From: Bryopsis sp. KO-2023
Lineage: Eukaryota; Chlorophyta; Ulvophyceae; Bryopsidales; Bryopsidaceae
DNA length: 64,000 nt
Assembly (NCBI GenBank): GCA_030272585.1
Contig: BSYQ01000001.1
Span: forward strand, 9,067,001-9,131,000
Direction of reading: 5' to 3'
Shown in pieces: positions 1-64,000 of this stretch. The notes beneath the pieces are model-generated. The model saw only the letters and a list, made by a program, of their open reading frames with translations, made no database searches and was not told where the DNA came from. Position 1 is the first letter of the stretch, and the number at the start of each line of letters is the position of its first letter. The position numbers and the translations under genes are program-made.

Positions 1-249
1 AAGAACTCGGGATTCGTGGGATTGGTGTGTTCCCGCTTGTGTGTGTGTTTGTGTGTGTGTGTGTGTTAAGTGTTTGCCTGACGCAATCACTTCCCAACCC
101 AAGTGCTCTAGCAGCGTTCACAACCGCGCTAGCTAGAGAGTTGTCTAAACCAACAAACCCCACAAGTATACTTGCGTTAGCCAGCAAGTTATCACGAATC
201 CAATCAACACAGCCGACCACTATTGCGTCACCCACAAGCTTCACTATCA
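1..249 (-). repeat. LTR copy, truncated by window edge
   Basis: This is the same repeat as the LTRs at 13585-15816 and 43095-43532, in the opposite orientation and cut by the window start. It holds the (GT)n tract near 40-66 and the TGACGCA-type motifs shared by all copies. It ends at ...CTATCA (249), the complement of the TGATAG terminus of the other copies. The flank at 250 is a gag-like coding scrap, not a primer-binding site, so it is probably a solo LTR or an element end. An open frame through the GT tract reads like a signal peptide but is only the repeat. Confidence 0.75.
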
Positions 250-410
250 CTGATGGAGGCCGACCTTTGCCGACGTATGAGGACTTCTGTGAGGAGCTGA
301 AAAACCAGTTCGGAGAACCACATTTTTTGCGCCGCACACGGACAGAATGGGCGAATTTACGCCAAGGCGGATGTAGTCGGACTGGGGAACTTAGGTGTAT
401 GACCGACTAG
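250..410 (+). pseudogene. Gag-domain fragment of a Ty3/gypsy element
   Basis: The frame that continues out of the LTR into 250-410 reads a segment with the pattern of a retrotransposon Gag capsid-like domain: a T-Y-x-x-F-C-x-x-L-x-x-x-F-G stretch followed by a basic segment and W-x-x-L-R-Q. Only about 50 codons remain before a stop at 408-410. There is no start codon of its own. It is a relic that the adjacent LTR inserted next to or into. The assignment rests on a short pattern match. Confidence 0.35.
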
Positions 411-709
411 GTGAACCCGGATGTGGGTATTTCTACTGGAACTGTGTATTTTTGGGAGGCCGATTTTTGACTTGACAACAACGTTGTAAGAAACTTGACC
501 TCCACTCACTGACTCACACCACCAAACCTCGCGCCCAGAACGACCCGTCACAATGGTTTCGGAGCAGGCACCTCACACGAGGTAGCGATCACTGGGAAGG
601 AAACGGGTCGAGGGGCACGTCAAAGTCTTTCCTCGGAACAGGAACTATGACGACAAGACAATACAAACAAAAAGCGCAGTCAGGTGACGCGCGATCTGGA
701 TCAGCAAAG
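411..709 (+). repeat. LTR end with primer-binding site (remnant)
   Basis: No gene is visible here. At 554-565 lies TGGTTTCGGAGC, the same primer-binding-site core found after the LTRs at 2136, 12046 (minus) and 43092 (minus). It follows ...CGTCACA, a plausible LTR end, so about 411-552 may be LTR and 553-700 the start of a leader, cut off where element E begins. The matching second LTR is not in the window. Confidence 0.45.
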
Positions 710-936
710 GAAAGTTACAATAGTCCCAATACAAGCCCTTTAAGTACTCGAATCCAATAGGAACTATGCGCCAGCTAGATGAAGTTCCACTGTGAACTGC
801 ACCTAGAAGGAAACTGACACACTGTGAACTCTTTCTACACGTGTTGGAACTCCTGCTGGCGCCCTGGAGCTACCCAGAAGCCAACCACGTGTCCCCATAA
901 CGTTCCTAATCAAGCATACAAAAGTGACACGTAACA
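710..936 (-). repeat. 3' LTR of element E
   Basis: This 227-bp stretch repeats at 12079-12305 with one visible difference (C/T in the CATAYAAAAG box near 918). Read on the minus strand it starts TGTTACGTG, directly after a polypurine tract, as an LTR should. The distal end past 710 no longer matches the other copy. Confidence 0.75.
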
Positions 937-948
937 ATTCCCTTCTCT
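937..948 (-). other. Polypurine tract of element E
   Basis: On the minus strand this reads AGAGAAGGGAAT immediately before the TGTTACG start of the LTR. That is the expected place and composition of a plus-strand priming site for reverse transcription, and it fixes the orientation of E. Confidence 0.6.
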
Positions 949-1739
949 TATAGAAATTTGTCCTCAAATTTCTAAGGCTTCCTGCCAATCCTTTCACCAA
1001 AATATAATAAAACCATCACTTTTCTTTCACAACCACTCTACTCTCTCTCTCATAGTTCAAACCAAATCAAGGAAACAATCGAACAAGAGAAATATTACCA
1101 GTTAGAAAAAACCATAGAAAACCATGAAAAACCACTCAGTTACAGGCCTTCTTTTTGATCAGGTCCCGCCGTAGGACCTACCAAGTCGGTTCTCATCATC
1201 CTCCACTCAATTCACATAGTAACAGGGATCCGTGGTTCCGACTATACACCGTAGCATGTCACCAAACCTTCCATCCCTTCGTAGCACTGTATGATAACCA
1301 ACCCACTCAATCTCTCCTTGGGATTCCGTTGCACTTGTAGTGCTTACCACTTCTCTCTTTAGGTTCATTCCTTGCACGTATCTCTCACAGATCAAAACAA
1401 TCAAAACTTCGCATGTTCGTCCCGGCTTATTTATCCATCGTCGCCCCAGGTCCACGACTACAACAATATCAAACAACCACTCGTCTTACTGCGCTTCTCG
1501 CGTCTTACTGCGTCAAATACAACCAACCGTCTTCGCACATACGGCTTCTTCCCGATTTCTTTAATGTCGCTCTAGGCCCACGACCACAATAACATCAAAC
1601 ATCCAAACAACCAAACAACCAAACAACCAAAACAACCAATAATGTTTCGCCTCACTGCACTACACAGCATGCGCACACACTGTACCATACACTGCTCTTT
1701 TCCCAATTTCTTTTCTTCTGTTGTCCAAAGCCCACGACA
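949..1739 (-). other. Internal region of element E, left part
   Basis: AT-rich sequence with short direct repeats (for example several AACCAAACAACC units near 1600-1635). The open frames here are under 90 codons, overlap on both strands and show no recognisable domain. I see no gene. Confidence 0.5.
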
Positions 1740-1744
1740 CAAAC

Positions 1745-2133
1745 TGATACGAACGTCCGTCGTATGACACGCGGTTCGGCCCACTCACCCAACACGTGGT
1801 TCGGCCTGACAGTAGTCGGACCGAACCAGCTCACCATCATCATAGCCACACATTAAGGGAGAGGGCCAGGCCGCCTCTGAGGTGGCAACCCTCAGTTCGG
1901 CCTGGAGCCTCACATTCAGCTTAGGGTCCATTAGGACACGGCCAAGGGGCCATTAGGACGCTGAGTTGGATGAAAGGGTTGGACAGGCTGTCGGCCCGGC
2001 CGAATACTTATTCGGCCCGGACCACAGCCTTATTGTAACTTGGACACATTGTAAAGTTCCTTGTTTTGAAGTGTATTCCGTGCTCTAGACGTAAGTCCAC
2101 TCGACTAGTCTATTTGTTCCAACGTTTGTATCA
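1745..2133 (+). repeat. 5' LTR of element A
   Basis: 389 bp, TGATAC...GTATCA, identical to 11305-11693. It carries a repeated TTCGGCC-type word. No canonical TATAAA is seen; a run near 2033-2060 (ATTGTAACTTGG...) lies where transcription could start, but I cannot place the U3/R/U5 borders. Confidence 0.95.
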
Positions 2134-2135
2134 AC

Positions 2136-2151
2136 TGGTTTCGGAGCCGAA
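2136..2151 (+). other. Primer-binding site of element A
   Basis: TGGTTTCGGAGCCGAA starts two bases after the LTR. It would pair with the 3' end of a tRNA ending ...GGCTCCGAAACCA. The first twelve bases recur at three other LTR borders in this window, so several families share this primer. Confidence 0.8.
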
Positions 2152-2178
2152 GCCGGAACCAAGACCCATACCACCCGT

Positions 2179-2658
2179 ATGTCGAACAGCCACCCTACCT
2201 CGCCCCAGTCCTCCGCCGGCACACACGAACACCCGACCTTCCGTTATCTCTCGGTGCCAGAGGAGCTGGTCGCACCGCATTGGAGAAGATTTTATATCGA
2301 CCAATTGGCCTTTTGTTACGGAGGACCAAGCGTGATCGAAGGCGTACCCCCTGGACTTGAGGGACCACCTATTCGAAGGCCGAGCCCCGTACCACCACCT
2401 ACCGGGCCGAACGACAACGACGACACAGAAAGTGTCGGAAGCTGTGACTCCTGCTTCACAGAGGAGGAAAGAAACGACCCGGAGTTTCTGCGTTTCTACG
2501 CTGAAGTCCAAGAGCACCTACGCAACCGGCGGGCAAACTCGGCCGAGGAACCTCTTCGCAATCGGGACCCACGGCTCGCACACGGAGTCCAACCATGGAC
2601 CTCATACCGTACGAGCCAGCCGAAGCCATCGCCTATCCCGACGGAGTGGAGGAGATGA
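2179..2658 (+). CDS. ORF0: small acidic protein upstream of gag
   Basis: A 159-codon frame in the leader of element A, starting 45 bases after the LTR and overlapping the start of gag by 64 bases in another frame. The protein is proline-rich at both ends with an acidic, serine-rich middle (a D/E-rich stretch with two Cys separated by two residues) and no domain I recognise. It could be a real leader protein, an upstream ORF that controls gag translation, or the N-terminal part of Gag reached by frameshift. Nothing like it is seen in front of gag in element B, whose leader is only about 140 bases. Codon use resembles gag (GC-rich third positions). Confidence 0.4.
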   Translation: MSNSHPTSPQSSAGTHEHPTFRYLSVPEELVAPHWRRFYIDQLAFCYGGPSVIEGVPPGLEGPPIRRPSPVPPPTGPNDNDDTESVGSCDSCFTEEERNDPEFLRFYAEVQEHLRNRRANSAEEPLRNRDPRLAHGVQPWTSYRTSQPKPSPIPTEWRR

Positions 2659-4856
2659 GCGCTGGGGACAGCATGAGCCTGGGGACCGAAGAAGATCCCC
2701 CTCCGGTGCAAGGCGTATTTGTGCAAAACAATATCCAGCACAACGTCCAGAACGTGCACCACGTGGAGGTGAACCAAGACGAGACCTCTATCACCGTAGC
2801 CCAGCTGGCGGCCAACACCGAAGAATGGGCGGGACGTACTCAGGCCGAGCTGTACCAAGCACTCAACGAAGTGCGAGGAGAACTCCATCATACCCGCGAA
2901 GAAGCCGAAGCTCGACAATGGCACGTGGCCAACGAGCAGGCCGAAGCCATGAACACGGCCCTCGAGAACCAGAGAGCCGAATTGGAGGACCATCACTGGG
3001 AGGACCGCGTTCGGTTGGAAGAGGAGTTCATCCGACGGCTCGAGCACCTCAAAGCCGAGAACGGGCATCTCGTGGCCGAAATGGAAGAACGTATGTACCT
3101 GGCCCAAGAACGTGCGGCCGCCAAGGCAGCTCAAGATTTCCAAGACCTTGGAGCCCGGACCGAAAGGCTCACGTTGCAAGTGGCAGACCAGCGGGCCGCT
3201 GTCGAGACGCTCGGGGTCGAAACAAAGTGTCTACGGGAAGACTACCCATCCGTGGACGAGCTCGTGAAGTTATGGTCCAAGCAAGTTCCAGCGCAGCCCC
3301 AAGTCATTCCTGTGTACATGGCCGGAGCCGGAACCCAAACTGTGACCCAAACGACACAAGCGCCACCCGGACCACCCCCGTCTTCCAGTTTTCAAGACGC
3401 GCCCCTTGTTTCTCCCATCATCAGCAACGCACCCGCGGTACCTATTCTTGCGCCACCCAGTGGAGTGCCCAACCAACGGCGAGCCGGACCACCACCAGGA
3501 CCTGTCATTCGAGAGCCCGGTTCTGCACCAACGGGCGGGCCGAGGCCGAGCCGAAGAGACCCAGCGGCCGCCGCAAGGCCACCCAGCGGCCAGAACCAAG
3601 CCACCAATCCTACACCGCCATCCGGCCAAGGACCTCCCATAGCACCACGTCAAGAACCACCCCCTGGACCCAGTCAACCACAGGGAGTTGGAGCTGTCGG
3701 ATTCAATTCGGGAACGGACCCGTTTGCGGGCCTGGGTTCCTATGCCTCAGTTGGACAGCAGGACCCCAACTCCGGATTCCGAGACGCTCCAAGAAGACGG
3801 CGGCCAGGAGGAGGAGGCGGGGACGATGGTGATGGAGGTGGTGGGCCGAATGGACCAGGAGGATCCGGTGGGCCGAATGGACCTGGTGGGCCGAATGGAC
3901 CGGGAGGAGGAGGACCAAATGGACCTGGCGGCGGGCCGAACGGACCTGGAGGTCCCGGAGGACCTGGCGGACCGGGAGGACCATTTGGACCACAATTACC
4001 CGGAGGGCCACCAGCAGCCGGAGGCAACGGATTGAGACAAGTCAAGATACCAATGCCACGAGCTTTCAACGGCACCGCGAATGTCACGGACTGGCTGATG
4101 CGCATGGGCCGATGGTTTCGCGCCCAGGCCATTCCAGAAGAGCTATGGCTTCAGGTCATCTGTGCCAACACAGAGGGCCCTGCAGCCGAATGGATGAATT
4201 TGACCGAGCTCAAAGTAATGGAGGGCCGAAGACAGCCATTTGCCGACTGGCGCTCGTGGGCCGAGGAGGCTCGAAAACTGTTCCAGCCGACGACAACCTC
4301 TGAACACGCCCGAGTCGAGTTACGAACCCTGAGGCAGACGACCTCAGTGAAGGACTACATCAAGCGCTACAACAGCGTTTGTTTCAGGATCCCGGATATG
4401 AGTGAAGCGGAGGCATATAGCGCATTCACCGCAGGCTTGCGTGAACCGATCCGAAGTCAAGTGGTTGGCTTCATTCGTGACGACGTGCAAGCCGCTATCG
4501 AAATGGCCGAACGGCTCGATGGTATCCGTGGACTTCATAACTCGAGTGGAGGCCGGGGTGGAGGAGGTCATCAGCGTTGGAATCGAAGATCAAGAGTTAA
4601 CAGTATTGGCGACAAAGCCGGAGATGATCGTCTCAACTACGTTGGTGGAAACCGCGGCCGGGGAGGTTCAAGCCGAGGCCGAGGCCGAGGCCGTGGCCGC
4701 AGTGGGGGAAGATTTGGAGGACGAGGAGGAGGAGGCCGATCTACCACACCAAGTGGAAGAGGAGGCCGGGGTGGAATATCATGCTACTTATGCGGAGGAG
4801 ACCATGGGATCAGAAATTGTCCCAAGCTCTCGGCCGCAAAGCGTTCGATAAACTGA
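2595..4856 (+). CDS. gag: Gag polyprotein of element A
   Basis: 753 codons. It builds the virus-like particle and binds the element RNA. Residues about 25-45 contain a Q/N/H-rich motif (VQN-x-H-N-V) also present near the start of element B Gag. Residues about 75-220 are heptad-rich, charged and coiled-coil-like. A Pro/Gln-rich stretch and Gly-Pro repeats (GPGG/PNGPGG, about 405-475) lead to the capsid-like Gag domain at about 485-645 (starts PRAFNG, then W..W pattern). An RGG-rich tail ends in one zinc knuckle, C730-x2-C733-x3-H737-x4-C742. The usual knuckle has x4 before His; here I count x3. The long N-terminal coiled coil is unusual for Ty3 Gag. The stop lies inside the pol frame, which is -1 relative to gag. 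Confidence 0.92.
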   Translation: MDLIPYEPAEAIAYPDGVEEMSAGDSMSLGTEEDPPPVQGVFVQNNIQHNVQNVHHVEVNQDETSITVAQLAANTEEWAGRTQAELYQALNEVRGELHHTREEAEARQWHVANEQAEAMNTALENQRAELEDHHWEDRVRLEEEFIRRLEHLKAENGHLVAEMEERMYLAQERAAAKAAQDFQDLGARTERLTLQVADQRAAVETLGVETKCLREDYPSVDELVKLWSKQVPAQPQVIPVYMAGAGTQTVTQTTQAPPGPPPSSSFQDAPLVSPIISNAPAVPILAPPSGVPNQRRAGPPPGPVIREPGSAPTGGPRPSRRDPAAAARPPSGQNQATNPTPPSGQGPPIAPRQEPPPGPSQPQGVGAVGFNSGTDPFAGLGSYASVGQQDPNSGFRDAPRRRRPGGGGGDDGDGGGGPNGPGGSGGPNGPGGPNGPGGGGPNGPGGGPNGPGGPGGPGGPGGPFGPQLPGGPPAAGGNGLRQVKIPMPRAFNGTANVTDWLMRMGRWFRAQAIPEELWLQVICANTEGPAAEWMNLTELKVMEGRRQPFADWRSWAEEARKLFQPTTTSEHARVELRTLRQTTSVKDYIKRYNSVCFRIPDMSEAEAYSAFTAGLREPIRSQVVGFIRDDVQAAIEMAERLDGIRGLHNSSGGRGGGGHQRWNRRSRVNSIGDKAGDDRLNYVGGNRGRGGSSRGRGRGRGRSGGRFGGRGGGGRSTTPSGRGGRGGISCYLCGGDHGIRNCPKLSAAKRSIN

Positions 4857-7800
4857 AGGTCCGGGGCGCGAGGCCACCTACCCTGGACACAAATGCGGGT
4901 GGTATCAGGGCCGAGGTTCCGGAAGATTTTGGGGAGGGGCAAGCAGATGGAGTAGAAGATAGAAAAATAGCCAAGAGCGTTACTTGGCAGGATAAGGCGG
5001 AAGAGCATGTAAAACGGATAAACACCAGCTCCAGCTCGCATAGTTCCGAAACTGCAGCGCGAGCCGAGTCCCTTGGAACAGGACTCAGTAAGGGAGCCGA
5101 TGGTACTGGCCATACACGGCCCGGGGTATCATCTAGGGAACCACCACCTACTGTACAGCTCGGCCCGCAAGGCAACCGAGAGGTGGAGGATTCCAATCAA
5201 GTGCCGGGGGCACTAAGTCGAGCCGACTCTGCAGTGGCCGACAATTTTTCTTTTATAGCTCGGACAGGCAACACCTGTTCGAAGGGGCGTTTCACTGGCT
5301 TCGAAATAGCCATTCAAGTGGGGAACAAGCCGGTGACAGCATATGTGGATAGCGGGAGCTGGGAAAACTATGTCTCCACCGAGACACAAACCCGGCTGGG
5401 ATTGGAGGCGATTGGGCAGCGCCGCACCCTGGTCATGGCGGATGGTTCCAAGGGCGAAACCCAGGGCCGAGCCGAGAATGTCCGATTTCGTTCCGGCCAA
5501 GCCACATTTGTTTCGGACTTCCATATCTTCCCGGATATGGCGTACGAAATGATACTGGGCATTCCGTGGCTCGTAGCCGAGAATCCGGATCTTTGCTTCC
5601 GGACAAGGACGATCACGGTTCAGCGGGGAAGGACAAGTATTTCCCTTCCTCTGGCTCTAACGGACAAACCACGGCCCACGGAGACGATGAACGTGGGTGA
5701 CATGGAACAAACATCCGCGGCCAAGCTCATGAAGGATGCGCGTGCGGGACAAGCGGAAGTGTTAATGGTAGTGGTCACTGAGGCCGGAACCGAACCAGCG
5801 GATGAACATACGAAGGATGATATCAGCAAGCTAGTTCGGCCGGAACTCTCAAAAGCGATTACACGGCTCTTGACCGATTACAAGCGAGTATTCGCGTCCG
5901 ACCTGCCCAAAGGACCACCACCGGTCAGGAACGGACACGAATTCGAGATCGAGTTGGAGGAAGGAACGAAGCCGATCTTTCGGCCCATGTACAAGCTTTC
6001 TCCCGCCGAACTCGCTGAGGTCCGAAAACAACTCGATTATATGTTGGATCGAGAATTGATTCGGCCTTCCAAGAGCCCGTGGGGTGCCCCCATTCTCTTC
6101 GCTAACAAGAAGGATGGCGGACTCCGCTTTTGTATTGACTACCGTTGGATCAACCAGCGGACAGTCAAAAATCGCTACCCACTTCCCTTGCCCGAGGAGC
6201 TTTTGGACCGCCTCCAGGGAGCCAAGGTTTTTACCCGGCTGGATTTGCGATCGGGGTACTGGCAGATGCCGATCCGGGCCGAGGATCAGGAGAAGACCGC
6301 CTTTCGGACCCGGTATGGGCACTATGAGTACAAGGTAGTGCCCTTCGGCCTGACCAACGCGCCACCCCAGTTCATGGCGATGGTGAACGACCTCTTCCGG
6401 GATTTCCACGACAAGTTTCTTGTGGTCTTCCTGGATGACATCATCGTGTATAGCAAGACGGAGGAGGAACACGCGGAGCACCTTCGGCTCGTGCTGGATA
6501 AGCTGGCCGAGCACAAGCTTTATGCGAAGGCGTCCAAATGTTCCATCGCCGTTAAGGAACTGGATTTCGTGGGGCATTGGATTTCGGCCGACGGTATCTC
6601 TCCACATCGCAGCAAGACCCAAGCCATCCAGGATTGGAAGCCGCTCCAGTCGGTGCCCGAGGTCAGGAGTTTCCTCGGCATGGTGTCCTACTACCGACGG
6701 TTTATTCGGGAATTCTCCCGGATCGCAGCTCCTATTCAGAAGCTCGTCAAGAAGGACCAAGCCTGGGAATGGGGTTCGGCCCAAGCCGAAGCCTTTCAAG
6801 CGCTCAAGGACCGACTCACATCGGCCCCAGTTCTCTTGATTCCTGACCCGGCCAAGCCGTATGTGGTGGCGACGGATGCCTCGGACTTCGCGTTGGGAGC
6901 TACCCTGATGCAAGGCAGCAAAGAGGAGGGCTACCAGCCCGTAGCTTTTCTAAGTCGTTCCCTCAACTCGGCCGAGCAGAAGTATTCGGCCTACGAACGG
7001 GAGCTTCTGGGGATCTCCTACGCTCTCGCTCAGTGGAGGCACTACCTGGAGGGTGCCCCAGGCGGCACCACCGTCTACACCGACCACCTCCCAGCGACCC
7101 ACTTTTTGCAGCAACGTGTGCTGTCCCGGACTCAAACACGTTGGTTGAAGGCTGGCTCTTTCCAGTCCATCAAGCCGAAGATTTTATACCTTCCGGGCCG
7201 TGCTAACTTCGTGGCCGATGCGCTTTCACGCAAGCCACAGTTACGGCTCAATGCGATTTTGGGGGCCAAAATCTCGCCCGGGGAGGCACAAGACTGGCAA
7301 GCCGCCATTAAGGAGGACCCTATTCTTCGACCAATCGTGACCCAACTCGACAATGGACAAGCAGTTCAGGGGTACACCCTGACCCCAGATGGGCTGCTCA
7401 TGTATCAAGCCAAAGACATTGGAGCCGAGCCGAAAATTGTTGTGCCGGTTTCTAAACGCCAGGTGGTATTGCACGACCACCACGATGTGCCGATGGCGGG
7501 ACATCCAGGGAAAGCTCGGACAGCCGAGCTTGTGAGCCGAAGACATTGGTGGAGAGGCTGGCGCCGAGCCGTGAACCACTATGTCGAATCGTGCCCCACT
7601 TGCCAGATGATGAAGACCGAGAATTCCAAGCAGAAAGGGTTGCTACACCCTCTGCCAGTTCCGGCCTACAAGTGGGAGCAGCTGACGACCGACCTCGTTA
7701 CTGACTTACCGAAGTCTAACGGGTACACGGCCGTGGCTGTCTTTGTGGATCGGCTCACGAAGATGTGCAAGTTCGTCCCGTGCACCAAGGAGGTTTCGGC

Positions 7801-8740
7801 GAAAGGATATGCCGAGCTCTTTCTCTCCAAAGTATTCCCCACCTCAGGGATACCGGAAGTTATCGTGTCTGATCGAGACCCAAGATTTACGAGCCAGTTC
7901 TACAAGGAGTTGTTTCGGCTCGTGGGCACCGATCTAAGGATGTCGACCGCTCACCATCCGCAATCTGATGGACAGAGCGAAGTAACAATCCGAACACTGG
8001 AGAACTTCCTTCGGCCCTACATTGAAGCAAGGCCGGAGACATGGAGCGAATACCTCAGCACGGCCGAATTTGCTGCAAACAATTCGGTCAACGCCAGCAC
8101 CAAATACACCCCTTTCTACCTGATGTATGGGCAACACCCAAGAGGCCTGGAGGCCGACCGGCCGAGTACCAACGTGGAGGCGGCCGAGGCCATGGTGAGC
8201 CGAATGAACCGAGACCTGGAGGAGGCCAAAGCAAACTACGCTTCGGCCCAGGAGACCATGTGTGAGAGCGCCAACAAAAAGAGGCGACATGTGGAATTCG
8301 CAGTGGGACAAGAGGTTTGCCTCCGAAGTGCCCACCTCCCTCTGGCCGTAACCAAGCACATTCCGGCCAAGGTCAGGCGAAGGTTCATCGGGCCGTTCAA
8401 GGTTGAGGCCGTAATATCACCAGTGGCCTATAGGCTCGACCTCCCACCAGGCTGGAGGCTTCACCCTACATTCCACGTCTCCAAGCTCAAAGAATACAAG
8501 CGGTCCGAGGAGTTCGTGCGTGATGCACCTCCCGGCCCGGCTCTTATCGACGAGCTGGATGGAGAGGAGGAATATGAAGTGGAGGCTATCGTCAGGGAGA
8601 AGGGAAAAGGAAGAGCAAAACGCTATTTGGTTTGCTGGAAAGGATACCAACCCCATGAGGCAACATGGGAGCCGAAGGAGAGTCTGACACATTGTTCAGA
8701 TCTGCTGGCCGAGTTCGTTGCACGAACGGGCCGAGCATGA
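4781..8740 (+). CDS. pol: Pol polyprotein of element A (PR-RT-RH-IN-chromo)
   Basis: 1,319 codons counted from the first ATG in this frame, overlapping gag by 76 bases in the -1 frame; the frame is already open upstream. I found no standard slippery heptamer in the overlap, so how ribosomes reach it is unclear. Order: aspartic protease with D190-S-G; reverse transcriptase with FLDD (D552, D553); RNase H (D699 in ATDAS, then YERE and TDH); integrase with an HHCC zinc finger (H...GHPG...CPTC) and catalytic D971, D1031 and E1067, exactly 35 residues apart for the last pair; a chromodomain at about 1262-1313 (EYEVEAI...YLVCWKGY...TWEP). The chromodomain makes this a chromovirus; in that family it steers integration toward marked chromatin. 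No break is seen. Confidence 0.96.
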   Translation: MLLMRRRPWDQKLSQALGRKAFDKLKVRGARPPTLDTNAGGIRAEVPEDFGEGQADGVEDRKIAKSVTWQDKAEEHVKRINTSSSSHSSETAARAESLGTGLSKGADGTGHTRPGVSSREPPPTVQLGPQGNREVEDSNQVPGALSRADSAVADNFSFIARTGNTCSKGRFTGFEIAIQVGNKPVTAYVDSGSWENYVSTETQTRLGLEAIGQRRTLVMADGSKGETQGRAENVRFRSGQATFVSDFHIFPDMAYEMILGIPWLVAENPDLCFRTRTITVQRGRTSISLPLALTDKPRPTETMNVGDMEQTSAAKLMKDARAGQAEVLMVVVTEAGTEPADEHTKDDISKLVRPELSKAITRLLTDYKRVFASDLPKGPPPVRNGHEFEIELEEGTKPIFRPMYKLSPAELAEVRKQLDYMLDRELIRPSKSPWGAPILFANKKDGGLRFCIDYRWINQRTVKNRYPLPLPEELLDRLQGAKVFTRLDLRSGYWQMPIRAEDQEKTAFRTRYGHYEYKVVPFGLTNAPPQFMAMVNDLFRDFHDKFLVVFLDDIIVYSKTEEEHAEHLRLVLDKLAEHKLYAKASKCSIAVKELDFVGHWISADGISPHRSKTQAIQDWKPLQSVPEVRSFLGMVSYYRRFIREFSRIAAPIQKLVKKDQAWEWGSAQAEAFQALKDRLTSAPVLLIPDPAKPYVVATDASDFALGATLMQGSKEEGYQPVAFLSRSLNSAEQKYSAYERELLGISYALAQWRHYLEGAPGGTTVYTDHLPATHFLQQRVLSRTQTRWLKAGSFQSIKPKILYLPGRANFVADALSRKPQLRLNAILGAKISPGEAQDWQAAIKEDPILRPIVTQLDNGQAVQGYTLTPDGLLMYQAKDIGAEPKIVVPVSKRQVVLHDHHDVPMAGHPGKARTAELVSRRHWWRGWRRAVNHYVESCPTCQMMKTENSKQKGLLHPLPVPAYKWEQLTTDLVTDLPKSNGYTAVAVFVDRLTKMCKFVPCTKEVSAKGYAELFLSKVFPTSGIPEVIVSDRDPRFTSQFYKELFRLVGTDLRMSTAHHPQSDGQSEVTIRTLENFLRPYIEARPETWSEYLSTAEFAANNSVNASTKYTPFYLMYGQHPRGLEADRPSTNVEAAEAMVSRMNRDLEEAKANYASAQETMCESANKKRRHVEFAVGQEVCLRSAHLPLAVTKHIPAKVRRRFIGPFKVEAVISPVAYRLDLPPGWRLHPTFHVSKLKEYKRSEEFVRDAPPGPALIDELDGEEEYEVEAIVREKGKGRAKRYLVCWKGYQPHEATWEPKESLTHCSDLLAEFVARTGRA

Positions 8741-9058
8741 CTGGAGGAAGCTTCTGATGCAACTGACGAGGGTGATGGGGGAGTTGGAAGTCATGATGAC
8801 GAACTGATGAGGTCAACCTCGGCCGGAATGGGACGGTACCTCAAACGAGGCGGTACCTCGGAAGTTCGGAGGGAATTCCCATCCCTCGTCACATCAGAGT
8901 GTACCTTTCAGTTGCGCAACGTGTCTGACCGGTACCTCATCGGCGAATTTAAAGAGAAGTAACGAAGGCGCTACAGAAAGCCTTTGTCGATTTCAGTCAG
9001 TAAGAAAAAGGAGAGAGAGCCCACACGGCCGAAAAGAAAAGGAAAGAAAGGGGAAGCC
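8741..9058 (+). other. Spacer between pol and ORF3 of element A
   Basis: 318 bases without a long frame. It contains AATTTAAAG (about 8946-8954) that could serve as a TATA-like box, and TTTCAG at about 8991-8996 that would serve as a splice acceptor. Either could allow ORF3 to be made from its own or a spliced mRNA. Both are weak sequence hints. Confidence 0.3.
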
Positions 9059-10282
9059 ATGGATCTGACAGCAGCGAACTTGGAGCGTTTCCTGCAGGAC
9101 GCGCGACAGGCTTCCAAACAAAAGAGCAAGCTCGAGGCCGAACTTGCCGAATGGCAAAATAGGGCCAACGAGGCGGAGAAGCGGGCAAAAGCCGCTGAGG
9201 AGAAAGTAGCTCAATTGGAGGAACAGCTGAAAACGCAGCGCTTGGATGCGTTTCGGCAAGCAGCAGTGTGGGGGCAGGAAAGGGAAAGGCTGGCGAAAAC
9301 AGCCATGACCGAGGCTATCGACACCCTCAACCGTGGACTGCAGCGTATGGAAATGGACCAACCTCTGGCCGAGGAAAAAGAAAAAGAAAAAGAGCACGTG
9401 GAAACCGAAACGGTGGAAGACTCGGTACAAGAAGAAGTCGCTGCGGAAAGGCCACCAGAGGGACCATCGTCAACCCCACTGAAGGTGGTGGTCCCGCGAC
9501 GAAAAAGGTCGAGGAAGCTCAAAGGCCGAGGGGTGGGGAGGTTCATCCTGGACGAGGCCATGGAGGTGGACCAGGCTGAGGCCGAGGGGGAAGACGAGCA
9601 GCAGCTCTGGGATTACACGGAAGATCCCTACGCCGATTTGGAGGACGCTCTTCCCCCGAGGCCGAAGCCTGGTCCCGTCCTGCTCTCCGGGAGTGAGGAC
9701 GACCCCATCTCGGAGGAGCCTCCAAAAGCGTCGTCCCTACCACCACCACCGCCTCCAGCAGCCGTTCCGTCCACGTTCGCCTGCGCCGCTTGCGCATATC
9801 CGCGGGAAGCTCCCCGCCCTGGTTTGGATCGGGTGCTCTGCGAGAAAGGGCATCTTTTGTGCAAGAAGCACAATGTGGGGTTGAGGATCGCGGCCAGGGC
9901 GGGAGCCCTCATCTCGGCCGACGAATCAGGAGGACCTTACCTCCCGCGCATACAGGACCTCATCGGCGAGGGAACCCAAGGCGTCAAGCCGATCCTCCCC
10001 TTCGACGCCCCACTCCCGGATTGTCCAAGCTGCACCAAGGCATCGCTGAAAGGTCGCTGGCCGGGCAAGCTTAAAGAACAGGTCGGCACTTGGAACGACC
10101 AGTATTTCCAGGCTCTCGGCTTGGAACTCCCAGGAGCAGCCAGATCGCACCGCCAGCCGAGCCACCCACCACCATCACCAGACCAACCATCAGCACCTTC
10201 CTCGGCGACTCGCCTTCCGCTCCCTCCACACAGCCCAGCAACGTCCAAGAGGCATGGGCCGAGAACCAGGTCGCAGAAATAG
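9059..10282 (+). CDS. ORF3 of element A: coiled coil plus RING-like Cys/His domain
   Basis: 407 codons from ATG 9059, chosen because its context is GCCATGG and the frame further upstream lacks another ATG. It lies 318 bases after pol, in the env position, but has no signal peptide or membrane segment. Residues about 1-110 are a charged heptad-rich coiled coil; about 115-230 is acidic with a basic patch (RRKRSRKLKGR); about 230-240 is a proline run. The C-terminal part has C242-x2-C245-x15-C261-x3-H265-x2-C268-x2-H271-x50-C322-x2-C325, which fits RING spacing. Elements B and C have the same design with little other likeness. A role as ubiquitin ligase or zinc-stabilised binding module is inference only. 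Confidence 0.8.
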   Translation: MDLTAANLERFLQDARQASKQKSKLEAELAEWQNRANEAEKRAKAAEEKVAQLEEQLKTQRLDAFRQAAVWGQERERLAKTAMTEAIDTLNRGLQRMEMDQPLAEEKEKEKEHVETETVEDSVQEEVAAERPPEGPSSTPLKVVVPRRKRSRKLKGRGVGRFILDEAMEVDQAEAEGEDEQQLWDYTEDPYADLEDALPPRPKPGPVLLSGSEDDPISEEPPKASSLPPPPPPAAVPSTFACAACAYPREAPRPGLDRVLCEKGHLLCKKHNVGLRIAARAGALISADESGGPYLPRIQDLIGEGTQGVKPILPFDAPLPDCPSCTKASLKGRWPGKLKEQVGTWNDQYFQALGLELPGAARSHRQPSHPPPSPDQPSAPSSATRLPLPPHSPATSKRHGPRTRSQK

Positions 10283-10586
10283 GCGAACTGGGATCGGGAA
10301 CGAAAGAGAGAAGGGCAAGGGATGTTTGGGTGTTTTACAGTGTGATGGTGGGAGACTGGGATTGGGCTGAGTTTCTGTTGATTTTACTTTTCTGGATAAG
10401 GGACATTCAGATCCAGAACTGGGTTATTTTGTTTGAGTTCTGACCCAATGGTTTTTTTTTATACAATGGTTTTTATACAGTGGATTGGCCAGGCTGGGTC
10501 AATCACCTGCTTTCTGGATACTTATAAGGGAATCTGAATTTGGACCTTATGGGTTGCTTTGTGCAAACAGTTAGCTGGTTTACAGT
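10283..10586 (+). other. 3' noncoding region of element A
   Basis: GT-rich sequence after the ORF3 stop, without a recognisable gene, leading to the target site (TTTACAGT) of the hAT-type insertion. Confidence 0.6.
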
Positions 10587-11050
10587 CAGAGATAGGACTT
10601 GGGCCGATTTTTTGGTCCGGCTCCGGTCCGGTCCGGTTACGGTCGGGTTACGGTCACCGTACTACGGCCGTAATTCCGTACCGTAACCGGAGTAATATGC
10701 TGTTTTTACGGTACGGAACAGGTACGGTATAGCTACGGCAGGCCCTAAATCATCGTGAAGTAGTGTGGTTCAGTGCTAAAGCGTTAGGCTGCAGTCTGTA
10801 GGGTCGCAGGTTCGAATCCCCCTGGGTTCCTTTGGAATCGCGGGACCCCGCGGGGGTCACTTTCTACGGTTTACGGTTGGTACGGTCGTTACGGTCATTA
10901 CGGTCCGGTACGGAGCGGTACGGAGCGGTACGGAGCTACGGTTACGGCCGTAAAAGTACGATTTTCCGACGAAAATTGTACTCCGGTTACGGTCCGGTTA
11001 CGGCGTTACGGTACGGTTACGGTGACCGTAACCGTAAAGTCCTATCACTG
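10587..11050. mobile_element. Non-autonomous hAT-type element (464 bp) inside A
   Basis: Terminal inverted repeats CAGAGATAGGACTT and CAGTGATAGGACTT (one mismatch) are flanked by an exact 8-bp target duplication TTTACAGT (10579-10586 and 11051-11058). Eight-base duplications and CAG-type ends are the mark of hAT transposons. The subterminal parts are packed with ACGGT/GGTAC/TTACGG words on both strands, typical of transposase binding sites. There is no transposase frame. A tRNA-like cassette lies in the middle. Confidence 0.9.
10751..10868 (+). repeat. tRNA-like (SINE-like) cassette in hAT element
   Basis: About 118 bases with a box A-like TGGTTCAGTGC and a perfect box B GGTTCGAATCC (10809-10819) at tRNA-like spacing, followed by a conserved tail (GGGACCCCGCGGGGGTCAC). 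Start (CATCGTG) and tail match the two cassettes at 13869-14004 and 14080-14197 inside another hAT element. It does not fold as a complete tRNA by eye. RNA polymerase III transcription is possible. Confidence 0.6.
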
Positions 11051-11058
11051 TTTACAGT

Positions 11059-11290
11059 ACATGATTCGGCCTGCAGGTGGCAGCCTTATCATTTGGTTGA
11101 TTTTTGTTGATAATTCGCTTAGAGTTTTTGAACACTCTTTTAATTTCAGCGAAGGTTAAACATTATTTGACTCCCTTAAAAGCTAAAGGCTTGTTGGATG
11201 CCTTGAAAGCGTTTTGTGTGTGTCTATGCGTATGTGTGAGTGTAACCCCCAAATTTCGGTTACTTGGGTACGCGAGGCGCGTACTTGCGT
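11059..11290 (+). other. End of A internal region
   Basis: Noncoding, with a short (GT)n-like stretch near 11215-11245. It leads into the polypurine tract. No frame of note. Confidence 0.5.
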
Positions 11291-11303
11291 GGGGGGGAAG
11301 TGG
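11291..11303 (+). other. Polypurine tract of element A
   Basis: GGGGGGGAAGTGG, one base before the TGATAC start of the 3' LTR: the expected plus-strand priming site. Confidence 0.8.
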
Positions 11304-11304
11304 T

Positions 11305-11693
11305 TGATACGAACGTCCGTCGTATGACACGCGGTTCGGCCCACTCACCCAACACGTGGTTCGGCCTGACAGTAGTCGGACCGAACCAGCTCACCATCAT
11401 CATAGCCACACATTAAGGGAGAGGGCCAGGCCGCCTCTGAGGTGGCAACCCTCAGTTCGGCCTGGAGCCTCACATTCAGCTTAGGGTCCATTAGGACACG
11501 GCCAAGGGGCCATTAGGACGCTGAGTTGGATGAAAGGGTTGGACAGGCTGTCGGCCCGGCCGAATACTTATTCGGCCCGGACCACAGCCTTATTGTAACT
11601 TGGACACATTGTAAAGTTCCTTGTTTTGAAGTGTATTCCGTGCTCTAGACGTAAGTCCACTCGACTAGTCTATTTGTTCCAACGTTTGTATCA
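11305..11693 (+). repeat. 3' LTR of element A
   Basis: 389 bp, identical to 1745-2133 at a constant offset of 9,560. It is followed by the second CAAAC of the target duplication. Confidence 0.95.
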
Positions 11694-11698
11694 CAAAC

Positions 11699-12030
11699 GT
11701 TGCTTAGGTGCCCCATAACACCTCTGACTCATCCTTATACACACAACACGAGCGCAACGCCGAACTTTCTCGAGCTTCCGCCACGGAGTATCACTTCCAG
11801 AAAAATAGCTGCACCTTCAAACAGCTGTAACTTTCTGCCTACTTTTCCGATGAACTCCGAACACGATGCGTTGAACGCGGAATTTTCTCCTCTTGCCGTT
11901 AGCTACCTCAAACGCTTCATTCCGTGACGTATCAACGACGTTATCGCACTTTTCCTCCCAGCGCTCATCTCCCATCTCCTTCCACCATCTCTTTAAGGAA
12001 GGGTCCGCCGAGGACGTCGTCCAAAGGATC
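11699..12030 (-). other. Leader of element E, right part
   Basis: The part of E between its primer-binding site and the A insertion. Only short frames on both strands and no recognisable protein. Confidence 0.5.
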
Positions 12031-12046
12031 GACCGCTCCGAAACCA
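12031..12046 (-). other. Primer-binding site of element E
   Basis: On the minus strand TGGTTTCGGAGCGGTC, two bases after the LTR end GTGACA. It shares its first 12 bases with the site of element A. Confidence 0.75.
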
Positions 12047-12048
12047 AT

Positions 12049-12305
12049 TGTCACGCGACGGAAAGGTTGCCCTTGTGAGAAAGTTACAATAGTCCCAATA
12101 CAAGCCCTTTAAGTACTCGAATCCAATAGGAACTATGCGCCAGCTAGATGAAGTTCCACTGTGAACTGCACCTAGAAGGAAACTGACACACTGTGAACTC
12201 TTTCTACACGTGTTGGAACTCCTGCTGGCGCCCTGGAGCTACCCAGAAGCCAACCACGTGTCCCCATAACGTTCCTAATCAAGCATATAAAAGTGACACG
12301 TAACA
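12049..12305 (-). repeat. 5' LTR of element E
   Basis: 257 bp; on the minus strand TGTTACGTG...GTGACA. The distal 227 bp match the copy at 710-936. Confidence 0.8.
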
Positions 12306-12830
12306 GAAGCTATCAGAAGGTTTGGAATGTTCTAGAACAAGGTAGTTCACTGGGAACTTCTGGTTCTCCAGGTTCTTCATAGCTCCCTATTCACAGCACG
12401 CCTGAGTATATATTCCTTGTATTCGAACGTTTTTTTAACTTTTTCCAATGGAGTAACCTTTCCCGTGACAAATTCCATTCCGTTTCAAGCGCGACTCGTC
12501 GTGCTGGGTTCGTTTTGAACCCCTCTTTCTGTTTGTGGCTTCGGGGGGGCTTTGGTTTGGTTTGCTGTGGGTAGAAGGAGGGGGGGGGGCTGTGGGCTAG
12601 GAGATAGTTAAAAAACTGAACAGAATTTGATTTTAATTAACCCCATCGATTCAGGGAACGAATCGCGAATCGAACACACTTTTAGAAGCTATTTACAGGT
12701 GAAACAAGTGACGTACACACGTCAATTGACGATTCTGAATTAGAGCTGCGATCAGGGTCACGACGAGTCTGAAAACTCGTCAAAACTGTCTAGGCGTCTG
12801 GGAAACGCGTGAACAAAATTGTTCTCTACC
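12306..12830. other. Unassigned sequence before palindrome P1
   Basis: Contains G-runs (GGGGGGG at about 12545 and 12580) but no gene. From about 12640 it resembles, in reverse, the block at 29100-29280 of the palindrome-carrying repeat. Confidence 0.4.
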
Positions 12831-12980
12831 GTTTTCCGCGCACAACGAGCCGAGTCGCGCTCGAAACGGTTGAGAAACGGGCGAGTTCCGCCCATTTCTG
12901 TAAATCCGACAGAAATGGGCGGAACTCGCCCATTCCTCAACCGTTTTCCACGCGACAGGGCTCGCTGTGCGCGTAAAACG
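12831..12980. repeat. Palindrome P1
   Basis: About 150 bp, arms about 65 bp. The centre has CCCATTTCTGT and its complement around a short loop; outer part TCGCG...CGCGA and GCGCACA...TGTGCGC. Confidence 0.85.
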
Positions 12981-13306
12981 GTTTCTCACCACCTCGCGTT
13001 GCGTTTCACGGGGTTTGAGATCCTGGCACAGGGTTTTAAGCGAAATCAATAAATGCATTATTAATGGTTTATAGAAATCAAGCAGATCGTTTTCTTTGCT
13101 CACTTTCTTTCCTCGGAACTCGGCACACAGGTGCGACCGCGTCCCAAGAACGCGCGGTTCAAGTTTCAGGTGGTTTCGTCAACGGGGCGGGCCTGTGGAA
13201 TCGCTTTACACTTTAAGCCCTTTATTATTATTTTCTTTATGAAATATCACTGGGTTTTCTGGGGTTTTGTTTTCGTTAAAACGTTCTGTGGTACGTAAAG
13301 GATATT

Positions 13307-13449
13307 CCGCGCAGAGCGCGCTTTGTCGCGCGTAAAACGGTCGCGAAACGAGCGAGTTCTGAAAATCCCTGTAAACTCGACAAAACTCGACAGGGTTCGC
13401 GAGATCTCGCTCGTTTCGCGACGGTTTTACGCGCGACAAGGCGCGCAGG
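13307..13449. repeat. Palindrome P2
   Basis: About 140 bp. Outer arms GTCGCGCGTAAAACGG and complement; middle GCGAAACGAGCGAG and complement; the central core (AAATCCCTGT) is only partly paired. Confidence 0.8.
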
Positions 13450-13868
13450 CTACGTTTTTCAAAAATAATAAGTTCTGTTTTTCGAAACAGAACTTTTGGT
13501 TCAGCATGTGTTTGGTAGGAGGGGAGAAAGGTTTACCTCCAAAAACTTTTTATAAATTAACTTACCGATTTGATTCAGTTCTACTGATAGTGAAGCTTGT
13601 GGGCAGAGCTGGGCAGTACCGTAACGACCCCCTACGGTACGGTACGACACGTTACGCACCGTACCGTACCGTAATGGGTCGTTACGGTACGGTACGGTAC
13701 GAATTTTTTTTACGGTACGGTACAACATCGGTACTGGATCGGTACGATACGTTATCGCCAACGACCGGCACCCAACATCGGGTCGTTGCAACGTGTCACT
13801 GACGTTGTTGTACCGACACAGACAGTACGACGTTCGGTACAACAACGTAATGGCGTTGCAGTAACGTC

Positions 13869-14004
13869 ATGTGGATGACATACAAAGTAACCCCCGCAGG
13901 GTCCCGAGAACCCAAGGGGAACCCAGTGGGATTCGAACACCGTACCGCACAGTGTCGAGTCATCTACACTGAGCGCTAAGCCAAGTGGACCACGATGACT
14001 TTGT
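13869..14004 (-). repeat. tRNA-like cassette, left arm
   Basis: Minus-strand copy of the cassette: box A-like TGGCTTAGCGCTCAG, box B-like GTTCGAATCCC, and the conserved GGGACCCTGCGGGGGTTAC tail. It is the mirror of the next cassette. Confidence 0.6.
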
Positions 14005-14079
14005 GGCTGTGGCGATGATATACCTTAATCTGTTTGTAATTCTGTGAAATTAGGGTATATTATTGCAACAACCACAAAA

Positions 14080-14197
14080 TCATCGTGGTCCACTTGGCTT
14101 AGCGCTCAGTGTAGATGACTCGACATCGTGTGGTACGGTGTTCGAATCCCACTGGGTTCCCTTGGGTTCTCGGGACCCTGCGGGGGTTACTTTGTAC
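14080..14197 (+). repeat. tRNA-like cassette, right arm
   Basis: Plus-strand mirror of 13869-14004 across a 75-base AT-rich loop. Start (ATCATCG) and tail match the cassette at 10751-10868 in a different hAT element, although the middle differs. Confidence 0.6.
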
Positions 14198-14205
14198 GTC
14201 ATCCA

Positions 14206-15031
14206 CAGGCATCTTTAAACGAGGACACTGTCCTCATTCTGGTATTTGAGGACACATTCTGCGGCTTATTTGAGGATTGGGTGAGGACAGTGAGTAAAAA
14301 CAACACAAAAATGACAAAAAAACCAAGTAGATGTGTCTCTGGACGCAAGGCGACTAACCCCGCACACTTTCACAGCAGTGCGAAAGGAGAGGGCCCTCTC
14401 AAAATGCCCCTCGTGCTGGCTGTAACGCTTGCTATCACGTGAAAACTCATCGCGATAATACCCTAGCAGCCCAAAAGCACCCTTGCATATAACAAGACGT
14501 GAAAAGCTCAAGGCAAACTGCACAAGCAATTCGAGAAAAGCTCGACACGTCGCCTTGGACACGCAACTATACTCCGTTGCACTCCCAAGGTGGTGACGTT
14601 TTTCCTTGACAATCGTCAGTCGACAAAGTATCCACTTAAATCCCAGCCTCAAGACAGACAACAAACAGCCAACTCCACCAGCACCTAACATCAAGGTCGT
14701 TTTGGCGATCGTTGTTCCCTGACGTTCAACCCCGAACGTCAGGGACGTAGAAACGCAAATGAGTCGGACTCACTCGTTACAACGCGCGATATGGACAGAA
14801 AAAGCTGTTGGGACCATCGAAATGAAAGGGCCAGTCGCGAAATCAGGCGAAAAACCTTTCCTTTCCTTTTTGGTGCTCAGAGATAGCAACGATGTGCGTG
14901 GGCAGGGTCGGTTTCCCGCAAAACGGCTGTGTTTGTCTGCGGCTGACTGGATTTAACTTTGTGAAATGAGGACAGGTTGAAGACCTTAAATGAGGACAAT
15001 GTCCTCACGTGTCCTCAAATAAAGATGCCTG
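14206..15031. mobile_element. Nested hAT-type element (826 bp)
   Basis: Terminal repeats CAGGCATCTTTA are flanked by the 8-bp duplication GTCATCCA (14198-14205, 15032-15039). Subterminal copies of GAGGACA/TGTCCTC lie at both ends. No transposase frame. Removing it restores the right arm of the host foldback element. Confidence 0.92.
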
Positions 15032-15569
15032 GTCATCCACATGACGTTACTGCAACGCCATTACGTTGTTGTACCGACCTGGCCGTTGTTGTAACGTGTT
15101 ATCGTTACACGTAACGCAACCGATCGTTGTTGTAACGTCTTGCCTCGGTGCGGACGTTGTAGCAGCCGGTGTAGACGTTACTGATAACGTACTGCGTTAC
15201 AACAACGCTTTGGCGTTACAGTAACGTCGGATCGTTGTTGTACCGGACTTGGACGTTGTTGTACCGACTGGGTCGTTGTTGTAACGTGTGCAACGTGTTG
15301 TAACGTCCGGTCGGTGCACGCACCGACCGGACACGTTACTGTACCGACCCTGTGCGTTACGGTACGGTGCGTTACAAACGGGTTACTGCCCAGCTCTGCT
15401 TGTGGGTGACGCAATAGTGGTCGGCTGTGTTGGTTGGATTCGTGATAACTTGCTGGCTAACGCAAGTATACTTGTGAGGTTTGTTGGTTTAGACAACTCT
15501 CCAGCTAGCGCGGTTGTGAACGCTACTAGAGCACTTGGTTGGGAAGTGATTGCGTCAGGCAAACACTTA

Positions 15570-15606
<37 letters not shown>

Positions 15607-15821
15607 AGCGGGAACACACCAATCCCACGAATCCCGAGTTCTTACAAAGTACTATGAGTGTCAAATGAACGAGTGGGCCTCTTAAGTACCCCTAAGTGTA
15701 GTACGCTGACGCATGCCCCAACCTCTGGGTCTAATCTGTCTTACTCGTGAACCCACATGCGTCAGCCACCCTCGGCTCTATCCCAAACTACCTCGTGAGC
15801 GCTCAAAAGACTAACATCTAC

Positions 15822-16046
15822 TTCGATTTAAACTCCGATTATGATTTGATTTACCCATTGCATTCCAAACAACACAGTTCTGCTTCGATTTCGCCAGTCG
15901 CACTCACACCCTATGTCACACTTGACGATTCTATTTTGGGTGATTCGAGTAGCTGGCGACGATTCTGGCTGGGGACGATTCCTCCTTGGGACTCGTCGAC
16001 GAAGTGCAAGCGTCGCCCAAAGGCTTTCTCGGATGTTTTCCCCAGT
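15822..16046. other. Flank of palindrome P3
   Basis: Noncoding. The words GACGATTCTATTT and CGACGATTCTGGCTGGGG recur in front of palindrome P4 at about 18015-18060, so the two palindromes share their left flank. Confidence 0.5.
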
Positions 16047-16195
16047 CGTTTCCGCGCACGGCGCATCAAGTCGCGCGGAAATCGGCGAAGAAACGAGGGA
16101 GTTCTATGCATCCCTGTAAACTCCACAGGGATGGGCGGAACTCGCCCGTTTCTTCCCCGTTTTTCGCGCGACCTGATGCGCCGTGCGCGGAAACG
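16047..16195. repeat. Palindrome P3
   Basis: About 149 bp. Outer arms CGTTTCCGCGCACGGCGCAT and complement are near perfect. The inner part mixes the two core types: one arm ends ATCCCTGT, the other carries ACAGGGAT joined to GGGCGG. Confidence 0.85.
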
Positions 16196-16299
16196 TATTT
16201 CCCAGCTTCCTGCTTTGAGTTTCGCGCGGTTTGGTGGGCCTCGCGCGAGTTTTTGGGTTCCATCTGATTTGGCTAAAGGAGTTGAAAAAATCACACTAA

Positions 16300-17960
16300 A
16301 TTCGGAAGTGGCTGTCCCAGAAAAGGGGGCATAACTCAGCCCATACTTCACCTTTTCGCCTGCAGTTTTTTTGGATGGGCAACCAACCACTCTGTGCATG
16401 TTCCAGAAAAAATTGACACAAAAAACACCACTCATCCAGCAGCTATTTTTAGAAAACCACTCCAGAAAGTGGTTTTCCAGGCCTGATCATGCCTAAATGA
16501 TCATGTAATTGAATGAAAGTTTGCACAATCAAAGACATACATATTATACACTTGCTCACTAAATATCAGATCAATCGGATCAATTTAAGATCAAAAACGA
16601 ATGACCCTTCGAGTTGAAGAGGTCCTAGGGGTCTAAAGAGAGTCTTTTCGTTTTAGGACAGTTAACACTGTAGATTTCTATCATTACGTAATCTAATGAC
16701 TCTGAAACTTTTCAGGCACAATGTCTTGAGTGACATCACATGGCATGCAAAGTTTCAGATTCATCCAAACTCATTTAGATGAGATCGTACAGGATTTTCA
16801 GAATCTTAATCAGGGAATAATCGGGGGACCAGCCCAGGAAAAGGGGCATAACTCAGCCCATACATCATCTTTTTGAGTGCAGTTTTGTTTTGTGGATTTC
16901 TAACACCACTGTACATCTTCCACCATGTTTGCACTGAAATCCAAAAAGTCACAGAAGAGATAAATTTAACAATGTGCAACAGAAACAGTGTTTCCCCCAC
17001 TGATCTAGCTTAAACATTTTTGGATCACCATGAAATTGTGCATGGCACATGTTACACATATCAATAAGAGACTCACAAACTTTGGGATCACTCGGATCTA
17101 ATACATATCCGGATATAACGTTGTTTTGCTCGGAGTGGGGCGTACGACTGATGAGAGACATTACGTGATCTAATGATTTTGAAACTTTGCAGACATGTTG
17201 TTGTGAGTAATGACAAATGGCATGCAAAAGTATAGAATCATCTGAAGTCCTTTAGATTGGATCGTACAGGCGTGTCTGCCGATACTCGGGGAGTCGGACA
17301 CTAAGGTCCCCATTTTTGGGTCTTACGTAATCCGATGAACTTGAAAGTTTGCAGCAATGTTGTCTGAAGTCAGTTCACATGCTATGCAAAATTTAGGGTT
17401 GATCCAAAGTTGTTTAGGTGGGATCAGATGAGATTTTCTGGATGTTAACCGGGGGACCAGCCTAGGAAAAAGGGCCGTAACTCACCCCAAATTTGTTGTT
17501 TTCAACTGAAGTCTTCTTGTGTGGATAGATAACAACAATGTTAACCTTTCAGCAAAGGTTCAAAAAAAAAAAAAAGGTAGTGTATGAGCTATACCCAGAA
17601 ATCTACTACAGATTTCGGTTTTACTCAACAGATCATGTCTAAATGATCTCAGATTTCGATAAAATTTTGTATGGTAGTAGAAACACAAGTAATAGACATG
17701 CCTATAAAATATTAGATCAATCGGATCACTTTATGATCAAAAACGAATGATCTTTCGAGCTGAAGGGGTCGTAGGGGTCTATAGAGGGACGTTTGATCTA
17801 ACGAGAATCAATCCCTTCAGTTCTGTGTATCACGTAATCGGATGAACCTGAAACTTTGCAGGCATGTTGTCTGGTGCTATGGACAAACATCTGCAAAAGT
17901 TCAGGTTAATCAAAGCTCATTTAGATATGATCGTACGGGATTTACTGGATGCTGATCGAA
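16300..17960. repeat. AT-rich hairpin array 1
   Basis: A degenerate tandem array with about 520-620-bp spacing: GGGCATAACTCAGCCCATAC-like phrases start near 16327, 16843 and 17472. Within each unit lie imperfect hairpins of 55-70 bases, such as GAAACTTT...GCATG paired with CATGC...AAAGTTTC (about 16705-16770, 17168-17240, 17340-17400, 17845-17910). Stop codons are dense. I see no gene. Confidence 0.7.
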
Positions 17961-18120
17961 GTTTTAAAGGGGTGTTCTGTGGTGTAGTGATACTCTGAGC
18001 CCATGTCTTACTCGATGATTCGACGATTCTATTTCGAGTGAGGCGACGATTCTGGCTGGGGGCTGGTCGATGAAGTGCAGGAGGTGCCCGATCTCTTGCA
18101 CTAACCGTTTGAATAGTCGT

Positions 18121-18265
18121 TGACGCGCACGTCGCACGAAGTCGCGTGGAAAACGATTGAGAAACGAGGGAGATCCGCCCATTTCTGTGGGATCTACAGA
18201 AATGGGCGGAACTCCCTCGTTTCTCAATCGTTTTCCACGCGACAGGTCTCGCTGTGCGCGGAAAA
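18121..18265. repeat. Palindrome P4
   Basis: About 145 bp. Core GCCCATTTCTGTGGGATCTACAGAAATGGGC-type; middle GAAACGAGGGAG and complement; outer GTCGCGTGGAAAACGATTG and complement. Confidence 0.85.
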
Positions 18266-18593
18266 CAATTTCCCACCCCCCAGCGCCGAGTTCCACGCGT
18301 TTTGAGAACCTGGCGCGGCGTTGGGGGTGATTCGAAAACTGGCATTTCCATGGCTCGGAGGGAAAACCCATGAGCTTCTTTTTCCCTTTTTTGTTTTTGC
18401 GTTAATCTTTTCGAGGAGGTGCGAAAGGCTTCTGAGAAGCGTTCGACGGAGTATGGGGGGTGTTTGTCAACGAGGGAGTGATTTAGAAGTGTTTCACGAC
18501 CGAGCCCATTTATAATCATTTTCTGTCGGGGCACTTCTTTTCGTGTTCTGGTTTTATGTGTTTGTAAAGTATTGGTTCGGGTGGAGGGTGGGG

Positions 18594-18733
18594 TTCCGCG
18601 CAGAACGAGCCCAGTCGCGGTTGAAACGATCGAGAAACGAGGGAGATACGCGAATCCCTGTGGAATTTACAGGGATTCGCGGAACTCCCTCGTTTCTAGG
18701 TCGTTTCTCGCGCGACTAGGCTCTTTGGGTTCG
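18594..18733. repeat. Palindrome P5
   Basis: About 140 bp. Core CGAATCCCTGT and complement around a GGAATTT loop; middle GAAACGAGGGAG and complement. Confidence 0.8.
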
Positions 18734-19194
18734 TCTCCCCCCCCCTCTTTTCGTTTTTTGCTTGAGGGGTTGCCTTTGGTATGTTGGCTGTGGGTAGAAG
18801 GAGGTGGGGGGGCTGTGGGCTTGGAGTTGATTAAAAATTGGAAGTTTACACTTCAGAGTATGGATTGATTTAATTCCGAATGTGATTTTCGATTGTACGA
18901 GTCGTACAATTTCACTTTAGGGTATGGGGTTTGGCTGTGATCGATTTTCGAAACGAGATTGGGGCGGGAGGGTTGTGCGTGTCGGAAGCAGGCGGAGTCG
19001 GAGGAGTTGGAGGGTCGACGAAAACGCGACCCCTGTTATTCCGCTCCTCTCGGTGTAGTCGGTGACGTCGAGATTAGCGCAATCCCCGACTTCCAGCATC
19101 CAATCCCCAACTTCCAGCAGCAGAAGTTTTTCGAAATAGTGAAAAACAAGGCAAAAAGGTGTGTGGCATGAAACTACCATCCCTGATGGTCAAA
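18734..19194. other. Unassigned noncoding sequence
   Basis: Shares the phrase TGGGTAGAAGGAGG...GGGGGGCTGTGGGCT with about 12566-12598, so it is again flank of the palindrome repeat family. No gene. Confidence 0.4.
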
Positions 19195-19460
19195 AGCACC
19201 CTCCTGTGCAGTCCTGTGAAGTTCTGTAGAATATTGTGAGTCCCTTGATTGATATCCATTGTAGTCTGTCCTCCAAAAAACCAAAATCCTCCTGTTCCCT
19301 GTCCACCTGTTTGGTCACCTGTCCTTATTGAATGTTGTGAATGCATTTGTGATCTCCTGAAGTTCTGTAGAATATTGTGAGTCCCTTGAGTGATATCCAG
19401 TGTAGTCAGTCCACCAAAAACCGAATCCCTTTGTGTTGAAATGCACCCTCCTGGCTTGTC
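19195..19460. repeat. Direct repeat, about 141-bp period
   Basis: The phrase GAAGTTCTGTAGAATATTG with following sequence starts at 19218 and again near 19359. Each copy continues through GATATCCA.TGTAGTC.GTCC. Frames on the minus strand look conserved only because the DNA is repeated. Confidence 0.65.
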
Positions 19461-19760
19461 CCAAATAGAAATGTTTGTGATTTGTGTCCCTTCCTCCTGT
19501 TTGTTTATTTTTTGGTGCACCTGATGTTGATTATTTTCGATTGATTTGGAAAACAGCAGCGTTCTCCAGTTGTGAGTTTTGACTTCTGTTTTCCTTTTCA
19601 AAACTTCAGGTCTTTCTTTATAGTATATCTATAGAGGATAAAACTTCACAGTTGTGAGTTTTGTTTTCTGTTTCACACAGGGGAGGGGGAATCCCAGCCT
19701 GCAATGGAAAAAAAAAACATTTATAAATAGTTGAAACAAAAGAGTTACAATCAGTTACTA

Positions 19761-19804
19761 TGGGGCGGCGGTCCCTAGGCAGTTCGACTCTGCCACGCCC
19801 CGCA
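19761..19804 (+). ncRNA. tRNA minihelix-like hairpin 1
   Basis: GGGGCG, ten bases, then a perfect T-arm (GGCAG TTCGACT CTGCC), one base, and CGCCCC. This is the acceptor plus T-arm half of a tRNA without D and anticodon arms. It may be a tRNA remnant. Confidence 0.35.
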
Positions 19805-19914
19805 CCGTCGTCCTCTAGGCTTCTGTATTTAGTATTTTAATAGGGTCCCACTATTTTTACAAAAACAAAAAGATATATAAAGGGACCCTATCTAAGTACC
19901 TTTGTGGCCGAGGA

Positions 19915-20030
19915 AGCGAAGGAGGAAAGGGAAAGGGGGGAGGAAAGGTGGAAGGAGAGGGGAAGGAGGAAAGGGGACGGAAAGGGGGGAGGAATGCGAA
20001 GGAGGAAAGGGAACGGAAAGGGGGGAGGTA
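19915..20030. repeat. Polypurine minisatellite 1
   Basis: About 115 bases almost entirely purine, with an AAGGAGGAAAGGG-A-CGGAAAGGGGGGAGGAA unit repeated two to three times. A (GT)n run follows at 20041-20060. Confidence 0.8.
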
Positions 20031-20513
20031 AAAAATTGATATGTGTGTGTGTGTGTGTTTGTGGGGGTGTTGGGGGGCTGTGGGTGTGTTCGATAACGTT
20101 TTTTGTGGAGTGTGTGTGTGTGTATAAAGGAGGATCAATTGCAGTTGCTCGACCCAGGCAAGTCGTCTGTGATCAACGGAGTTGTCGGGGATGGCTAAAG
20201 GGGTCAGGCACCCAGAACGGAGCAGGCACGTTGGCAGGAGCAAAGCAGCAGTCCAGAAGTCCATTCATGGTAGAACTCTGTGGCTTTTTTTGTGGTACTG
20301 TGTGGCGTGTGTGTGTGGTGGTTTTGTTTTGTTTTGTTTGTTTGCTGAATACCTTGTGCGAGTGCCGGACACTCGCACAACATGAAAAAGACTAGCCAAC
20401 TTGTGATCTTGGGTGAGATTGTTTAGGTTTTAAAAAAAAACCGTATAACAACGAAAACAAAGGGCATTGGAATGATGTTGGACGGCCCGTTTGTATGAAT
20501 TGTGTGTGTGTGT

Positions 20514-20800
20514 GGGGGGGGGGAGGATAAAAAAAGGGGGGAAAGGAGAGGGGAAAAAAAAAAGGAATGGTGGAGGGGGAGGAAGGGGGTGGTGTAGGAG
20601 AGGGGGGGGGGGGGGAAAGGAATGGTGGAGGGGGAGGAAGGGGAAGGTATAGGAGTGGGAAAAAAAAAAGGAAAGGTGGAGGTGGAGGATGGGGGAGGAA
20701 AAGGAGAGGGGAAAAAAGAGGAAAGGTGTAGGGGGAGGAAGGGGGAGGTGTAGGAGAGGGGGGGGAAAAAGGAATGGTGGAGGGGGAGGAAGGGGGGGGA
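20514..20800. repeat. Polypurine minisatellite 2
   Basis: Nearly 290 bases of purine with about 50-base units starting GGAATGGTGGAGGGGGAGGAAG (near 20562, 20618, 20669, 20718, 20770), separated by G- or A-runs. Such tracts can form triplex or G-quadruplex structures. Pro/Phe/Ser-rich frames on the minus strand are by-products. Confidence 0.85.
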
Positions 20801-20842
20801 AATCAATCAATCCATCAATCAATCAAGCAAGCAAGCAAAGAA

Positions 20843-20883
20843 AGACGGTTACTGGGCTTGGGGGTTCGAATCCTCCCAACCGT
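20843..20883 (+). ncRNA. tRNA minihelix-like hairpin 2
   Basis: ACGGTT, nine bases, then GGGGG TTCGAAT CCTCC, one base, and AACCGT: same architecture as the hairpin at 19761, different sequence. It follows a run of AATC/AAGC tetranucleotides. Confidence 0.35.
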
Positions 20884-21119
20884 TTCTCCACTAACTCCCA
20901 ACAATCCTCTAATCAAATCCAATCCTTTAGCGAAGTCCAATTCAATCAACCTAACTCCTCCACGTTACACAAGTCACGCCGTCCGTCGGCAACTCAACCA
21001 ACCCATCCCAATTCTCACTCAAAGCTAACCTGTGCTGTACTCAGTACTCCCACCACACACCAACTGAATCACACTCCCATCCACCTCTTTGGTGGCTCAC
21101 ACTCACCTCAATTCTAAAT

Positions 21120-23180
21120 CAACCCACGAAATCCCATCAGATCTCATTTAGATGATTTCTGATGAAGTTTAAATTTTGCAAGCATGTTTCTATGTCTGAA
21201 GGCAACATGCTTGCAAAATTTCAAGTCCATCTGATTACGTAAGACCCAAATAAGGGGGAAAATCCTTGTTTTTTAGCGGTATTCTAAATATAACTCGACT
21301 ATGACTAAACATTTTCATGTGAAATTTTGGTGGAAGATGCATGTTGATGTTATCTTCCCACAAAAAAAAACTGGGGTCAAAAATATGGGGTATGGGATGA
21401 GATATGGCCTTTTTTCTGGGGTAGCCCCTATTTGATTAAAAGTGAAAAATATCTAAGTCCTTAAGGGGGGGGGAAATCACAGAAATCTGTCGACTTCAGC
21501 CCCCTATATCTTATCACCCAAAGCATGAATGACTGTGAAACTTTGAAAGGATAACGTCTATACTAACATCTCAATTGTGACCAAAGGACAAAAAACAATA
21601 TGTATTACGTGATATGTTATGACCTCTTGAAAACAGGGAAATCCACGAATGAAAAATCCCCATACCTCATCACATACTTTTTCGATGGGTCTAAAATTTG
21701 GACAGGAGTTGGAAAGTGTTGTGTTTCAAACATGTGAAAACTTTCAAATCCATCTGAGCACATTTAGGTCATTGCAGTTTAGCATAATGGAATTTAATTC
21801 TATTTTATAGAGGACTTCCCTCACTAAATCCTTCATAACTTTTCAGTGAATGCATGGAATCATCTGAAATTTTAACAGGAGTTGGACATTGTTGTGTTAC
21901 AGACACATGAGAAAGTTCAAATCCATTTGAGCTCATTTAGGTCATTGCAGTTTAGCATAATGGAATTTAGTTCTATTTTTATAGAGGACTTCCCTCTCTC
22001 AATCCTTTATAACTTTTCAATGAATTCATGGATGGACTTGAAACTTTGACAGCATGTGTCAAATGTTGTTGATCACACACATGCACAGTTTCAGATCCAT
22101 CCGAGCACATTCAAACCTGGTTTGGGTGGAATGTGTGAGACGATGTGGTAAAAATGATGAAAATCGTTCTAAGGATCGCTCAGCCCGTTTGAATGGAGCT
22201 CACTAAATCATCAATAACTCATAAGTTACAGGGTGTAATATCCCAAACTTTTGACACAGTGTAGCTAGGAAATATATACAAGTTGTGTCAAAAGTTCAAG
22301 CTCATCAAGCAATTTTTAGGTACTCTCGGAGACCGTTCAGTGGAGGCCTAATTTTAGGGGGTGTAGGAGGTGGAAGTCAAGGTACTACTGTGACTTCAGT
22401 GGCCTGTGTAGGGGCCATAACTAAATGAAATAACTTCAAATTTTGACAGACTGTTTATTTTGGTGTTTCAAACAGTCGGTCAAAAGTTTGGGTGACACCA
22501 AGCATGACTAACATGATTCTTGGGATGCTGATCAAATCTGACTGATCAGCCAGATCCGAAAAATCCTAAATCATGAAATTTGTTCCCAATATTTCTACAG
22601 CATGTTTTTATATGTGTTGTTAACATTTCCTCCAAGTTTCAAGTCAATTGGACCTGTTATCAAGCCTCTGTGGGGAATTTCAGTTGGGTGGCTCTAAAGG
22701 GATTTTCTAGGATTCTAGGCACCTGGCAGAATCCTCCATGGAGGCCTGATAAGTGGTCTGATGCCTCTGAAACTTTAAGGGCATGTTTTTGAGGTGTTTT
22801 CAAAGTGGGATGCAAAATTTAGGAGAAAAAGGAAAAATTATGACGTGATTATTGGGATCCTGATCAGAGCTGACTGATCAGCCGGATCAGACGGATCTTA
22901 AATGAAAAACTTTTTCTCCAAACTTTTGCATGCCACTTTGACAGCACCTCAGAAACATTCCCACAAAGTTTCAAGGCATTTGGATAATTTCTGAGGCTTT
23001 TATGAGGTTGTGAAGTTTGGTGGGTTTTTTGGTGGAGTAAGAGATAGTCTAGGGAGGAGGGGCATGCACAGAATCCTCCATGGAGGCCTGATCAGGGATC
23101 TGATTCCCCTCAAATTTTGAGGGCATGTGGATGGGATCTCCATGCAGCTGCATGGAAAATTCTTGAGAAAAAAGCTGCCT
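21120..23180. repeat. AT-rich hairpin array 2
   Basis: Related to array 1, partly in reverse. Imperfect hairpins occur every 100-300 bases; the best are at 21172-21227 (ATTTTGCAAGCATG and complement), 22245-22295 (AAACTTTTGACACA and complement) and 22437-22493. Phrases such as 'GAGCACATTTAGGTCATTGCAGTTTAGCATAATGG' type recur at about 21757 and 21937. A G-run lies at 21463. No gene is visible. Confidence 0.65.
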
Positions 23181-23193
23181 TGGTAAGGGAGAT

Positions 23194-23342
23194 ATGGCGG
23201 ATCCCGTGGATCAGAAAGAAATGGGGTTCGAGGATTCAGGCGACCCCCTCGGGCTAACTTTTCGCACAGACCACCGTGGAGGCGCCACGACCCACCGATG
23301 TCAAGGATTTCGTCCCAGGATATCGGCGCGCGAGGTTTTGTG
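23194..23342 (+). CDS. Possible first exon, unrecognised
   Basis: An ATG in good context (ATATGGCGG) opens about 50 codons of hydrophilic sequence ending at a donor-like GTGGGTGAGTAG. No domain is seen. The next acceptor cannot be placed because a 43-bp-arm inverted repeat follows. It may be a chance frame. Confidence 0.2.
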
Positions 23343-23462
23343 GGTGAGTAGTTCGTTTCGCGAGTTTTATTTTGCGCCGAACCGGGTTCGACGTCCGAGG
23401 GTCGTCATTCCTCTAATCGTTTATATTTTTACGAAAGAAGAAGAACAGGGAGCCTCCACTAC

Positions 23463-23634
23463 GACTCTGCCTCGCTTCGCCGTCCTGTCGGGCTTTGTCG
23501 CGTCGAAAAAGACGGCCTGTGCGAGAAGTCGTTCCTCCAGGGGATCCCAGGTCTATTTCTGGGGAGATCTTTTCGCCGAGTCCATCTTTTGCGACGCGAC
23601 AAAGCCCTACAGGACGGCGAAGCGAAGCAGAGTC
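23463..23634. repeat. Inverted repeat P13
   Basis: 43-bp arms (GACTCTGC...TTTGTCGCGTCG at 23463-23505 and complement at 23592-23634) around an 86-base loop. It shares the TCGCG style of the palindrome family but not its core. Confidence 0.8.
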
Positions 23635-23949
23635 GGATTATGGGCTGGGGGAAAGACTTCAAGGAGCGACGACGCTCGTGGAAAACGCGCCACGCTCTGT
23701 TCCCCCCTCGATTTCGAGAGATTCTGGATCGAAATCAGGGTGTAGAAGTCGAAATCGCAGCGGAGTTGGCCGTTTTTGTGTGTTTTTCTGAGTGTTTTTT
23801 CCGGTTTTCGTGGAGGAGAGGCGGCGCAAGGGGGAGAACTCGCGCCCGAGTGGACATACAAGCTTTGGTTGGCCTGGAGGTGGTACAGAGAGGAGAGTTT
23901 CGACTTGGGCTCGGTGTTTCTGTGTGTGTGTGCTAAGTGCTATTACATC

Positions 23950-24140
23950 GAAAGTCCCCCCCCGAACCCCCCCAACCCCCCCAACACAAACCCAAACAGC
24001 ACCCAAGCAACACCCCGAACTAGCACCCAAAAAACACCCAAAAAACACCAAAACAAACACAAAAACCAACACCCAAGAAACACCCAACAAACACAAAAAC
24101 AAACACCGAAAAAACACGGTACAAAACACCCCAAACACCC
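23950..24140. repeat. C/A-rich low-complexity tract
   Basis: CCC- and ACACCCAAAAA-type repeats directly downstream of the protease gene stop; on that gene's strand it is G/T-rich and would be its 3' untranslated region. Confidence 0.6.
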
Positions 24141-24143
24141 CTT

Positions 24144-27112
24144 CTAGGGATGGAGACGATCTTGGGTGAGCTCCAAGAGGATCCGGGTGCGAATCCCTTC
24201 CACTTGGTCGGGGGTGTGATCGAAGGGCCTCCCGAGGACCAAGGCACGTGCCGTGGACAAAAGGAAGACGCCACAATCGTCCTCGTTGGCTTGCCTAACA
24301 CAACACCAAAAACACTAGATCATGAGTTGGGAATAGACAAAGGGGGGAAGGAAGAGTCGGAGGGAAATCTCGTGATACTCACTTCGGGCACTCCCCCACT
24401 TCGTAGGCGAATTGGACGTCCTCGCCGAGCACCGAGTACATGAAAGCCGAGAGCACGGAGAACAAGGGATCGCCGATGGAGCGGGCGGGAGCCTATGGGG
24501 AGAGGGAAAAAGAGGTGAGACACTTCCAAACGGATTCCAAACGTATGCTCCTTTGCGAGGCGTGATCCAAACCACTCACCGACAAAGAATCGTAGCACGT
24601 GATCTTCCCTTCGAGGCAATCCACAACCCACAAGGTCCAATGGTTCTCTTCGTGGATGGGGAAGAAAGCGAAGCGCTTGGTGCCGACGTCCCTCCCCATG
24701 AGGCGGGTGTTGATCGTGTCCCCCACGATGAGGTACGAGCTCGTGAACGCGATCTCCTTCGAAGAGGGTGCAAACCTCCTCAAGAGCGAAAGATAGGCGT
24801 TCACCACCGCATCGTTCAACCATCGGCCCTCCCCCAAGCAATCCAACTCGCCGCGCTCCACTTGCACCCCGGAGGGGAGAGAGAGTGGGACGGGGACGGG
24901 GAGCCTCCCGGCCGCCGGCAAGGACATGGGCAAGGACATGGGCAAGGACATCGGCATCGGCATCGGCATCGGCGAGAGAAGGGAAGGTCGGAGGAGAGAG
25001 ACGGAGGGAGCGAGCACCGGGCGGGGAGGCGGCGGGCCGGGAACGAAGGAGTGGGGAGCTAGAGAAAGAAAAGAACACGAGGTTCGAGACGAGGGGGAAG
25101 AAGAGAAAAAAACGAAGGGCTTTTAGAGATTTTAGCTCACCTTGGGTCACGGCCCCGAGAGGGGGGGCCGGCACGGCACCGAGAGAGGGGGCCACCACGA
25201 CGCCGAGGGTCGGCCTCGCCGCGGTCCCCTTGACCCGATGAGTGTAATAAGTGGCCATCGAAACACGGCCGTGTCGATCCATTCGTCCGGCACCCGTTCC
25301 CTTCTCCACTCCCAAAGCCACCCTCTCCTCATCCACATCAGCCAAAGCCTCGGCCAAGGTGCGTCCGGCGGCCATCTTGGCCTCGATGTGGCCGACGATT
25401 TGCCTTCGGCGTGCAACGGCCTTCGCCATCGCCTTGGAAGGGGGTCCCACAAGGTGAGAATCCTTCGCCGCCGTGGCATCTCTCAAACTCATCCTGAGGA
25501 GCCCCCTCGTGCTTGTCGGCACGCCTTCGTGCCACTCGTTCCAAATGTCCTCCGCCGACAAGGTCAAGACTATCGATGCACAAGGGAATGTCAAGGTCCA
25601 CACATTCGGGAAAACACGAAAACACGAGCAAACTCAAGAGAGCACCCACCTCCCAACTTTCGAAGGCTCTCGATCGGGTAGTCGGGCACGAGGGTCGATC
25701 CCCTCGGGGCCTCGGGTGCCGGGGCGACTCCCGAGGCCCCTCGGCTCGGTCCCGGAACGGGCTCTCCGAGCAAGGCTCTCGTGAGCCTCTCCAACGCCGT
25801 CCTCATGAGGCGCAACTCGTCCCGGACGCCCTCCATCGTGGATTGCAACACCGAATACCGGTTTGCGATGAGCTCGAGGTTGATCGGCAACGCGGTGATC
25901 TCGTCCGCTCGCTCCTCTTGCCTCTTGTCGAAGGCGTCCGCGAATTCCCTAAGCGTGGCAAGGAACTTAGGCCCAACGAGGGTTCGGGGCCGGTCACCCA
26001 CGGGCTCCTCTTCGGTGGAGGAGTCGAGGCAATCCTCGGTGGAGACATGGAGCTCCACGTCGTCCTTCTCGAAAGCCTCTCTCCTGTCCGAGGAGCCCTC
26101 GTCCACGGACTCCTCGGGGGCTCCCCCACCCTCGATATCCATCTGTAAGAGATGGATATCGTCCTCGATCCCCTCGACCCTCTCCCCCTCGTCCATCTCC
26201 GTGTCCGACTCCTCGGCCTCCGCTTGAAGACGGCGGGCCTTATCTTTTACCTCGCGCACTACGAGAAGCACAAAAGAGCTCGGTCATAGATAGCAAGGAA
26301 ATCGAGGGAAAGGAGGGATAGGAACGAAGGAAAAACGCTCTCTCGATACCGAGGAAAAGGAGGATACAAACGAAGGAAAACACTTCTCACGTTGTTGCCG
26401 GTCCCGGTGCCGTTTCGCTTGGACCGGCTTCGACTTCGTCGTCTTTCTTCGAAGCCTCTTCATCGTTTGTCCCCACTCTACAAAAAAACATCGAATACGA
26501 TATAAGATATAGGAAAACAAGGAGGAGAACGAAGAGACGGCAAAGGGAGGAAGAGTATTCACCTCTAATCTTGATCGTAGGGGTGTCGGATACCTCCTCC
26601 ATCGGCTCCGAAGGCCCCGCCGCATCGGTGGGATCGTCCGATCGAAGCCCTACCTCCGTGGGATCGCTCGATCGTGGGGGAACCTCGCCCACTCCTCCCT
26701 CCTCACCCTCCTCGGGCTCCTCGGGCTCCTCTCCCTCCTCGGGGGGGGCGAGGGCCTCGAATCCACTCTCCTCCCAAATGCTTTTGATCCACGGGGCCGC
26801 CACGGCGTACACCCATTCGGGGTTTCTCGGCCAAAAGATTCGAGCCACTCCTTCCCAAGTAAAAGGCACGAGCCCCCCGTCGGCACCCCCCCACTTCATT
26901 TTGTGGACGGAGACAAAGAAAGGCCTAAATGTAATGTTAAGCCTTTTTTTGTCTCCGTCCACGGTGAACTGTTTTTGCGTCCTTATCCTCCCCTTTATTT
27001 TCAACGATTCGTCGGGGACGGCCCAACGTTCCCGCAAACGATCGAGGTACTTGACTATTTGCTTCCCATTCCTGATATACCTTTGAAGAACACCAAACAA
27101 AACACATTTCAA
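24144..27112 (-). CDS. Spliced Ulp1/C48-type cysteine protease gene
   Basis: I can join seven exons: 27112(or lower)-26563, 26477-26391, 26258-25650, 25569-25141, 25058-24580, 24492-24383 and 24294-24144. All six introns (80-132 nt) start GT, end AG, and keep one reading frame, ending in TAG. The last three exons form a C48 (SUMO-protease-like) domain: GRWLNDAVV, then His of NHW (24641-24643), Asp of VVD (24619-24621), Gln (24291-24293) and Cys of DDCGVF (24273-24275), with the usual Q-x5-C spacing. The N-terminal two thirds are acidic, Pro/Ser-rich and not recognised. Such domains remove SUMO-like tags, and several DNA transposons carry one. I cannot tell host gene from transposon gene. The 5' end is open: first ATG in frame is 26899, but the frame continues upstream. 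Confidence 0.8.
26903..26962. repeat. Inverted repeat inside protease exon 1
   Basis: GTGGACGGAGACAAAGAAAGGC and its near-perfect complement, about 22 bases each, around a short loop, within coding sequence. The two arms encode VDGDKK and FFVSVH. Confidence 0.8.
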
Positions 27113-27121
27113 GAAAACAAC

Positions 27122-27160
27122 GATAGGGGCACCTCGTGGGTTCGACTCCCACGAATCGGA
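27122..27160 (+). ncRNA. tRNA T-arm-like hairpin 3
   Basis: A perfect T-arm GTGGG TTCGACT CCCAC with a short CGAT/ATCG outer pairing. Less complete than the hairpins at 19761 and 20843. Confidence 0.25.
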
Positions 27161-27179
27161 GAACTTTCCTTCTTCTCTT

Positions 27180-27490
27180 TCGAATTTTTTTCTTAGAATA
27201 CACTTTTTTTAGAGGAATACACTTTTTTTAGAGGAATAAACACCCACTCGGTGGTTGTCACGACCATGCTCGCCATTCTTTCCTTTCGGTAAGTTTAAAC
27301 TACTTTAAGTTTAACTTTAAAACTAAAGCGGACTTCTATCGCAAACATCCGCGTGATACATATATATAACCGCGTTATATGTCTATATACTAATCCCCTA
27401 GAAATATACACCAGAATCGACCCCCCCCTCGAGCAAGTCTCCGGCCCCCAACCCCAAAACCGAACACGCAGGGGGTTTTCCCACGTCGAA
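27180..27490. other. AT-rich noncoding stretch
   Basis: Contains a short direct repeat (TACACTTTTTTTAGAGGAATA twice, about 27199-27240) and a TATATATAA run near 27360. It could hold the promoter of the minus-strand protease gene. No gene. Confidence 0.4.
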
Positions 27491-27618
27491 ACGCGCAGAG
27501 AAAACCAAGTCGCGCGAGAAACCGTTCAGAAAAAGCCGAGATCTGCCCATTCCACAGGGATGGCAGATCTCGGCCGTTTCAGGAGGGTTTCTCGCGCGAA
27601 AACGCTCCTTCTGCGTGG
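27491..27618. repeat. Palindrome P6
   Basis: About 128 bp, the shortest of the family. Outer GTCGCGCGAGAAACC and complement; the centre is reduced (TGCCCATTCCACAGGGATGGCA). Confidence 0.75.
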
Positions 27619-27949
27619 AAACACAACCCCAACCCCAACATATAACAAAACAAGCAAACAGAGTCGAAAATAAAAGCTTTTTCCAGAAGAAAACTGGAAG
27701 AAAAACAGATGCTAGTGTAGAACTGATCTACACTCCGCCAGGCGCACAAAACACGTGCGAAAAGACTCCTCCTCGGCGAAAAAACAACCTACACCCCATA
27801 GAGTGAACAAAAACAAGGATACCTATCGAAACGAAAAACATATTCCGAGAATTAAAAAGCCTGAAAAAAAGGAATCGGTGTAGAACACGTCTGCACCCCT
27901 CCAAACCCCCACAAACGCCGCAAACCACGAGTGGTGGAGGTGGAAAACC

Positions 27950-28098
27950 GGTTTCCGCGCAGGGGGAACTTTTTCGCGCGGAAAAAGGTCGAGAAACGAG
28001 CCAAGTCCGAAAATCCCTCTGGAAATTACAGGGATTTTCGGAGATGCCTCGTTTCTCCACCGTTTTCCGCGCGACAAAGTTCCCCCTGCGCGAAAAAC
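27950..28098. repeat. Palindrome P7
   Basis: About 148 bp. Outer CCGCGCAGGGGGAACTTT and complement; core GAAAATCCCT and complement around a GGAAATTA loop. Confidence 0.8.
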
Positions 28099-28451
28099 GG
28101 TGGAGAACAACTTCGTGCATTCGTTTGGCAACGACTGGACGTTTCGCTCGAGTCCCAGACGTCCCCAGGCTCGTCGCCAGAAACTTATCCCTGACTCGGC
28201 AGCCAAAGTCACATCAAATCTGCTGAATTTAATTCCGAAATCGAAAACTGTCCAAGCTAAAAAACTCCCAACCCCGTGGAGTGCGACAAACGCTCCCAGT
28301 CTGACGAGATGGCAGTAGAACTATGTCATTAATAATGTAATCGGTAAGCTAACTTATGAAAAAGGTTTGGGGGTAAACCATTCTCCCCTCCTACCAAGCC
28401 CATACTGAACCAAAAGTTCTGTTTCGAGACATACCTTATTATTTTTGAAAA

Positions 28452-28591
28452 ACGCTTCCTGCGCGCCTTGTCGCGCGTAAAACCGTCTCGAAACGAGCGA
28501 GATCCAGCGATCCCTGTCGAGTTTACAGGGATTTCCGGAACTCGCTCGTTTCGCGACCGTTTCACGCGCGACAAAGCGCGTTCTGCGCGGA
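28452..28591. repeat. Palindrome P8
   Basis: About 140 bp. Core GATCCCTGT CGAGTTT ACAGGGAT; outer CTTGTCGCGCGTAAAACCG type. Confidence 0.85.
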
Positions 28592-28918
28592 ATTGTATCT
28601 ACCAGCCTCACAACGTGTTTTATTAAAACAAAACTTCAGAAAATCCAGTGATAATTCGAAAAGAAATAATAATAAAAAGCTTAAAATGTGGAACGATTCT
28701 ACAGGCCCGCCCCGCCGACGAAACAACCTGAAACTTGAACCACGCGCTCTTTAAACTCTGTCGCACCTGTGTGCGAAGTACCGAGGGAAAAAAACAAGCA
28801 GACAAAAAGATCTGCTTAAATTCTGTAATCGATTTATAATGCATTGTTTCAGATCGTGTGAATCCCTACGCCATGACTTCAAAACCCGTGAAACGCAACT
28901 CAGGGTGGTGGGAAACTG

Positions 28919-29065
28919 ATTTCCGCGCACAGCGATCCCTGTCGCGTGGAAAACGGCTGAGAAATGGGCGAGTTCCGCGCATTTCTGTAAATCCCACAGA
29001 AATGGGCGAAACTCGCCCGTTTCTCCACCGTTTTTTGCGCGACAGGTCTCGTTGAACGCGTAAAA
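28919..29065. repeat. Palindrome P9
   Basis: About 147 bp. Core CATTTCTGT AAATCCC ACAGAAATG; middle GAGAAATGGGCGAG and complement. Confidence 0.85.
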
Positions 29066-29409
29066 CAGTGGAGACCAAGTTTGTCTGGGCGTTTGGGCAA
29101 CGCATGGACGTTTCACTCGAGTTTTCAGACTCGGCGCGAGTCGATCGCAGCCCTAATTTAGAGTCGTCAGCTGAGTCACCTCACTCATTTCACCTCTGGA
29201 TACAGATTCTAAAAGTGTTCCCTGAATTGACATCGAATCAGCTTCTGAATTCAAATCAAAATCGGACTTTAATTTGAAGTAGAACTGAATCAAATCGGTA
29301 AGTTAATTTATAAAAAGTTTTTGGGGGTAAACCTTTCTCCCCTCCTACCAAGCCCATACTGAACCAAACGGTCTGTTTCGAAAAACAGACCTTATTTATT
29401 TTAGAAAAC

Positions 29410-29546
29410 GTCGCCTGCGCGCCTTGTCGCGCGTAAAACCGTTGCGAAACGAGCGAGATCTCGCGATCCCTGTCGAGTTTACAGGGATTTTCAGAACTCG
29501 CTCGTTTCGCGACCGTTTCACGCGCGACAAAGCGCGTTCTGCGCGA
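29410..29546. repeat. Palindrome P10
   Basis: About 137 bp, closest to P8: core GATCCCTGT CGAGTTT ACAGGGAT. Confidence 0.85.
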
Positions 29547-29874
29547 AATCTCTTCTACCAGCCTCTGAACGTTTTATCGAAAACAAAAACAACAAAAAAC
29601 CCAGAATTAATTCGAAAACAAAATGATAATAAAAAGCTGAAAGTGTGGAACGACTCTGCAGGCCCGCCCCGTCGACGAAACAAACTAAAACTTGAACCGC
29701 GAGTTCGTGAGACGCGTTTGCACCTGTGTGCGGAGTTTCGAGGAAAGAAAATGAACAGAGAAAAAGATCTGCTTGATTTCTGTAATCGATTTAAAATGCA
29801 TCTGTTAATTTCGTAAACAACCCTGCGCCAGCCCTGGAAAAACCGTGGAAGTTGAAACGAGAGAGTAGGAAACC

Positions 29875-30025
29875 GGTATCCGCGCACAGCGAGACCTGTC
29901 GAGTCGAAAACGGTGGAGAAATGGGAGAGTTCCGCCCATCTCTGTGGGATTTACAGAAATGGGCGGAACTCGCCCGTTTCTCCACCGTTTTCCGCGCGAC
30001 TGGGCTCGTTGTGCGCACAAACGTT
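29875..30025. repeat. Palindrome P11
   Basis: About 150 bp. Core CCATCTCTGT GGGATTT ACAGAAATGG with one core mismatch; outer GCGCACAGCGAG and complement. Confidence 0.85.
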
Positions 30026-30349
30026 TTTCCCACCCATCCACACCCTAAACGCAAACGCAAAACGAAAATAAAAAGAGTTCTGACGATAAAAACATTTCGA
30101 AAAAAAAGAGTAACTGCGTAAAAAACTTCCCTTGGCCTCGCCAGGCCACCAGCTTCTCCCAAAGTTTGCCCGAGCGTGGGCGAGACACAAACGAAGATGT
30201 CCACGAAGTTTCGCGCGAAACCGTGAGCGGAATCGCCGGTTCTGATTTCCGTTTCGACATGTAAGGAAAATCCGTTTTGTTTCGATCGTTTTTTCTTTCG
30301 AGGGGGTTGTTTTTCTGGCGGTAACTCAGTGCAGGTGGGTGGGAAAAGT

Positions 30350-30499
30350 GTTTTCGCGCACAACGAGCGTGGTAGCGCTGGAAACGAGCGCCTGGGCGAC
30401 GAGTTCCTGCGATCCCTGTGGGGATGCCGAGATCCCCCAGATCTTTCTCGCCAGGCTGTCGTTTCCAGCGCGACCAGGTGCGCCGGACGCGGAAAGGCG
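30350..30499. repeat. Palindrome P12
   Basis: About 150 bp, the most diverged: outer GTAGCGCTGGAAACGA and complement survive, while the centre (GATCCCTGTGGGGATGCCGAGATCCCC) is rearranged. Confidence 0.7.
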
Positions 30500-30860
30500 A
30501 TCCCGAGCGAACCGCGCGGTCTGCCGCCCGAAAAACCGTTAGTTACAGGCGTGGTTTCTGGCCCCCGCTCGGCGAAAATTTTTCTCGGATTTGAGGGGGG
30601 GGGTCCCCGCAGCGGGGACTCCCCGCTAAAGACCAGTCTCATAAAGCGCGTTCTCAGTCCCATAAAGCGCAAAAAGATTCGAAACGACGCGACGCGATTG
30701 GACGTGCTCGGTGCACGGCAATCACGTGAGGGGGACTCGGGCTGCTCTCTCCACCGATGTCAGAATGACGTTCAGCCGGACGCAAACCTGGAACAGGCGT
30801 TACGAAACAGCGGCTTTGGGTGTGCAAAAGTGTCGTAACGGCTGCATGAGCCAGAAACTG
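30500..30860. other. Unassigned GC-rich stretch
   Basis: Holds a small hairpin (GGGTCCCCGC AGC GGGGACTCCCC, about 30600-30627) and a repeated CATAAAGCGC word. No gene. Confidence 0.4.
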
Positions 30861-31525
30861 GAGTTATGGATTGAGCCAAAACCTGGTCCAAATGAACACC
30901 CCGAAAAATACCACTTACTGGTCATTGTGCACTTCACATGAACCCTTCGCGTGAGACCTGCACGCATCGTCCCCATGTCGCACCGTCCTCCCCACGACCG
31001 ACGACGAGACCCCGAGCTCGGAACGCATGCTCGCCGAGCTCGAAACTCGTGATACCAGAAACGCGCGCGAACTCGAAACTCACGCTCATGCGCACTGCGC
31101 TGCGCGCCTCGGGGGGCGACGATAATTGATGGCAGATTTTCCACGGAGGCTGGGTTGTGGGGGCCGTCCGTATAGAGTTGATTGTGGCAGGGGAACCGAA
31201 AAAAAGTACTGGAAAAACGATGCGAAGGAGAAAACGACGTGGGGTGTGTGGAACCCTCGGCGCTGGTTTCCCAAGATAAGGACGCCCCACAAACACCTTC
31301 TCGCGAGTGAGGTGGTGGTGGCGGTCCACAACGCAGGTCGAGGTCGAGAGTTATCAGACGTCGGAGCATGCATCTATTACTGGACGTAACTGACGTCTTC
31401 GACCTGTGATTCCGACCGGCGACCACTCGCTGAAGAGCTCCAAACACCCACATACAAATAAGCACAGTGAGGATGTTTTCCTCGCGCCCATAAACCTCTT
31501 GTCGCGTGCGAAAGCGGTGGCCTGG

Positions 31526-31596
31526 TCGAAAAGCGTGCCCCTTGGGAGTCGAGATATATTTTGGGGTCGTTCTTTTCGGCCAGGCCACCGTTTTTA
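31526..31596. repeat. Short hairpin repeat, left arm
   Basis: GGTGGCCTGGTCGAAAAG paired with its near-perfect complement about 35 bases later; mirrored at about 34365-34445 in the right arm. It looks like a miniature element carried in both arms. Confidence 0.6.
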
Positions 31597-31639
31597 ATCC
31601 AACAAAGAGCATCGGGACCACAGAAACTCTAACCACCAG

Positions 31640-34320
31640 TCTATGTTCTTCCTGTTACATAGTTTTTACTATGTTCCTTCACAAAGGAAGGGATATCAAG
31701 AATTCTGATCAGAGCAACATCTATCACAACTGACAATACACTACACATTTGAACCTCAAAATTGAATACTATCAAGTCTTGTGTAACTATAAGACATCTG
31801 CAAAATACAAGGAAGAAATACTGGGTGTACTTAGAGTTATGATGTATTTCAATATTGGTGGAGCCTTTAAGGGTGGGTTCCTTGCCCAACTCAGAATCAA
31901 ACATAACTCATTCCCTAATGAATATTTTATTCTCAAATTTTGAAGACAGGCTGCTATGTTTATACAATTGATATCTGGAAAAATTAGGGTCATTACATGC
32001 ACCTCATCATGAGTTATGGCCGATTCTGATTATGGCTAAAAAACCTCTACTAAAAATGCATCCAATGCTGAAATCCATCATAACTCATGATGTACTCAAT
32101 ATTTTAGCCTCAAAATTCAACAACAGCAATTTATATGTGTTCATCAAATATCTGCAAAATTTAAGGCTAAAATATTGAGGGAATTATGAGTTATGATGGA
32201 TTTTACTGTTGGTGGGTTTTTTTCCTAGCACAAATCAGAATCAATCATTACTCATCATCTGATCCATGTCATGACCCCAATTTTTGCAGATGTCAAATTT
32301 ATAAGCATAAAAATCTTTGTTTAAAATTTGAGATGAAAATATTCATGAGGGAAAGAGTTATGCTTGATTATGATTTTGCCTAAGAGTATTCTATTAAGAA
32401 AGTCCACCAAAACTGAAATCTGTCATAACTCATCATGTACAGACTATTTTAGCCTCAAAATTCTACAGCACCAACTTCTGTGAGTTGTTCAGACATCCCA
32501 AAAATTCAGGGTGGAAATTTTGAGTACACTATGGGGTATGATAATTATGGTTTCGATTCGAAACGGGCTGATCCCGTAGATCATGCAGATCCATGACTGG
32601 ATGGAAATAGATAGACCTGAAAGTTTGCATGTGAGTGTATAATTATATTGAGACTGTGCATGACAAATTTCAGATCAATCGGATCACTTCATTCTTGTTT
32701 GATTGTGGCCGTTTCAATGGATAACGGAGTAAGAGGAACGAAAAGAAAACGTTAATATTCGTGAGATCACCAAGTTCAGAAATTCAAAATATCTCAAATT
32801 TAATATCAATAAAATATTTCTGACAAGAGCATTTCAGATGTGAAATCGGTTTTGAAAAAAAAAACTTTCCATGTGATTTATAGTCAATTAAATCCCCACT
32901 GAAAATTAAATTAAATCATACTAAGTATCTGAGCCATGCCCACACAAAAAGTGCTGAAACTTTGATACAAAATTGTATGAAGTATTTGACAACCAAAAAA
33001 CAAAAATAGGTTTGAAAATATGCTATGGTTGAAGAGATATGATTTAATTTAATTTTCAGTGGGGATTTAATTGACTATAAATCACATGGAAAGTTTTTTT
33101 TTTCAAAACCGATTTCACATCTGAAATGCTCTTGTCAGAAATATTTTATTGATATTAAATTTGAGATATTTTGAATTTCTGAACTTGGTGATCTCACGAA
33201 TATTAACGTTTTCTTTTCGTTCCTCTTACTCCGTTATCCATTGAAACGGCCACAATCAAACAAGAATGAAGTGATCCGATTGATCTGAAATTTGTCATGC
33301 ACAGTCTCAATATAATTATACACTCACATGCAAACTTTCAGGTCTATCTATTTCCATCCAGTCATGGATCTGCATGATCTACGGGATCAGCCCGTTTCGA
33401 ATCGAAACCATAATTATCATACCCCATAGTGTACTCAAAATTTCCACCCTGAATTTTTGGGATGTCTGAACAACTCACAAAAGTTGGTGCTGTAGAAATT
33501 TGAGGCTAAAATAGTCAGTACATGATGAGTTATGACAGATTTCAGTTTTGGTGGACTTTCTTAATAGAGTACTCTTAGGCAAAATCATAATCAAGCATAA
33601 CTCTTTCCCTAATGAATATTTTCATCCCAAATATTAAACACAGGTTTTTATACTTATAAATTTGACATCTGCAACAATTTGGGTCATGACATGGATCAGA
33701 TGATGAGTAATGATTTATTCTGATTTGTGCTAGGAAAAAACCCCACCAACAGTGAAATCTATCATAACTCATAATGTCCTCAATATTTTAGCCTTAAATT
33801 TTGCAGATATTTGATGACACCATATAAGTTTGTGCTATAGAATGTTGAGGCTAAAACAGTGAGTACATGATGAGTTATGATAGATTTTAGCTTTGGATGC
33901 ATTTTTAGTAGAGGTTTTTCAGCCATAATCAGAATCGGCCATAACTCATGATGAGGTGCATGTAATGACCCTAATTTTTCCAGATATCAACTGTATAAAC
34001 ATAGCAACCTGTCTTCAAAATTTGAGAATAAAATATTCATTAGGGAATGAGTTATGTTTGATTCTGAGTTGGGCAAGGAACCCACCCTTAAAGGCTCCAC
34101 CAATATTGAAATACATCATAACTCTAAGTACACCCAGTATTTCTTCCTTGTATTTTGCAGATGTCTTATAGTTACACAAGACTTGATAGTATTCAATTTT
34201 GAGGTTCAAATGTGTAGTGTATTGTCAGTTGTGATAGATGTTGCTCTGATCAGAATTCTTGATATCCCTTCCTTTGTGAAGGAACACAGTAAAAACTATG
34301 TAACAGGAAGAACATAGACT
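31640..34320. repeat. AT-rich hairpin array 3 (inside foldback)
   Basis: The inner parts of both arms are made of phrases ending in CATAACTCAT/ATGAGTTATG separated by hairpins, and near 32610-32690 by a GAAAGTTTGCATGTGAGTG...CATGACAAATTTC unit like those of arrays 1 and 2. No gene. Confidence 0.6.
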
Positions 34321-35082
34321 GGTGGTTAGAGTTTCTGTGGTCCCGATGCTCTTTGTTGGATTAAAAACGGTGGCCTGGCCGAAAAGAACGACCCCAAAAT
34401 ATATCTCGACTCCCAAGGGGCACGCTTTTCGACCAGGCCACCGCTTTCGCACGCGACAAGAGGTTTATGGGCGCGAGGAAAACATCCTCACTGTGCTTAT
34501 TTGTGTGTGGGTGTTTGGAGCTCTTCAGCGAGTGGTCGCCGATCGAAATCACAGGTCGAAGACGTCAGTTACGTCCAGTAATAGATGCATGCTCCGACGT
34601 CTGATAACTCTCGACCTCACTCGCGAGAAGGTGTTTGTGGGGCGTCCTTATCTTGAGAAACCAGCGCCGAGGGTTCCACACCCCCCAAGTCGGGTTTCGA
34701 CGGCCGTTTTCTCCTTCGCATCGTTTTTCCAGTACTTTTTTTCGGTTCCCCTGCCACTGAATCAACTCTATACGGACGGCCCCCACAACCCAGCCTCCGC
34801 AGAGAATCCGCCATCAATTATCGTCGCCCCTCGAGGCGCGCAGCGCAGTGCGTATGAGCGTGAGTTTCGAGTTCGCGCGCGTTTCTGGTATCACGAGTTT
34901 CGAGCTCGGCGAGCATGCGTTCCGAGCTCGGGGTCTCGTCGTCGGTCGTGGGGACGACGGTGCGACATGGGGACGACGCGTGCAGGTCTCACGCGAAGAG
35001 TTCATGTGAAGTGCACAATGACCAGTAAGTGGTATTTTTCGGGGTGTTCATTTGGACCAGGTTTTGGCTCAATCCATAACTC

Positions 35083-35469
35083 AGAAACTGGTGTGAGAGG
35101 GATGTCGGGACGCCATACTTGTGGTGTAAAGTTTTTTTCAAAGCCGTCAGTTGAACGACGGGTACAATTGATTGTATTCTCCAGCATCGTGGAGGGTCTA
35201 CACAAATCGATGTATATATATTGACCAAATCAATGAAAGAAACGCAAACAAGCCAATATATCACATTTCAAAAGAAAACAATGTGTATGGTGGAATCTCT
35301 CTTTTGGTGAGGGTTGTAATTGTCCATAAGAACATACTTTTGTTGTTTTTTCAATTGTGTGATTGATTTTAGAGGAATTGTATTGGGAGAAAAAACTAAT
35401 TAAATTATTCAACTGTGGGTAAAATCAATTAAATTATCCTCCATCGCCCCTGGCCAGCTGATAAGCCGC
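35083..35469. other. Unassigned AT-rich stretch
   Basis: No repeat or gene recognised. TATATATTG near 35214 and several AATTAAATTA words. Confidence 0.4.
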
Positions 35470-35839
35470 ATGCTAATGCAGCGATTTTTGTGGGGTTCAA
35501 AGTTTGACATCTTGCAACGGGGTTCTGATAACGTGCGAAGAATGCAATTCCTGTCTTACACAGTGGAGGTTTCAGAGTGTCCCCCCCCCCAAAAAAAAAA
35601 AAGAAAAAAAGAAACCCAAGGTATCCTTTGTTTTGTTTTCAGTTGCTGTCGTTTCTTCCCCATGACGAGGAACGGTTCAGGAGGGGGGAATTCAGTAGTA
35701 TTTTCCCAAACAAAGTTCCTGGATATCCTTGGCTGGGAATCAAACCATTCCACTTGGACTTGGATGACTACTATGGCTCGAAGGTCAAAAGCTCCTCGTC
35801 CCCCTTCCCCATCACTAGTAAAAAAACGGCCAAAATACA

Positions 35840-36250
35840 CGGTTTTTTAAGTACTGAAACTACACGGTTTGCTAGGGTTTCGTGTCCCAGGAGCATACAC
35901 GTTTTGGGAAAGAAAACACGGTTTTTGAGTGTGCCATGGCAACATACACAGTTTGTGACGTCCGGAACGCTCGCATACACGATTTTGAAAACCGTGTATC
36001 TGCATACACGATTTGGGAAAGAAAACACGGTTTTTGAGTGTGCCATGGCAACATACACGGTTTGTGACGTCCGGAACGCTCGCATACACGATTTTGAAAA
36101 CTGTGTATCTGCATACACGATTTGGGAAAGAAAACACGGTTTTTGAGTGTGCCATGGCAACATACACGGTTTTGAAAACCGTGTATGTGCATACACAATT
36201 TGGGAAAGAAAACACGGTTTTTGTAGTGCGACATCGAAACATACACGGTT
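35840..36250. repeat. Left subterminal repeat array of CACTA
   Basis: ATACACGGTTT and ATACACGATTT words about every 20-35 bases, plus a larger unit of about 115 bases (AAAGAAAACACGGTTTTTGAGTGTGCCATGG phrase) repeated four times. Frames full of CMLPWHTQKPC are the repeat read as protein. Confidence 0.9.
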
Positions 36251-36461
36251 TCACATATCGTACGAAGAGCAATTTCATTGCGATGGAATTATGAAATAAT
36301 GTACAAAAATACTCACAATTCACAAATTTGTCATATTTTGAAACCACCAGGAGTCGGACCTGCAAGCCCCCCATCTGGGGATAATTTCCATATCAATTTA
36401 TTTACATTAATTAAATTTAATCAAAAAAAAAATAATAATAAAAAAAAAAAATTGAAAAAAA

Positions 36462-37189
36462 TCAAAATGGAATCCACAAAAAAAACTGGAAACTGGGTCC
36501 CAAAACTTGGATGGCCACTTTGCATGCGATATAGGTGTTGACCATCACTTTCATCTGGATTTGCTTCGAGATGTGGTCTTCATCTTTTTTGGTGCCTCCG
36601 AAATGTCGGAGGTTGTACCATTGGACTAGGGCTCCATGGAAGTAAGCCTGGAAACCACGTATAGCAAACAAGTCTCAAGAATTTCCAGGCATCCTTCCGG
36701 AAGGAAAAAAATGACTGCTTGACAAGCAGGAGAAAAAGGAACCCACCTGGACAAAACAGATATATATATGTCTGTATATATATGCCGTGGTGTTCATTGG
36801 TGATTTCATACCTGCATGAGAGGTCTGACCAGGCTGATTCGGACGGCTGCCCAAACAAGGAACACAGCAATTCGAAGCTTTTGCAAGGAATCATTCGATA
36901 GCTCGTAAATTTCCACCAGGGGGTCCAGCCAAAGAATGCAGCAGGCTACCACCAACAGCATTTGGCCCTGTACCAGTGTTTTCGGCCCCAAACTGAAGGA
37001 AAGATGCTCCTTTAGCTGTTCGGGGGGAAAGAGCATCAGCTGATGGCACCTGCGAAATTGCCGTTCTTGATTTCTTCGGAATTTACATCGTAGCGATCGA
37101 CTAAAATTCAAACTTGCCCCAGTGACCTTGCAGTTTTCTTGAGTTGGCATCGATGTGACCTTGAGAATTGTTTTTTCAACAGTGAACAA
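36462..37189 (-). pseudogene. TMEM161-like gene fragment captured in CACTA
   Basis: Two exons: about 37150-36812, ending at CAG|GTATGA, and 36647-36462, starting after TTTCCAG and ending at a TGA; the reading frame is kept across a 164-base intron. The protein has two hydrophobic segments (MLLVVACCILWL and AVFLVWAAVRISLVRPL) followed by MQAYFHGAL, an amphipathic stretch, VAIQVLGP and the C-terminus. Order and spacing recall the C-terminal part of the eukaryotic TMEM161 membrane-protein family, from memory rather than a search. The N-terminal two thirds are absent. CACTA elements often pick up host exons. Confidence 0.45.
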
Positions 37190-37849
37190 AATGAAGGTGA
37201 TACAAAATAATAACAGTCTTGGCTTTCAGTGGATTTTTTATTTTTTTTTTGGGGGGGGAGGGTGAGGAAGAACAATTTACCTGATGACTCTGGTCACCGC
37301 AGTAAATAGCACAGTGCTCAACCCTCCAGCAAATATTGCAAGAATGAAGGCCAATACGATGGGGTCCAAATTTACGCTTGGTAAAGAACCTGTTCACACA
37401 CCAAAACAAACAAAAAAATCAAAAACGACCCCCCAGAAAAAATCTATCCAGCAGCGAATTATCTCCCCCCAAAAAAAATACGTTATAAAAAAACAACAAT
37501 AAACTGAAGGCCCGAAATCGCTTCTTAGAGTTTTGCAGCCTCAATGTAAAACATTTCAAATATAATAATTGTAACGATTATAAAACACATAACAAAAATA
37601 ATAACAAGAATTACACATGCTTACATAATGTCAAAGTTTCATCAAGAAAACCAACAGAGGTCCGCATTTTGCACAAATATACGAGTGTATTACATACAGT
37701 CATATATACAGTCGTGTTGGTCTTGTTTTCCCGGGAAAAAAACACTGCTTGGATTAACTAAAACTTCAGTTTCTGTACCTGGGCTGCATGCTCTTCTCTT
37801 GTTGCAATCTTGACTACGGCTGGTCCACAGCTCCTGGCGCTGTCGTAGC

Positions 37850-38480
37850 TGGGGGAAAGACCACATGGTTGCTTCAGATTTCAAGGATGAACATTTGAAG
37901 GAAATCATACACACACTGGTTGGACACAGCCATGTCAAAATTCTGTTTCTCTGGGCTTCATCCATGACTTACTTCAACAAAACAAATGTTGATGCATGTA
38001 TGGGGATTCCTGCCCCACCAGAAAAGTGACAAATATTGATTTCCAGTGACAAGTGGACAAGTTGCAAAAATCAACAGCCAGGCAGGGTCATTCCAAGGAG
38101 ATTTCACTTGAAACACTTGAAAGATCTAAGCCCCTTTCAAATTTCTGCACAAGACCAATATGTGTTCACTGGGGTTGCTCACTTTATTCTTTGGAGTAGT
38201 TGCTCACCTGTCGAGCAGATCCAGCCGTTCAATATTGGCAGAAAAGCACAGCAACAAACGGATTCTAGGGACAAGGGAAAGTTGCAAGCATTTGTCAATG
38301 TAAGCACCTGTCAGAATAAAAACTCACTGCCAAAAACTCGAAAGAAACAAAAAAGATCTCGCCAGCCCCACTGACCTGCATCAGTTCGAACCTTCAATTG
38401 ACATCACTTTGGAGGAGTGGAGTCCTTCCTGTAAGCCAGACCACAAGATTGATTTTGCATCATACATTGCATGTACACAT
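37850..38480 (+). pseudogene. Unrecognised coding pieces on plus strand of CACTA
   Basis: Three stretches read like protein: 37850-38029 (about 59 residues with KEIIHTLVGHSHVKILFLW, stop at 38027), about 38083-38299 (ends at a GTAAGC donor), and about 38385-38478 (FEPSIDITLEEW). Introns of 60-90 bases could join the last two. I do not recognise the product; they may be remnants of a captured gene or of the transposon's own gene. Confidence 0.3.
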
Positions 38481-38660
38481 ATTTTCTCGGTAGTTTAAAA
38501 TTTTCAAGTCTCCTCTTTTTTCCCCTTGAGGTCATAGGTATTGGGTAATGGTAAAGCTAAGGCGAGTACAGGAGTACAGCAGTGAAGGGGGGTTTGAGCC
38601 CCCTGTAGATCCAGTCTCAGGTCACGACAACGTTCTGATAGAGCATGGCATACCGCCTAT

Positions 38661-38870
38661 TCATAAGGGTTTTCGCGCTGCGCTGCACCTCCGGTTCTGT
38701 CGGAAACTGGACTCTTGAAAGACGGCTCCCACGTCACCGACTTCCGCGAAAAGCACGTTGGTCTTCAGAGAATCCATGTTCCAGGCGGGCTGACCCAGCT
38801 CGCCTCCCCGCATTAACAAGAGCGCTTCGTTCATGGCGGTCTCAGAACTGGACGTATATCTGTATGCGTG
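38661..38870 (-). pseudogene. Possible captured first exon in CACTA
   Basis: On the minus strand an ATG in a good context (ACCGCCATGA, about 38835) opens about 57 GC-rich codons (starting MNEALLLMRGGELGQPAWN) in an otherwise AT-rich element, ending at a TGA near 38661. Not recognised. Confidence 0.25.
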
Positions 38871-38997
38871 CTGCGCACAGCCTGCGCGTTCAACTCGGCC
38901 GCCGCACACCAAAAAGAAACGAATTTTTACAAGTGAAATGTTCAACAAGACATCGTAAATCCACAGCAAAATTTGTCATGCACTCACCCTTCTCTTC

Positions 38998-39350
38998 TGC
39001 ATACACAGTTTCACATACACAGTTTTAAGAACGACAAAGAATACACGATGCTGCATACACGATTTTCTATCCGGATACACGGTTTCTGACGACCTTGCAT
39101 ACACACTTTCTTAAGATACACGGTTTTTTCAAGAGATACACGGTTTTTCCCGAATATACACGGTTTCGAAGTGCTCATACACGATTTTCTATCCGGATAC
39201 ACGGTTTCCGACGACCTTGCAAACACACTTTCTTAAGATACACGGTTTTTTCAGGAGATACACGGTTTTTCCCGAATATACACGGTTTCGAAGTGCACAT
39301 ACACGATTTCGAAAGGATACACGATTTTGAAACCGTGTATATTGGCCGTT
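38998..39350. repeat. Right subterminal repeat array of CACTA
   Basis: ATACACGGTTT/ATACACGATTT words, with a block of about 120 bases repeated twice (from about 39052 and 39172). Confidence 0.9.
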
Positions 39351-39622
39351 TTTTTACTAGTGCATGTTCAAATCCAGGCTCACGTGGCACATGGATCTCA
39401 GCAACACGCCGTTCCCTGCCAAGTACAGCTATCTGTACACGAAAATTGCGCCGCCAACTGGAGCGGGCACATCGTTCGCGAGCACTGTAAAAGCCTACTC
39501 GCTTCTCACTGATGAACAGAAACAGGTGACAAACAAGCTGCGGACGCGAAACTACACCAAGGAAGCTTTTTTCAAGCTTTGTTTTGGGCCCAATGCCGAA
39601 AATTCGTTGTGTGCAAGCGGTA

Positions 39623-39877
39623 TGATACAAAGTCGAGGCCCCAAAGGGCCGGGTGCCTTTGTAGGGATCACGAGGTTGTTGAGGGAGAATAAGAGAGTTA
39701 GGTTTGTGGTTTAGGGACGGTACTTATAGGGTCTGTCCGGGACGAGATCGAGGGATCTCGTCCCCGTCCCAGTCGATCAAACCGAGTCAACTGGGATGGA
39801 CAAGATCTCGTCCGACCAAATGGTACGGAGGTAATCCAGTCACGGACAACCAGTACGAACATAAAATGTTCGTATCA
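39623..39877 (-). repeat. LTR of element F (3' end)
   Basis: 255 bp, TGATAC...GTATCA. On the minus strand a polypurine tract precedes it and CTATAAGTACC (a TATA-like box, about 39727-39737) lies inside, so it is a minus-strand 3' LTR. Its ends resemble those of element A. It interrupts the gene described at 35470-39622. The 5 bases on its two sides (CGGTA and ACTAC) differ, so it is not a solo LTR. Confidence 0.7.
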
Positions 39878-39905
39878 ACTACTCCCTCCCCCCACGAGTT
39901 CACGC
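39878..39905 (-). other. Polypurine tract of element F
   Basis: On the minus strand CGTGGGGGGAGGGAGTAGT runs directly into the TGATACGAAC start of the LTR. Confidence 0.7.
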
Positions 39906-42900
39906 CCTCGTGAATGTGGGGGGTTAGACCAAAACCTTCCCTGCGTTTTCTTAAAGGAATATCACTGAACAATAATATAGTCCAAAACTTGTCCCTCGTT
40001 CAATATTCACTTCCCTCCTTCACGTCTCTCAAAAACAAATTCCGTTTGTACTCCACTCTGTGAAGTCCACAACCGTTCTTTCAAATCCAAAACAATATCC
40101 TGACGACTAGTGTCGTTCCTCTTGAAATCAACTGAACATTTATACCCCACAGTGCTTTCCACAAGTGTGGTCGTTCATCCTACAATTCCTTACTCAGTGC
40201 ATTATCCAACCACAGTCGAAATATCCAGGTCAACACTGGACGCTGTACCTACTGGCTTGCAGCGAAAAATATCTCGACACTTCGACTGGCATAATGCCGA
40301 TAAAACAATCAACCATAAACACAAATATAAAGTTCCCGACCACCGGAACCACAAAAATCAAAGGGAACAAGTAAACGCAACTGTCCCGCATAAACTCGGT
40401 TTGTCCAAAAAGACTAGTCCGAATACCTGTGACCTCGACTCAGTTTTTCAGGCAGAACTGCTTCAGTACTTTTTCGACTACTCTGAAACAGCCTTCGGTG
40501 GATAGCCTGTTTAATTTTGCATCCAACGGTACCTTGTACAAGTCATTTGGATCAATAGTCGCTTAGTTATGCCTTCTCGGACGTAGTCGTCCGAGTTCAA
40601 GGTTTGCCCTTCTGTTGGTCCTTGGTCATCCGGAGTGTCGTCCGTGTTGCCAGAAGTGTTCGTCCGCAACATCTTCTCACGCTGATTTCTCTCACATGGT
40701 GTCTGAGGATTCGTTCCTCTCCTTGGTGATGTGGTGATGATGATCATTGTGAAGTCAGGGTGGTACCCAGTCGCCCAAAGTCTCGTCTACCATGTCCGAA
40801 GTGTGCGTCAGCTTCTTCGTTCAGGCGCGCCTTTGGTCTACTTCGTCCACTGGCCTCTGCACCAGTCGCGTCGAAAGGTGCTCAGTGACGACTCGTCCTC
40901 AACGCCAGTGCACTGTACCGTTCGTCCACACTCGAAAAAGCTCGTGCCTTGCGCCAGTCACCTCGTCCGCTCGCTTCTGCGCTGTCCAGGTGCTGGTCCT
41001 GTTGACATCTCAGTTTGCATCGTGCCCAAGGCTACATTATCAACTCGGACGAGTGCTGGTGCGCGTGCCTATTGGCGAGCGTTTCCACCTTCGTCGGTAG
41101 CTGACTCGATCACCCGTTTGGTACGAGCATGGCACACTTTGAAGTGTCATTCGTTCGACTGGGACAGTGGGGGTTCAACTTGGCCGACGTTCCCAGCCTG
41201 ACGGACTCTCGTCCAACAAACTGTTCTTTTTCCGGTCAGCTCACTCCTGTCCCCGTTCAAAGGTCTCCTCTGCCCGGCCAGCGAACTCTTGTCTTCGTTC
41301 GACGAACTCCTTTGTTCGGACAGTGAAGTCTTGTCCCCGACCGACGAACTCTTGTTGTGTGACGACTTCTTTGCCCGTTCGATAAACTTCTTTCCTTTAC
41401 TGACGACAACTATTGTCACGCTTCACATGGCTTTTGTTTCAGTGGCGTTGGTTCAAGTCCTGCTCGTACCCTGTCTTCCTGAACCAGACCTTCAGTCCCT
41501 GACTTCCGCAGTTCTTTTGTCAACAGCTTGTTACTTCAAGTCTTTACCACTTCTTCTGCATCTGTGAGTTTCTTCGTCCAAGGGTCCTTCTCCTTGGGCC
41601 ATTTCCAATTTCCTTTCGTTTTAGTACAGCCAATAGATCTTCATCCACTGCTTAATTCCCGCTGGTATCACGACCATTCTGTCCCGTTCCTTTCCGTCGT
41701 CTTGGTCGTCCTTTTTTAAGATCACTGTTGTCTCCGACCTTCTTCCATCAATAAACTTTCTCTTGGTCGCATTAATGGACTCAACTTGTCTTGCTCGATC
41801 GTCGTATCATCGAACTCTTCCTCACATCAATAACCTTTGTCTCGCTTTCCTTTCGGTGGGTCAAGCTATCCAGTTCGTACGAGCTGGAGACACCTCGTCA
41901 GACTCGTGGCAGCGGATTCGATCCGTCCCATTCCGGCCCTCCACTGGGACGAGTTTGACTTTACACTCACTCCGTCTCCACCTTCCTCGTACGGGTCTCG
42001 CTGAATAGTCTTGACTTTCGTCCAAAGCACAAGACAAGCTTATGTTCCAAGATATCTTGATTCCAGGCCCAAGCCTAAACGTCACTAGAATATGAATTCT
42101 TCGAGCTTTTGCTTCCCCTCGATGGTCCACATCTTGTAGAGCTTAGCTCGTGTACAGAATTCTCTTTACGCTTTCTTCGAGCTCCAATTTCAATCGAGCT
42201 CCTCGTCCACAATCACTTCTAGATTCAGTGATCGTACTCGTTGATATGTACTCCCTGTTCTTGAGCTGAGATAGCTTGGTGATGCGTGTGGATAATCCTT
42301 TATTGTGCCTCAAGTGTATCCATGTATTCGAGCCTTAGGAAATTCCTTTTCCGGCCGTATTTATACTTGGTACAAACTTGTGCATCCTTGATCCTCCTAT
42401 CGTCCGCAATCAGCTACGACCGCGAATCTCATGAACTGTGTTTAGTTCTTCTTGAGACTCATGGTGATGTGCTCCTCCTTGTTTGGTGAAGCGAGGTCGG
42501 TTCAACAACCTTTCCGCCGGCGTCCTGGCGTATCCTCATACCATCACCCATCATCCTTCCTCTGCCGTGATACCTCTTGTGTTCGGCGTGATCAAGTCGG
42601 CTCAACAACTGTCCTTGGTGTTGCTAGTGATACACGATACGGGACGTTGGTGGACCGGCCCGCCCCCTTTGCGGGCTGTGCCGCTTTATCCCGTATCATC
42701 TCGTCCCCCCCCGGGCCAGTGGTCGCCCTCGACCACCTTCTCCTCGTGCCCGTTACTCCATTCTCCTTGACCCTCTCTGCGATTACCGGGTTACCGTTCT
42801 CTCGCGGGTCTATTCGGGGGTTCTCCAGGATCTTTCTTGTGATCCTCTGATCCTTTGTTCTTATCCCTTTGATCCGTCTAGTCTCTTGAGCTTATGGTCT

Positions 42901-43078
42901 TTTGCCTTGCTCTGCGGCGGCGATCACTGTGATGATCTCAGCCCCCTCCCCTCCTTCGCAGTGATCCTCATGCTCTTTCACCTCTCGTTACTACCACTCT
43001 CGGGTCAGAGGCGCCAACTCACTCTCAACTTCCATGGCCTCGCTAGGACTCGAACTCGTGACCTTCGGATCGCAAGTT
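39906..43078 (-). other. Internal region of degenerate element(s) F
   Basis: About 3.2 kb without gag or pol. The words CTCGTCC, TCGTCCG and GGACGAG recur many times, also in the LTR at 39623. Frames are short and carry no domain. It is bounded on the right by a primer-binding site in the matching orientation, so it reads as a non-autonomous minus-strand LTR element, possibly a fusion of two. Confidence 0.5.
42628..42698. repeat. 71-bp TIR-like repeat, copy 1
   Basis: TGATACACGATACGGGA...TATCCCGTATCA with an internal hairpin (GCCCGC...GCGGGC). The same sequence lies in reverse at 52756-52820. Confidence 0.7.
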
Positions 43079-43092
43079 CGGCTCCGAAACCA
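43079..43092 (-). other. Primer-binding site beside the 438-bp LTR
   Basis: On the minus strand TGGTTTCGGAGCCG (16 bases identical to the element A site when extended), two bases from the LTR end at 43095. It implies that the LTR serves an element reading leftward. Confidence 0.65.
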
Positions 43093-43094
43093 AA

Positions 43095-43532
43095 TGATAG
43101 TGAAGCTTGTGGGTGACGCAATAGTGGTCGGCTGTGGTAGTTGGATTCGTGATAACTTGCTGGCTAACGCAAGTATACTTGGGGGGTTTGTTGGTTTAGA
43201 CAACTCTCTAGCTAGCGCGGTTGTGAACGCTACTAGAGCACTTAGGTTGGGAAGTGATTGCGTCAGGCAAACACTTAACACACACACACACACAAACACA
43301 CACACAAGCGGGAACACACCAATCCCACGAATCCCGAGTTCTTACAAAGTAAAGAAGATGTCAAAACAACGAGTGGGCCTCTTAAGTACCCCTAAGTGTA
43401 GTACGCTGACGCATGCCCCAAACTCTGGGTCTAATCTGTCTTACTCGTGAACCCACATGCGTCAGCCACCCTCGGCTCTATCCCAAACTACCTCGTATAG
43501 CGCTAACCTCGTATAGCGCTAAAAGACTAACA
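43095..43532 (-). repeat. 438-bp LTR between elements F and B
   Basis: Same family as 13585-15816 and 1-249. Read rightward it is TGATAG...CTAACA and sits 143 bases before gag of element B. Read leftward it is TGTTAG...CTATCA followed after two bases by a primer-binding site. The second reading fits LTR rules better, the first fits the position of gag. It has a (CA)n tract at 43279-43303 and four TGACGCA motifs. Confidence 0.8.
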
Positions 43533-43547
43533 TACGCCCCCCCCGCA

Positions 43548-43567
43548 AAAAGTGGGCGCCCACTTTT
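43548..43567. promoter_or_regulatory. Perfect 20-bp palindrome in leader of B
   Basis: AAAAGTGGGCGCCCACTTTT is fully self-complementary. It lies between the LTR and gag, where retroviral RNAs carry dimer-initiation palindromes; TGGGCGCCC also resembles a primer-binding site. Both readings are inference. Confidence 0.5.
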
Positions 43568-43674
43568 GATCGAAACTTGTGAACGTGGCGCAACAAACGT
43601 TTTTGTTTGTTTGTTTGGTAGAGAGAAACTCCAACCGTGGTTGTTGAGTACTCCCAAATAGTGGCTGAGAGACC

Positions 43675-46326
43675 ATGGCTGACCGTGAACACGCATTGGC
43701 AGTGCGCGAGCCTCAAGTTGAAGAGCCAGGGATTGAACCTGAGTTCGATGAGGAATTGCCTGACGCACCCAATGTTGTGTACCAACAAATAAACGTCCAG
43801 AACATCCACAATGTCCAGCAAGCAGCTGTCGACATAGACATGGGAGCTGATGCGGAAGCCTTAAGAGAGGATGTGGACGCGGTCCATGACCGTGTGGACG
43901 ATTTAGCCCACGGGCTAAGGGGTCACCTGCAGCAAGTTGACCAGACACTGGGGCAGAGGCTAGCCCATACTGAGGCCTCTGTGTCGAACCAACTGGCTGG
44001 CGCATCAGAGGTGATCGGGCAGGCGCTGGAAACACAGCACCAGCATGCGCAACAGGTTGAGGCCACACAGCATGCGGTGGTGTCGCAACAACAGAAGCTG
44101 GATTCAGTAGCGGCTCAACATAGTCGATACGAGCAGAGGCTATTACGCCAAGATATCGACCATAGAAAAGAAAGAGCCGAGATCAAAGCTTCTGTGGACG
44201 CAATAACGAGGAGAATGGATGCCGCAGACATTCTAGCGGACTCTCGTTTTGCTGACCTAAAAGAAGCAACTGAAGCATCAGCACTTCAGTTAAAACAACT
44301 CTCCGAGTTATCCCTTGTTCAAGGGCGGAGAATTGAAGGCTTATTAGGAACTGTTGCGGATTCCAACGAAAAAGTCGAACGGACTCTAGAATTGTTTCGG
44401 GAGTCCTTGCACAAACAAGGTGCTGAGGTGAAGCGTTTGCAGAGCTCAAGAGTAGCAATTCAAAAAGATTTGATTGCCTTGGAGAAAAAGGCATCCAAGA
44501 CCTGGGATCAGCAGCAAGATGCAGCTGATGTGGTTGCCTTAAGATTATCTGGCCTGGAACGAAGCATGGAGGATGTGAGTGGCGGAAGTCAGAGTGCCCA
44601 AAGTGGAAGTGATGCTCGTGCAGTATCACCAGAGCGAGAAGAATCAACTTCTCCTGAGCCTGAGGACTCAGCCTTTGGGATGCCACTGCCGAAGAAATCA
44701 GTAAAGCAGTTGGCTGCATCATGGCCGCCACTAGACCAGAGCTTCGCGGTAGGAATGGTTGGGGCAGGAACCTCAACAATACCGGCTCCTCCAGCAGTAC
44801 AGGTCGAGGAGGGTGAAATTGTTGCTGCAGAAGCACCACCATGCACTGCAGTGGACAGCGCACCAGACGCTGATTTCACATTCCCTCAGTTGATACCTCC
44901 AAGTACAAGAGCTCAGCCTGGAGTACGCATCTCAGAACCCGACTCTGCCGATGGATCACGTAGACCCACACGAACTAACCCAAGAGTTCTCTCCTCAGCA
45001 GAAGTGTTATATCAAATTGACCTTGAGCGTGCTAAGGCACAGGTCAGAGAAGAGAAAGGAAAAGAACCCATGCAGATCCCCACACGTACTGGAAGATTGG
45101 GACTTGGGTTAAGTGCTTTGGGAGCAAGGGTAGAAAATAATCCCTTTGCCGCACTTGGTTCATATGAGTCTACTGGTGGACCCAGTCGAGTTCCTCGCAT
45201 GCGAGGTAACTTTGGAGACCCTGGTGATGACGACCCAGATGATGATGGCGGTGATGATTACCGCGACAGACGAAACCGCCCACCTTCCCGCATTCCAGGT
45301 GCGCCTGATGGCGGAGGAGGTGGTGGCGGCGGTGGAGATGGTGGAGGCGGTGGACCTCCCGGTGGACCTCCTGGTGGAGGTGGAGGTGGAGGTGGCGCTG
45401 GACCACCAGGGCCAGGACCTCCTAGGCAAGGACAGTGGTTGCCTAGCACCGTCAAGTTGCAAATGCCTCGCGCATTTAACGGAAGTGGCGAACCAAAAGC
45501 CCGTAAATGGCAAGTGCTCATGACGCGGTACTTGAGAACCTGCGGAGTGCATGAAGCACAGTGGCAATCGATTATGGCCACTAACCTTTATGGGGCTGCC
45601 TCGGATTGGTTAACGATGCAAGAGTTGAAAATTCACCGAGGTGAAAGACCACCCTTCCGTGACTGGATGGACTTCATGGATGGCTTAGCTACAGCTTTTG
45701 AATTCTCTAGTGATCGAGATGAAGCGTGGCGTGACCTCCACAAACTCAAGCAGACTGGAACCGTGAAACAGTTTGTAAAAGAGTTTCAGCGGTTAGTCTT
45801 GAGGATTCCAGACCTCGAAGAGGATCACCAGTATTTGCTCTTCGTGGATGGACTTAAGAGTGAAGTTCAGAAGTTAGTCGCTGCAACGGTACCTCGAGAT
45901 GTCGAGGCTGCCATCATATCTGCCGAACGATTGGAAGCCCTTGGAGTTGGAACACAAGGCCAAGGAGGGCAAACCAATCAGAAAAAGAAAGGAGTCTGGC
46001 GTGGTGGAAGAAAGAAGAAAGGCCAGAATCAGGGTCAGCAGCAGCAGAACCCTACACCACCAGCCCAAGCACCACCACAAGCTGCCGCAGGAGTGCAACA
46101 GCAGCAGCAACAGCAACAAGGACGAGGAGGAGGACGTGGTGGTGGTGGACGTGGACGCGGTGGTGGTAACCGTGGAAGAGGACAAGCCAATCAGGGAAGA
46201 CAGAACCCCCAGGGGGGAGGGGGATATAATTGTTATCTTTGTGGAAAGAAGGGTCACCCTGTGAGGCAATGTCCTAGATTGGAGGAGGTGAAAAACCTCC
46301 CCGATGTAAAAAAAATGTTAAACTGA
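43675..46326 (+). CDS. gag: Gag polyprotein of element B
   Basis: 883 codons from an ATG in ACCATGG context. Residues about 35-50 hold the motif INVQNIHNVQ, also near the start of element A Gag. A very long coiled-coil-like region follows (about 55-305), then acidic, Pro/Ser-rich sequence, a Gly-rich spacer (about 540-585), the Gag capsid-like domain (about 595-755, starts PRAFNG), Q-runs and RGG repeats, and one canonical zinc knuckle C853-x2-C856-x4-H861-x4-C866. The stop follows 8 bases after an A8 run that forms a slippery site for shifting into pol. Confidence 0.93.
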   Translation: MADREHALAVREPQVEEPGIEPEFDEELPDAPNVVYQQINVQNIHNVQQAAVDIDMGADAEALREDVDAVHDRVDDLAHGLRGHLQQVDQTLGQRLAHTEASVSNQLAGASEVIGQALETQHQHAQQVEATQHAVVSQQQKLDSVAAQHSRYEQRLLRQDIDHRKERAEIKASVDAITRRMDAADILADSRFADLKEATEASALQLKQLSELSLVQGRRIEGLLGTVADSNEKVERTLELFRESLHKQGAEVKRLQSSRVAIQKDLIALEKKASKTWDQQQDAADVVALRLSGLERSMEDVSGGSQSAQSGSDARAVSPEREESTSPEPEDSAFGMPLPKKSVKQLAASWPPLDQSFAVGMVGAGTSTIPAPPAVQVEEGEIVAAEAPPCTAVDSAPDADFTFPQLIPPSTRAQPGVRISEPDSADGSRRPTRTNPRVLSSAEVLYQIDLERAKAQVREEKGKEPMQIPTRTGRLGLGLSALGARVENNPFAALGSYESTGGPSRVPRMRGNFGDPGDDDPDDDGGDDYRDRRNRPPSRIPGAPDGGGGGGGGGDGGGGGPPGGPPGGGGGGGGAGPPGPGPPRQGQWLPSTVKLQMPRAFNGSGEPKARKWQVLMTRYLRTCGVHEAQWQSIMATNLYGAASDWLTMQELKIHRGERPPFRDWMDFMDGLATAFEFSSDRDEAWRDLHKLKQTGTVKQFVKEFQRLVLRIPDLEEDHQYLLFVDGLKSEVQKLVAATVPRDVEAAIISAERLEALGVGTQGQGGQTNQKKKGVWRGGRKKKGQNQGQQQQNPTPPAQAPPQAAAGVQQQQQQQQGRGGGRGGGGRGRGGGNRGRGQANQGRQNPQGGGGYNCYLCGKKGHPVRQCPRLEEVKNLPDVKKMLN
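46308..46315 (+). promoter_or_regulatory. A8 slippery site for -1 frameshift gag to pol
   Basis: In the gag frame the bases read GTA AAA AAA ATG, so A-AAA-AAA is a classic -1 slippery heptamer. The -1 frame is open from here through the gag stop (46324-46326) to the pol start. RNA polymerase slippage on A8 would have the same effect. Confidence 0.7.
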
Positions 46327-46580
46327 CCGCCAGGCAGGAAACTGCTTCGTCTGAGCCTGGCCGACGCAAACGTCGTAAGCGAAACAGAGTTCGTAGGCGG
46401 CGTAGGAAGCATAGATCAAAAGTAGGTGCCTCGAAAAAGGTTTGTACTCACAGCGGAAAACCTGAGGAGCGGACTAGTACACCGCGTGAAGAGAGAACAG
46501 AGACACTCTCCACATCTACCCAATCGGCACATGACAACTGCGATTGGAAAAATGAACAGAAGGAAAGCACACCGGATGAG

Positions 46581-49500
46581 ATGGACGCGCCTCATGCGTC
46601 ATCTGCATCTCTTCCCTCTGTTAGTGAATCTGTGGGCTCATTGGAGTCACAGAGTAGTCTACAGGAGTCCCTGCCTGCAGACGTAGACGATAGTGGGTCA
46701 GAAACAACCCAGCGGTCTACCACAGAGCGAGTTAATGTGTCAGAAGTTCGATCAACTTCGTCAACCAAGGGTGACACATGCCCTCTGTTAAAAATTCAAG
46801 AAGTGCCTGTGAGAGGGTACGAAGTAAAAGCACGGATCAAGACCACGGACCTTTATGCATTCATTGATTGTGGAAGTACCGCAAACTATATCAATGATAA
46901 GGTAGCGCGTGATCTCGGGTTGTCGATTACACCAAGCTCAAAGAGAGCAATGTTGGCAAACGGAGATATTAAAGAACTGGCTGGCAGCTGTAACAACCTC
47001 CGAGTAAAGATAGGAGGGCTGAAGTGCAAAATGAAAGCGGATCTGTTCCCAGACCTTGGTTATGACCTAATATTGGGCATGCCTTGGTTGCAGAAAGAAA
47101 ACCCCCGCATAGACTTTCAGCAGAATGAGATTTCAGTTTGCAAAAACAGCCAAGTGTTTCATCTCCCGTTGCGTCATCCAACCCAAGAGAGTATTGAACC
47201 TGAACGAAAAGTACAGTCGATACTGCAAGAAGTGCCAGTGACTGAGTGTTCAGCTAAGAGAATGATGCGTCATCTCAAAACAGAGACAGCATTCATGGTT
47301 GTAGTGCAAGAATCTGAAGAGAAAGCTTTAGGCCAACATGAATTGCCTGACGCAATAGAGCGAACACAGCCATTCAACACTGAGGATGAGATTGGCAAAC
47401 TTATTCGTTCAGACACCCCTGCCGAAATTAAAAAGGTGGTAGAAACACACCGTGGTGTGTTCCCTCGTGATTTACCCCCAGGGATCCCTCCGAAGAGAAA
47501 AGGTCATGAGTTTAAGATAGACCTGGAGGATCCAACACCTATCCATCGTCCAATATACAAGCTTTCACCAGCAGAGCTGGATGAAGTGAAAGCACAAGTG
47601 GACTACCTTCTGGAACAGAAGAAAATCAAACCATCCGAGTCCCCTTGGGGCGCGCCAATCCTATTTGTACCAAAAAAGGATGGAGGCTTAAGGATGTGTG
47701 TAGATTACAGGTGGATCAATAAGGTGACGGTGAAAAACCGATATCCTTTACCCCTGCCAGAAGAATTGATGGATAGAGTGTTCAAAGCCAAAGTGTTCTC
47801 AAAGTTAGATCTGCGATCAGGCTATTGGCAATTTCCAGTAAGGCCATCTGATACAGATAAAACAGCGTTCCGCACGAGATACGGTCACTTTGAGTTTTTG
47901 GTAGCGCCTTTTGGGCTAACCAATTGCCCAGCGCAATTCCAAACTCTAGTGCAAGACCTACTCACAGAGTTTTTAGATGATTTTGTTGTTGTCTTTATTG
48001 ATGACATACTCATCTTCTCTGAAAACATGGAACAGCATGCCGAACACTTAGAGAAAGTCCTGTCGCGACTAGCAGAATATCAGCTTTTTGCTAAGGCAAG
48101 TAAAAGTGAGCTGGCTGTCGCAACAGTAGACTATCTTGGCTACCGCATTAGCGGAAATGGGTTAGAACCACAGGAACAAAAAGTGAAGGCAGTGAAGGAG
48201 TGGAAGGAACTGCAGAGTGTTAGCGATGTACGTAGTTTCCTTGGAATGGTTTCATACTATAGGAAATTCATTCCCCAGTTTGCACATGTTGCTGGACCAC
48301 TCCATGACTTAGTGAAAAAAGACCATCCCTGGAGATGGGGACAGGTTGAGCGTGGCGCATTCAATGAACTGAAAAAGCGTCTAAGTCAAGCTCCCGTCCT
48401 TATTTTTCCAGATGCGTCACTGCCTTACACTGTGATCACTGATGCGTCGAATGAAGCCATCGGTGCCGTGTTAACACAGGATCACGGAGAGGGGCTACAG
48501 CCAATAGCTTACCTCTCACGTAGATTCAAGCCTGCCGAGCTTAACTATGCACCATACGACAAAGAGTTGTGTGCAATATGTTATGCGATGGTGCAGTGGA
48601 GACATTATCTAGAAGGTTGTGCGGGTGGAGTAACAGTGTTCACTGACCACCAACCTCTGACGCATATTCTGTCGCAGAGGAACCTTTCTAGAACCCAAGC
48701 AAGATGGCTTGAGGCGGGGTACCTGACTTCGATCAACCCCAAGATCTCCTATATCAAAGGCAAGGCTAATGTGTTAGCAGATGCTCTCTCCCGCAGTGTT
48801 CCTAAGCCCGTGGAAACTGCGATGAACATTTCCACTTGGCAAGTGCATCAAGCAAGCCAAGACGAGTGGAAACAAGCCCTCCAAGCTGATAACTCCTTGG
48901 TGAAGATATTGCGGAAGCTTGAGAGTGGCGAGGAAGTTGAAGGATATTTCCTCAGAGAGGGAATACTCTGGACGGTCCCAAAGAGAGGATTAGTCGAGAA
49001 AGTGGTGGTTCCTAAAGGCCAGCGCAATAAGATTATGAAGGAGTGCCATGAGACACCTTCAGCAGGCCATACAGGACCAGCGCGAACAGGAGAAATCCTA
49101 GCGCGGCGATATTGGTGGAAAGGGTGGATGAATGAGTTGAAGGCATTTGTGCGCGAATGCCCTGTGTGCCAACAAATAAAGGCTGACACACAGAAGCCTA
49201 TGGGCTTACTTCAACCCCTGCCAATACCTGAGCGGAAGTGGGAGCAAATTACCACTGACTTGGTGACAGATCTACCAGCATCCAATGGGTTTACTGCTGT
49301 AGCTGTCTTTGTCGATAGACTTACCAAGTTTGTGCATTTCGCCCCATGTACTAAAGAGATTACCGCTGCAGGATACGCCCAACTTTTTATCGAACATGTT
49401 TACCGCAACCATGGTCTACCTAAAGTGATTGTGTCTGATAGAGACCCTCGCTTTACCAGCAAGTTCTGGCAGACGCTTTTTAAAGCTCTGGGTACAGAGA

Positions 49501-50321
49501 TTCGTATGAGTACAGCTTACCACCCTCAGACGGATGGGCAGAGTGAGGTTACCATACGTACTCTGGAAAATTTCTTAAGGCCATATGCTGAGAGGTATCC
49601 CCATAAGTGGGTTGAGTATTTACCTACAGCAGAGTTTGCAGCAAACAATGCAGTGAATGCGAGTACAGGGTTCGCACCTGCATACTTGATGTATGGGTAC
49701 CATCCAGAAACACCAAACATTGGTGGGACGGCAACGCAATTTCAAGTGGAAGCAGTTAAGACTATGGTAGCACGGATGGCACAGGACTTAGATACCGCAA
49801 AAGCATATTACTCTAGAGCACAACACAGAATGTGTGTGAGTGCAAACAAGAAGAGGAAAGATATTGCTTTTGAGAAAGGGGATAAAGTCCTGATAAAAAG
49901 CCGTTTTATTCCGTTGGCTGCTTTGAACAAAGTGAGTCCCAAACTGCGCCGTCGATTTGTGGGTCCCTTTGAAATTGTGGAGAAAATATCAAAGGTGGCT
50001 TACAGAGTTCAACTTCCGGAAACATGGCTCATTCACCCAGTGTTTCATGTTTCTAAGTTCAAGCGTTATCACGCCTCGAGTGATAACAGCAGGCAAATAC
50101 AACCTCCAGAAGGAGAGTTGATTGGTAGCGAAGTAGAGTATGAGGTCGAAAATATCCTAAGGGCTAGAGGTAAACGCAATCGCGAATACCTAGTGCTGTG
50201 GAAAGGATACGATCTACTTGACGCTACTTGGGAACCTGAAGCTAATCTGGTTAACGCACCAGATATACTTCGCGCATTTAAAGAGAAAGAAAGAAAAGAG
50301 TTGCAGAAAGGAAGAGAATAG
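46581..50321 (+). CDS. pol: Pol polyprotein of element B (PR-RT-RH-IN-chromo)
   Basis: 1,246 codons from the first ATG; the frame is open back to the slippery A8 near 46311, adding about 90 residues including a strongly basic run (RRKRRKRNRVRRRRRK) that could be a nuclear or RNA-binding signal. Protease: D96-C97-G98, Cys where most have Ser or Thr. Reverse transcriptase FIDD (D474, D475). RNase H D621 in TDAS. Integrase: H...GHTG...CPVC zinc finger and D893, D953, E989, again 35 residues between the last two. Chromodomain at the end (EYEVENI...YLVLWKGY...TWEP). No break. Codon use is more AT-rich than in element A. Confidence 0.95.
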   Translation: MDAPHASSASLPSVSESVGSLESQSSLQESLPADVDDSGSETTQRSTTERVNVSEVRSTSSTKGDTCPLLKIQEVPVRGYEVKARIKTTDLYAFIDCGSTANYINDKVARDLGLSITPSSKRAMLANGDIKELAGSCNNLRVKIGGLKCKMKADLFPDLGYDLILGMPWLQKENPRIDFQQNEISVCKNSQVFHLPLRHPTQESIEPERKVQSILQEVPVTECSAKRMMRHLKTETAFMVVVQESEEKALGQHELPDAIERTQPFNTEDEIGKLIRSDTPAEIKKVVETHRGVFPRDLPPGIPPKRKGHEFKIDLEDPTPIHRPIYKLSPAELDEVKAQVDYLLEQKKIKPSESPWGAPILFVPKKDGGLRMCVDYRWINKVTVKNRYPLPLPEELMDRVFKAKVFSKLDLRSGYWQFPVRPSDTDKTAFRTRYGHFEFLVAPFGLTNCPAQFQTLVQDLLTEFLDDFVVVFIDDILIFSENMEQHAEHLEKVLSRLAEYQLFAKASKSELAVATVDYLGYRISGNGLEPQEQKVKAVKEWKELQSVSDVRSFLGMVSYYRKFIPQFAHVAGPLHDLVKKDHPWRWGQVERGAFNELKKRLSQAPVLIFPDASLPYTVITDASNEAIGAVLTQDHGEGLQPIAYLSRRFKPAELNYAPYDKELCAICYAMVQWRHYLEGCAGGVTVFTDHQPLTHILSQRNLSRTQARWLEAGYLTSINPKISYIKGKANVLADALSRSVPKPVETAMNISTWQVHQASQDEWKQALQADNSLVKILRKLESGEEVEGYFLREGILWTVPKRGLVEKVVVPKGQRNKIMKECHETPSAGHTGPARTGEILARRYWWKGWMNELKAFVRECPVCQQIKADTQKPMGLLQPLPIPERKWEQITTDLVTDLPASNGFTAVAVFVDRLTKFVHFAPCTKEITAAGYAQLFIEHVYRNHGLPKVIVSDRDPRFTSKFWQTLFKALGTEIRMSTAYHPQTDGQSEVTIRTLENFLRPYAERYPHKWVEYLPTAEFAANNAVNASTGFAPAYLMYGYHPETPNIGGTATQFQVEAVKTMVARMAQDLDTAKAYYSRAQHRMCVSANKKRKDIAFEKGDKVLIKSRFIPLAALNKVSPKLRRRFVGPFEIVEKISKVAYRVQLPETWLIHPVFHVSKFKRYHASSDNSRQIQPPEGELIGSEVEYEVENILRARGKRNREYLVLWKGYDLLDATWEPEANLVNAPDILRAFKEKERKELQKGRE

Positions 50322-50769
50322 GGAAACAGAGTGTTTGATGGCTAAGGTGGAACTCCTTATAGCAAGGGGGCGCGAAAAAGGATACCTTAGAAAAACTCTG
50401 TCGACTTCCAAACCAACTCTTTAACTTTAATGCGTTAGGTGCCTAAGTTATTTGGCTGGCGCAGTAAGTGTAGCTTCAGTAGTACTTTAGAACCGGGCAA
50501 ACGATGTCACATTCGAGATAGTGTGGTTGTTCCGAGAAAACCCCTATCAAGTGACGTGTTGAGGTGGTCTTGACGAGACTCCAACCGAGCGAAACGTTGG
50601 TGTCTCACCCCAATAACTCAACGAGGAAAGTGTACGAGTCACCCAGCCTTATAAGCGCAGCCCTCGAACCATTTTGCCCTAGTGTTTGTGTGAACGGAGC
50701 GAGCTCCTGAGTGAAAAAGAGTCTAAAGACGCACAAACCGTTGTTAAATCTTTCTTTCCGACAAACATA
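50322..50769 (+). other. Spacer between pol and ORF3 of element B
   Basis: 448 bases with no long frame. CCTTATAAGC (about 50648-50657) is a TATA-like box about 115 bases before the ORF3 ATG. A leader such as TGTTTGTGTGAACGGAGCGAGC then GTGAAAAAGAG follows; the stretch before ORF3 of element C has a similar feel (GAGTGTGTGCGAG... then GAAAAAGAAAAAG). Confidence 0.35.
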
Positions 50770-52584
50770 ATGGCTGCCGACACACCCGCCGCAATTATTG
50801 CGAAGTTGGAAGCGGAGGTAGCTCAAAAAGAAGAGGAGCTGCAGCACTTTACGTCGACCGCAGAGGAAGTGCTGCAGAACAATGAGGCCTTAACCCGGCA
50901 GCTCTCAGAGTTGAGTGACCGGACGAAAGCAGCTGAGGCTGCGAAGGAGGCAGCGGAGAAAGCCAAGGAAAAGGCGGAGGCGGAAAAGAAAGAAGCGGAG
51001 GACAAGACCAAGGTCTTGGAAGAAAAATTGGAAGCCATGAAGCTGAAAAAGCAAAGGTTCCAATCTCACATGATGGCTAACCATCGTGAGAATGACCTCC
51101 GTAAACAAGCTCTCGGGGGAATGGTGGATCGATTTACCACGGTAGAGGAAACGCTGCAGCGAGCTGTAGCAACCGCGTGGAGTGCAGCAGCCAACAACCT
51201 TAAGAAGGAATTGGCAGAACAAGAGCTGCAGATCGATTTGCTGGGAGAGTCCCTCAGAGACGGCTCTGAAAAACTTCAAGTGCAGAGCGAAACAACGGAC
51301 AAGATGCTGCGTTTGAACCCGCCGGTACCAGCACCACGGGTACGCGAAGAACTGGATCGCCAAGTCCAAGTTCTGTTGTCAAACGCAACACTTGATCTGG
51401 AACCGTCCAAGGACGATGATGCGGGAGGCTCAAGCAAGGGCAAGGGGAAAGGGAAAAACAAACGTCCAAGCTCGCCGTGTAGGGATGAAGATCCACACGG
51501 AAAGAGAAGGCGAGAGGACGGTGACGATGAAGGTGGTGAGCCACCGAGGGATCGTATGCCTGGAGATGCAGCAAGAGCCAACTTGTTACTCAAGTTAAAG
51601 GCTGCCGCATTAAAGACTCCAGCACCCTCACAACCAGCACCAACAGTTCAGACTCCCGGAGATGAGGCTACCGCAATAGCACCGGGGGAGGACTTATTCG
51701 ACATGAGAGAGGAGGAGCTTTTGGACTTGGATTTTAACGAAGAAATTGACTTCGGTAGTCCACCTCCTAGGCTCGAAGGTCCTAGTTCTGAACTGGAGGA
51801 CGGGGAAATAAGGAATGATGAAGGGCCAAGCCAGGTGACAGAGGTTCAGCGTGCGGTCCATCCACCGTTGGAGTTAGCTCCAACAGAAGCAGCACTTCGG
51901 GCTTTCCGAGAAAAGGTTAAGCTCAGAAGACTAAGGGCGGCTGCTCAGGACAAAGTGGATGCTGCACCTAGCGAAGTGAACCTGTCACGGGAGGATATCG
52001 AGGAGGCTTGCAACCCCATCACTGCGTCAGAGAAATGGCCGAAGGTCCAATATACTAACCCCAGGGACCGAGCCTTGCAAAATTACCGCGGCAACCGGCA
52101 CTTTCACGAGTTGCCCATGTGCATTTGGTGCGGGAGAAGCCCAATGCAAGCAAGTGCTCAGCGGCTGACGCAGAAGAAGTATTCCGTCCTTCCTTGTGGG
52201 TATCACCTCGTGTGTGATGCTCATTGGTTGGCATACTCGATGCTGGGGCGCATCGTCACGGCGGTCCAAAAAGTCGCGGAAGTGGACAACAAGTCCATCG
52301 CCACCGTCTCCCCATTCTCTCTACCCGCCCATATGTTGAAGCTGACACGCTCGACGTTCGAAGAAATCCCTCCGTTCCCGGCTGAGCACGAGAAGTTGCC
52401 ACACTGCAACATGTGTGTGAAGCGGCAGCTCAAGGTGTCCGGCATCACAAGGGATCTGCCATTCCTTAAGTCCAAGAGGGTGGCTGCCGCATTTGATCCC
52501 TGTGTCCGGTATCGTGCAGTGCAGCAAGCGCAAGCGCAGGAGCAGCGTGCTATCCAGCAAGCGCAAGCGCAGGAACAGCGTTAA
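50770..52584 (+). CDS. ORF3 of element B: coiled coil plus RING-like Cys/His domain
   Basis: 604 codons from ATG 50770 (context ATAATGG); the frame upstream has no other ATG. Residues about 8-150 are a charged coiled coil rich in K, E and A. The middle is acidic with basic patches (KGKGKNKR, GKRRRED). C-terminal signature: C451-x2-C454-x21-C476-x2-H479-x2-C482-x2-H485-x60-C546-x2-C549, RING-like and parallel to ORF3 of A. The last 20 residues are a repeated Q/A/E/R decapeptide-type unit encoded by a 33-base DNA repeat. No signal peptide or membrane segment. Function unknown. Confidence 0.8.
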   Translation: MAADTPAAIIAKLEAEVAQKEEELQHFTSTAEEVLQNNEALTRQLSELSDRTKAAEAAKEAAEKAKEKAEAEKKEAEDKTKVLEEKLEAMKLKKQRFQSHMMANHRENDLRKQALGGMVDRFTTVEETLQRAVATAWSAAANNLKKELAEQELQIDLLGESLRDGSEKLQVQSETTDKMLRLNPPVPAPRVREELDRQVQVLLSNATLDLEPSKDDDAGGSSKGKGKGKNKRPSSPCRDEDPHGKRRREDGDDEGGEPPRDRMPGDAARANLLLKLKAAALKTPAPSQPAPTVQTPGDEATAIAPGEDLFDMREEELLDLDFNEEIDFGSPPPRLEGPSSELEDGEIRNDEGPSQVTEVQRAVHPPLELAPTEAALRAFREKVKLRRLRAAAQDKVDAAPSEVNLSREDIEEACNPITASEKWPKVQYTNPRDRALQNYRGNRHFHELPMCIWCGRSPMQASAQRLTQKKYSVLPCGYHLVCDAHWLAYSMLGRIVTAVQKVAEVDNKSIATVSPFSLPAHMLKLTRSTFEEIPPFPAEHEKLPHCNMCVKRQLKVSGITRDLPFLKSKRVAAAFDPCVRYRAVQQAQAQEQRAIQQAQAQEQR

Positions 52585-52755
52585 GGAGGAGGGAAAAGGA
52601 GTTATCGTCGACCAAGTGTGTGCGTGCAGCAGCTGTCAGAGACGTCAGAGCAAGAGACAGGTCCAAGACAGTTGGGTGTGAGTATGGGAGTGGGTGAGTT
52701 TTGTGTTTGTGTTTTTGTGTTTTTGTTTTTCTTTGTGTTTTGGTGTGCGTGGGCC

Positions 52756-52820
52756 GGGATAAAGCGGCACAGCCCGCAAAGGGGGCGGGCCGGTCCACCA
52801 ACGTCCCGTATCGTGTATCA
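52756..52820. repeat. TIR-like repeat, copy 2 (inverted)
   Basis: Reverse complement of 42634-42698 over about 65 bases, including the GCCCGC/GCGGGC hairpin. The distal six bases of one end are lost. Confidence 0.7.
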
Positions 52821-53950
52821 GCTAGCCTCTGGTGTGGCTCGTTGGCCACGTAGCGCAATGCAAACCTCTTTAGGTCCGCATGTTGGTTCGAACTGGTGGA
52901 GAAGGAAATGCGTCCGGCTCCGTTGGGACGATCCCACCAGTATAATTACTTTGTTCAATGGGCTGGTTCCCTTTTTATCGCATGTCGTTCCACTTCTGCA
53001 TCCACTTGTGCCTCCTCCCCCAACGAGTTTTGGCCCTCCAAAACGTTGGTAAGCCAAATGGCCAGCAGATTTGTTTTGGCCACAGGATGTGTAGCGGCCG
53101 AAGAGGAGGGAGCAGGATCACAAGCAGCCTCTTCTCATCGAAGAAACAGGTCAACTCCGCAGATCCAGTGTTGCTGAGAACTCCACTGACGACTGTTGTG
53201 TTTTTCTTGAGACTCGTTTGGGTGGTAGGTAAGTTCGCCCTCCACGTCCAAAACACGTTCAAAGCACGCCCCAAACGCTCCCTGGCCAAAGCATGAATCC
53301 TGCTCAAAGCACGCCCTGTTACAGCTCCGTGGGTTATGAGCTGTGTAACGAACTGAGGGTGGGGCGATAGACACACACGAGCACACTTGAAGGGAAAGAT
53401 AACTTACAGAATAAACTAACGTTCGAACCTAGCACAGAGCCCTCCTTGTAACCTCTGTAGTACAATCGTACTCTGAGGTGACCCCTGTACTATCCCGTAC
53501 TACCAAGTCAGACATGCAGCTGTCTGTACCACACATGCGCTACAAACGCCGCCTCTTATCTAGTAAATCGTCCCGACTCTAAATAAGAAGATTGTCTGCT
53601 TGGAATGGTCAAATAAATTCAATAAACAATTCAATCATTTCCAAATCATAAAACTGTAATCAAACTAAAATCCCCCAACCTTTTGATTCCCCCAGAAAAC
53701 CCACCCCAGTTCCACTCAACGACCCCGAACACCCATCACTGTCTCTGACGGTCTTGCGCGGCTACCACTGCGTCCACAGCATACTCTAGCTCCTTGCGCG
53801 CTCCAACAGTCCGCCATATCGACGGTGGTGTTTCTGATCCAGTACCTCCAAACTCCTCGTTGAGTTCCACTTATTTCAGAACTGGTTTAAGCTCCCCTCG
53901 CCCACTGTCCGCCACTTGTTCTCGACGACGATAGATGTCCTTCCCAACAT
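52821..53950. other. Noncoding stretch, probably 3' part of element D
   Basis: No gene. The part near 53951 should hold the 3' region of the minus-strand element D (no ORF3-like frame is seen there). Candidate purine tracts on the minus strand (near 53680-53710) exist, but no second LTR allows the border to be fixed. Confidence 0.4.
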
Positions 53951-55665
53951 CTACCCCAAGCGTGCGGCAGCGCGGTATTCAGCTACAGCAAGTGGTGCGT
54001 TCTGCAGTTCATCGTCCGGTAACCACAGTGCCTCCTCCATGCCATATCCTCGCCACTTAACCAAGTACTCCAGGATCGTTCGCCGACCCCTTCTCCTTTC
54101 CCGGTGGTCCACAACTCGCTCTACTTCATATTCTTCTTCTCCTTCCACCAAATCCGCCGGTGGAGCTTCCAATTCACGGCGGCCATACTGCTGAGTGGAA
54201 TGGAACTCACGCAGTAATGATACGTGGAAGACGTTGTGGATTCGCCACCCTCGAGGAAGTTCAAGACGATATGCAACATCCCCGACTTTCGCCAGGATGC
54301 GGAACGGACCTACATAGCGTGCCTGTAATTTCTTGCTTGGCCCGCTGTGCATCAGCTCAATGTTCTTCGTCCGCAGTAGGACACGTTCTCCCACAGCAAA
54401 GTTTTGATCGCGTCGGCTCTGGTCCGCCAATCGCTTCATTCTTACTCTTGCTGCCCCCAGATAGTTTTGTGCGGTTCTTAAGTCTCTTTGAATCCGCTGG
54501 GTGAACTGTCTTACCCCTTCCGCTCGCGCCTGTAGTGCGCCAGACACAAGTGCAGCGGGATGCTCCGGATGTATCCCATAGTTGAGATAATATGGTGTAT
54601 AGCGGGTAGCAGAGTGAACGCCATTATTATAGACATACTCCACTTGCGCCAACCGAAGATCCCAGTCGTTTTGTCTCTCAGAAACGTACGCCCTCAGCGT
54701 TTCTTGTACAGTTCGGATATCCCGCTCCGTAATTCCATCTGTTTGCGGGTGAAAGGCGGTCGACATGCGGAGCTCTCCGCCCAGCATCGCCCAGAGTGCT
54801 CGCCAAAACTCACTCGTGAACCTTACGTCGCGATCACTGATTATGGAACGTGGAAGTCCGTGGTACTTCCAAACGCCCTCAAAGAACAGTCGCGCGTATC
54901 CTTCAGCGGTCACACGAGTGGTGGTGGGAACAAGATGAATCATTTTGGTTAGGCGGTCAAGGAATACCGCAATGGCATCGAATCCCCGCTCTGTCTGAGG
55001 TAAAGCAACCACCAGATCAGTCGCGATGGATTCCCACTTCCGCCCTGGCACTGGCAATGGTGTTAACAACCCAGCCGGCCGTCGTGATTCCACTTTAGTC
55101 CGTTGACAAGTGGGACACGTGCGGACGTAGTGGTTGACCTCCTTCTTCCAGAACTTCCAGTAGAAGTATCTTCCCACTAATTCTCTTGTTCTTTCTTGGC
55201 CCTTGTGGCCGCTCGCAGGGCTATCATGACAGAGCCGCAGTATTTTGTTGCGGATGTTCCCCCGCGGTACCACCAAGCGTAGCTCCTCTTCATCCGATAG
55301 TCGTCTCTTGAGTAAACCGTCTTCCTCCATCACGTACATAGCTTCCGCTTCCGCTTCTCGCGCTTCTAACCGCACTACAATGTCCGCCACCAATGGATCC
55401 AACCTCTGTGCGTTTCTTATAGCATCAATGAGGTCATCAGTGGGACCGGTGCGCGCGTCAACCAGAGCGGAAAGCTCTAGTGGCGGTTGAGTCTTGTTTC
55501 CCCTATCGCCAGACTCCTCCCTCAACGGATCAACTTTGTCGGCCTGTGTCCGACTAACTTTGTCGTCCAGCCTACTAATTTTGTCGTCCGTGTTGGACTC
55601 CGGGGCACGTCGAGCAAGTGCTTCCACTTCTTCAGCTGACGGATCCCAAAATTTCAATGGGGGCT
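53951..55665 (-). pseudogene. pol: Pol fragment of element D (integrase-chromodomain)
   Basis: About 570 codons, entered from the LTR of C1 without a start, so the front (protease, reverse transcriptase, RNase H) lies beyond the nested insertions. It holds a linker with a repeated DDK-S motif, the integrase zinc finger (H...GHKG...CPTC), a complete D-D-E core (TDLVVALP, ISDRDVRF, GITER) and a chromodomain (EYEVERV...YLVKWRGY...LWLPDDEL). The part present has no stop or shift. It was cut by the insertion of C1 between RNase H and integrase. Confidence 0.88.
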
Positions 55666-56235
55666 TGAAACGGATTTGTTTCCTGAGGCTGAATACTTCC
55701 AGCCGCCACTTAACCCGTTCTTCACACACGTTGGGAGACGACCAGAAGTTCTGTAAGAAAGGTCTGAGACACGAGAGTATACAACTGAATCTTATTTCAA
55801 CAAGCTTGTTCTTTACAACGATCCCCAGCCTTTTATACTCTCAGCCCAGAGCTTCTAGAAACTCCCAGCCCATCTCCTAACCTTACAAATACTAGCTATC
55901 ATCTAGCTCTCCCCAAAACGTCTCTATCATTTCTCAGCTCAGCCCTTCTAGCCAGAGCTCCGACTAACCCTTTATAACCCTTGATAACCTCTAGACTAAG
56001 GACCCAGACTGAAGCTCCTTCCAGTCTGACTCCCGACTCTCTACCCAAACTCTCAGCCATCTGAGACCTGACACTGAATATACTGAACCTGGTTCGAACT
56101 CTTTTCACTACGTTTCAGCCTCTCATTGAGCATCACGTAACTACCCCATTCCAGTCAGTCCGCGACTACCTGGAACTCTCAGACTGTAACCTCTGTTTTC
56201 CGCCTAGATCTTCGCCTACTAAGTCAGCCGTTTCA
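55666..56235 (-). repeat. 3' LTR of element C1
   Basis: 570 bp. On the minus strand TGAAACGG...CCGTTTCA, perfect 8-base inverted ends. Matches 60336-60906 with a few substitutions and single-base indels (for example in CTTCACA-CACG and CTCCTTYCAG). The next bases (AGCCC on the minus strand) should be the target duplication in D. Confidence 0.92.
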
Positions 56236-56248
56236 CTCCTCCCCCCTT
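56236..56248 (-). other. Polypurine tract of C1
   Basis: On the minus strand AAGGGGGGAGGAG directly before the LTR start. Confidence 0.8.
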
Positions 56249-56751
56249 AGAGAGAGATCGCTGACCCAGCGATGTTCTGTACACTAAGTTCGTATTGCAC
56301 GACTTCACCAGAACTGCCGAGTGACTTAACTCGCTTATTCTGAGAATACCTCTGATATAGCTGTAAGCAATATTCTCCGACGTTTTCCGTAACAACTTCC
56401 CGATTGCGACTTGAGCTGAATGTTGGTTTCTGCTTATGGTTACTTCTGCCGCTGTGACATCCCATCCCAGCCCGTTCACACATAAACCCAACCCTGTTCA
56501 ATAGACTTCACAGCCCACACTGGAAATCACACAGTCTCAGCTCTAGTCAAACTGTAATTCTCACAAGTGTTTTTACACACTCAGTATGTTAATTGTTTTC
56601 CAGAAATTCCCTCTACCCTCACTTAATCCATTCACTGTTCTTTTCCTTTTTCTTCCAAAAACAAAATAAAATTCAAACACCCAATTACCAACAGAAAATC
56701 ATATTTCACTCTTGATCCTATATATATTTTTTTTTTTTTTTAATATTCAAC
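56249..56751 (-). other. 3' noncoding region of C1
   Basis: About 500 bases between the ORF3 stop and the polypurine tract, with an A/T homopolymer run (about 56725-56742) whose length differs between C1 and C2. No gene. Confidence 0.6.
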
Positions 56752-57771
56752 TCAGGCTTTTCTGAGTTTCACATTTCTGGATCCCCCTGAACTTCCAGGA
56801 GGTTTCCTTTTCTTTCCTTCTGGTCCACTGTCTCCGCCTGGCTCATTGACGACCCAATCCCCATCGTAGTCCGTTGGTTCTGCATCGTCTTCGGCTGCCT
56901 CGAATTTTCTCAGGGGGCCCACGGTCCGCTTGGCCTTTAAATACACTCCCCGAGTATAATCCGACCCCAACTTGAAACCCAAGGCGCAGAGTTTGCAGGT
57001 TTCCGAGTGTAGCACCATTGGTGGCCCTGTTTCAGCTGGTACCCACATTCTCCGCCAGTCTCGTTTTTCCTCATCGACTTCCAGACTGATACTCAGCCAC
57101 ACCCGATCCCGACACCCGATATTCGAGCACACCCAGTGCCGTTGGCAGTCTTCTCCGGTCGGCTGACAGTTGCTGCTTGGGGTGCGACAAAACACGCAAG
57201 TGTGTTTTTCCCCCTCTTCGTGCTTCACTTCTCCGCTTGGTTTTCCCGACATGGACTCCACCATACTCTTCAACAAGTCTACCTGGCCCTTGAGCTGTTG
57301 GTTCCGCATTTGCTCTTCCCGCAGCTTGTCTTCGACCCCGTCGAGCTTGTGGCGCATTTCCTCATCTGCCCCCTCCATCAGCAGCTTTTCCGCCTCTCTT
57401 TTCGCCGCGTCCGCTGAAGTTTCCGCCATCGCCAATTTTACGCTGAGGTCCTCATTTTCCGCCAAATATTTCGCCCGGTCGTCGAGCAACCGAGTGCGTT
57501 CAGCCTCCCAGCTATCTCTTTCCGCCTGAAATCCCCCTTCTTCTTCCAGCTCGCCGATCTTTTGCTTGAGTTGTTCTTTTTCCTCCTCCAGCTTTGCCAT
57601 TTTTTCCAGGGCCTCCTGCTCATCTCTTTCTTGGATTCTTTCCAGTCTGGTTCCTTCCTTCAGGTACTCCTCCAGCATTTTGTTGATCCTTTCCGACACT
57701 CCCTCGATCGCTCCAGCATTCTTTTTAATCTCCTCCAACAGTGCTTTGACTCCTCCACCAAACTCAACCAT
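56752..57771 (-). CDS. ORF3 of element C1: coiled coil plus RING-like Cys/His domain
   Basis: 339 codons from ATG 57771 (context AACATGG), 94 bases after the pol stop. Residues about 5-170 are an almost unbroken coiled coil (E, K, L, R-rich). Then C192-x2-C195-x13-C209-x2-H212-x2-C215-x4-C220-x38-C259-x2-C262, the same order of ligands as ORF3 of A and B. The C-terminus has an acidic patch and a basic tail (GKKRKPPG). The protein of C2 looks identical. No signal peptide. Function unknown; the shared position in three families suggests a selected role in the element life cycle. Confidence 0.82.
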   Translation of the reverse strand: MVEFGGGVKALLEEIKKNAGAIEGVSERINKMLEEYLKEGTRLERIQERDEQEALEKMAKLEEEKEQLKQKIGELEEEGGFQAERDSWEAERTRLLDDRAKYLAENEDLSVKLAMAETSADAAKREAEKLLMEGADEEMRHKLDGVEDKLREEQMRNQQLKGQVDLLKSMVESMSGKPSGEVKHEEGEKHTCVFCRTPSSNCQPTGEDCQRHWVCSNIGCRDRVWLSISLEVDEEKRDWRRMWVPAETGPPMVLHSETCKLCALGFKLGSDYTRGVYLKAKRTVGPLRKFEAAEDDAEPTDYDGDWVVNEPGGDSGPEGKKRKPPGSSGGSRNVKLRKA

Positions 57772-57865
57772 GTTGTCTGCTTTCTTTTTCTTTTTCGAAC
57801 TCCAAACTGTCTCTCGCACACACTCGCACTCGCACACACTCAACCCGAACTCAGGAAAACAGGAG

Positions 57866-60335
57866 CTAGTCCATGGAAGATTTTTGACGTAAATACTCCT
57901 GCAGCACTTGCTGCGCATTACCCAAGTGATGTGACGGGAGCCACTGGTCCTCTTCCGATCCGTATCCTTCCCAGGAAACCAAGTACTCTGTCACATTCTT
58001 CTTTTTCCGCCGTTTGGTTCGATGTGTCTTGATCTTTTCGACGATATATTCCTCGACTCCTTCCAACACCACTGGATCTGGAGGTGGAGAAATAGCCCTG
58101 GCTGGAAACTCTTCTGATCCATCTTCAAATGCTTTTAGCTTGGAAACATGAAAAACATCATGTATTTTCCAGTGATTAGGAAGTTCCAACCTGTAAGTTA
58201 CTGATGTCACAATATCAATAATTCTAAAAGGTCCACAAAACTTAGATACCAACTTCCGGCCCATCATTGGCGGTAAAGGTAAATCAGCTGTCGATAAAAA
58301 GACATACTGATTTAATGCAAAACTTGCATCCCTCCGCCCTCGGTTTGCGACAGCCCTCTGTCGCTGTTGGCTTTTCAAAATCGCTTTCCGAGCCAGCTGT
58401 AAACTTTTAGCCCAAACTGTCCACCATTCATCTGAAACTGGACCTGAGTCTAACAAATCCTGAGGGGATCTGGGATGTTGCCCATAAACCAAATAAAAAG
58501 GTGTAAAACCTGTTGATGAGTGAACGGATGAGTTATAAGCAAACTCAGCCGCCACTAATTTAGTGTCCCAATCACCCCCTATGGTCGAAATATAAATTCG
58601 CAACATGTCTCCGACTACTCGATTTGCCCTTTCAGTCATTCCATCAGTTTCAGGGTGATATCCCGATGACATGGCTAAACGAGTTCCCGCTAATTCCCAC
58701 AGTTTTCGCCAAAACTGGCCTGTAAAACGAGTATCTCGATCGGAAATAATAGCCTCTGGCAACCCATGATGTCTGAAAATTGTATCAAAGAAAATTTCAG
58801 CTACCCCACTAGCTGTAACTGCAGTAGTGGTGGCTACCAAGTGGATCATTCGACTAAAACGGTCGACCATAACCACTAAATAATCATGACCCTTTTGTGT
58901 CATAGGTAAAGGTCCCACAAAATCTAAACAAACTTCTTTCCAGCGTTCGTCTGGAACTGGAATTGGCTGATATAACCCCAATGGTTTTTGAGTGCTAGAC
59001 TTGTTTTTCTGACAACCAACACAAGTCCTAACATATCGTTCGACATCCTCAGTGCATCTAGGCCAATAATATCTTTTTCGAACATTTGCGACAGTCTTGT
59101 GTCTCCCAAAATGTCCAGCCTGATCGTGACATTCAGCCAACACTGTTTGTCTAATTTCTTTGTCCTTTGGAATATACCAAAACCATTTGTCTTTCAGACT
59201 ATACCACAATTTTGTGCCATCCCACCTATAACGCGGATCTTTTTCACCAGCTTCCCAATTAGCTATAACTTCTCTGCAATGTTCATCCCCTTGATACGCA
59301 AGTCTAACCTGATCCTGAAATACTACGCCTGCTCGGACTTTTGCCACAGCGTTTAATTCCATTTCCGACCTTCGACTTAATGCATCTGCAACTGTATTTT
59401 CTTTTCCAGGTTTGTATTTAATCTCAAAATCAAATTCCTGTAAAGTTTCCATCCACCTAGCCTGTCTACTGGATAATTTAGGCTGCGTCTGAATATATTT
59501 CAGCGGAGCGTGGTCCGTGTGAACCACAAATTTCCTCGCCCCCAAATAATGTCGCCAAGTTTTCAAACAATAGACTATCGCATACAGTTCTTTTTCGTGT
59601 GTCGGATAATTCCTCTCAGCTGAATTTAATTTCCGACTTTCAAACGCGGCTGGTTGTTGCCCCTGACCTTGATCTTGCGTCAAAACTCCTCCAATAGCAA
59701 AATCCGATGCGTCTGTAGTTACTTCAAAACTCAACTCCGGATCTGGAATTATTAACACAGGTGCCTCCTGCATGCTCTTCTTTAGCGTCTGAAACGCTTT
59801 CTCCTGACTTTCAGTCCACTGCCATTTAACTTCCTTCCTTGTTAGTTCATGTAACGGCGTTGCAATCCCAGAGTATCCCTTAATAAATTTCCGATAATAA
59901 TTCGCTAAACCCAAAAACGACCTAATATCCCGAACTGTCTGAGGTTGTGCCCACTCCTTAATGGCTAAAACTTTCTTAGGTACCACGGAGAGTCCCTCTC
60001 TTCCGACTATGTGTCCCAAAAATTCGACTTCTGTCATCCCCAAATCACATTTGTCCGGTGAAACGTAAAGTTTGTGTTTTTCGAGTAGCTGAAACACTTG
60101 TCTAAGATGTTCCTTGTGCTCTTCCCAGTTCCGACTGTAAACTAAGATATCATCGAGATAAACTATAACAAACTTATCCAGATGTGGTCGAAAAACATCG
60201 TTCATCACATTCATAAAAGTTGCTGGTGCATTTGTCAAACCCATTGGCATAACTGTGTATTCGTAAGATCCATATCTAGTTCGAAAAGCAGTTTTCGCCC
60301 AATCCTTTTTCGCCATCCTGACTTGATAGTATCCC
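57866..60335 (-). pseudogene. pol: Pol of element C1, cut by insertion of C2
   Basis: Begins inside the reverse transcriptase at GYYQVRM, directly after the LTR of C2, with no start of its own. From there it is open: YLDD motif, RNase H (TDASD, then HTDH), integrase zinc finger (H...GHFG...CVGC), D-D-E core (CLDFVGPLP, ISDRDTRF, GMTER) and a chromodomain near the C-terminus (EYIVEKI...YLVSWEGY...QWLPSHHL). The missing front half should lie right of the window, beyond C2. C1 is therefore dead as a unit, although its ORF3 is whole. Confidence 0.9.
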
Positions 60336-60906
60336 TGAAACGGATTTGTCTCCTGAGGCTGAATACTTCCAGCCGCCACTTAACCCGTTCTTCACAACAC
60401 GTTGGGAGACGACCAGAAGTTCTGTAAGAAAGGTCTGAGACACGAGAGTATACAACTGAATCTTATTTCAACAAGCTTGTTCTTTACAACGATCCCCAGC
60501 CTTTTATACTCTCAGCCCAGAGCTTCTAGAAACTCCCAGCCCATCTCCTAACCTTACAAATACTAGCTATCATCTAGCTCTCCCCAAAACGTCTCTATCA
60601 TTTCTCAGCTCAGCCCTTCTAGCCAGAGCTCCGACTAACCCTTTATAACCCTTGATAACCTCTAGACTAAGGACCCAGACTGAAGCTCCTTTCAGTCTGA
60701 CTCCCGACTCTCTACCCAAACTCTCAGCCATCTGAGACCTGACACTGAATATACTGAACCTGGTTCGAACTCTTTTCACTACGTTTCAGCCTCTCATTGA
60801 GCATCACGTAACTACCCCATTCCAGTCAGTCCGCGACTACCTGGAACTCTCAGACTGTAACCTCTGTTTTCCGCCTAGATCTTCGCCTACTAAGTCAGCC
60901 GTTTCA
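60336..60906 (-). repeat. 3' LTR of element C2
   Basis: 571 bp, TGAAACGG...CCGTTTCA on the minus strand. It abuts C1 reverse transcriptase codons; GGGAT on the minus strand (60335-60331) is the expected target duplication, whose partner would be outside the window. Confidence 0.92.
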
Positions 60907-60919
60907 CTCCTCCCCCCTT
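60907..60919 (-). other. Polypurine tract of C2
   Basis: Same AAGGGGGGAGGAG as in C1, directly before the LTR. Confidence 0.8.
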
Positions 60920-61419
60920 AGAGAGAGATCGCTGACCCAGCGATGTTCTGTACACTAAGTTCGTATTGCACGACTTCACCAGAACTGCCAAGTGACTTAA
61001 CTCGCTTATTCTGAGAATACCTCTGATATAGCTGTAAGCAATATTCTCCGACGTTTTCCGTAACAACTTCCCGATTGCGACTTGAGCTGAATGTTGGTTT
61101 CTGCTTATGGTTACTTCTGCCGCTGTGACATCCCATCCCAGCCCGTTCACACATAACCCCAACCCTGTTCAATAGACTTCACAGCCCACACTGGAAATCA
61201 CACAGTCTCAGCTCTAGTCAAACTGTAATTCTCACAAGTGTTTTTACACACTCAGTATGTTAATTGTTTTCCAGAAATTCCCTCTACCCTCACTTGATCC
61301 ATTCACTGTTCTTTTCCTTTTTCTTCCAAAAACAAAATAAAATTCAAACACCCAATTACCAACAGAAAATCATATTTCACTCTTGATCCTATATTTTTTT
61401 TTTTTTTTTTATATTCAAC
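60920..61419 (-). other. 3' noncoding region of C2
   Basis: Counterpart of 56249-56751 with scattered single-base differences and a different homopolymer length. Confidence 0.6.
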
Positions 61420-62439
61420 TCAGGCTTTTCTGAGTTTCACATTTCTGGATCCCCCTGAACTTCCAGGAGGTTTCCTTTTCTTTCCTTCTGGTCCACTGTC
61501 TCCGCCTGGCTCATTGACGACCCAATCCCCATCGTAGTCCGTTGGTTCTGCATCGTCTTCGGCTGCCTCGAATTTTCTCAGGGGGCCCACGGTCCGCTTG
61601 GCCTTTAAATACACTCCCCGAGTATAATCCGACCCCAACTTGAAACCCAAGGCGCAGAGTTTGCAGGTTTCCGAGTGTAGCACCATTGGTGGCCCTGTTT
61701 CAGCTGGTACCCACATTCTCCGCCAGTCTCGTTTTTCCTCATCGACTTCCAGACTGATACTCAGCCACACCCGATCCCGACACCCGATATTCGAGCACAC
61801 CCAGTGCCGTTGGCAGTCTTCTCCGGTCGGCTGACAGTTGCTGCTTGGGGTGCGACAAAACACGCAAGTGTGTTTTTCCCCCTCTTCGTGCTTCACTTCT
61901 CCGCTTGGTTTTCCCGACATGGACTCCACCATACTCTTCAACAAGTCTACCTGGCCCTTGAGCTGTTGGTTCCGCATTTGCTCTTCCCGCAGCTTGTCTT
62001 CGACCCCGTCGAGCTTGTGGCGCATTTCCTCATCTGCCCCCTCCATCAGCAGCTTTTCCGCCTCTCTTTTCGCCGCGTCCGCTGAAGTTTCCGCCATCGC
62101 CAATTTTACGCTGAGGTCCTCATTTTCCGCCAAATATTTCGCCCGGTCGTCGAGCAACCGAGTGCGTTCAGCCTCCCAGCTATCTCTTTCCGCCTGAAAT
62201 CCCCCTTCTTCTTCCAGCTCGCCGATCTTTTGCTTGAGTTGTTCTTTTTCCTCCTCCAGCTTTGCCATTTTTTCCAGGGCCTCCTGCTCATCTCTTTCTT
62301 GGATTCTTTCCAGTCTGGTTCCTTCCTTCAGGTACTCCTCCAGCATTTTGTTGATCCTTTCCGACACTCCCTCGATCGCTCCAGCATTCTTTTTAATCTC
62401 CTCCAACAGTGCTTTGACTCCTCCACCAAACTCAACCAT
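61420..62439 (-). CDS. ORF3 of element C2
   Basis: Same 339-residue coiled-coil plus RING-like protein as at 56752-57771; I see no amino-acid difference. The constant offset of 4,668 bases shows recent common origin. The start at 62439 is chosen for the same AACATGG context. Confidence 0.82.
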   Translation of the reverse strand: MVEFGGGVKALLEEIKKNAGAIEGVSERINKMLEEYLKEGTRLERIQERDEQEALEKMAKLEEEKEQLKQKIGELEEEGGFQAERDSWEAERTRLLDDRAKYLAENEDLSVKLAMAETSADAAKREAEKLLMEGADEEMRHKLDGVEDKLREEQMRNQQLKGQVDLLKSMVESMSGKPSGEVKHEEGEKHTCVFCRTPSSNCQPTGEDCQRHWVCSNIGCRDRVWLSISLEVDEEKRDWRRMWVPAETGPPMVLHSETCKLCALGFKLGSDYTRGVYLKAKRTVGPLRKFEAAEDDAEPTDYDGDWVVNEPGGDSGPEGKKRKPPGSSGGSRNVKLRKA

Positions 62440-62533
62440 GTTGTCTGCTTTCTTTTTCTTTTTCGAACTCCAAACTGTCTCTCGCACACACTCGCACTCG
62501 CACACACTCAACCCGAACTCAGGAAAACAGGAG

Positions 62534-64000
62534 CTAGTCCATGGAAGATTTTTGACGTAAATACTCCTGCAGCACTTGCTGCGCATTACCCAAGTGATGT
62601 GACGGGAGCCACTGGTCCTCTTCCGATCCGTATCCTTCCCAGGAAACCAAGTACTCTGTCACATTCTTCTTTTTCCGCCGTTTGGTTCGATGTGTCTTGA
62701 TCTTTTCGACGATATATTCCTCGACTCCTTCCAACACCACTGGATCTGGAGGTGGAGAAATAGCCCTGGCTGGAAACTCTTCTGATCCATCTTCAAATGC
62801 TTTTAGCTTGGAAACATGAAAAACATCATGTATTTTCCAGTGATTAGGAAGTTCCAACCTGTAAGTTACTGATGTCACAATATCAATAATTCTAAAAGGT
62901 CCACAAAACTTAGATACCAACTTCCGGCCCATCATTGGCGGTAAAGGTAAATCAGCTGTCGATAAAAAGACATACTGATTTAATGCAAAACTTGCATCCC
63001 TCCGCCCTCGGTTTGCGACAGCCCTCTGTCGCTGTTGGCTTTTCAAAATCGCTTTCCGAGCCAGCTGTAAACTTTTAGCCCAAACTGTCCACCATTCATC
63101 TGAAACTGGACCTGAGTCTAACAAATCCTGAGGGGATCTGGGATGTTGCCCATAAACCAAATAAAAAGGTGTAAAACCTGTTGATGAGTGAACGGATGAG
63201 TTATAAGCAAACTCAGCCGCCACTAATTTAGTGTCCCAATCACCCCCTATGGTCGAAATATAAATTCGCAACATGTCTCCGACTACTCGATTTGCCCTTT
63301 CAGTCATTCCATCAGTTTCAGGGTGATATCCCGATGACATGGCTAAACGAGTTCCCGCTAATTCCCACAGTTTTCGCCAAAACTGGCCTGTAAAACGAGT
63401 ATCTCGATCGGAAATAATAGCCTCTGGCAACCCATGATGTCTGAAAATTGTATCAAAGAAAATTTCAGCTACCCCACTAGCTGTAACTGCAGTAGTGGTG
63501 GCTACCAAGTGGATCATTCGACTAAAACGGTCGACCATAACCACTAAATAATCATGACCCTTTTGTGTCATAGGTAAAGGTCCCACAAAATCTAAACAAA
63601 CTTCTTTCCAGCGTTCGTCTGGAACTGGAATTGGCTGATATAACCCCAATGGTTTTTGAGTGCTAGACTTGTTTTTCTGACAACCAACACAAGTCCTAAC
63701 ATATCGTTCGACATCCTCAGTGCATCTAGGCCAATAATATCTTTTTCGAACATTTGCGACAGTCTTGTGTCTCCCAAAATGTCCAGCCTGATCGTGACAT
63801 TCAGCCAACACTGTTTGTCTAATTTCTTTGTCCTTTGGAATATACCAAAACCATTTGTCTTTCAGACTATACCACAATTTTGTGCCATCCCACCTATAAC
63901 GCGGATCTTTTTCACCAGCTTCCCAATTAGCTATAACTTCTCTGCAATGTTCATCCCCTTGATACGCAAGTCTAACCTGATCCTGAAATACTACGCCTGC
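62534..64000 (-). CDS. pol: Pol of element C2, partial at window edge
   Basis: Integrase and chromodomain part of Pol, matching C1 residue for residue as far as I can read. The frame is open to the last base of the window, so RNase H, reverse transcriptase, protease and gag lie further right. Unlike C1, nothing interrupts it here; C2 may be an intact element. Confidence 0.9.
   Translation of the reverse strand, partial: AGVVFQDQVRLAYQGDEHCREVIANWEAGEKDPRYRWDGTKLWYSLKDKWFWYIPKDKEIRQTVLAECHDQAGHFGRHKTVANVRKRYYWPRCTEDVERYVRTCVGCQKNKSSTQKPLGLYQPIPVPDERWKEVCLDFVGPLPMTQKGHDYLVVMVDRFSRMIHLVATTTAVTASGVAEIFFDTIFRHHGLPEAIISDRDTRFTGQFWRKLWELAGTRLAMSSGYHPETDGMTERANRVVGDMLRIYISTIGGDWDTKLVAAEFAYNSSVHSSTGFTPFYLVYGQHPRSPQDLLDSGPVSDEWWTVWAKSLQLARKAILKSQQRQRAVANRGRRDASFALNQYVFLSTADLPLPPMMGRKLVSKFCGPFRIIDIVTSVTYRLELPNHWKIHDVFHVSKLKAFEDGSEEFPARAISPPPDPVVLEGVEEYIVEKIKTHRTKRRKKKNVTEYLVSWEGYGSEEDQWLPSHHLGNAQQVLQEYLRQKSSMD

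Follow-up and report, generated by a model that had tools for sequence, protein, structure and literature searches.

To our knowledge, accessory genes common to unrelated transposons are rare, and the known examples are mostly enzymes with known folds. TET/JBP dioxygenases are carried by diverse fungal DNA transposons, KDZ and Helitron elements included, where they are mostly undisrupted and have been proposed to counter silencing (PMC12730594). The VANDAL elements of Arabidopsis encode VANC, a non-transposase protein with conserved domains and variable regions that is less conserved than the transposase, and for which DNA binding and loss of methylation have been shown (PMC5735166). In bdelloid rotifers, LTR retrotransposons and Penelope-like elements share third open reading frames of the GDSL esterase, DEDDy exonuclease, coiled-coil and TM types (PMC5408684), and Helitrons carry VTD and OTU domains (PMC9741609). 

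The window analysed here, a stretch of 64,000 nucleotides from Bryopsis sp. KO-2023, contains one Gypsy element A, one Gypsy element B and two copies of an element C (C1 and C2), each with a gene, ORF3, after pol. Related ORF3 genes are present in three element classes of this genome: Gypsy retrotransposons, a Helitron and a KDZ-like DNA transposon. Thus the view of the first-pass annotation, that this is a gene of retroelements, was too narrow. Its other claim, that the gene is undescribed, holds for the literature searched: no coiled-coil/zinc ORF3 of Gypsy, Helitron or KDZ elements was found in the titles and beginnings of abstracts of open-licence PMC articles. ORF3 is a non-enzymatic-looking kind of gene, kept intact by Gypsy, Helitron and KDZ-like elements in one genome. 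Our tentative preference is to see it as a member of a mobile pool of accessory genes rather than as a retroviral structural gene, with nuclear anti-silencing as its likeliest role.

In evolutionary behaviour, ORF3 appears to resemble VANC and the transposon TET/JBP genes, since it is conserved within families and diverse between them, it is exchanged as a unit, and there are two such genes per KDZ-like and Helitron unit. As with TET/JBP, one accessory family is common to unrelated transposon lineages (PMC12730594); however, there is no dioxygenase among the Pfam matches of the scanned ORF3s, and LTR retrotransposons are the main carriers here. VANC, like ORF3, is an element-encoded non-transposase gene, but it has DUF1985/DUF287 domains and is a VANDAL gene (PMC5735166), whereas ORF3 is common to three element classes. 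Neither DUF1985 nor DUF287 was among the Pfam matches of A, B and C at E<=1 or of nine other ORF3s at E<=0.01. The bdelloid ORF3s are likewise post-pol types exchanged between retroelement classes, some of them with coiled coils, but the words "RING", "zinc", "Helitron" and "DNA transposon" do not occur in the available text of that report (PMC5408684).

Element A lies on the forward strand between two 389-bp LTRs (1745-2133 and 11305-11693), which run from TG to CA, are 100% identical and are flanked by the 5-bp duplication CAAAC (1740-1744 and 11694-11698). Its gag ORF occupies 2505-4856 (Retrotrans_gag, E 9e-12) and its pol ORF 4628-8740, encoding protease, RT, RNase H, integrase and chromodomain (Pfam RVT_1 1.6e-34, Integrase_H2C2 7.4e-18, Chromo 1.3e-12). 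Gag, the PR-RT-RH-IN-chromodomain order, the LTRs and the 5-bp duplication identify the element as a Ty3/Gypsy chromovirus. The ORF3 of A (9059-10282, forward strand, 407 aa) is predicted to consist of a coiled coil, a basic cluster, an acidic linker and a C-terminal class-1 zinc-ligand domain, whose eight-ligand core spans residues 242-325 (9782-10033).

Element B is also on the forward strand, with a gag ORF at 43669-46326 (Retrotrans_gag, E 1.2e-10) and a pol ORF at 46278-50321 that aligns with pol of other Gypsy loci at 36-58% and whose domains (RT, integrase, chromodomain) were assigned by eye from the translation. Its ORF3 (50770-52584, 604 aa) has the eight-ligand pattern and a heptad signal, and the pattern search places the core at residues 451-549 (52120-52416). 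As to the LTRs of B, five other B copies (L010-L014) have the segment 43095-43563 once more, inverted, downstream of their ORF3, where the window copy (42600-53400) lacks it. On the reverse strand, C1 has a pol ORF without its N-terminal part (57866-60379; from the translation, and aligning with pol of other Gypsy loci) and a class-2 ORF3 of 339 aa (56752-57771), identified by ligand pattern and heptad signal, with its core at residues 192-262 (56986-57198; ligand pattern and class-2 alignment A4). The ORF3 of C2 (61420-62439, reverse strand) encodes an identical protein, and its core was located by the ligand pattern at 61654-61866. The two copies (55666-64000, reverse strand) form a direct repeat spaced by ~4.67 kb, with 99.7% identity over 3668 bp, and the truncated pol of C1 looks as if tandem truncated copies had formed.

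The first-pass annotation had located these four genes correctly, each after pol. From the pol stop to the ORF3 ATG there are 318 nt (A), 448 nt (B) and 94 nt (C), and the start codons do lie in good context (GCCATGG in A, CATAATGG in B, AACATGG in C). A coiled coil at the N-terminus, also proposed there, agrees with the heptad signal of A, B and C, which was reached by 0/200 shuffles in each. When 15 ORF3 proteins were considered, 12 of them from outside the window and read from stop to stop, the signal was reached by no shuffle in eight (A, B and C included) and by 1 to 8 of 200 in five; it is unconvincing in the Gypsy families L033 and L039, where 21 and 20 of 200 shuffles reach it. The ordered Cys/His set is real as well: none of 20000 shuffles of each protein (A, B, C) reproduced it, and it occurs in 4 of the 177 stop-to-stop ORFs of at least 100 codons in the window, which are exactly the four ORF3s. 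However, the sixth ligand had been overlooked. It is His in A and B (C-x2-H) and Cys in C (C-x4-C) and brings the total to eight; the spacings then given (x15/x50, x21/x60 and x13/x38) are correct if the last gap is counted from this unnamed ligand. All six cysteines of the A protein sit within the ligand set. Basic, NLS-like clusters were found in 15/15 ORF3 proteins scanned, by a loose definition and without shuffle control.

We propose that the ORF3 protein would oligomerise via its N-terminal coiled coil, that the compact eight-ligand C-terminal domain would bind zinc, and that the basic clusters and the acidic linker may point to a nuclear location. Such a combination of parts would suit a nuclear adaptor. 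In the nucleus, ORF3 could act on host factors or on the chromatin of the element itself and so keep the element expressed; contact would be made through the zinc domain, and the coiled coil would add avidity. The position after pol could also bring to mind an env-like gene, as in errantiviruses; yet the three window proteins A, B and C have no membrane span (hydropathy over the best 19 residues 0.64-1.01) and there are relatives in DNA transposons. An Env gene was ruled out on these two grounds, and its probability is practically nil.

The class-1 domain was modelled by AlphaFold with confidence (13 sequences; pLDDT 88.6 and pTM 0.82, for A over the 137 residues surrounding the core). It shows short strands, one helix behind the third pair of ligands and two more from the last CxxC on. 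For class 2 (seven sequences), the model was weaker (pLDDT 70.6, pTM 0.63), with a similar order of helices. No PDB fold matched the class-1 model (Foldseek, VIA) or the class-2 model, the class-1 model matched no viral model at a useful level, and profile searches against PDB sequences gave no match; the p62 ZZ domains, which headed the class-2 results at E 2.9 and worse, were taken as noise. 

The likeness to RING domains that had been pointed out holds for the ligand order. A and B fit the RING order C3-H-C-H-C2, and class 2 nearly does, with C-x4-C at the third pair, which in RING domains usually has x2 spacing. None of the Pfam RING models exceeded its cut-off in the 13 class-1 and 7 class-2 members. 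Sub-threshold matches in class 1 (n=13) were Prok-RING_4 (0.033) in two members, zf-RING_5 (0.33) in one and Sina_RING (5.1 at best) in three, and names unrelated to RING scored equally well (DUF2752 0.013, Zn_Tnp_IS91 0.014). As there is neither a PDB or viral match nor a Pfam RING above cut-off, a RING fold, or a single common fold, is unsupported, with nothing above threshold in sequence or fold databases.

RING ligases have a hydrophobic E2-contact residue at the position before the second Cys, and TRIM proteins have the order RING, B-box, coiled coil. ORF3 shares with these ubiquitin ligases the eight-ligand order and the presence of a coiled coil, but its coiled coil comes first, a long loop of 38-60 residues precedes the last pair, and neither a B-box among the Pfam matches nor a matching fold nor a profile above its cut-off was found. 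If ORF3 were nevertheless a ligase, a divergent RING would recruit an E2 and ubiquitinate a host restriction or silencing factor, with the coiled coil as dimeriser. The order C-C-C-H-C-(H/C)-C-C, the helix after the third pair, the terminal CPxC in class 1, the weak sub-threshold Pfam matches of some members and the ubiquitin-related accessory domains described in Helitrons (VTD, OTU; PMC9741609) are all in line with such a function. However, the confident model matches no PDB RING, 10/13 class-1 sequences have Ala in front of the second Cys, and class 2, which has Phe or Leu there (7/7), lacks the CPxC proline. We regard a ligase as unlikely.

Many intact copies of ORF3 are present in the 91 Mb (28 contigs) of genome searched, in which C2, C3, C4, C8, C9, C10, C13 and C15 are used below as contig labels. 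For A, 102/144 candidates were scored; 30 matches extend over 364 residues or more with an identity of at least 79%, and 29 of these have no in-frame stop, L065 among them being frameshifted. Besides the window copy, 26 copies in the genome cover residues 1-407 without a stop. For B, 73 of 302 candidates were scored and none of the 73 has a stop, and the B domain alone occurs at a minimum of 150 genomic sites (best 150 of 273). For C, 52 matches, window copies included, cover residues 1-339 without a stop, fragments are also present, and one further match over residues 1-313 has a TGA. It must be taken into account that decayed copies are under-counted and intact ones favoured in these figures, because the searches order matches by protein score and not all candidates were scored. 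Five B copies follow one another at exact 10264-bp steps on contig C9 (C9:271678-314545), which suggests a tandem array of the whole B element.

The mean pN/pS of the A family was 0.113 (153 pairs of 18 copies, eight of which, L001-L008, were top matches and ten were picked among matches at 89-97% identity). By part, it was 0.146 in the coiled coil, 0.093 in the linker, 0.103 in the zinc domain and 0.201 in the tail, the zinc domain being no more constrained than the linker. With L065 left out for its frameshift, close comparisons within A, L040-43 and C gave a domain omega of 0.04-0.09. In four pairs of L040-L043, omega was 0.065-0.087 in the domain versus 0.19-0.30 elsewhere, and for C versus L044 it was 0.039 in the domain and 0.20 outside. 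Constraint on the domain was weaker in L045/L046 (0.179) and L048/L056 (0.149), and distant pairs, with dS near saturation, gave 0.22-0.32. Among 12 copies of B there were 51 synonymous and 10 nonsynonymous differences (13 and 0 in residues 440-585), and among those of C 1 and 0; these low nonsynonymous counts are biased, since the copies were the top matches by protein score. Judged by these codon comparisons, ORF3 is, as had been supposed at first, a selected gene, and purifying selection on it is strong. The neutral dN/dS and frequent stops named in the first-pass annotation as refuting signs did not turn up, with in-frame stops in 1/30 near-full-length (A), 0/73 scored (B) and 0/52 full-length (C) copies. 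A dead reading frame was ruled out by pN/pS and the intact copies.

Two classes of ORF3 can be told apart by profile. Class 1 (profile A3) comprises A, L033, L034/L055, L035, L039, L040-L043, L053, L054 and L036, and class 2 (profile A4) comprises C/L044, L045-L047, L048, L056 and L049; L041, L043 and L047 were omitted from the alignments. L050 and L051 match the class-1 profile and lack the full ligand pattern, and L078 has a broken frame. Gypsy elements carry class 1 in A and at least seven more families, and A shares 28-56% of its domain with other families in the same genome. The earlier impression of almost no likeness outside the ligands is thus right for A, B and C among themselves, but not for these families. 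By tblastn, Gypsy pol lies upstream of the class-1 ORF3 in L033, L035, L039, L040 (integrase part), L041, L053 and L054, and also of a match of the L034 kind at C9:1411312; the sequence upstream of L034 itself is reverse-oriented B gag, which by eye looks like a nested insertion. In class 2, L045 belongs to a second Gypsy lineage, where it comes after ORFs for gag-protease, RT-RNase H and integrase. Between its RT-RNase H and integrase ORFs there is a 195-aa ORF whose kind is unassigned (contig C3:5690237-5690821).

At 6/6 loci, ORF3 genes of both classes lie no more than 9 kb from a KDZ-like transposase, genes of the L036 (class 1) and L049 (class 2) kinds standing head to head beside it. A seventh unit (C8:4402468-4411643) keeps the class-2 gene and both flanks, with no match to the transposase or to class 1. 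The name KDZ is provisional because the Pfam match is below cut-off (PF18758, E 3.9e-4, 20.6 bits versus a cut-off of 26.6); CxC5 (E 9.7e-4) and Chromo (5.6e-4) are likewise below theirs. The CxC5 clusters of KDZ transposases are also Cys-rich domains in KDZ elements, but here the CxC5-like ORF (E 0.00097, under cut-off) is separate from ORF3, and up to E 10 no CxC model was listed for the domains of ORF3. KDZ and CxC5 hint at a fungus, but in this genome Chitin_synth_2 gave one short match (32.2 bits) and hydrophobins none, the control of the latter search having no match anywhere either. The KDZ-like element also contains a 480-bp MITE-like repeat rich in CCGTAAC (C10:305476-305958), with 35 or more further sites.

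All five near-identical RepHel copies of the Helitron sit between two class-2 genes (L056 and L048), the C13 copy being broken. The RepHel ORF, of 1386 aa, matches PIF1 over cut-off (5e-21) and Helitron_like_N under it (2.2e-4). Comparison of the C15 copy with one C4 copy gave an extent of ~C15:202705-225818, with both class-2 genes well inside; one end reads A|TCTCTACC and the other has a 7-bp-stem hairpin and then CTTG|T. RepHel, the 5' TC after A, the 3' hairpin and the A|T insertion are all those of a Helitron, whose usual 3' end is CTRR, from which the CTTG found here differs. Three degraded RepHel relatives on contig C2 (39-68%) have no class-2 match nearby. Two more short ORFs lie in the element (C15:208344-208898 and 218531-219112), coiled-coil-like by eye and without the zinc pattern; one of them is antisense beside the L048 gene.

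In the class-1 tree (midpoint root), the single KDZ gene is sister to Gypsy L040/L042 with support 99/98, and L054 and L053 form long branches. The class-2 tree, of seven rows, separates KDZ and Helitron from Gypsy at 92/97, which is below the 95 mark. The profiles of the two classes find neither each other nor B above noise, B scoring 8.0 bits when the best shuffled decoy reached 9.1. With no homology found between class 1, class 2 and B, there may be two or three kinds of genes that converged. Whatever the role of ORF3, class 1, B and class 2 would then be unrelated in origin and alike only in ligand order and charged N-terminus. Against this stand the clear homologues across element classes within class 1 and within class 2, and the hhalign comparison of B with class 1, in which the ligands align in order (P 0.0013 as a single comparison, probability 18%). 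We consider such convergence possible but doubtful.

The presence of ORF3 in elements with three transposition mechanisms argues against a cofactor of Gag, Env or integrase and favours a host-directed nuclear role. Thus, of the roles suggested in the first-pass annotation, that of Gag cofactor is weakened and that of silencing antagonist, which is directed at the host, gains by the Helitron and the KDZ-like transposon. More broadly, ORF3 could be a transposition cofactor that binds the nucleic acid or enzyme of its element and aids assembly, nuclear import or target choice. It is element-encoded wherever the context was examined and kept intact in many Gypsy copies, and basic clusters with a zinc domain would suit nucleic-acid binding; but Gypsy, Helitron and KDZ-like elements, which carry related genes, differ in intermediates and enzymes, and a cofactor seems to us rather improbable. 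What the three do share is the host nucleus that silences them and not the chemistry of transposition, and for this reason anti-silencing is ranked first. We infer that ORF3 is directed at the host, and anti-silencing as the particular role is a guess, since no homologue of known function was found and nothing singles out silencing. Also weighing against it are the motif arrays, which are not clear in the Gypsy elements B, C and L045, the constraint on the A-family zinc domain, which does not exceed that on the linker, and the degraded RepHel relatives that have no class-2 match nearby.

The sharing suggests that the host poses a problem common to these elements, and ORF3 offers a direct way to find it. 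A bolder version of anti-silencing, to which we assign a rather low probability, is that this new family of zinc-domain genes would constitute a pool of silencing antagonists throughout the genome, moving between retrotransposons and DNA transposons, with a version in each class of element that is matched to its own sequence. If true, this would be a general counter-defence across the divide between retrotransposons and DNA transposons.

Between families, ORF3 diverges faster than pol. Over 530-560 pol codons, A and L033 are 94% identical in pol and 50% in ORF3, and A versus L035, L039 and L053 gives 69-77% and 31-35%, respectively. Within the A family, L001 and L006 have a pS of 0.007 in the last 390 pol codons and 0.147 in ORF3, whereas L004 and L007 have 0.084 in the 3' part of pol and 0.017 in ORF3. 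Sliding windows over seven copies concentrate the difference at ~8.9-10.4 kb; L005, whose pol fragment of 20 codons was unusable, was left out. This discordance in synonymous divergence indicates that ORF3 has been swapped between elements, and template switching between co-packaged RNAs would do it. Exchange between copies and diversification at family level would also be explained if ORF3 were a self-limiting factor that represses its own or competing elements, for copy-number control or exclusion. It should be difficult, however, for strong purifying selection to maintain selfish repressors in many unrelated elements, which makes self-limitation quite improbable beside anti-silencing.

Dense motif arrays are common in Helitron/KDZ-type transposons anyway. 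In the Helitron, CAGCCGC occurs 107 times inside (8 in coding sequence) and 0 times in 12.8 kb of flank, mostly in arrays that directly follow each class-2 gene or immediately precede RepHel. The arrays of the KDZ-like element lie between the class-1 and class-2 genes and at the right end. No clear arrays were seen in Gypsy B, C and L045, and a weak excess of GGCCGAA in Gypsy A (8 versus a mean simulated maximum of 3.5) was not trusted. Dense non-coding arrays in the style of VANC (PMC5735166) are thus clear here only in the Helitron and the KDZ-like element.

In the collections searched, A has one relative outside this genome, P0004, which is 93% identical and comes from a 1153-base contig of a Parasphingorhabdus record; this is probably a stray fragment of A or of a near-identical element. 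B and C ORF3 had no relatives outside this genome in the collections searched, viral contigs held no ORF3 relatives and prokaryote genome contigs no class 1; this absence means little, as those collections hold few eukaryotes.

As for the rest of the window, no RNA families were found in it. The repeats of element A at ~10.6-11.0 kb are an insertion unique to the window copy among seven aligned copies, and not a family feature; short motifs in this insert are similar to the CCGTAAC-rich MITE-like repeat. A 250-400-bp repeat occurs three times (43105-43504, 15398-15803 and 1-249) with 94-98% identity. At 30861-35082, inverted repeats with arms of 1581 nt and 323 nt, 97% complementarity and a 117-nt spacer form a large palindrome-like structure. 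Finally, a 155-nt repeat is scattered in at least nine copies over 12831-30035, at a spacing partly of ~475 nt, with more copies in the opposite orientation.
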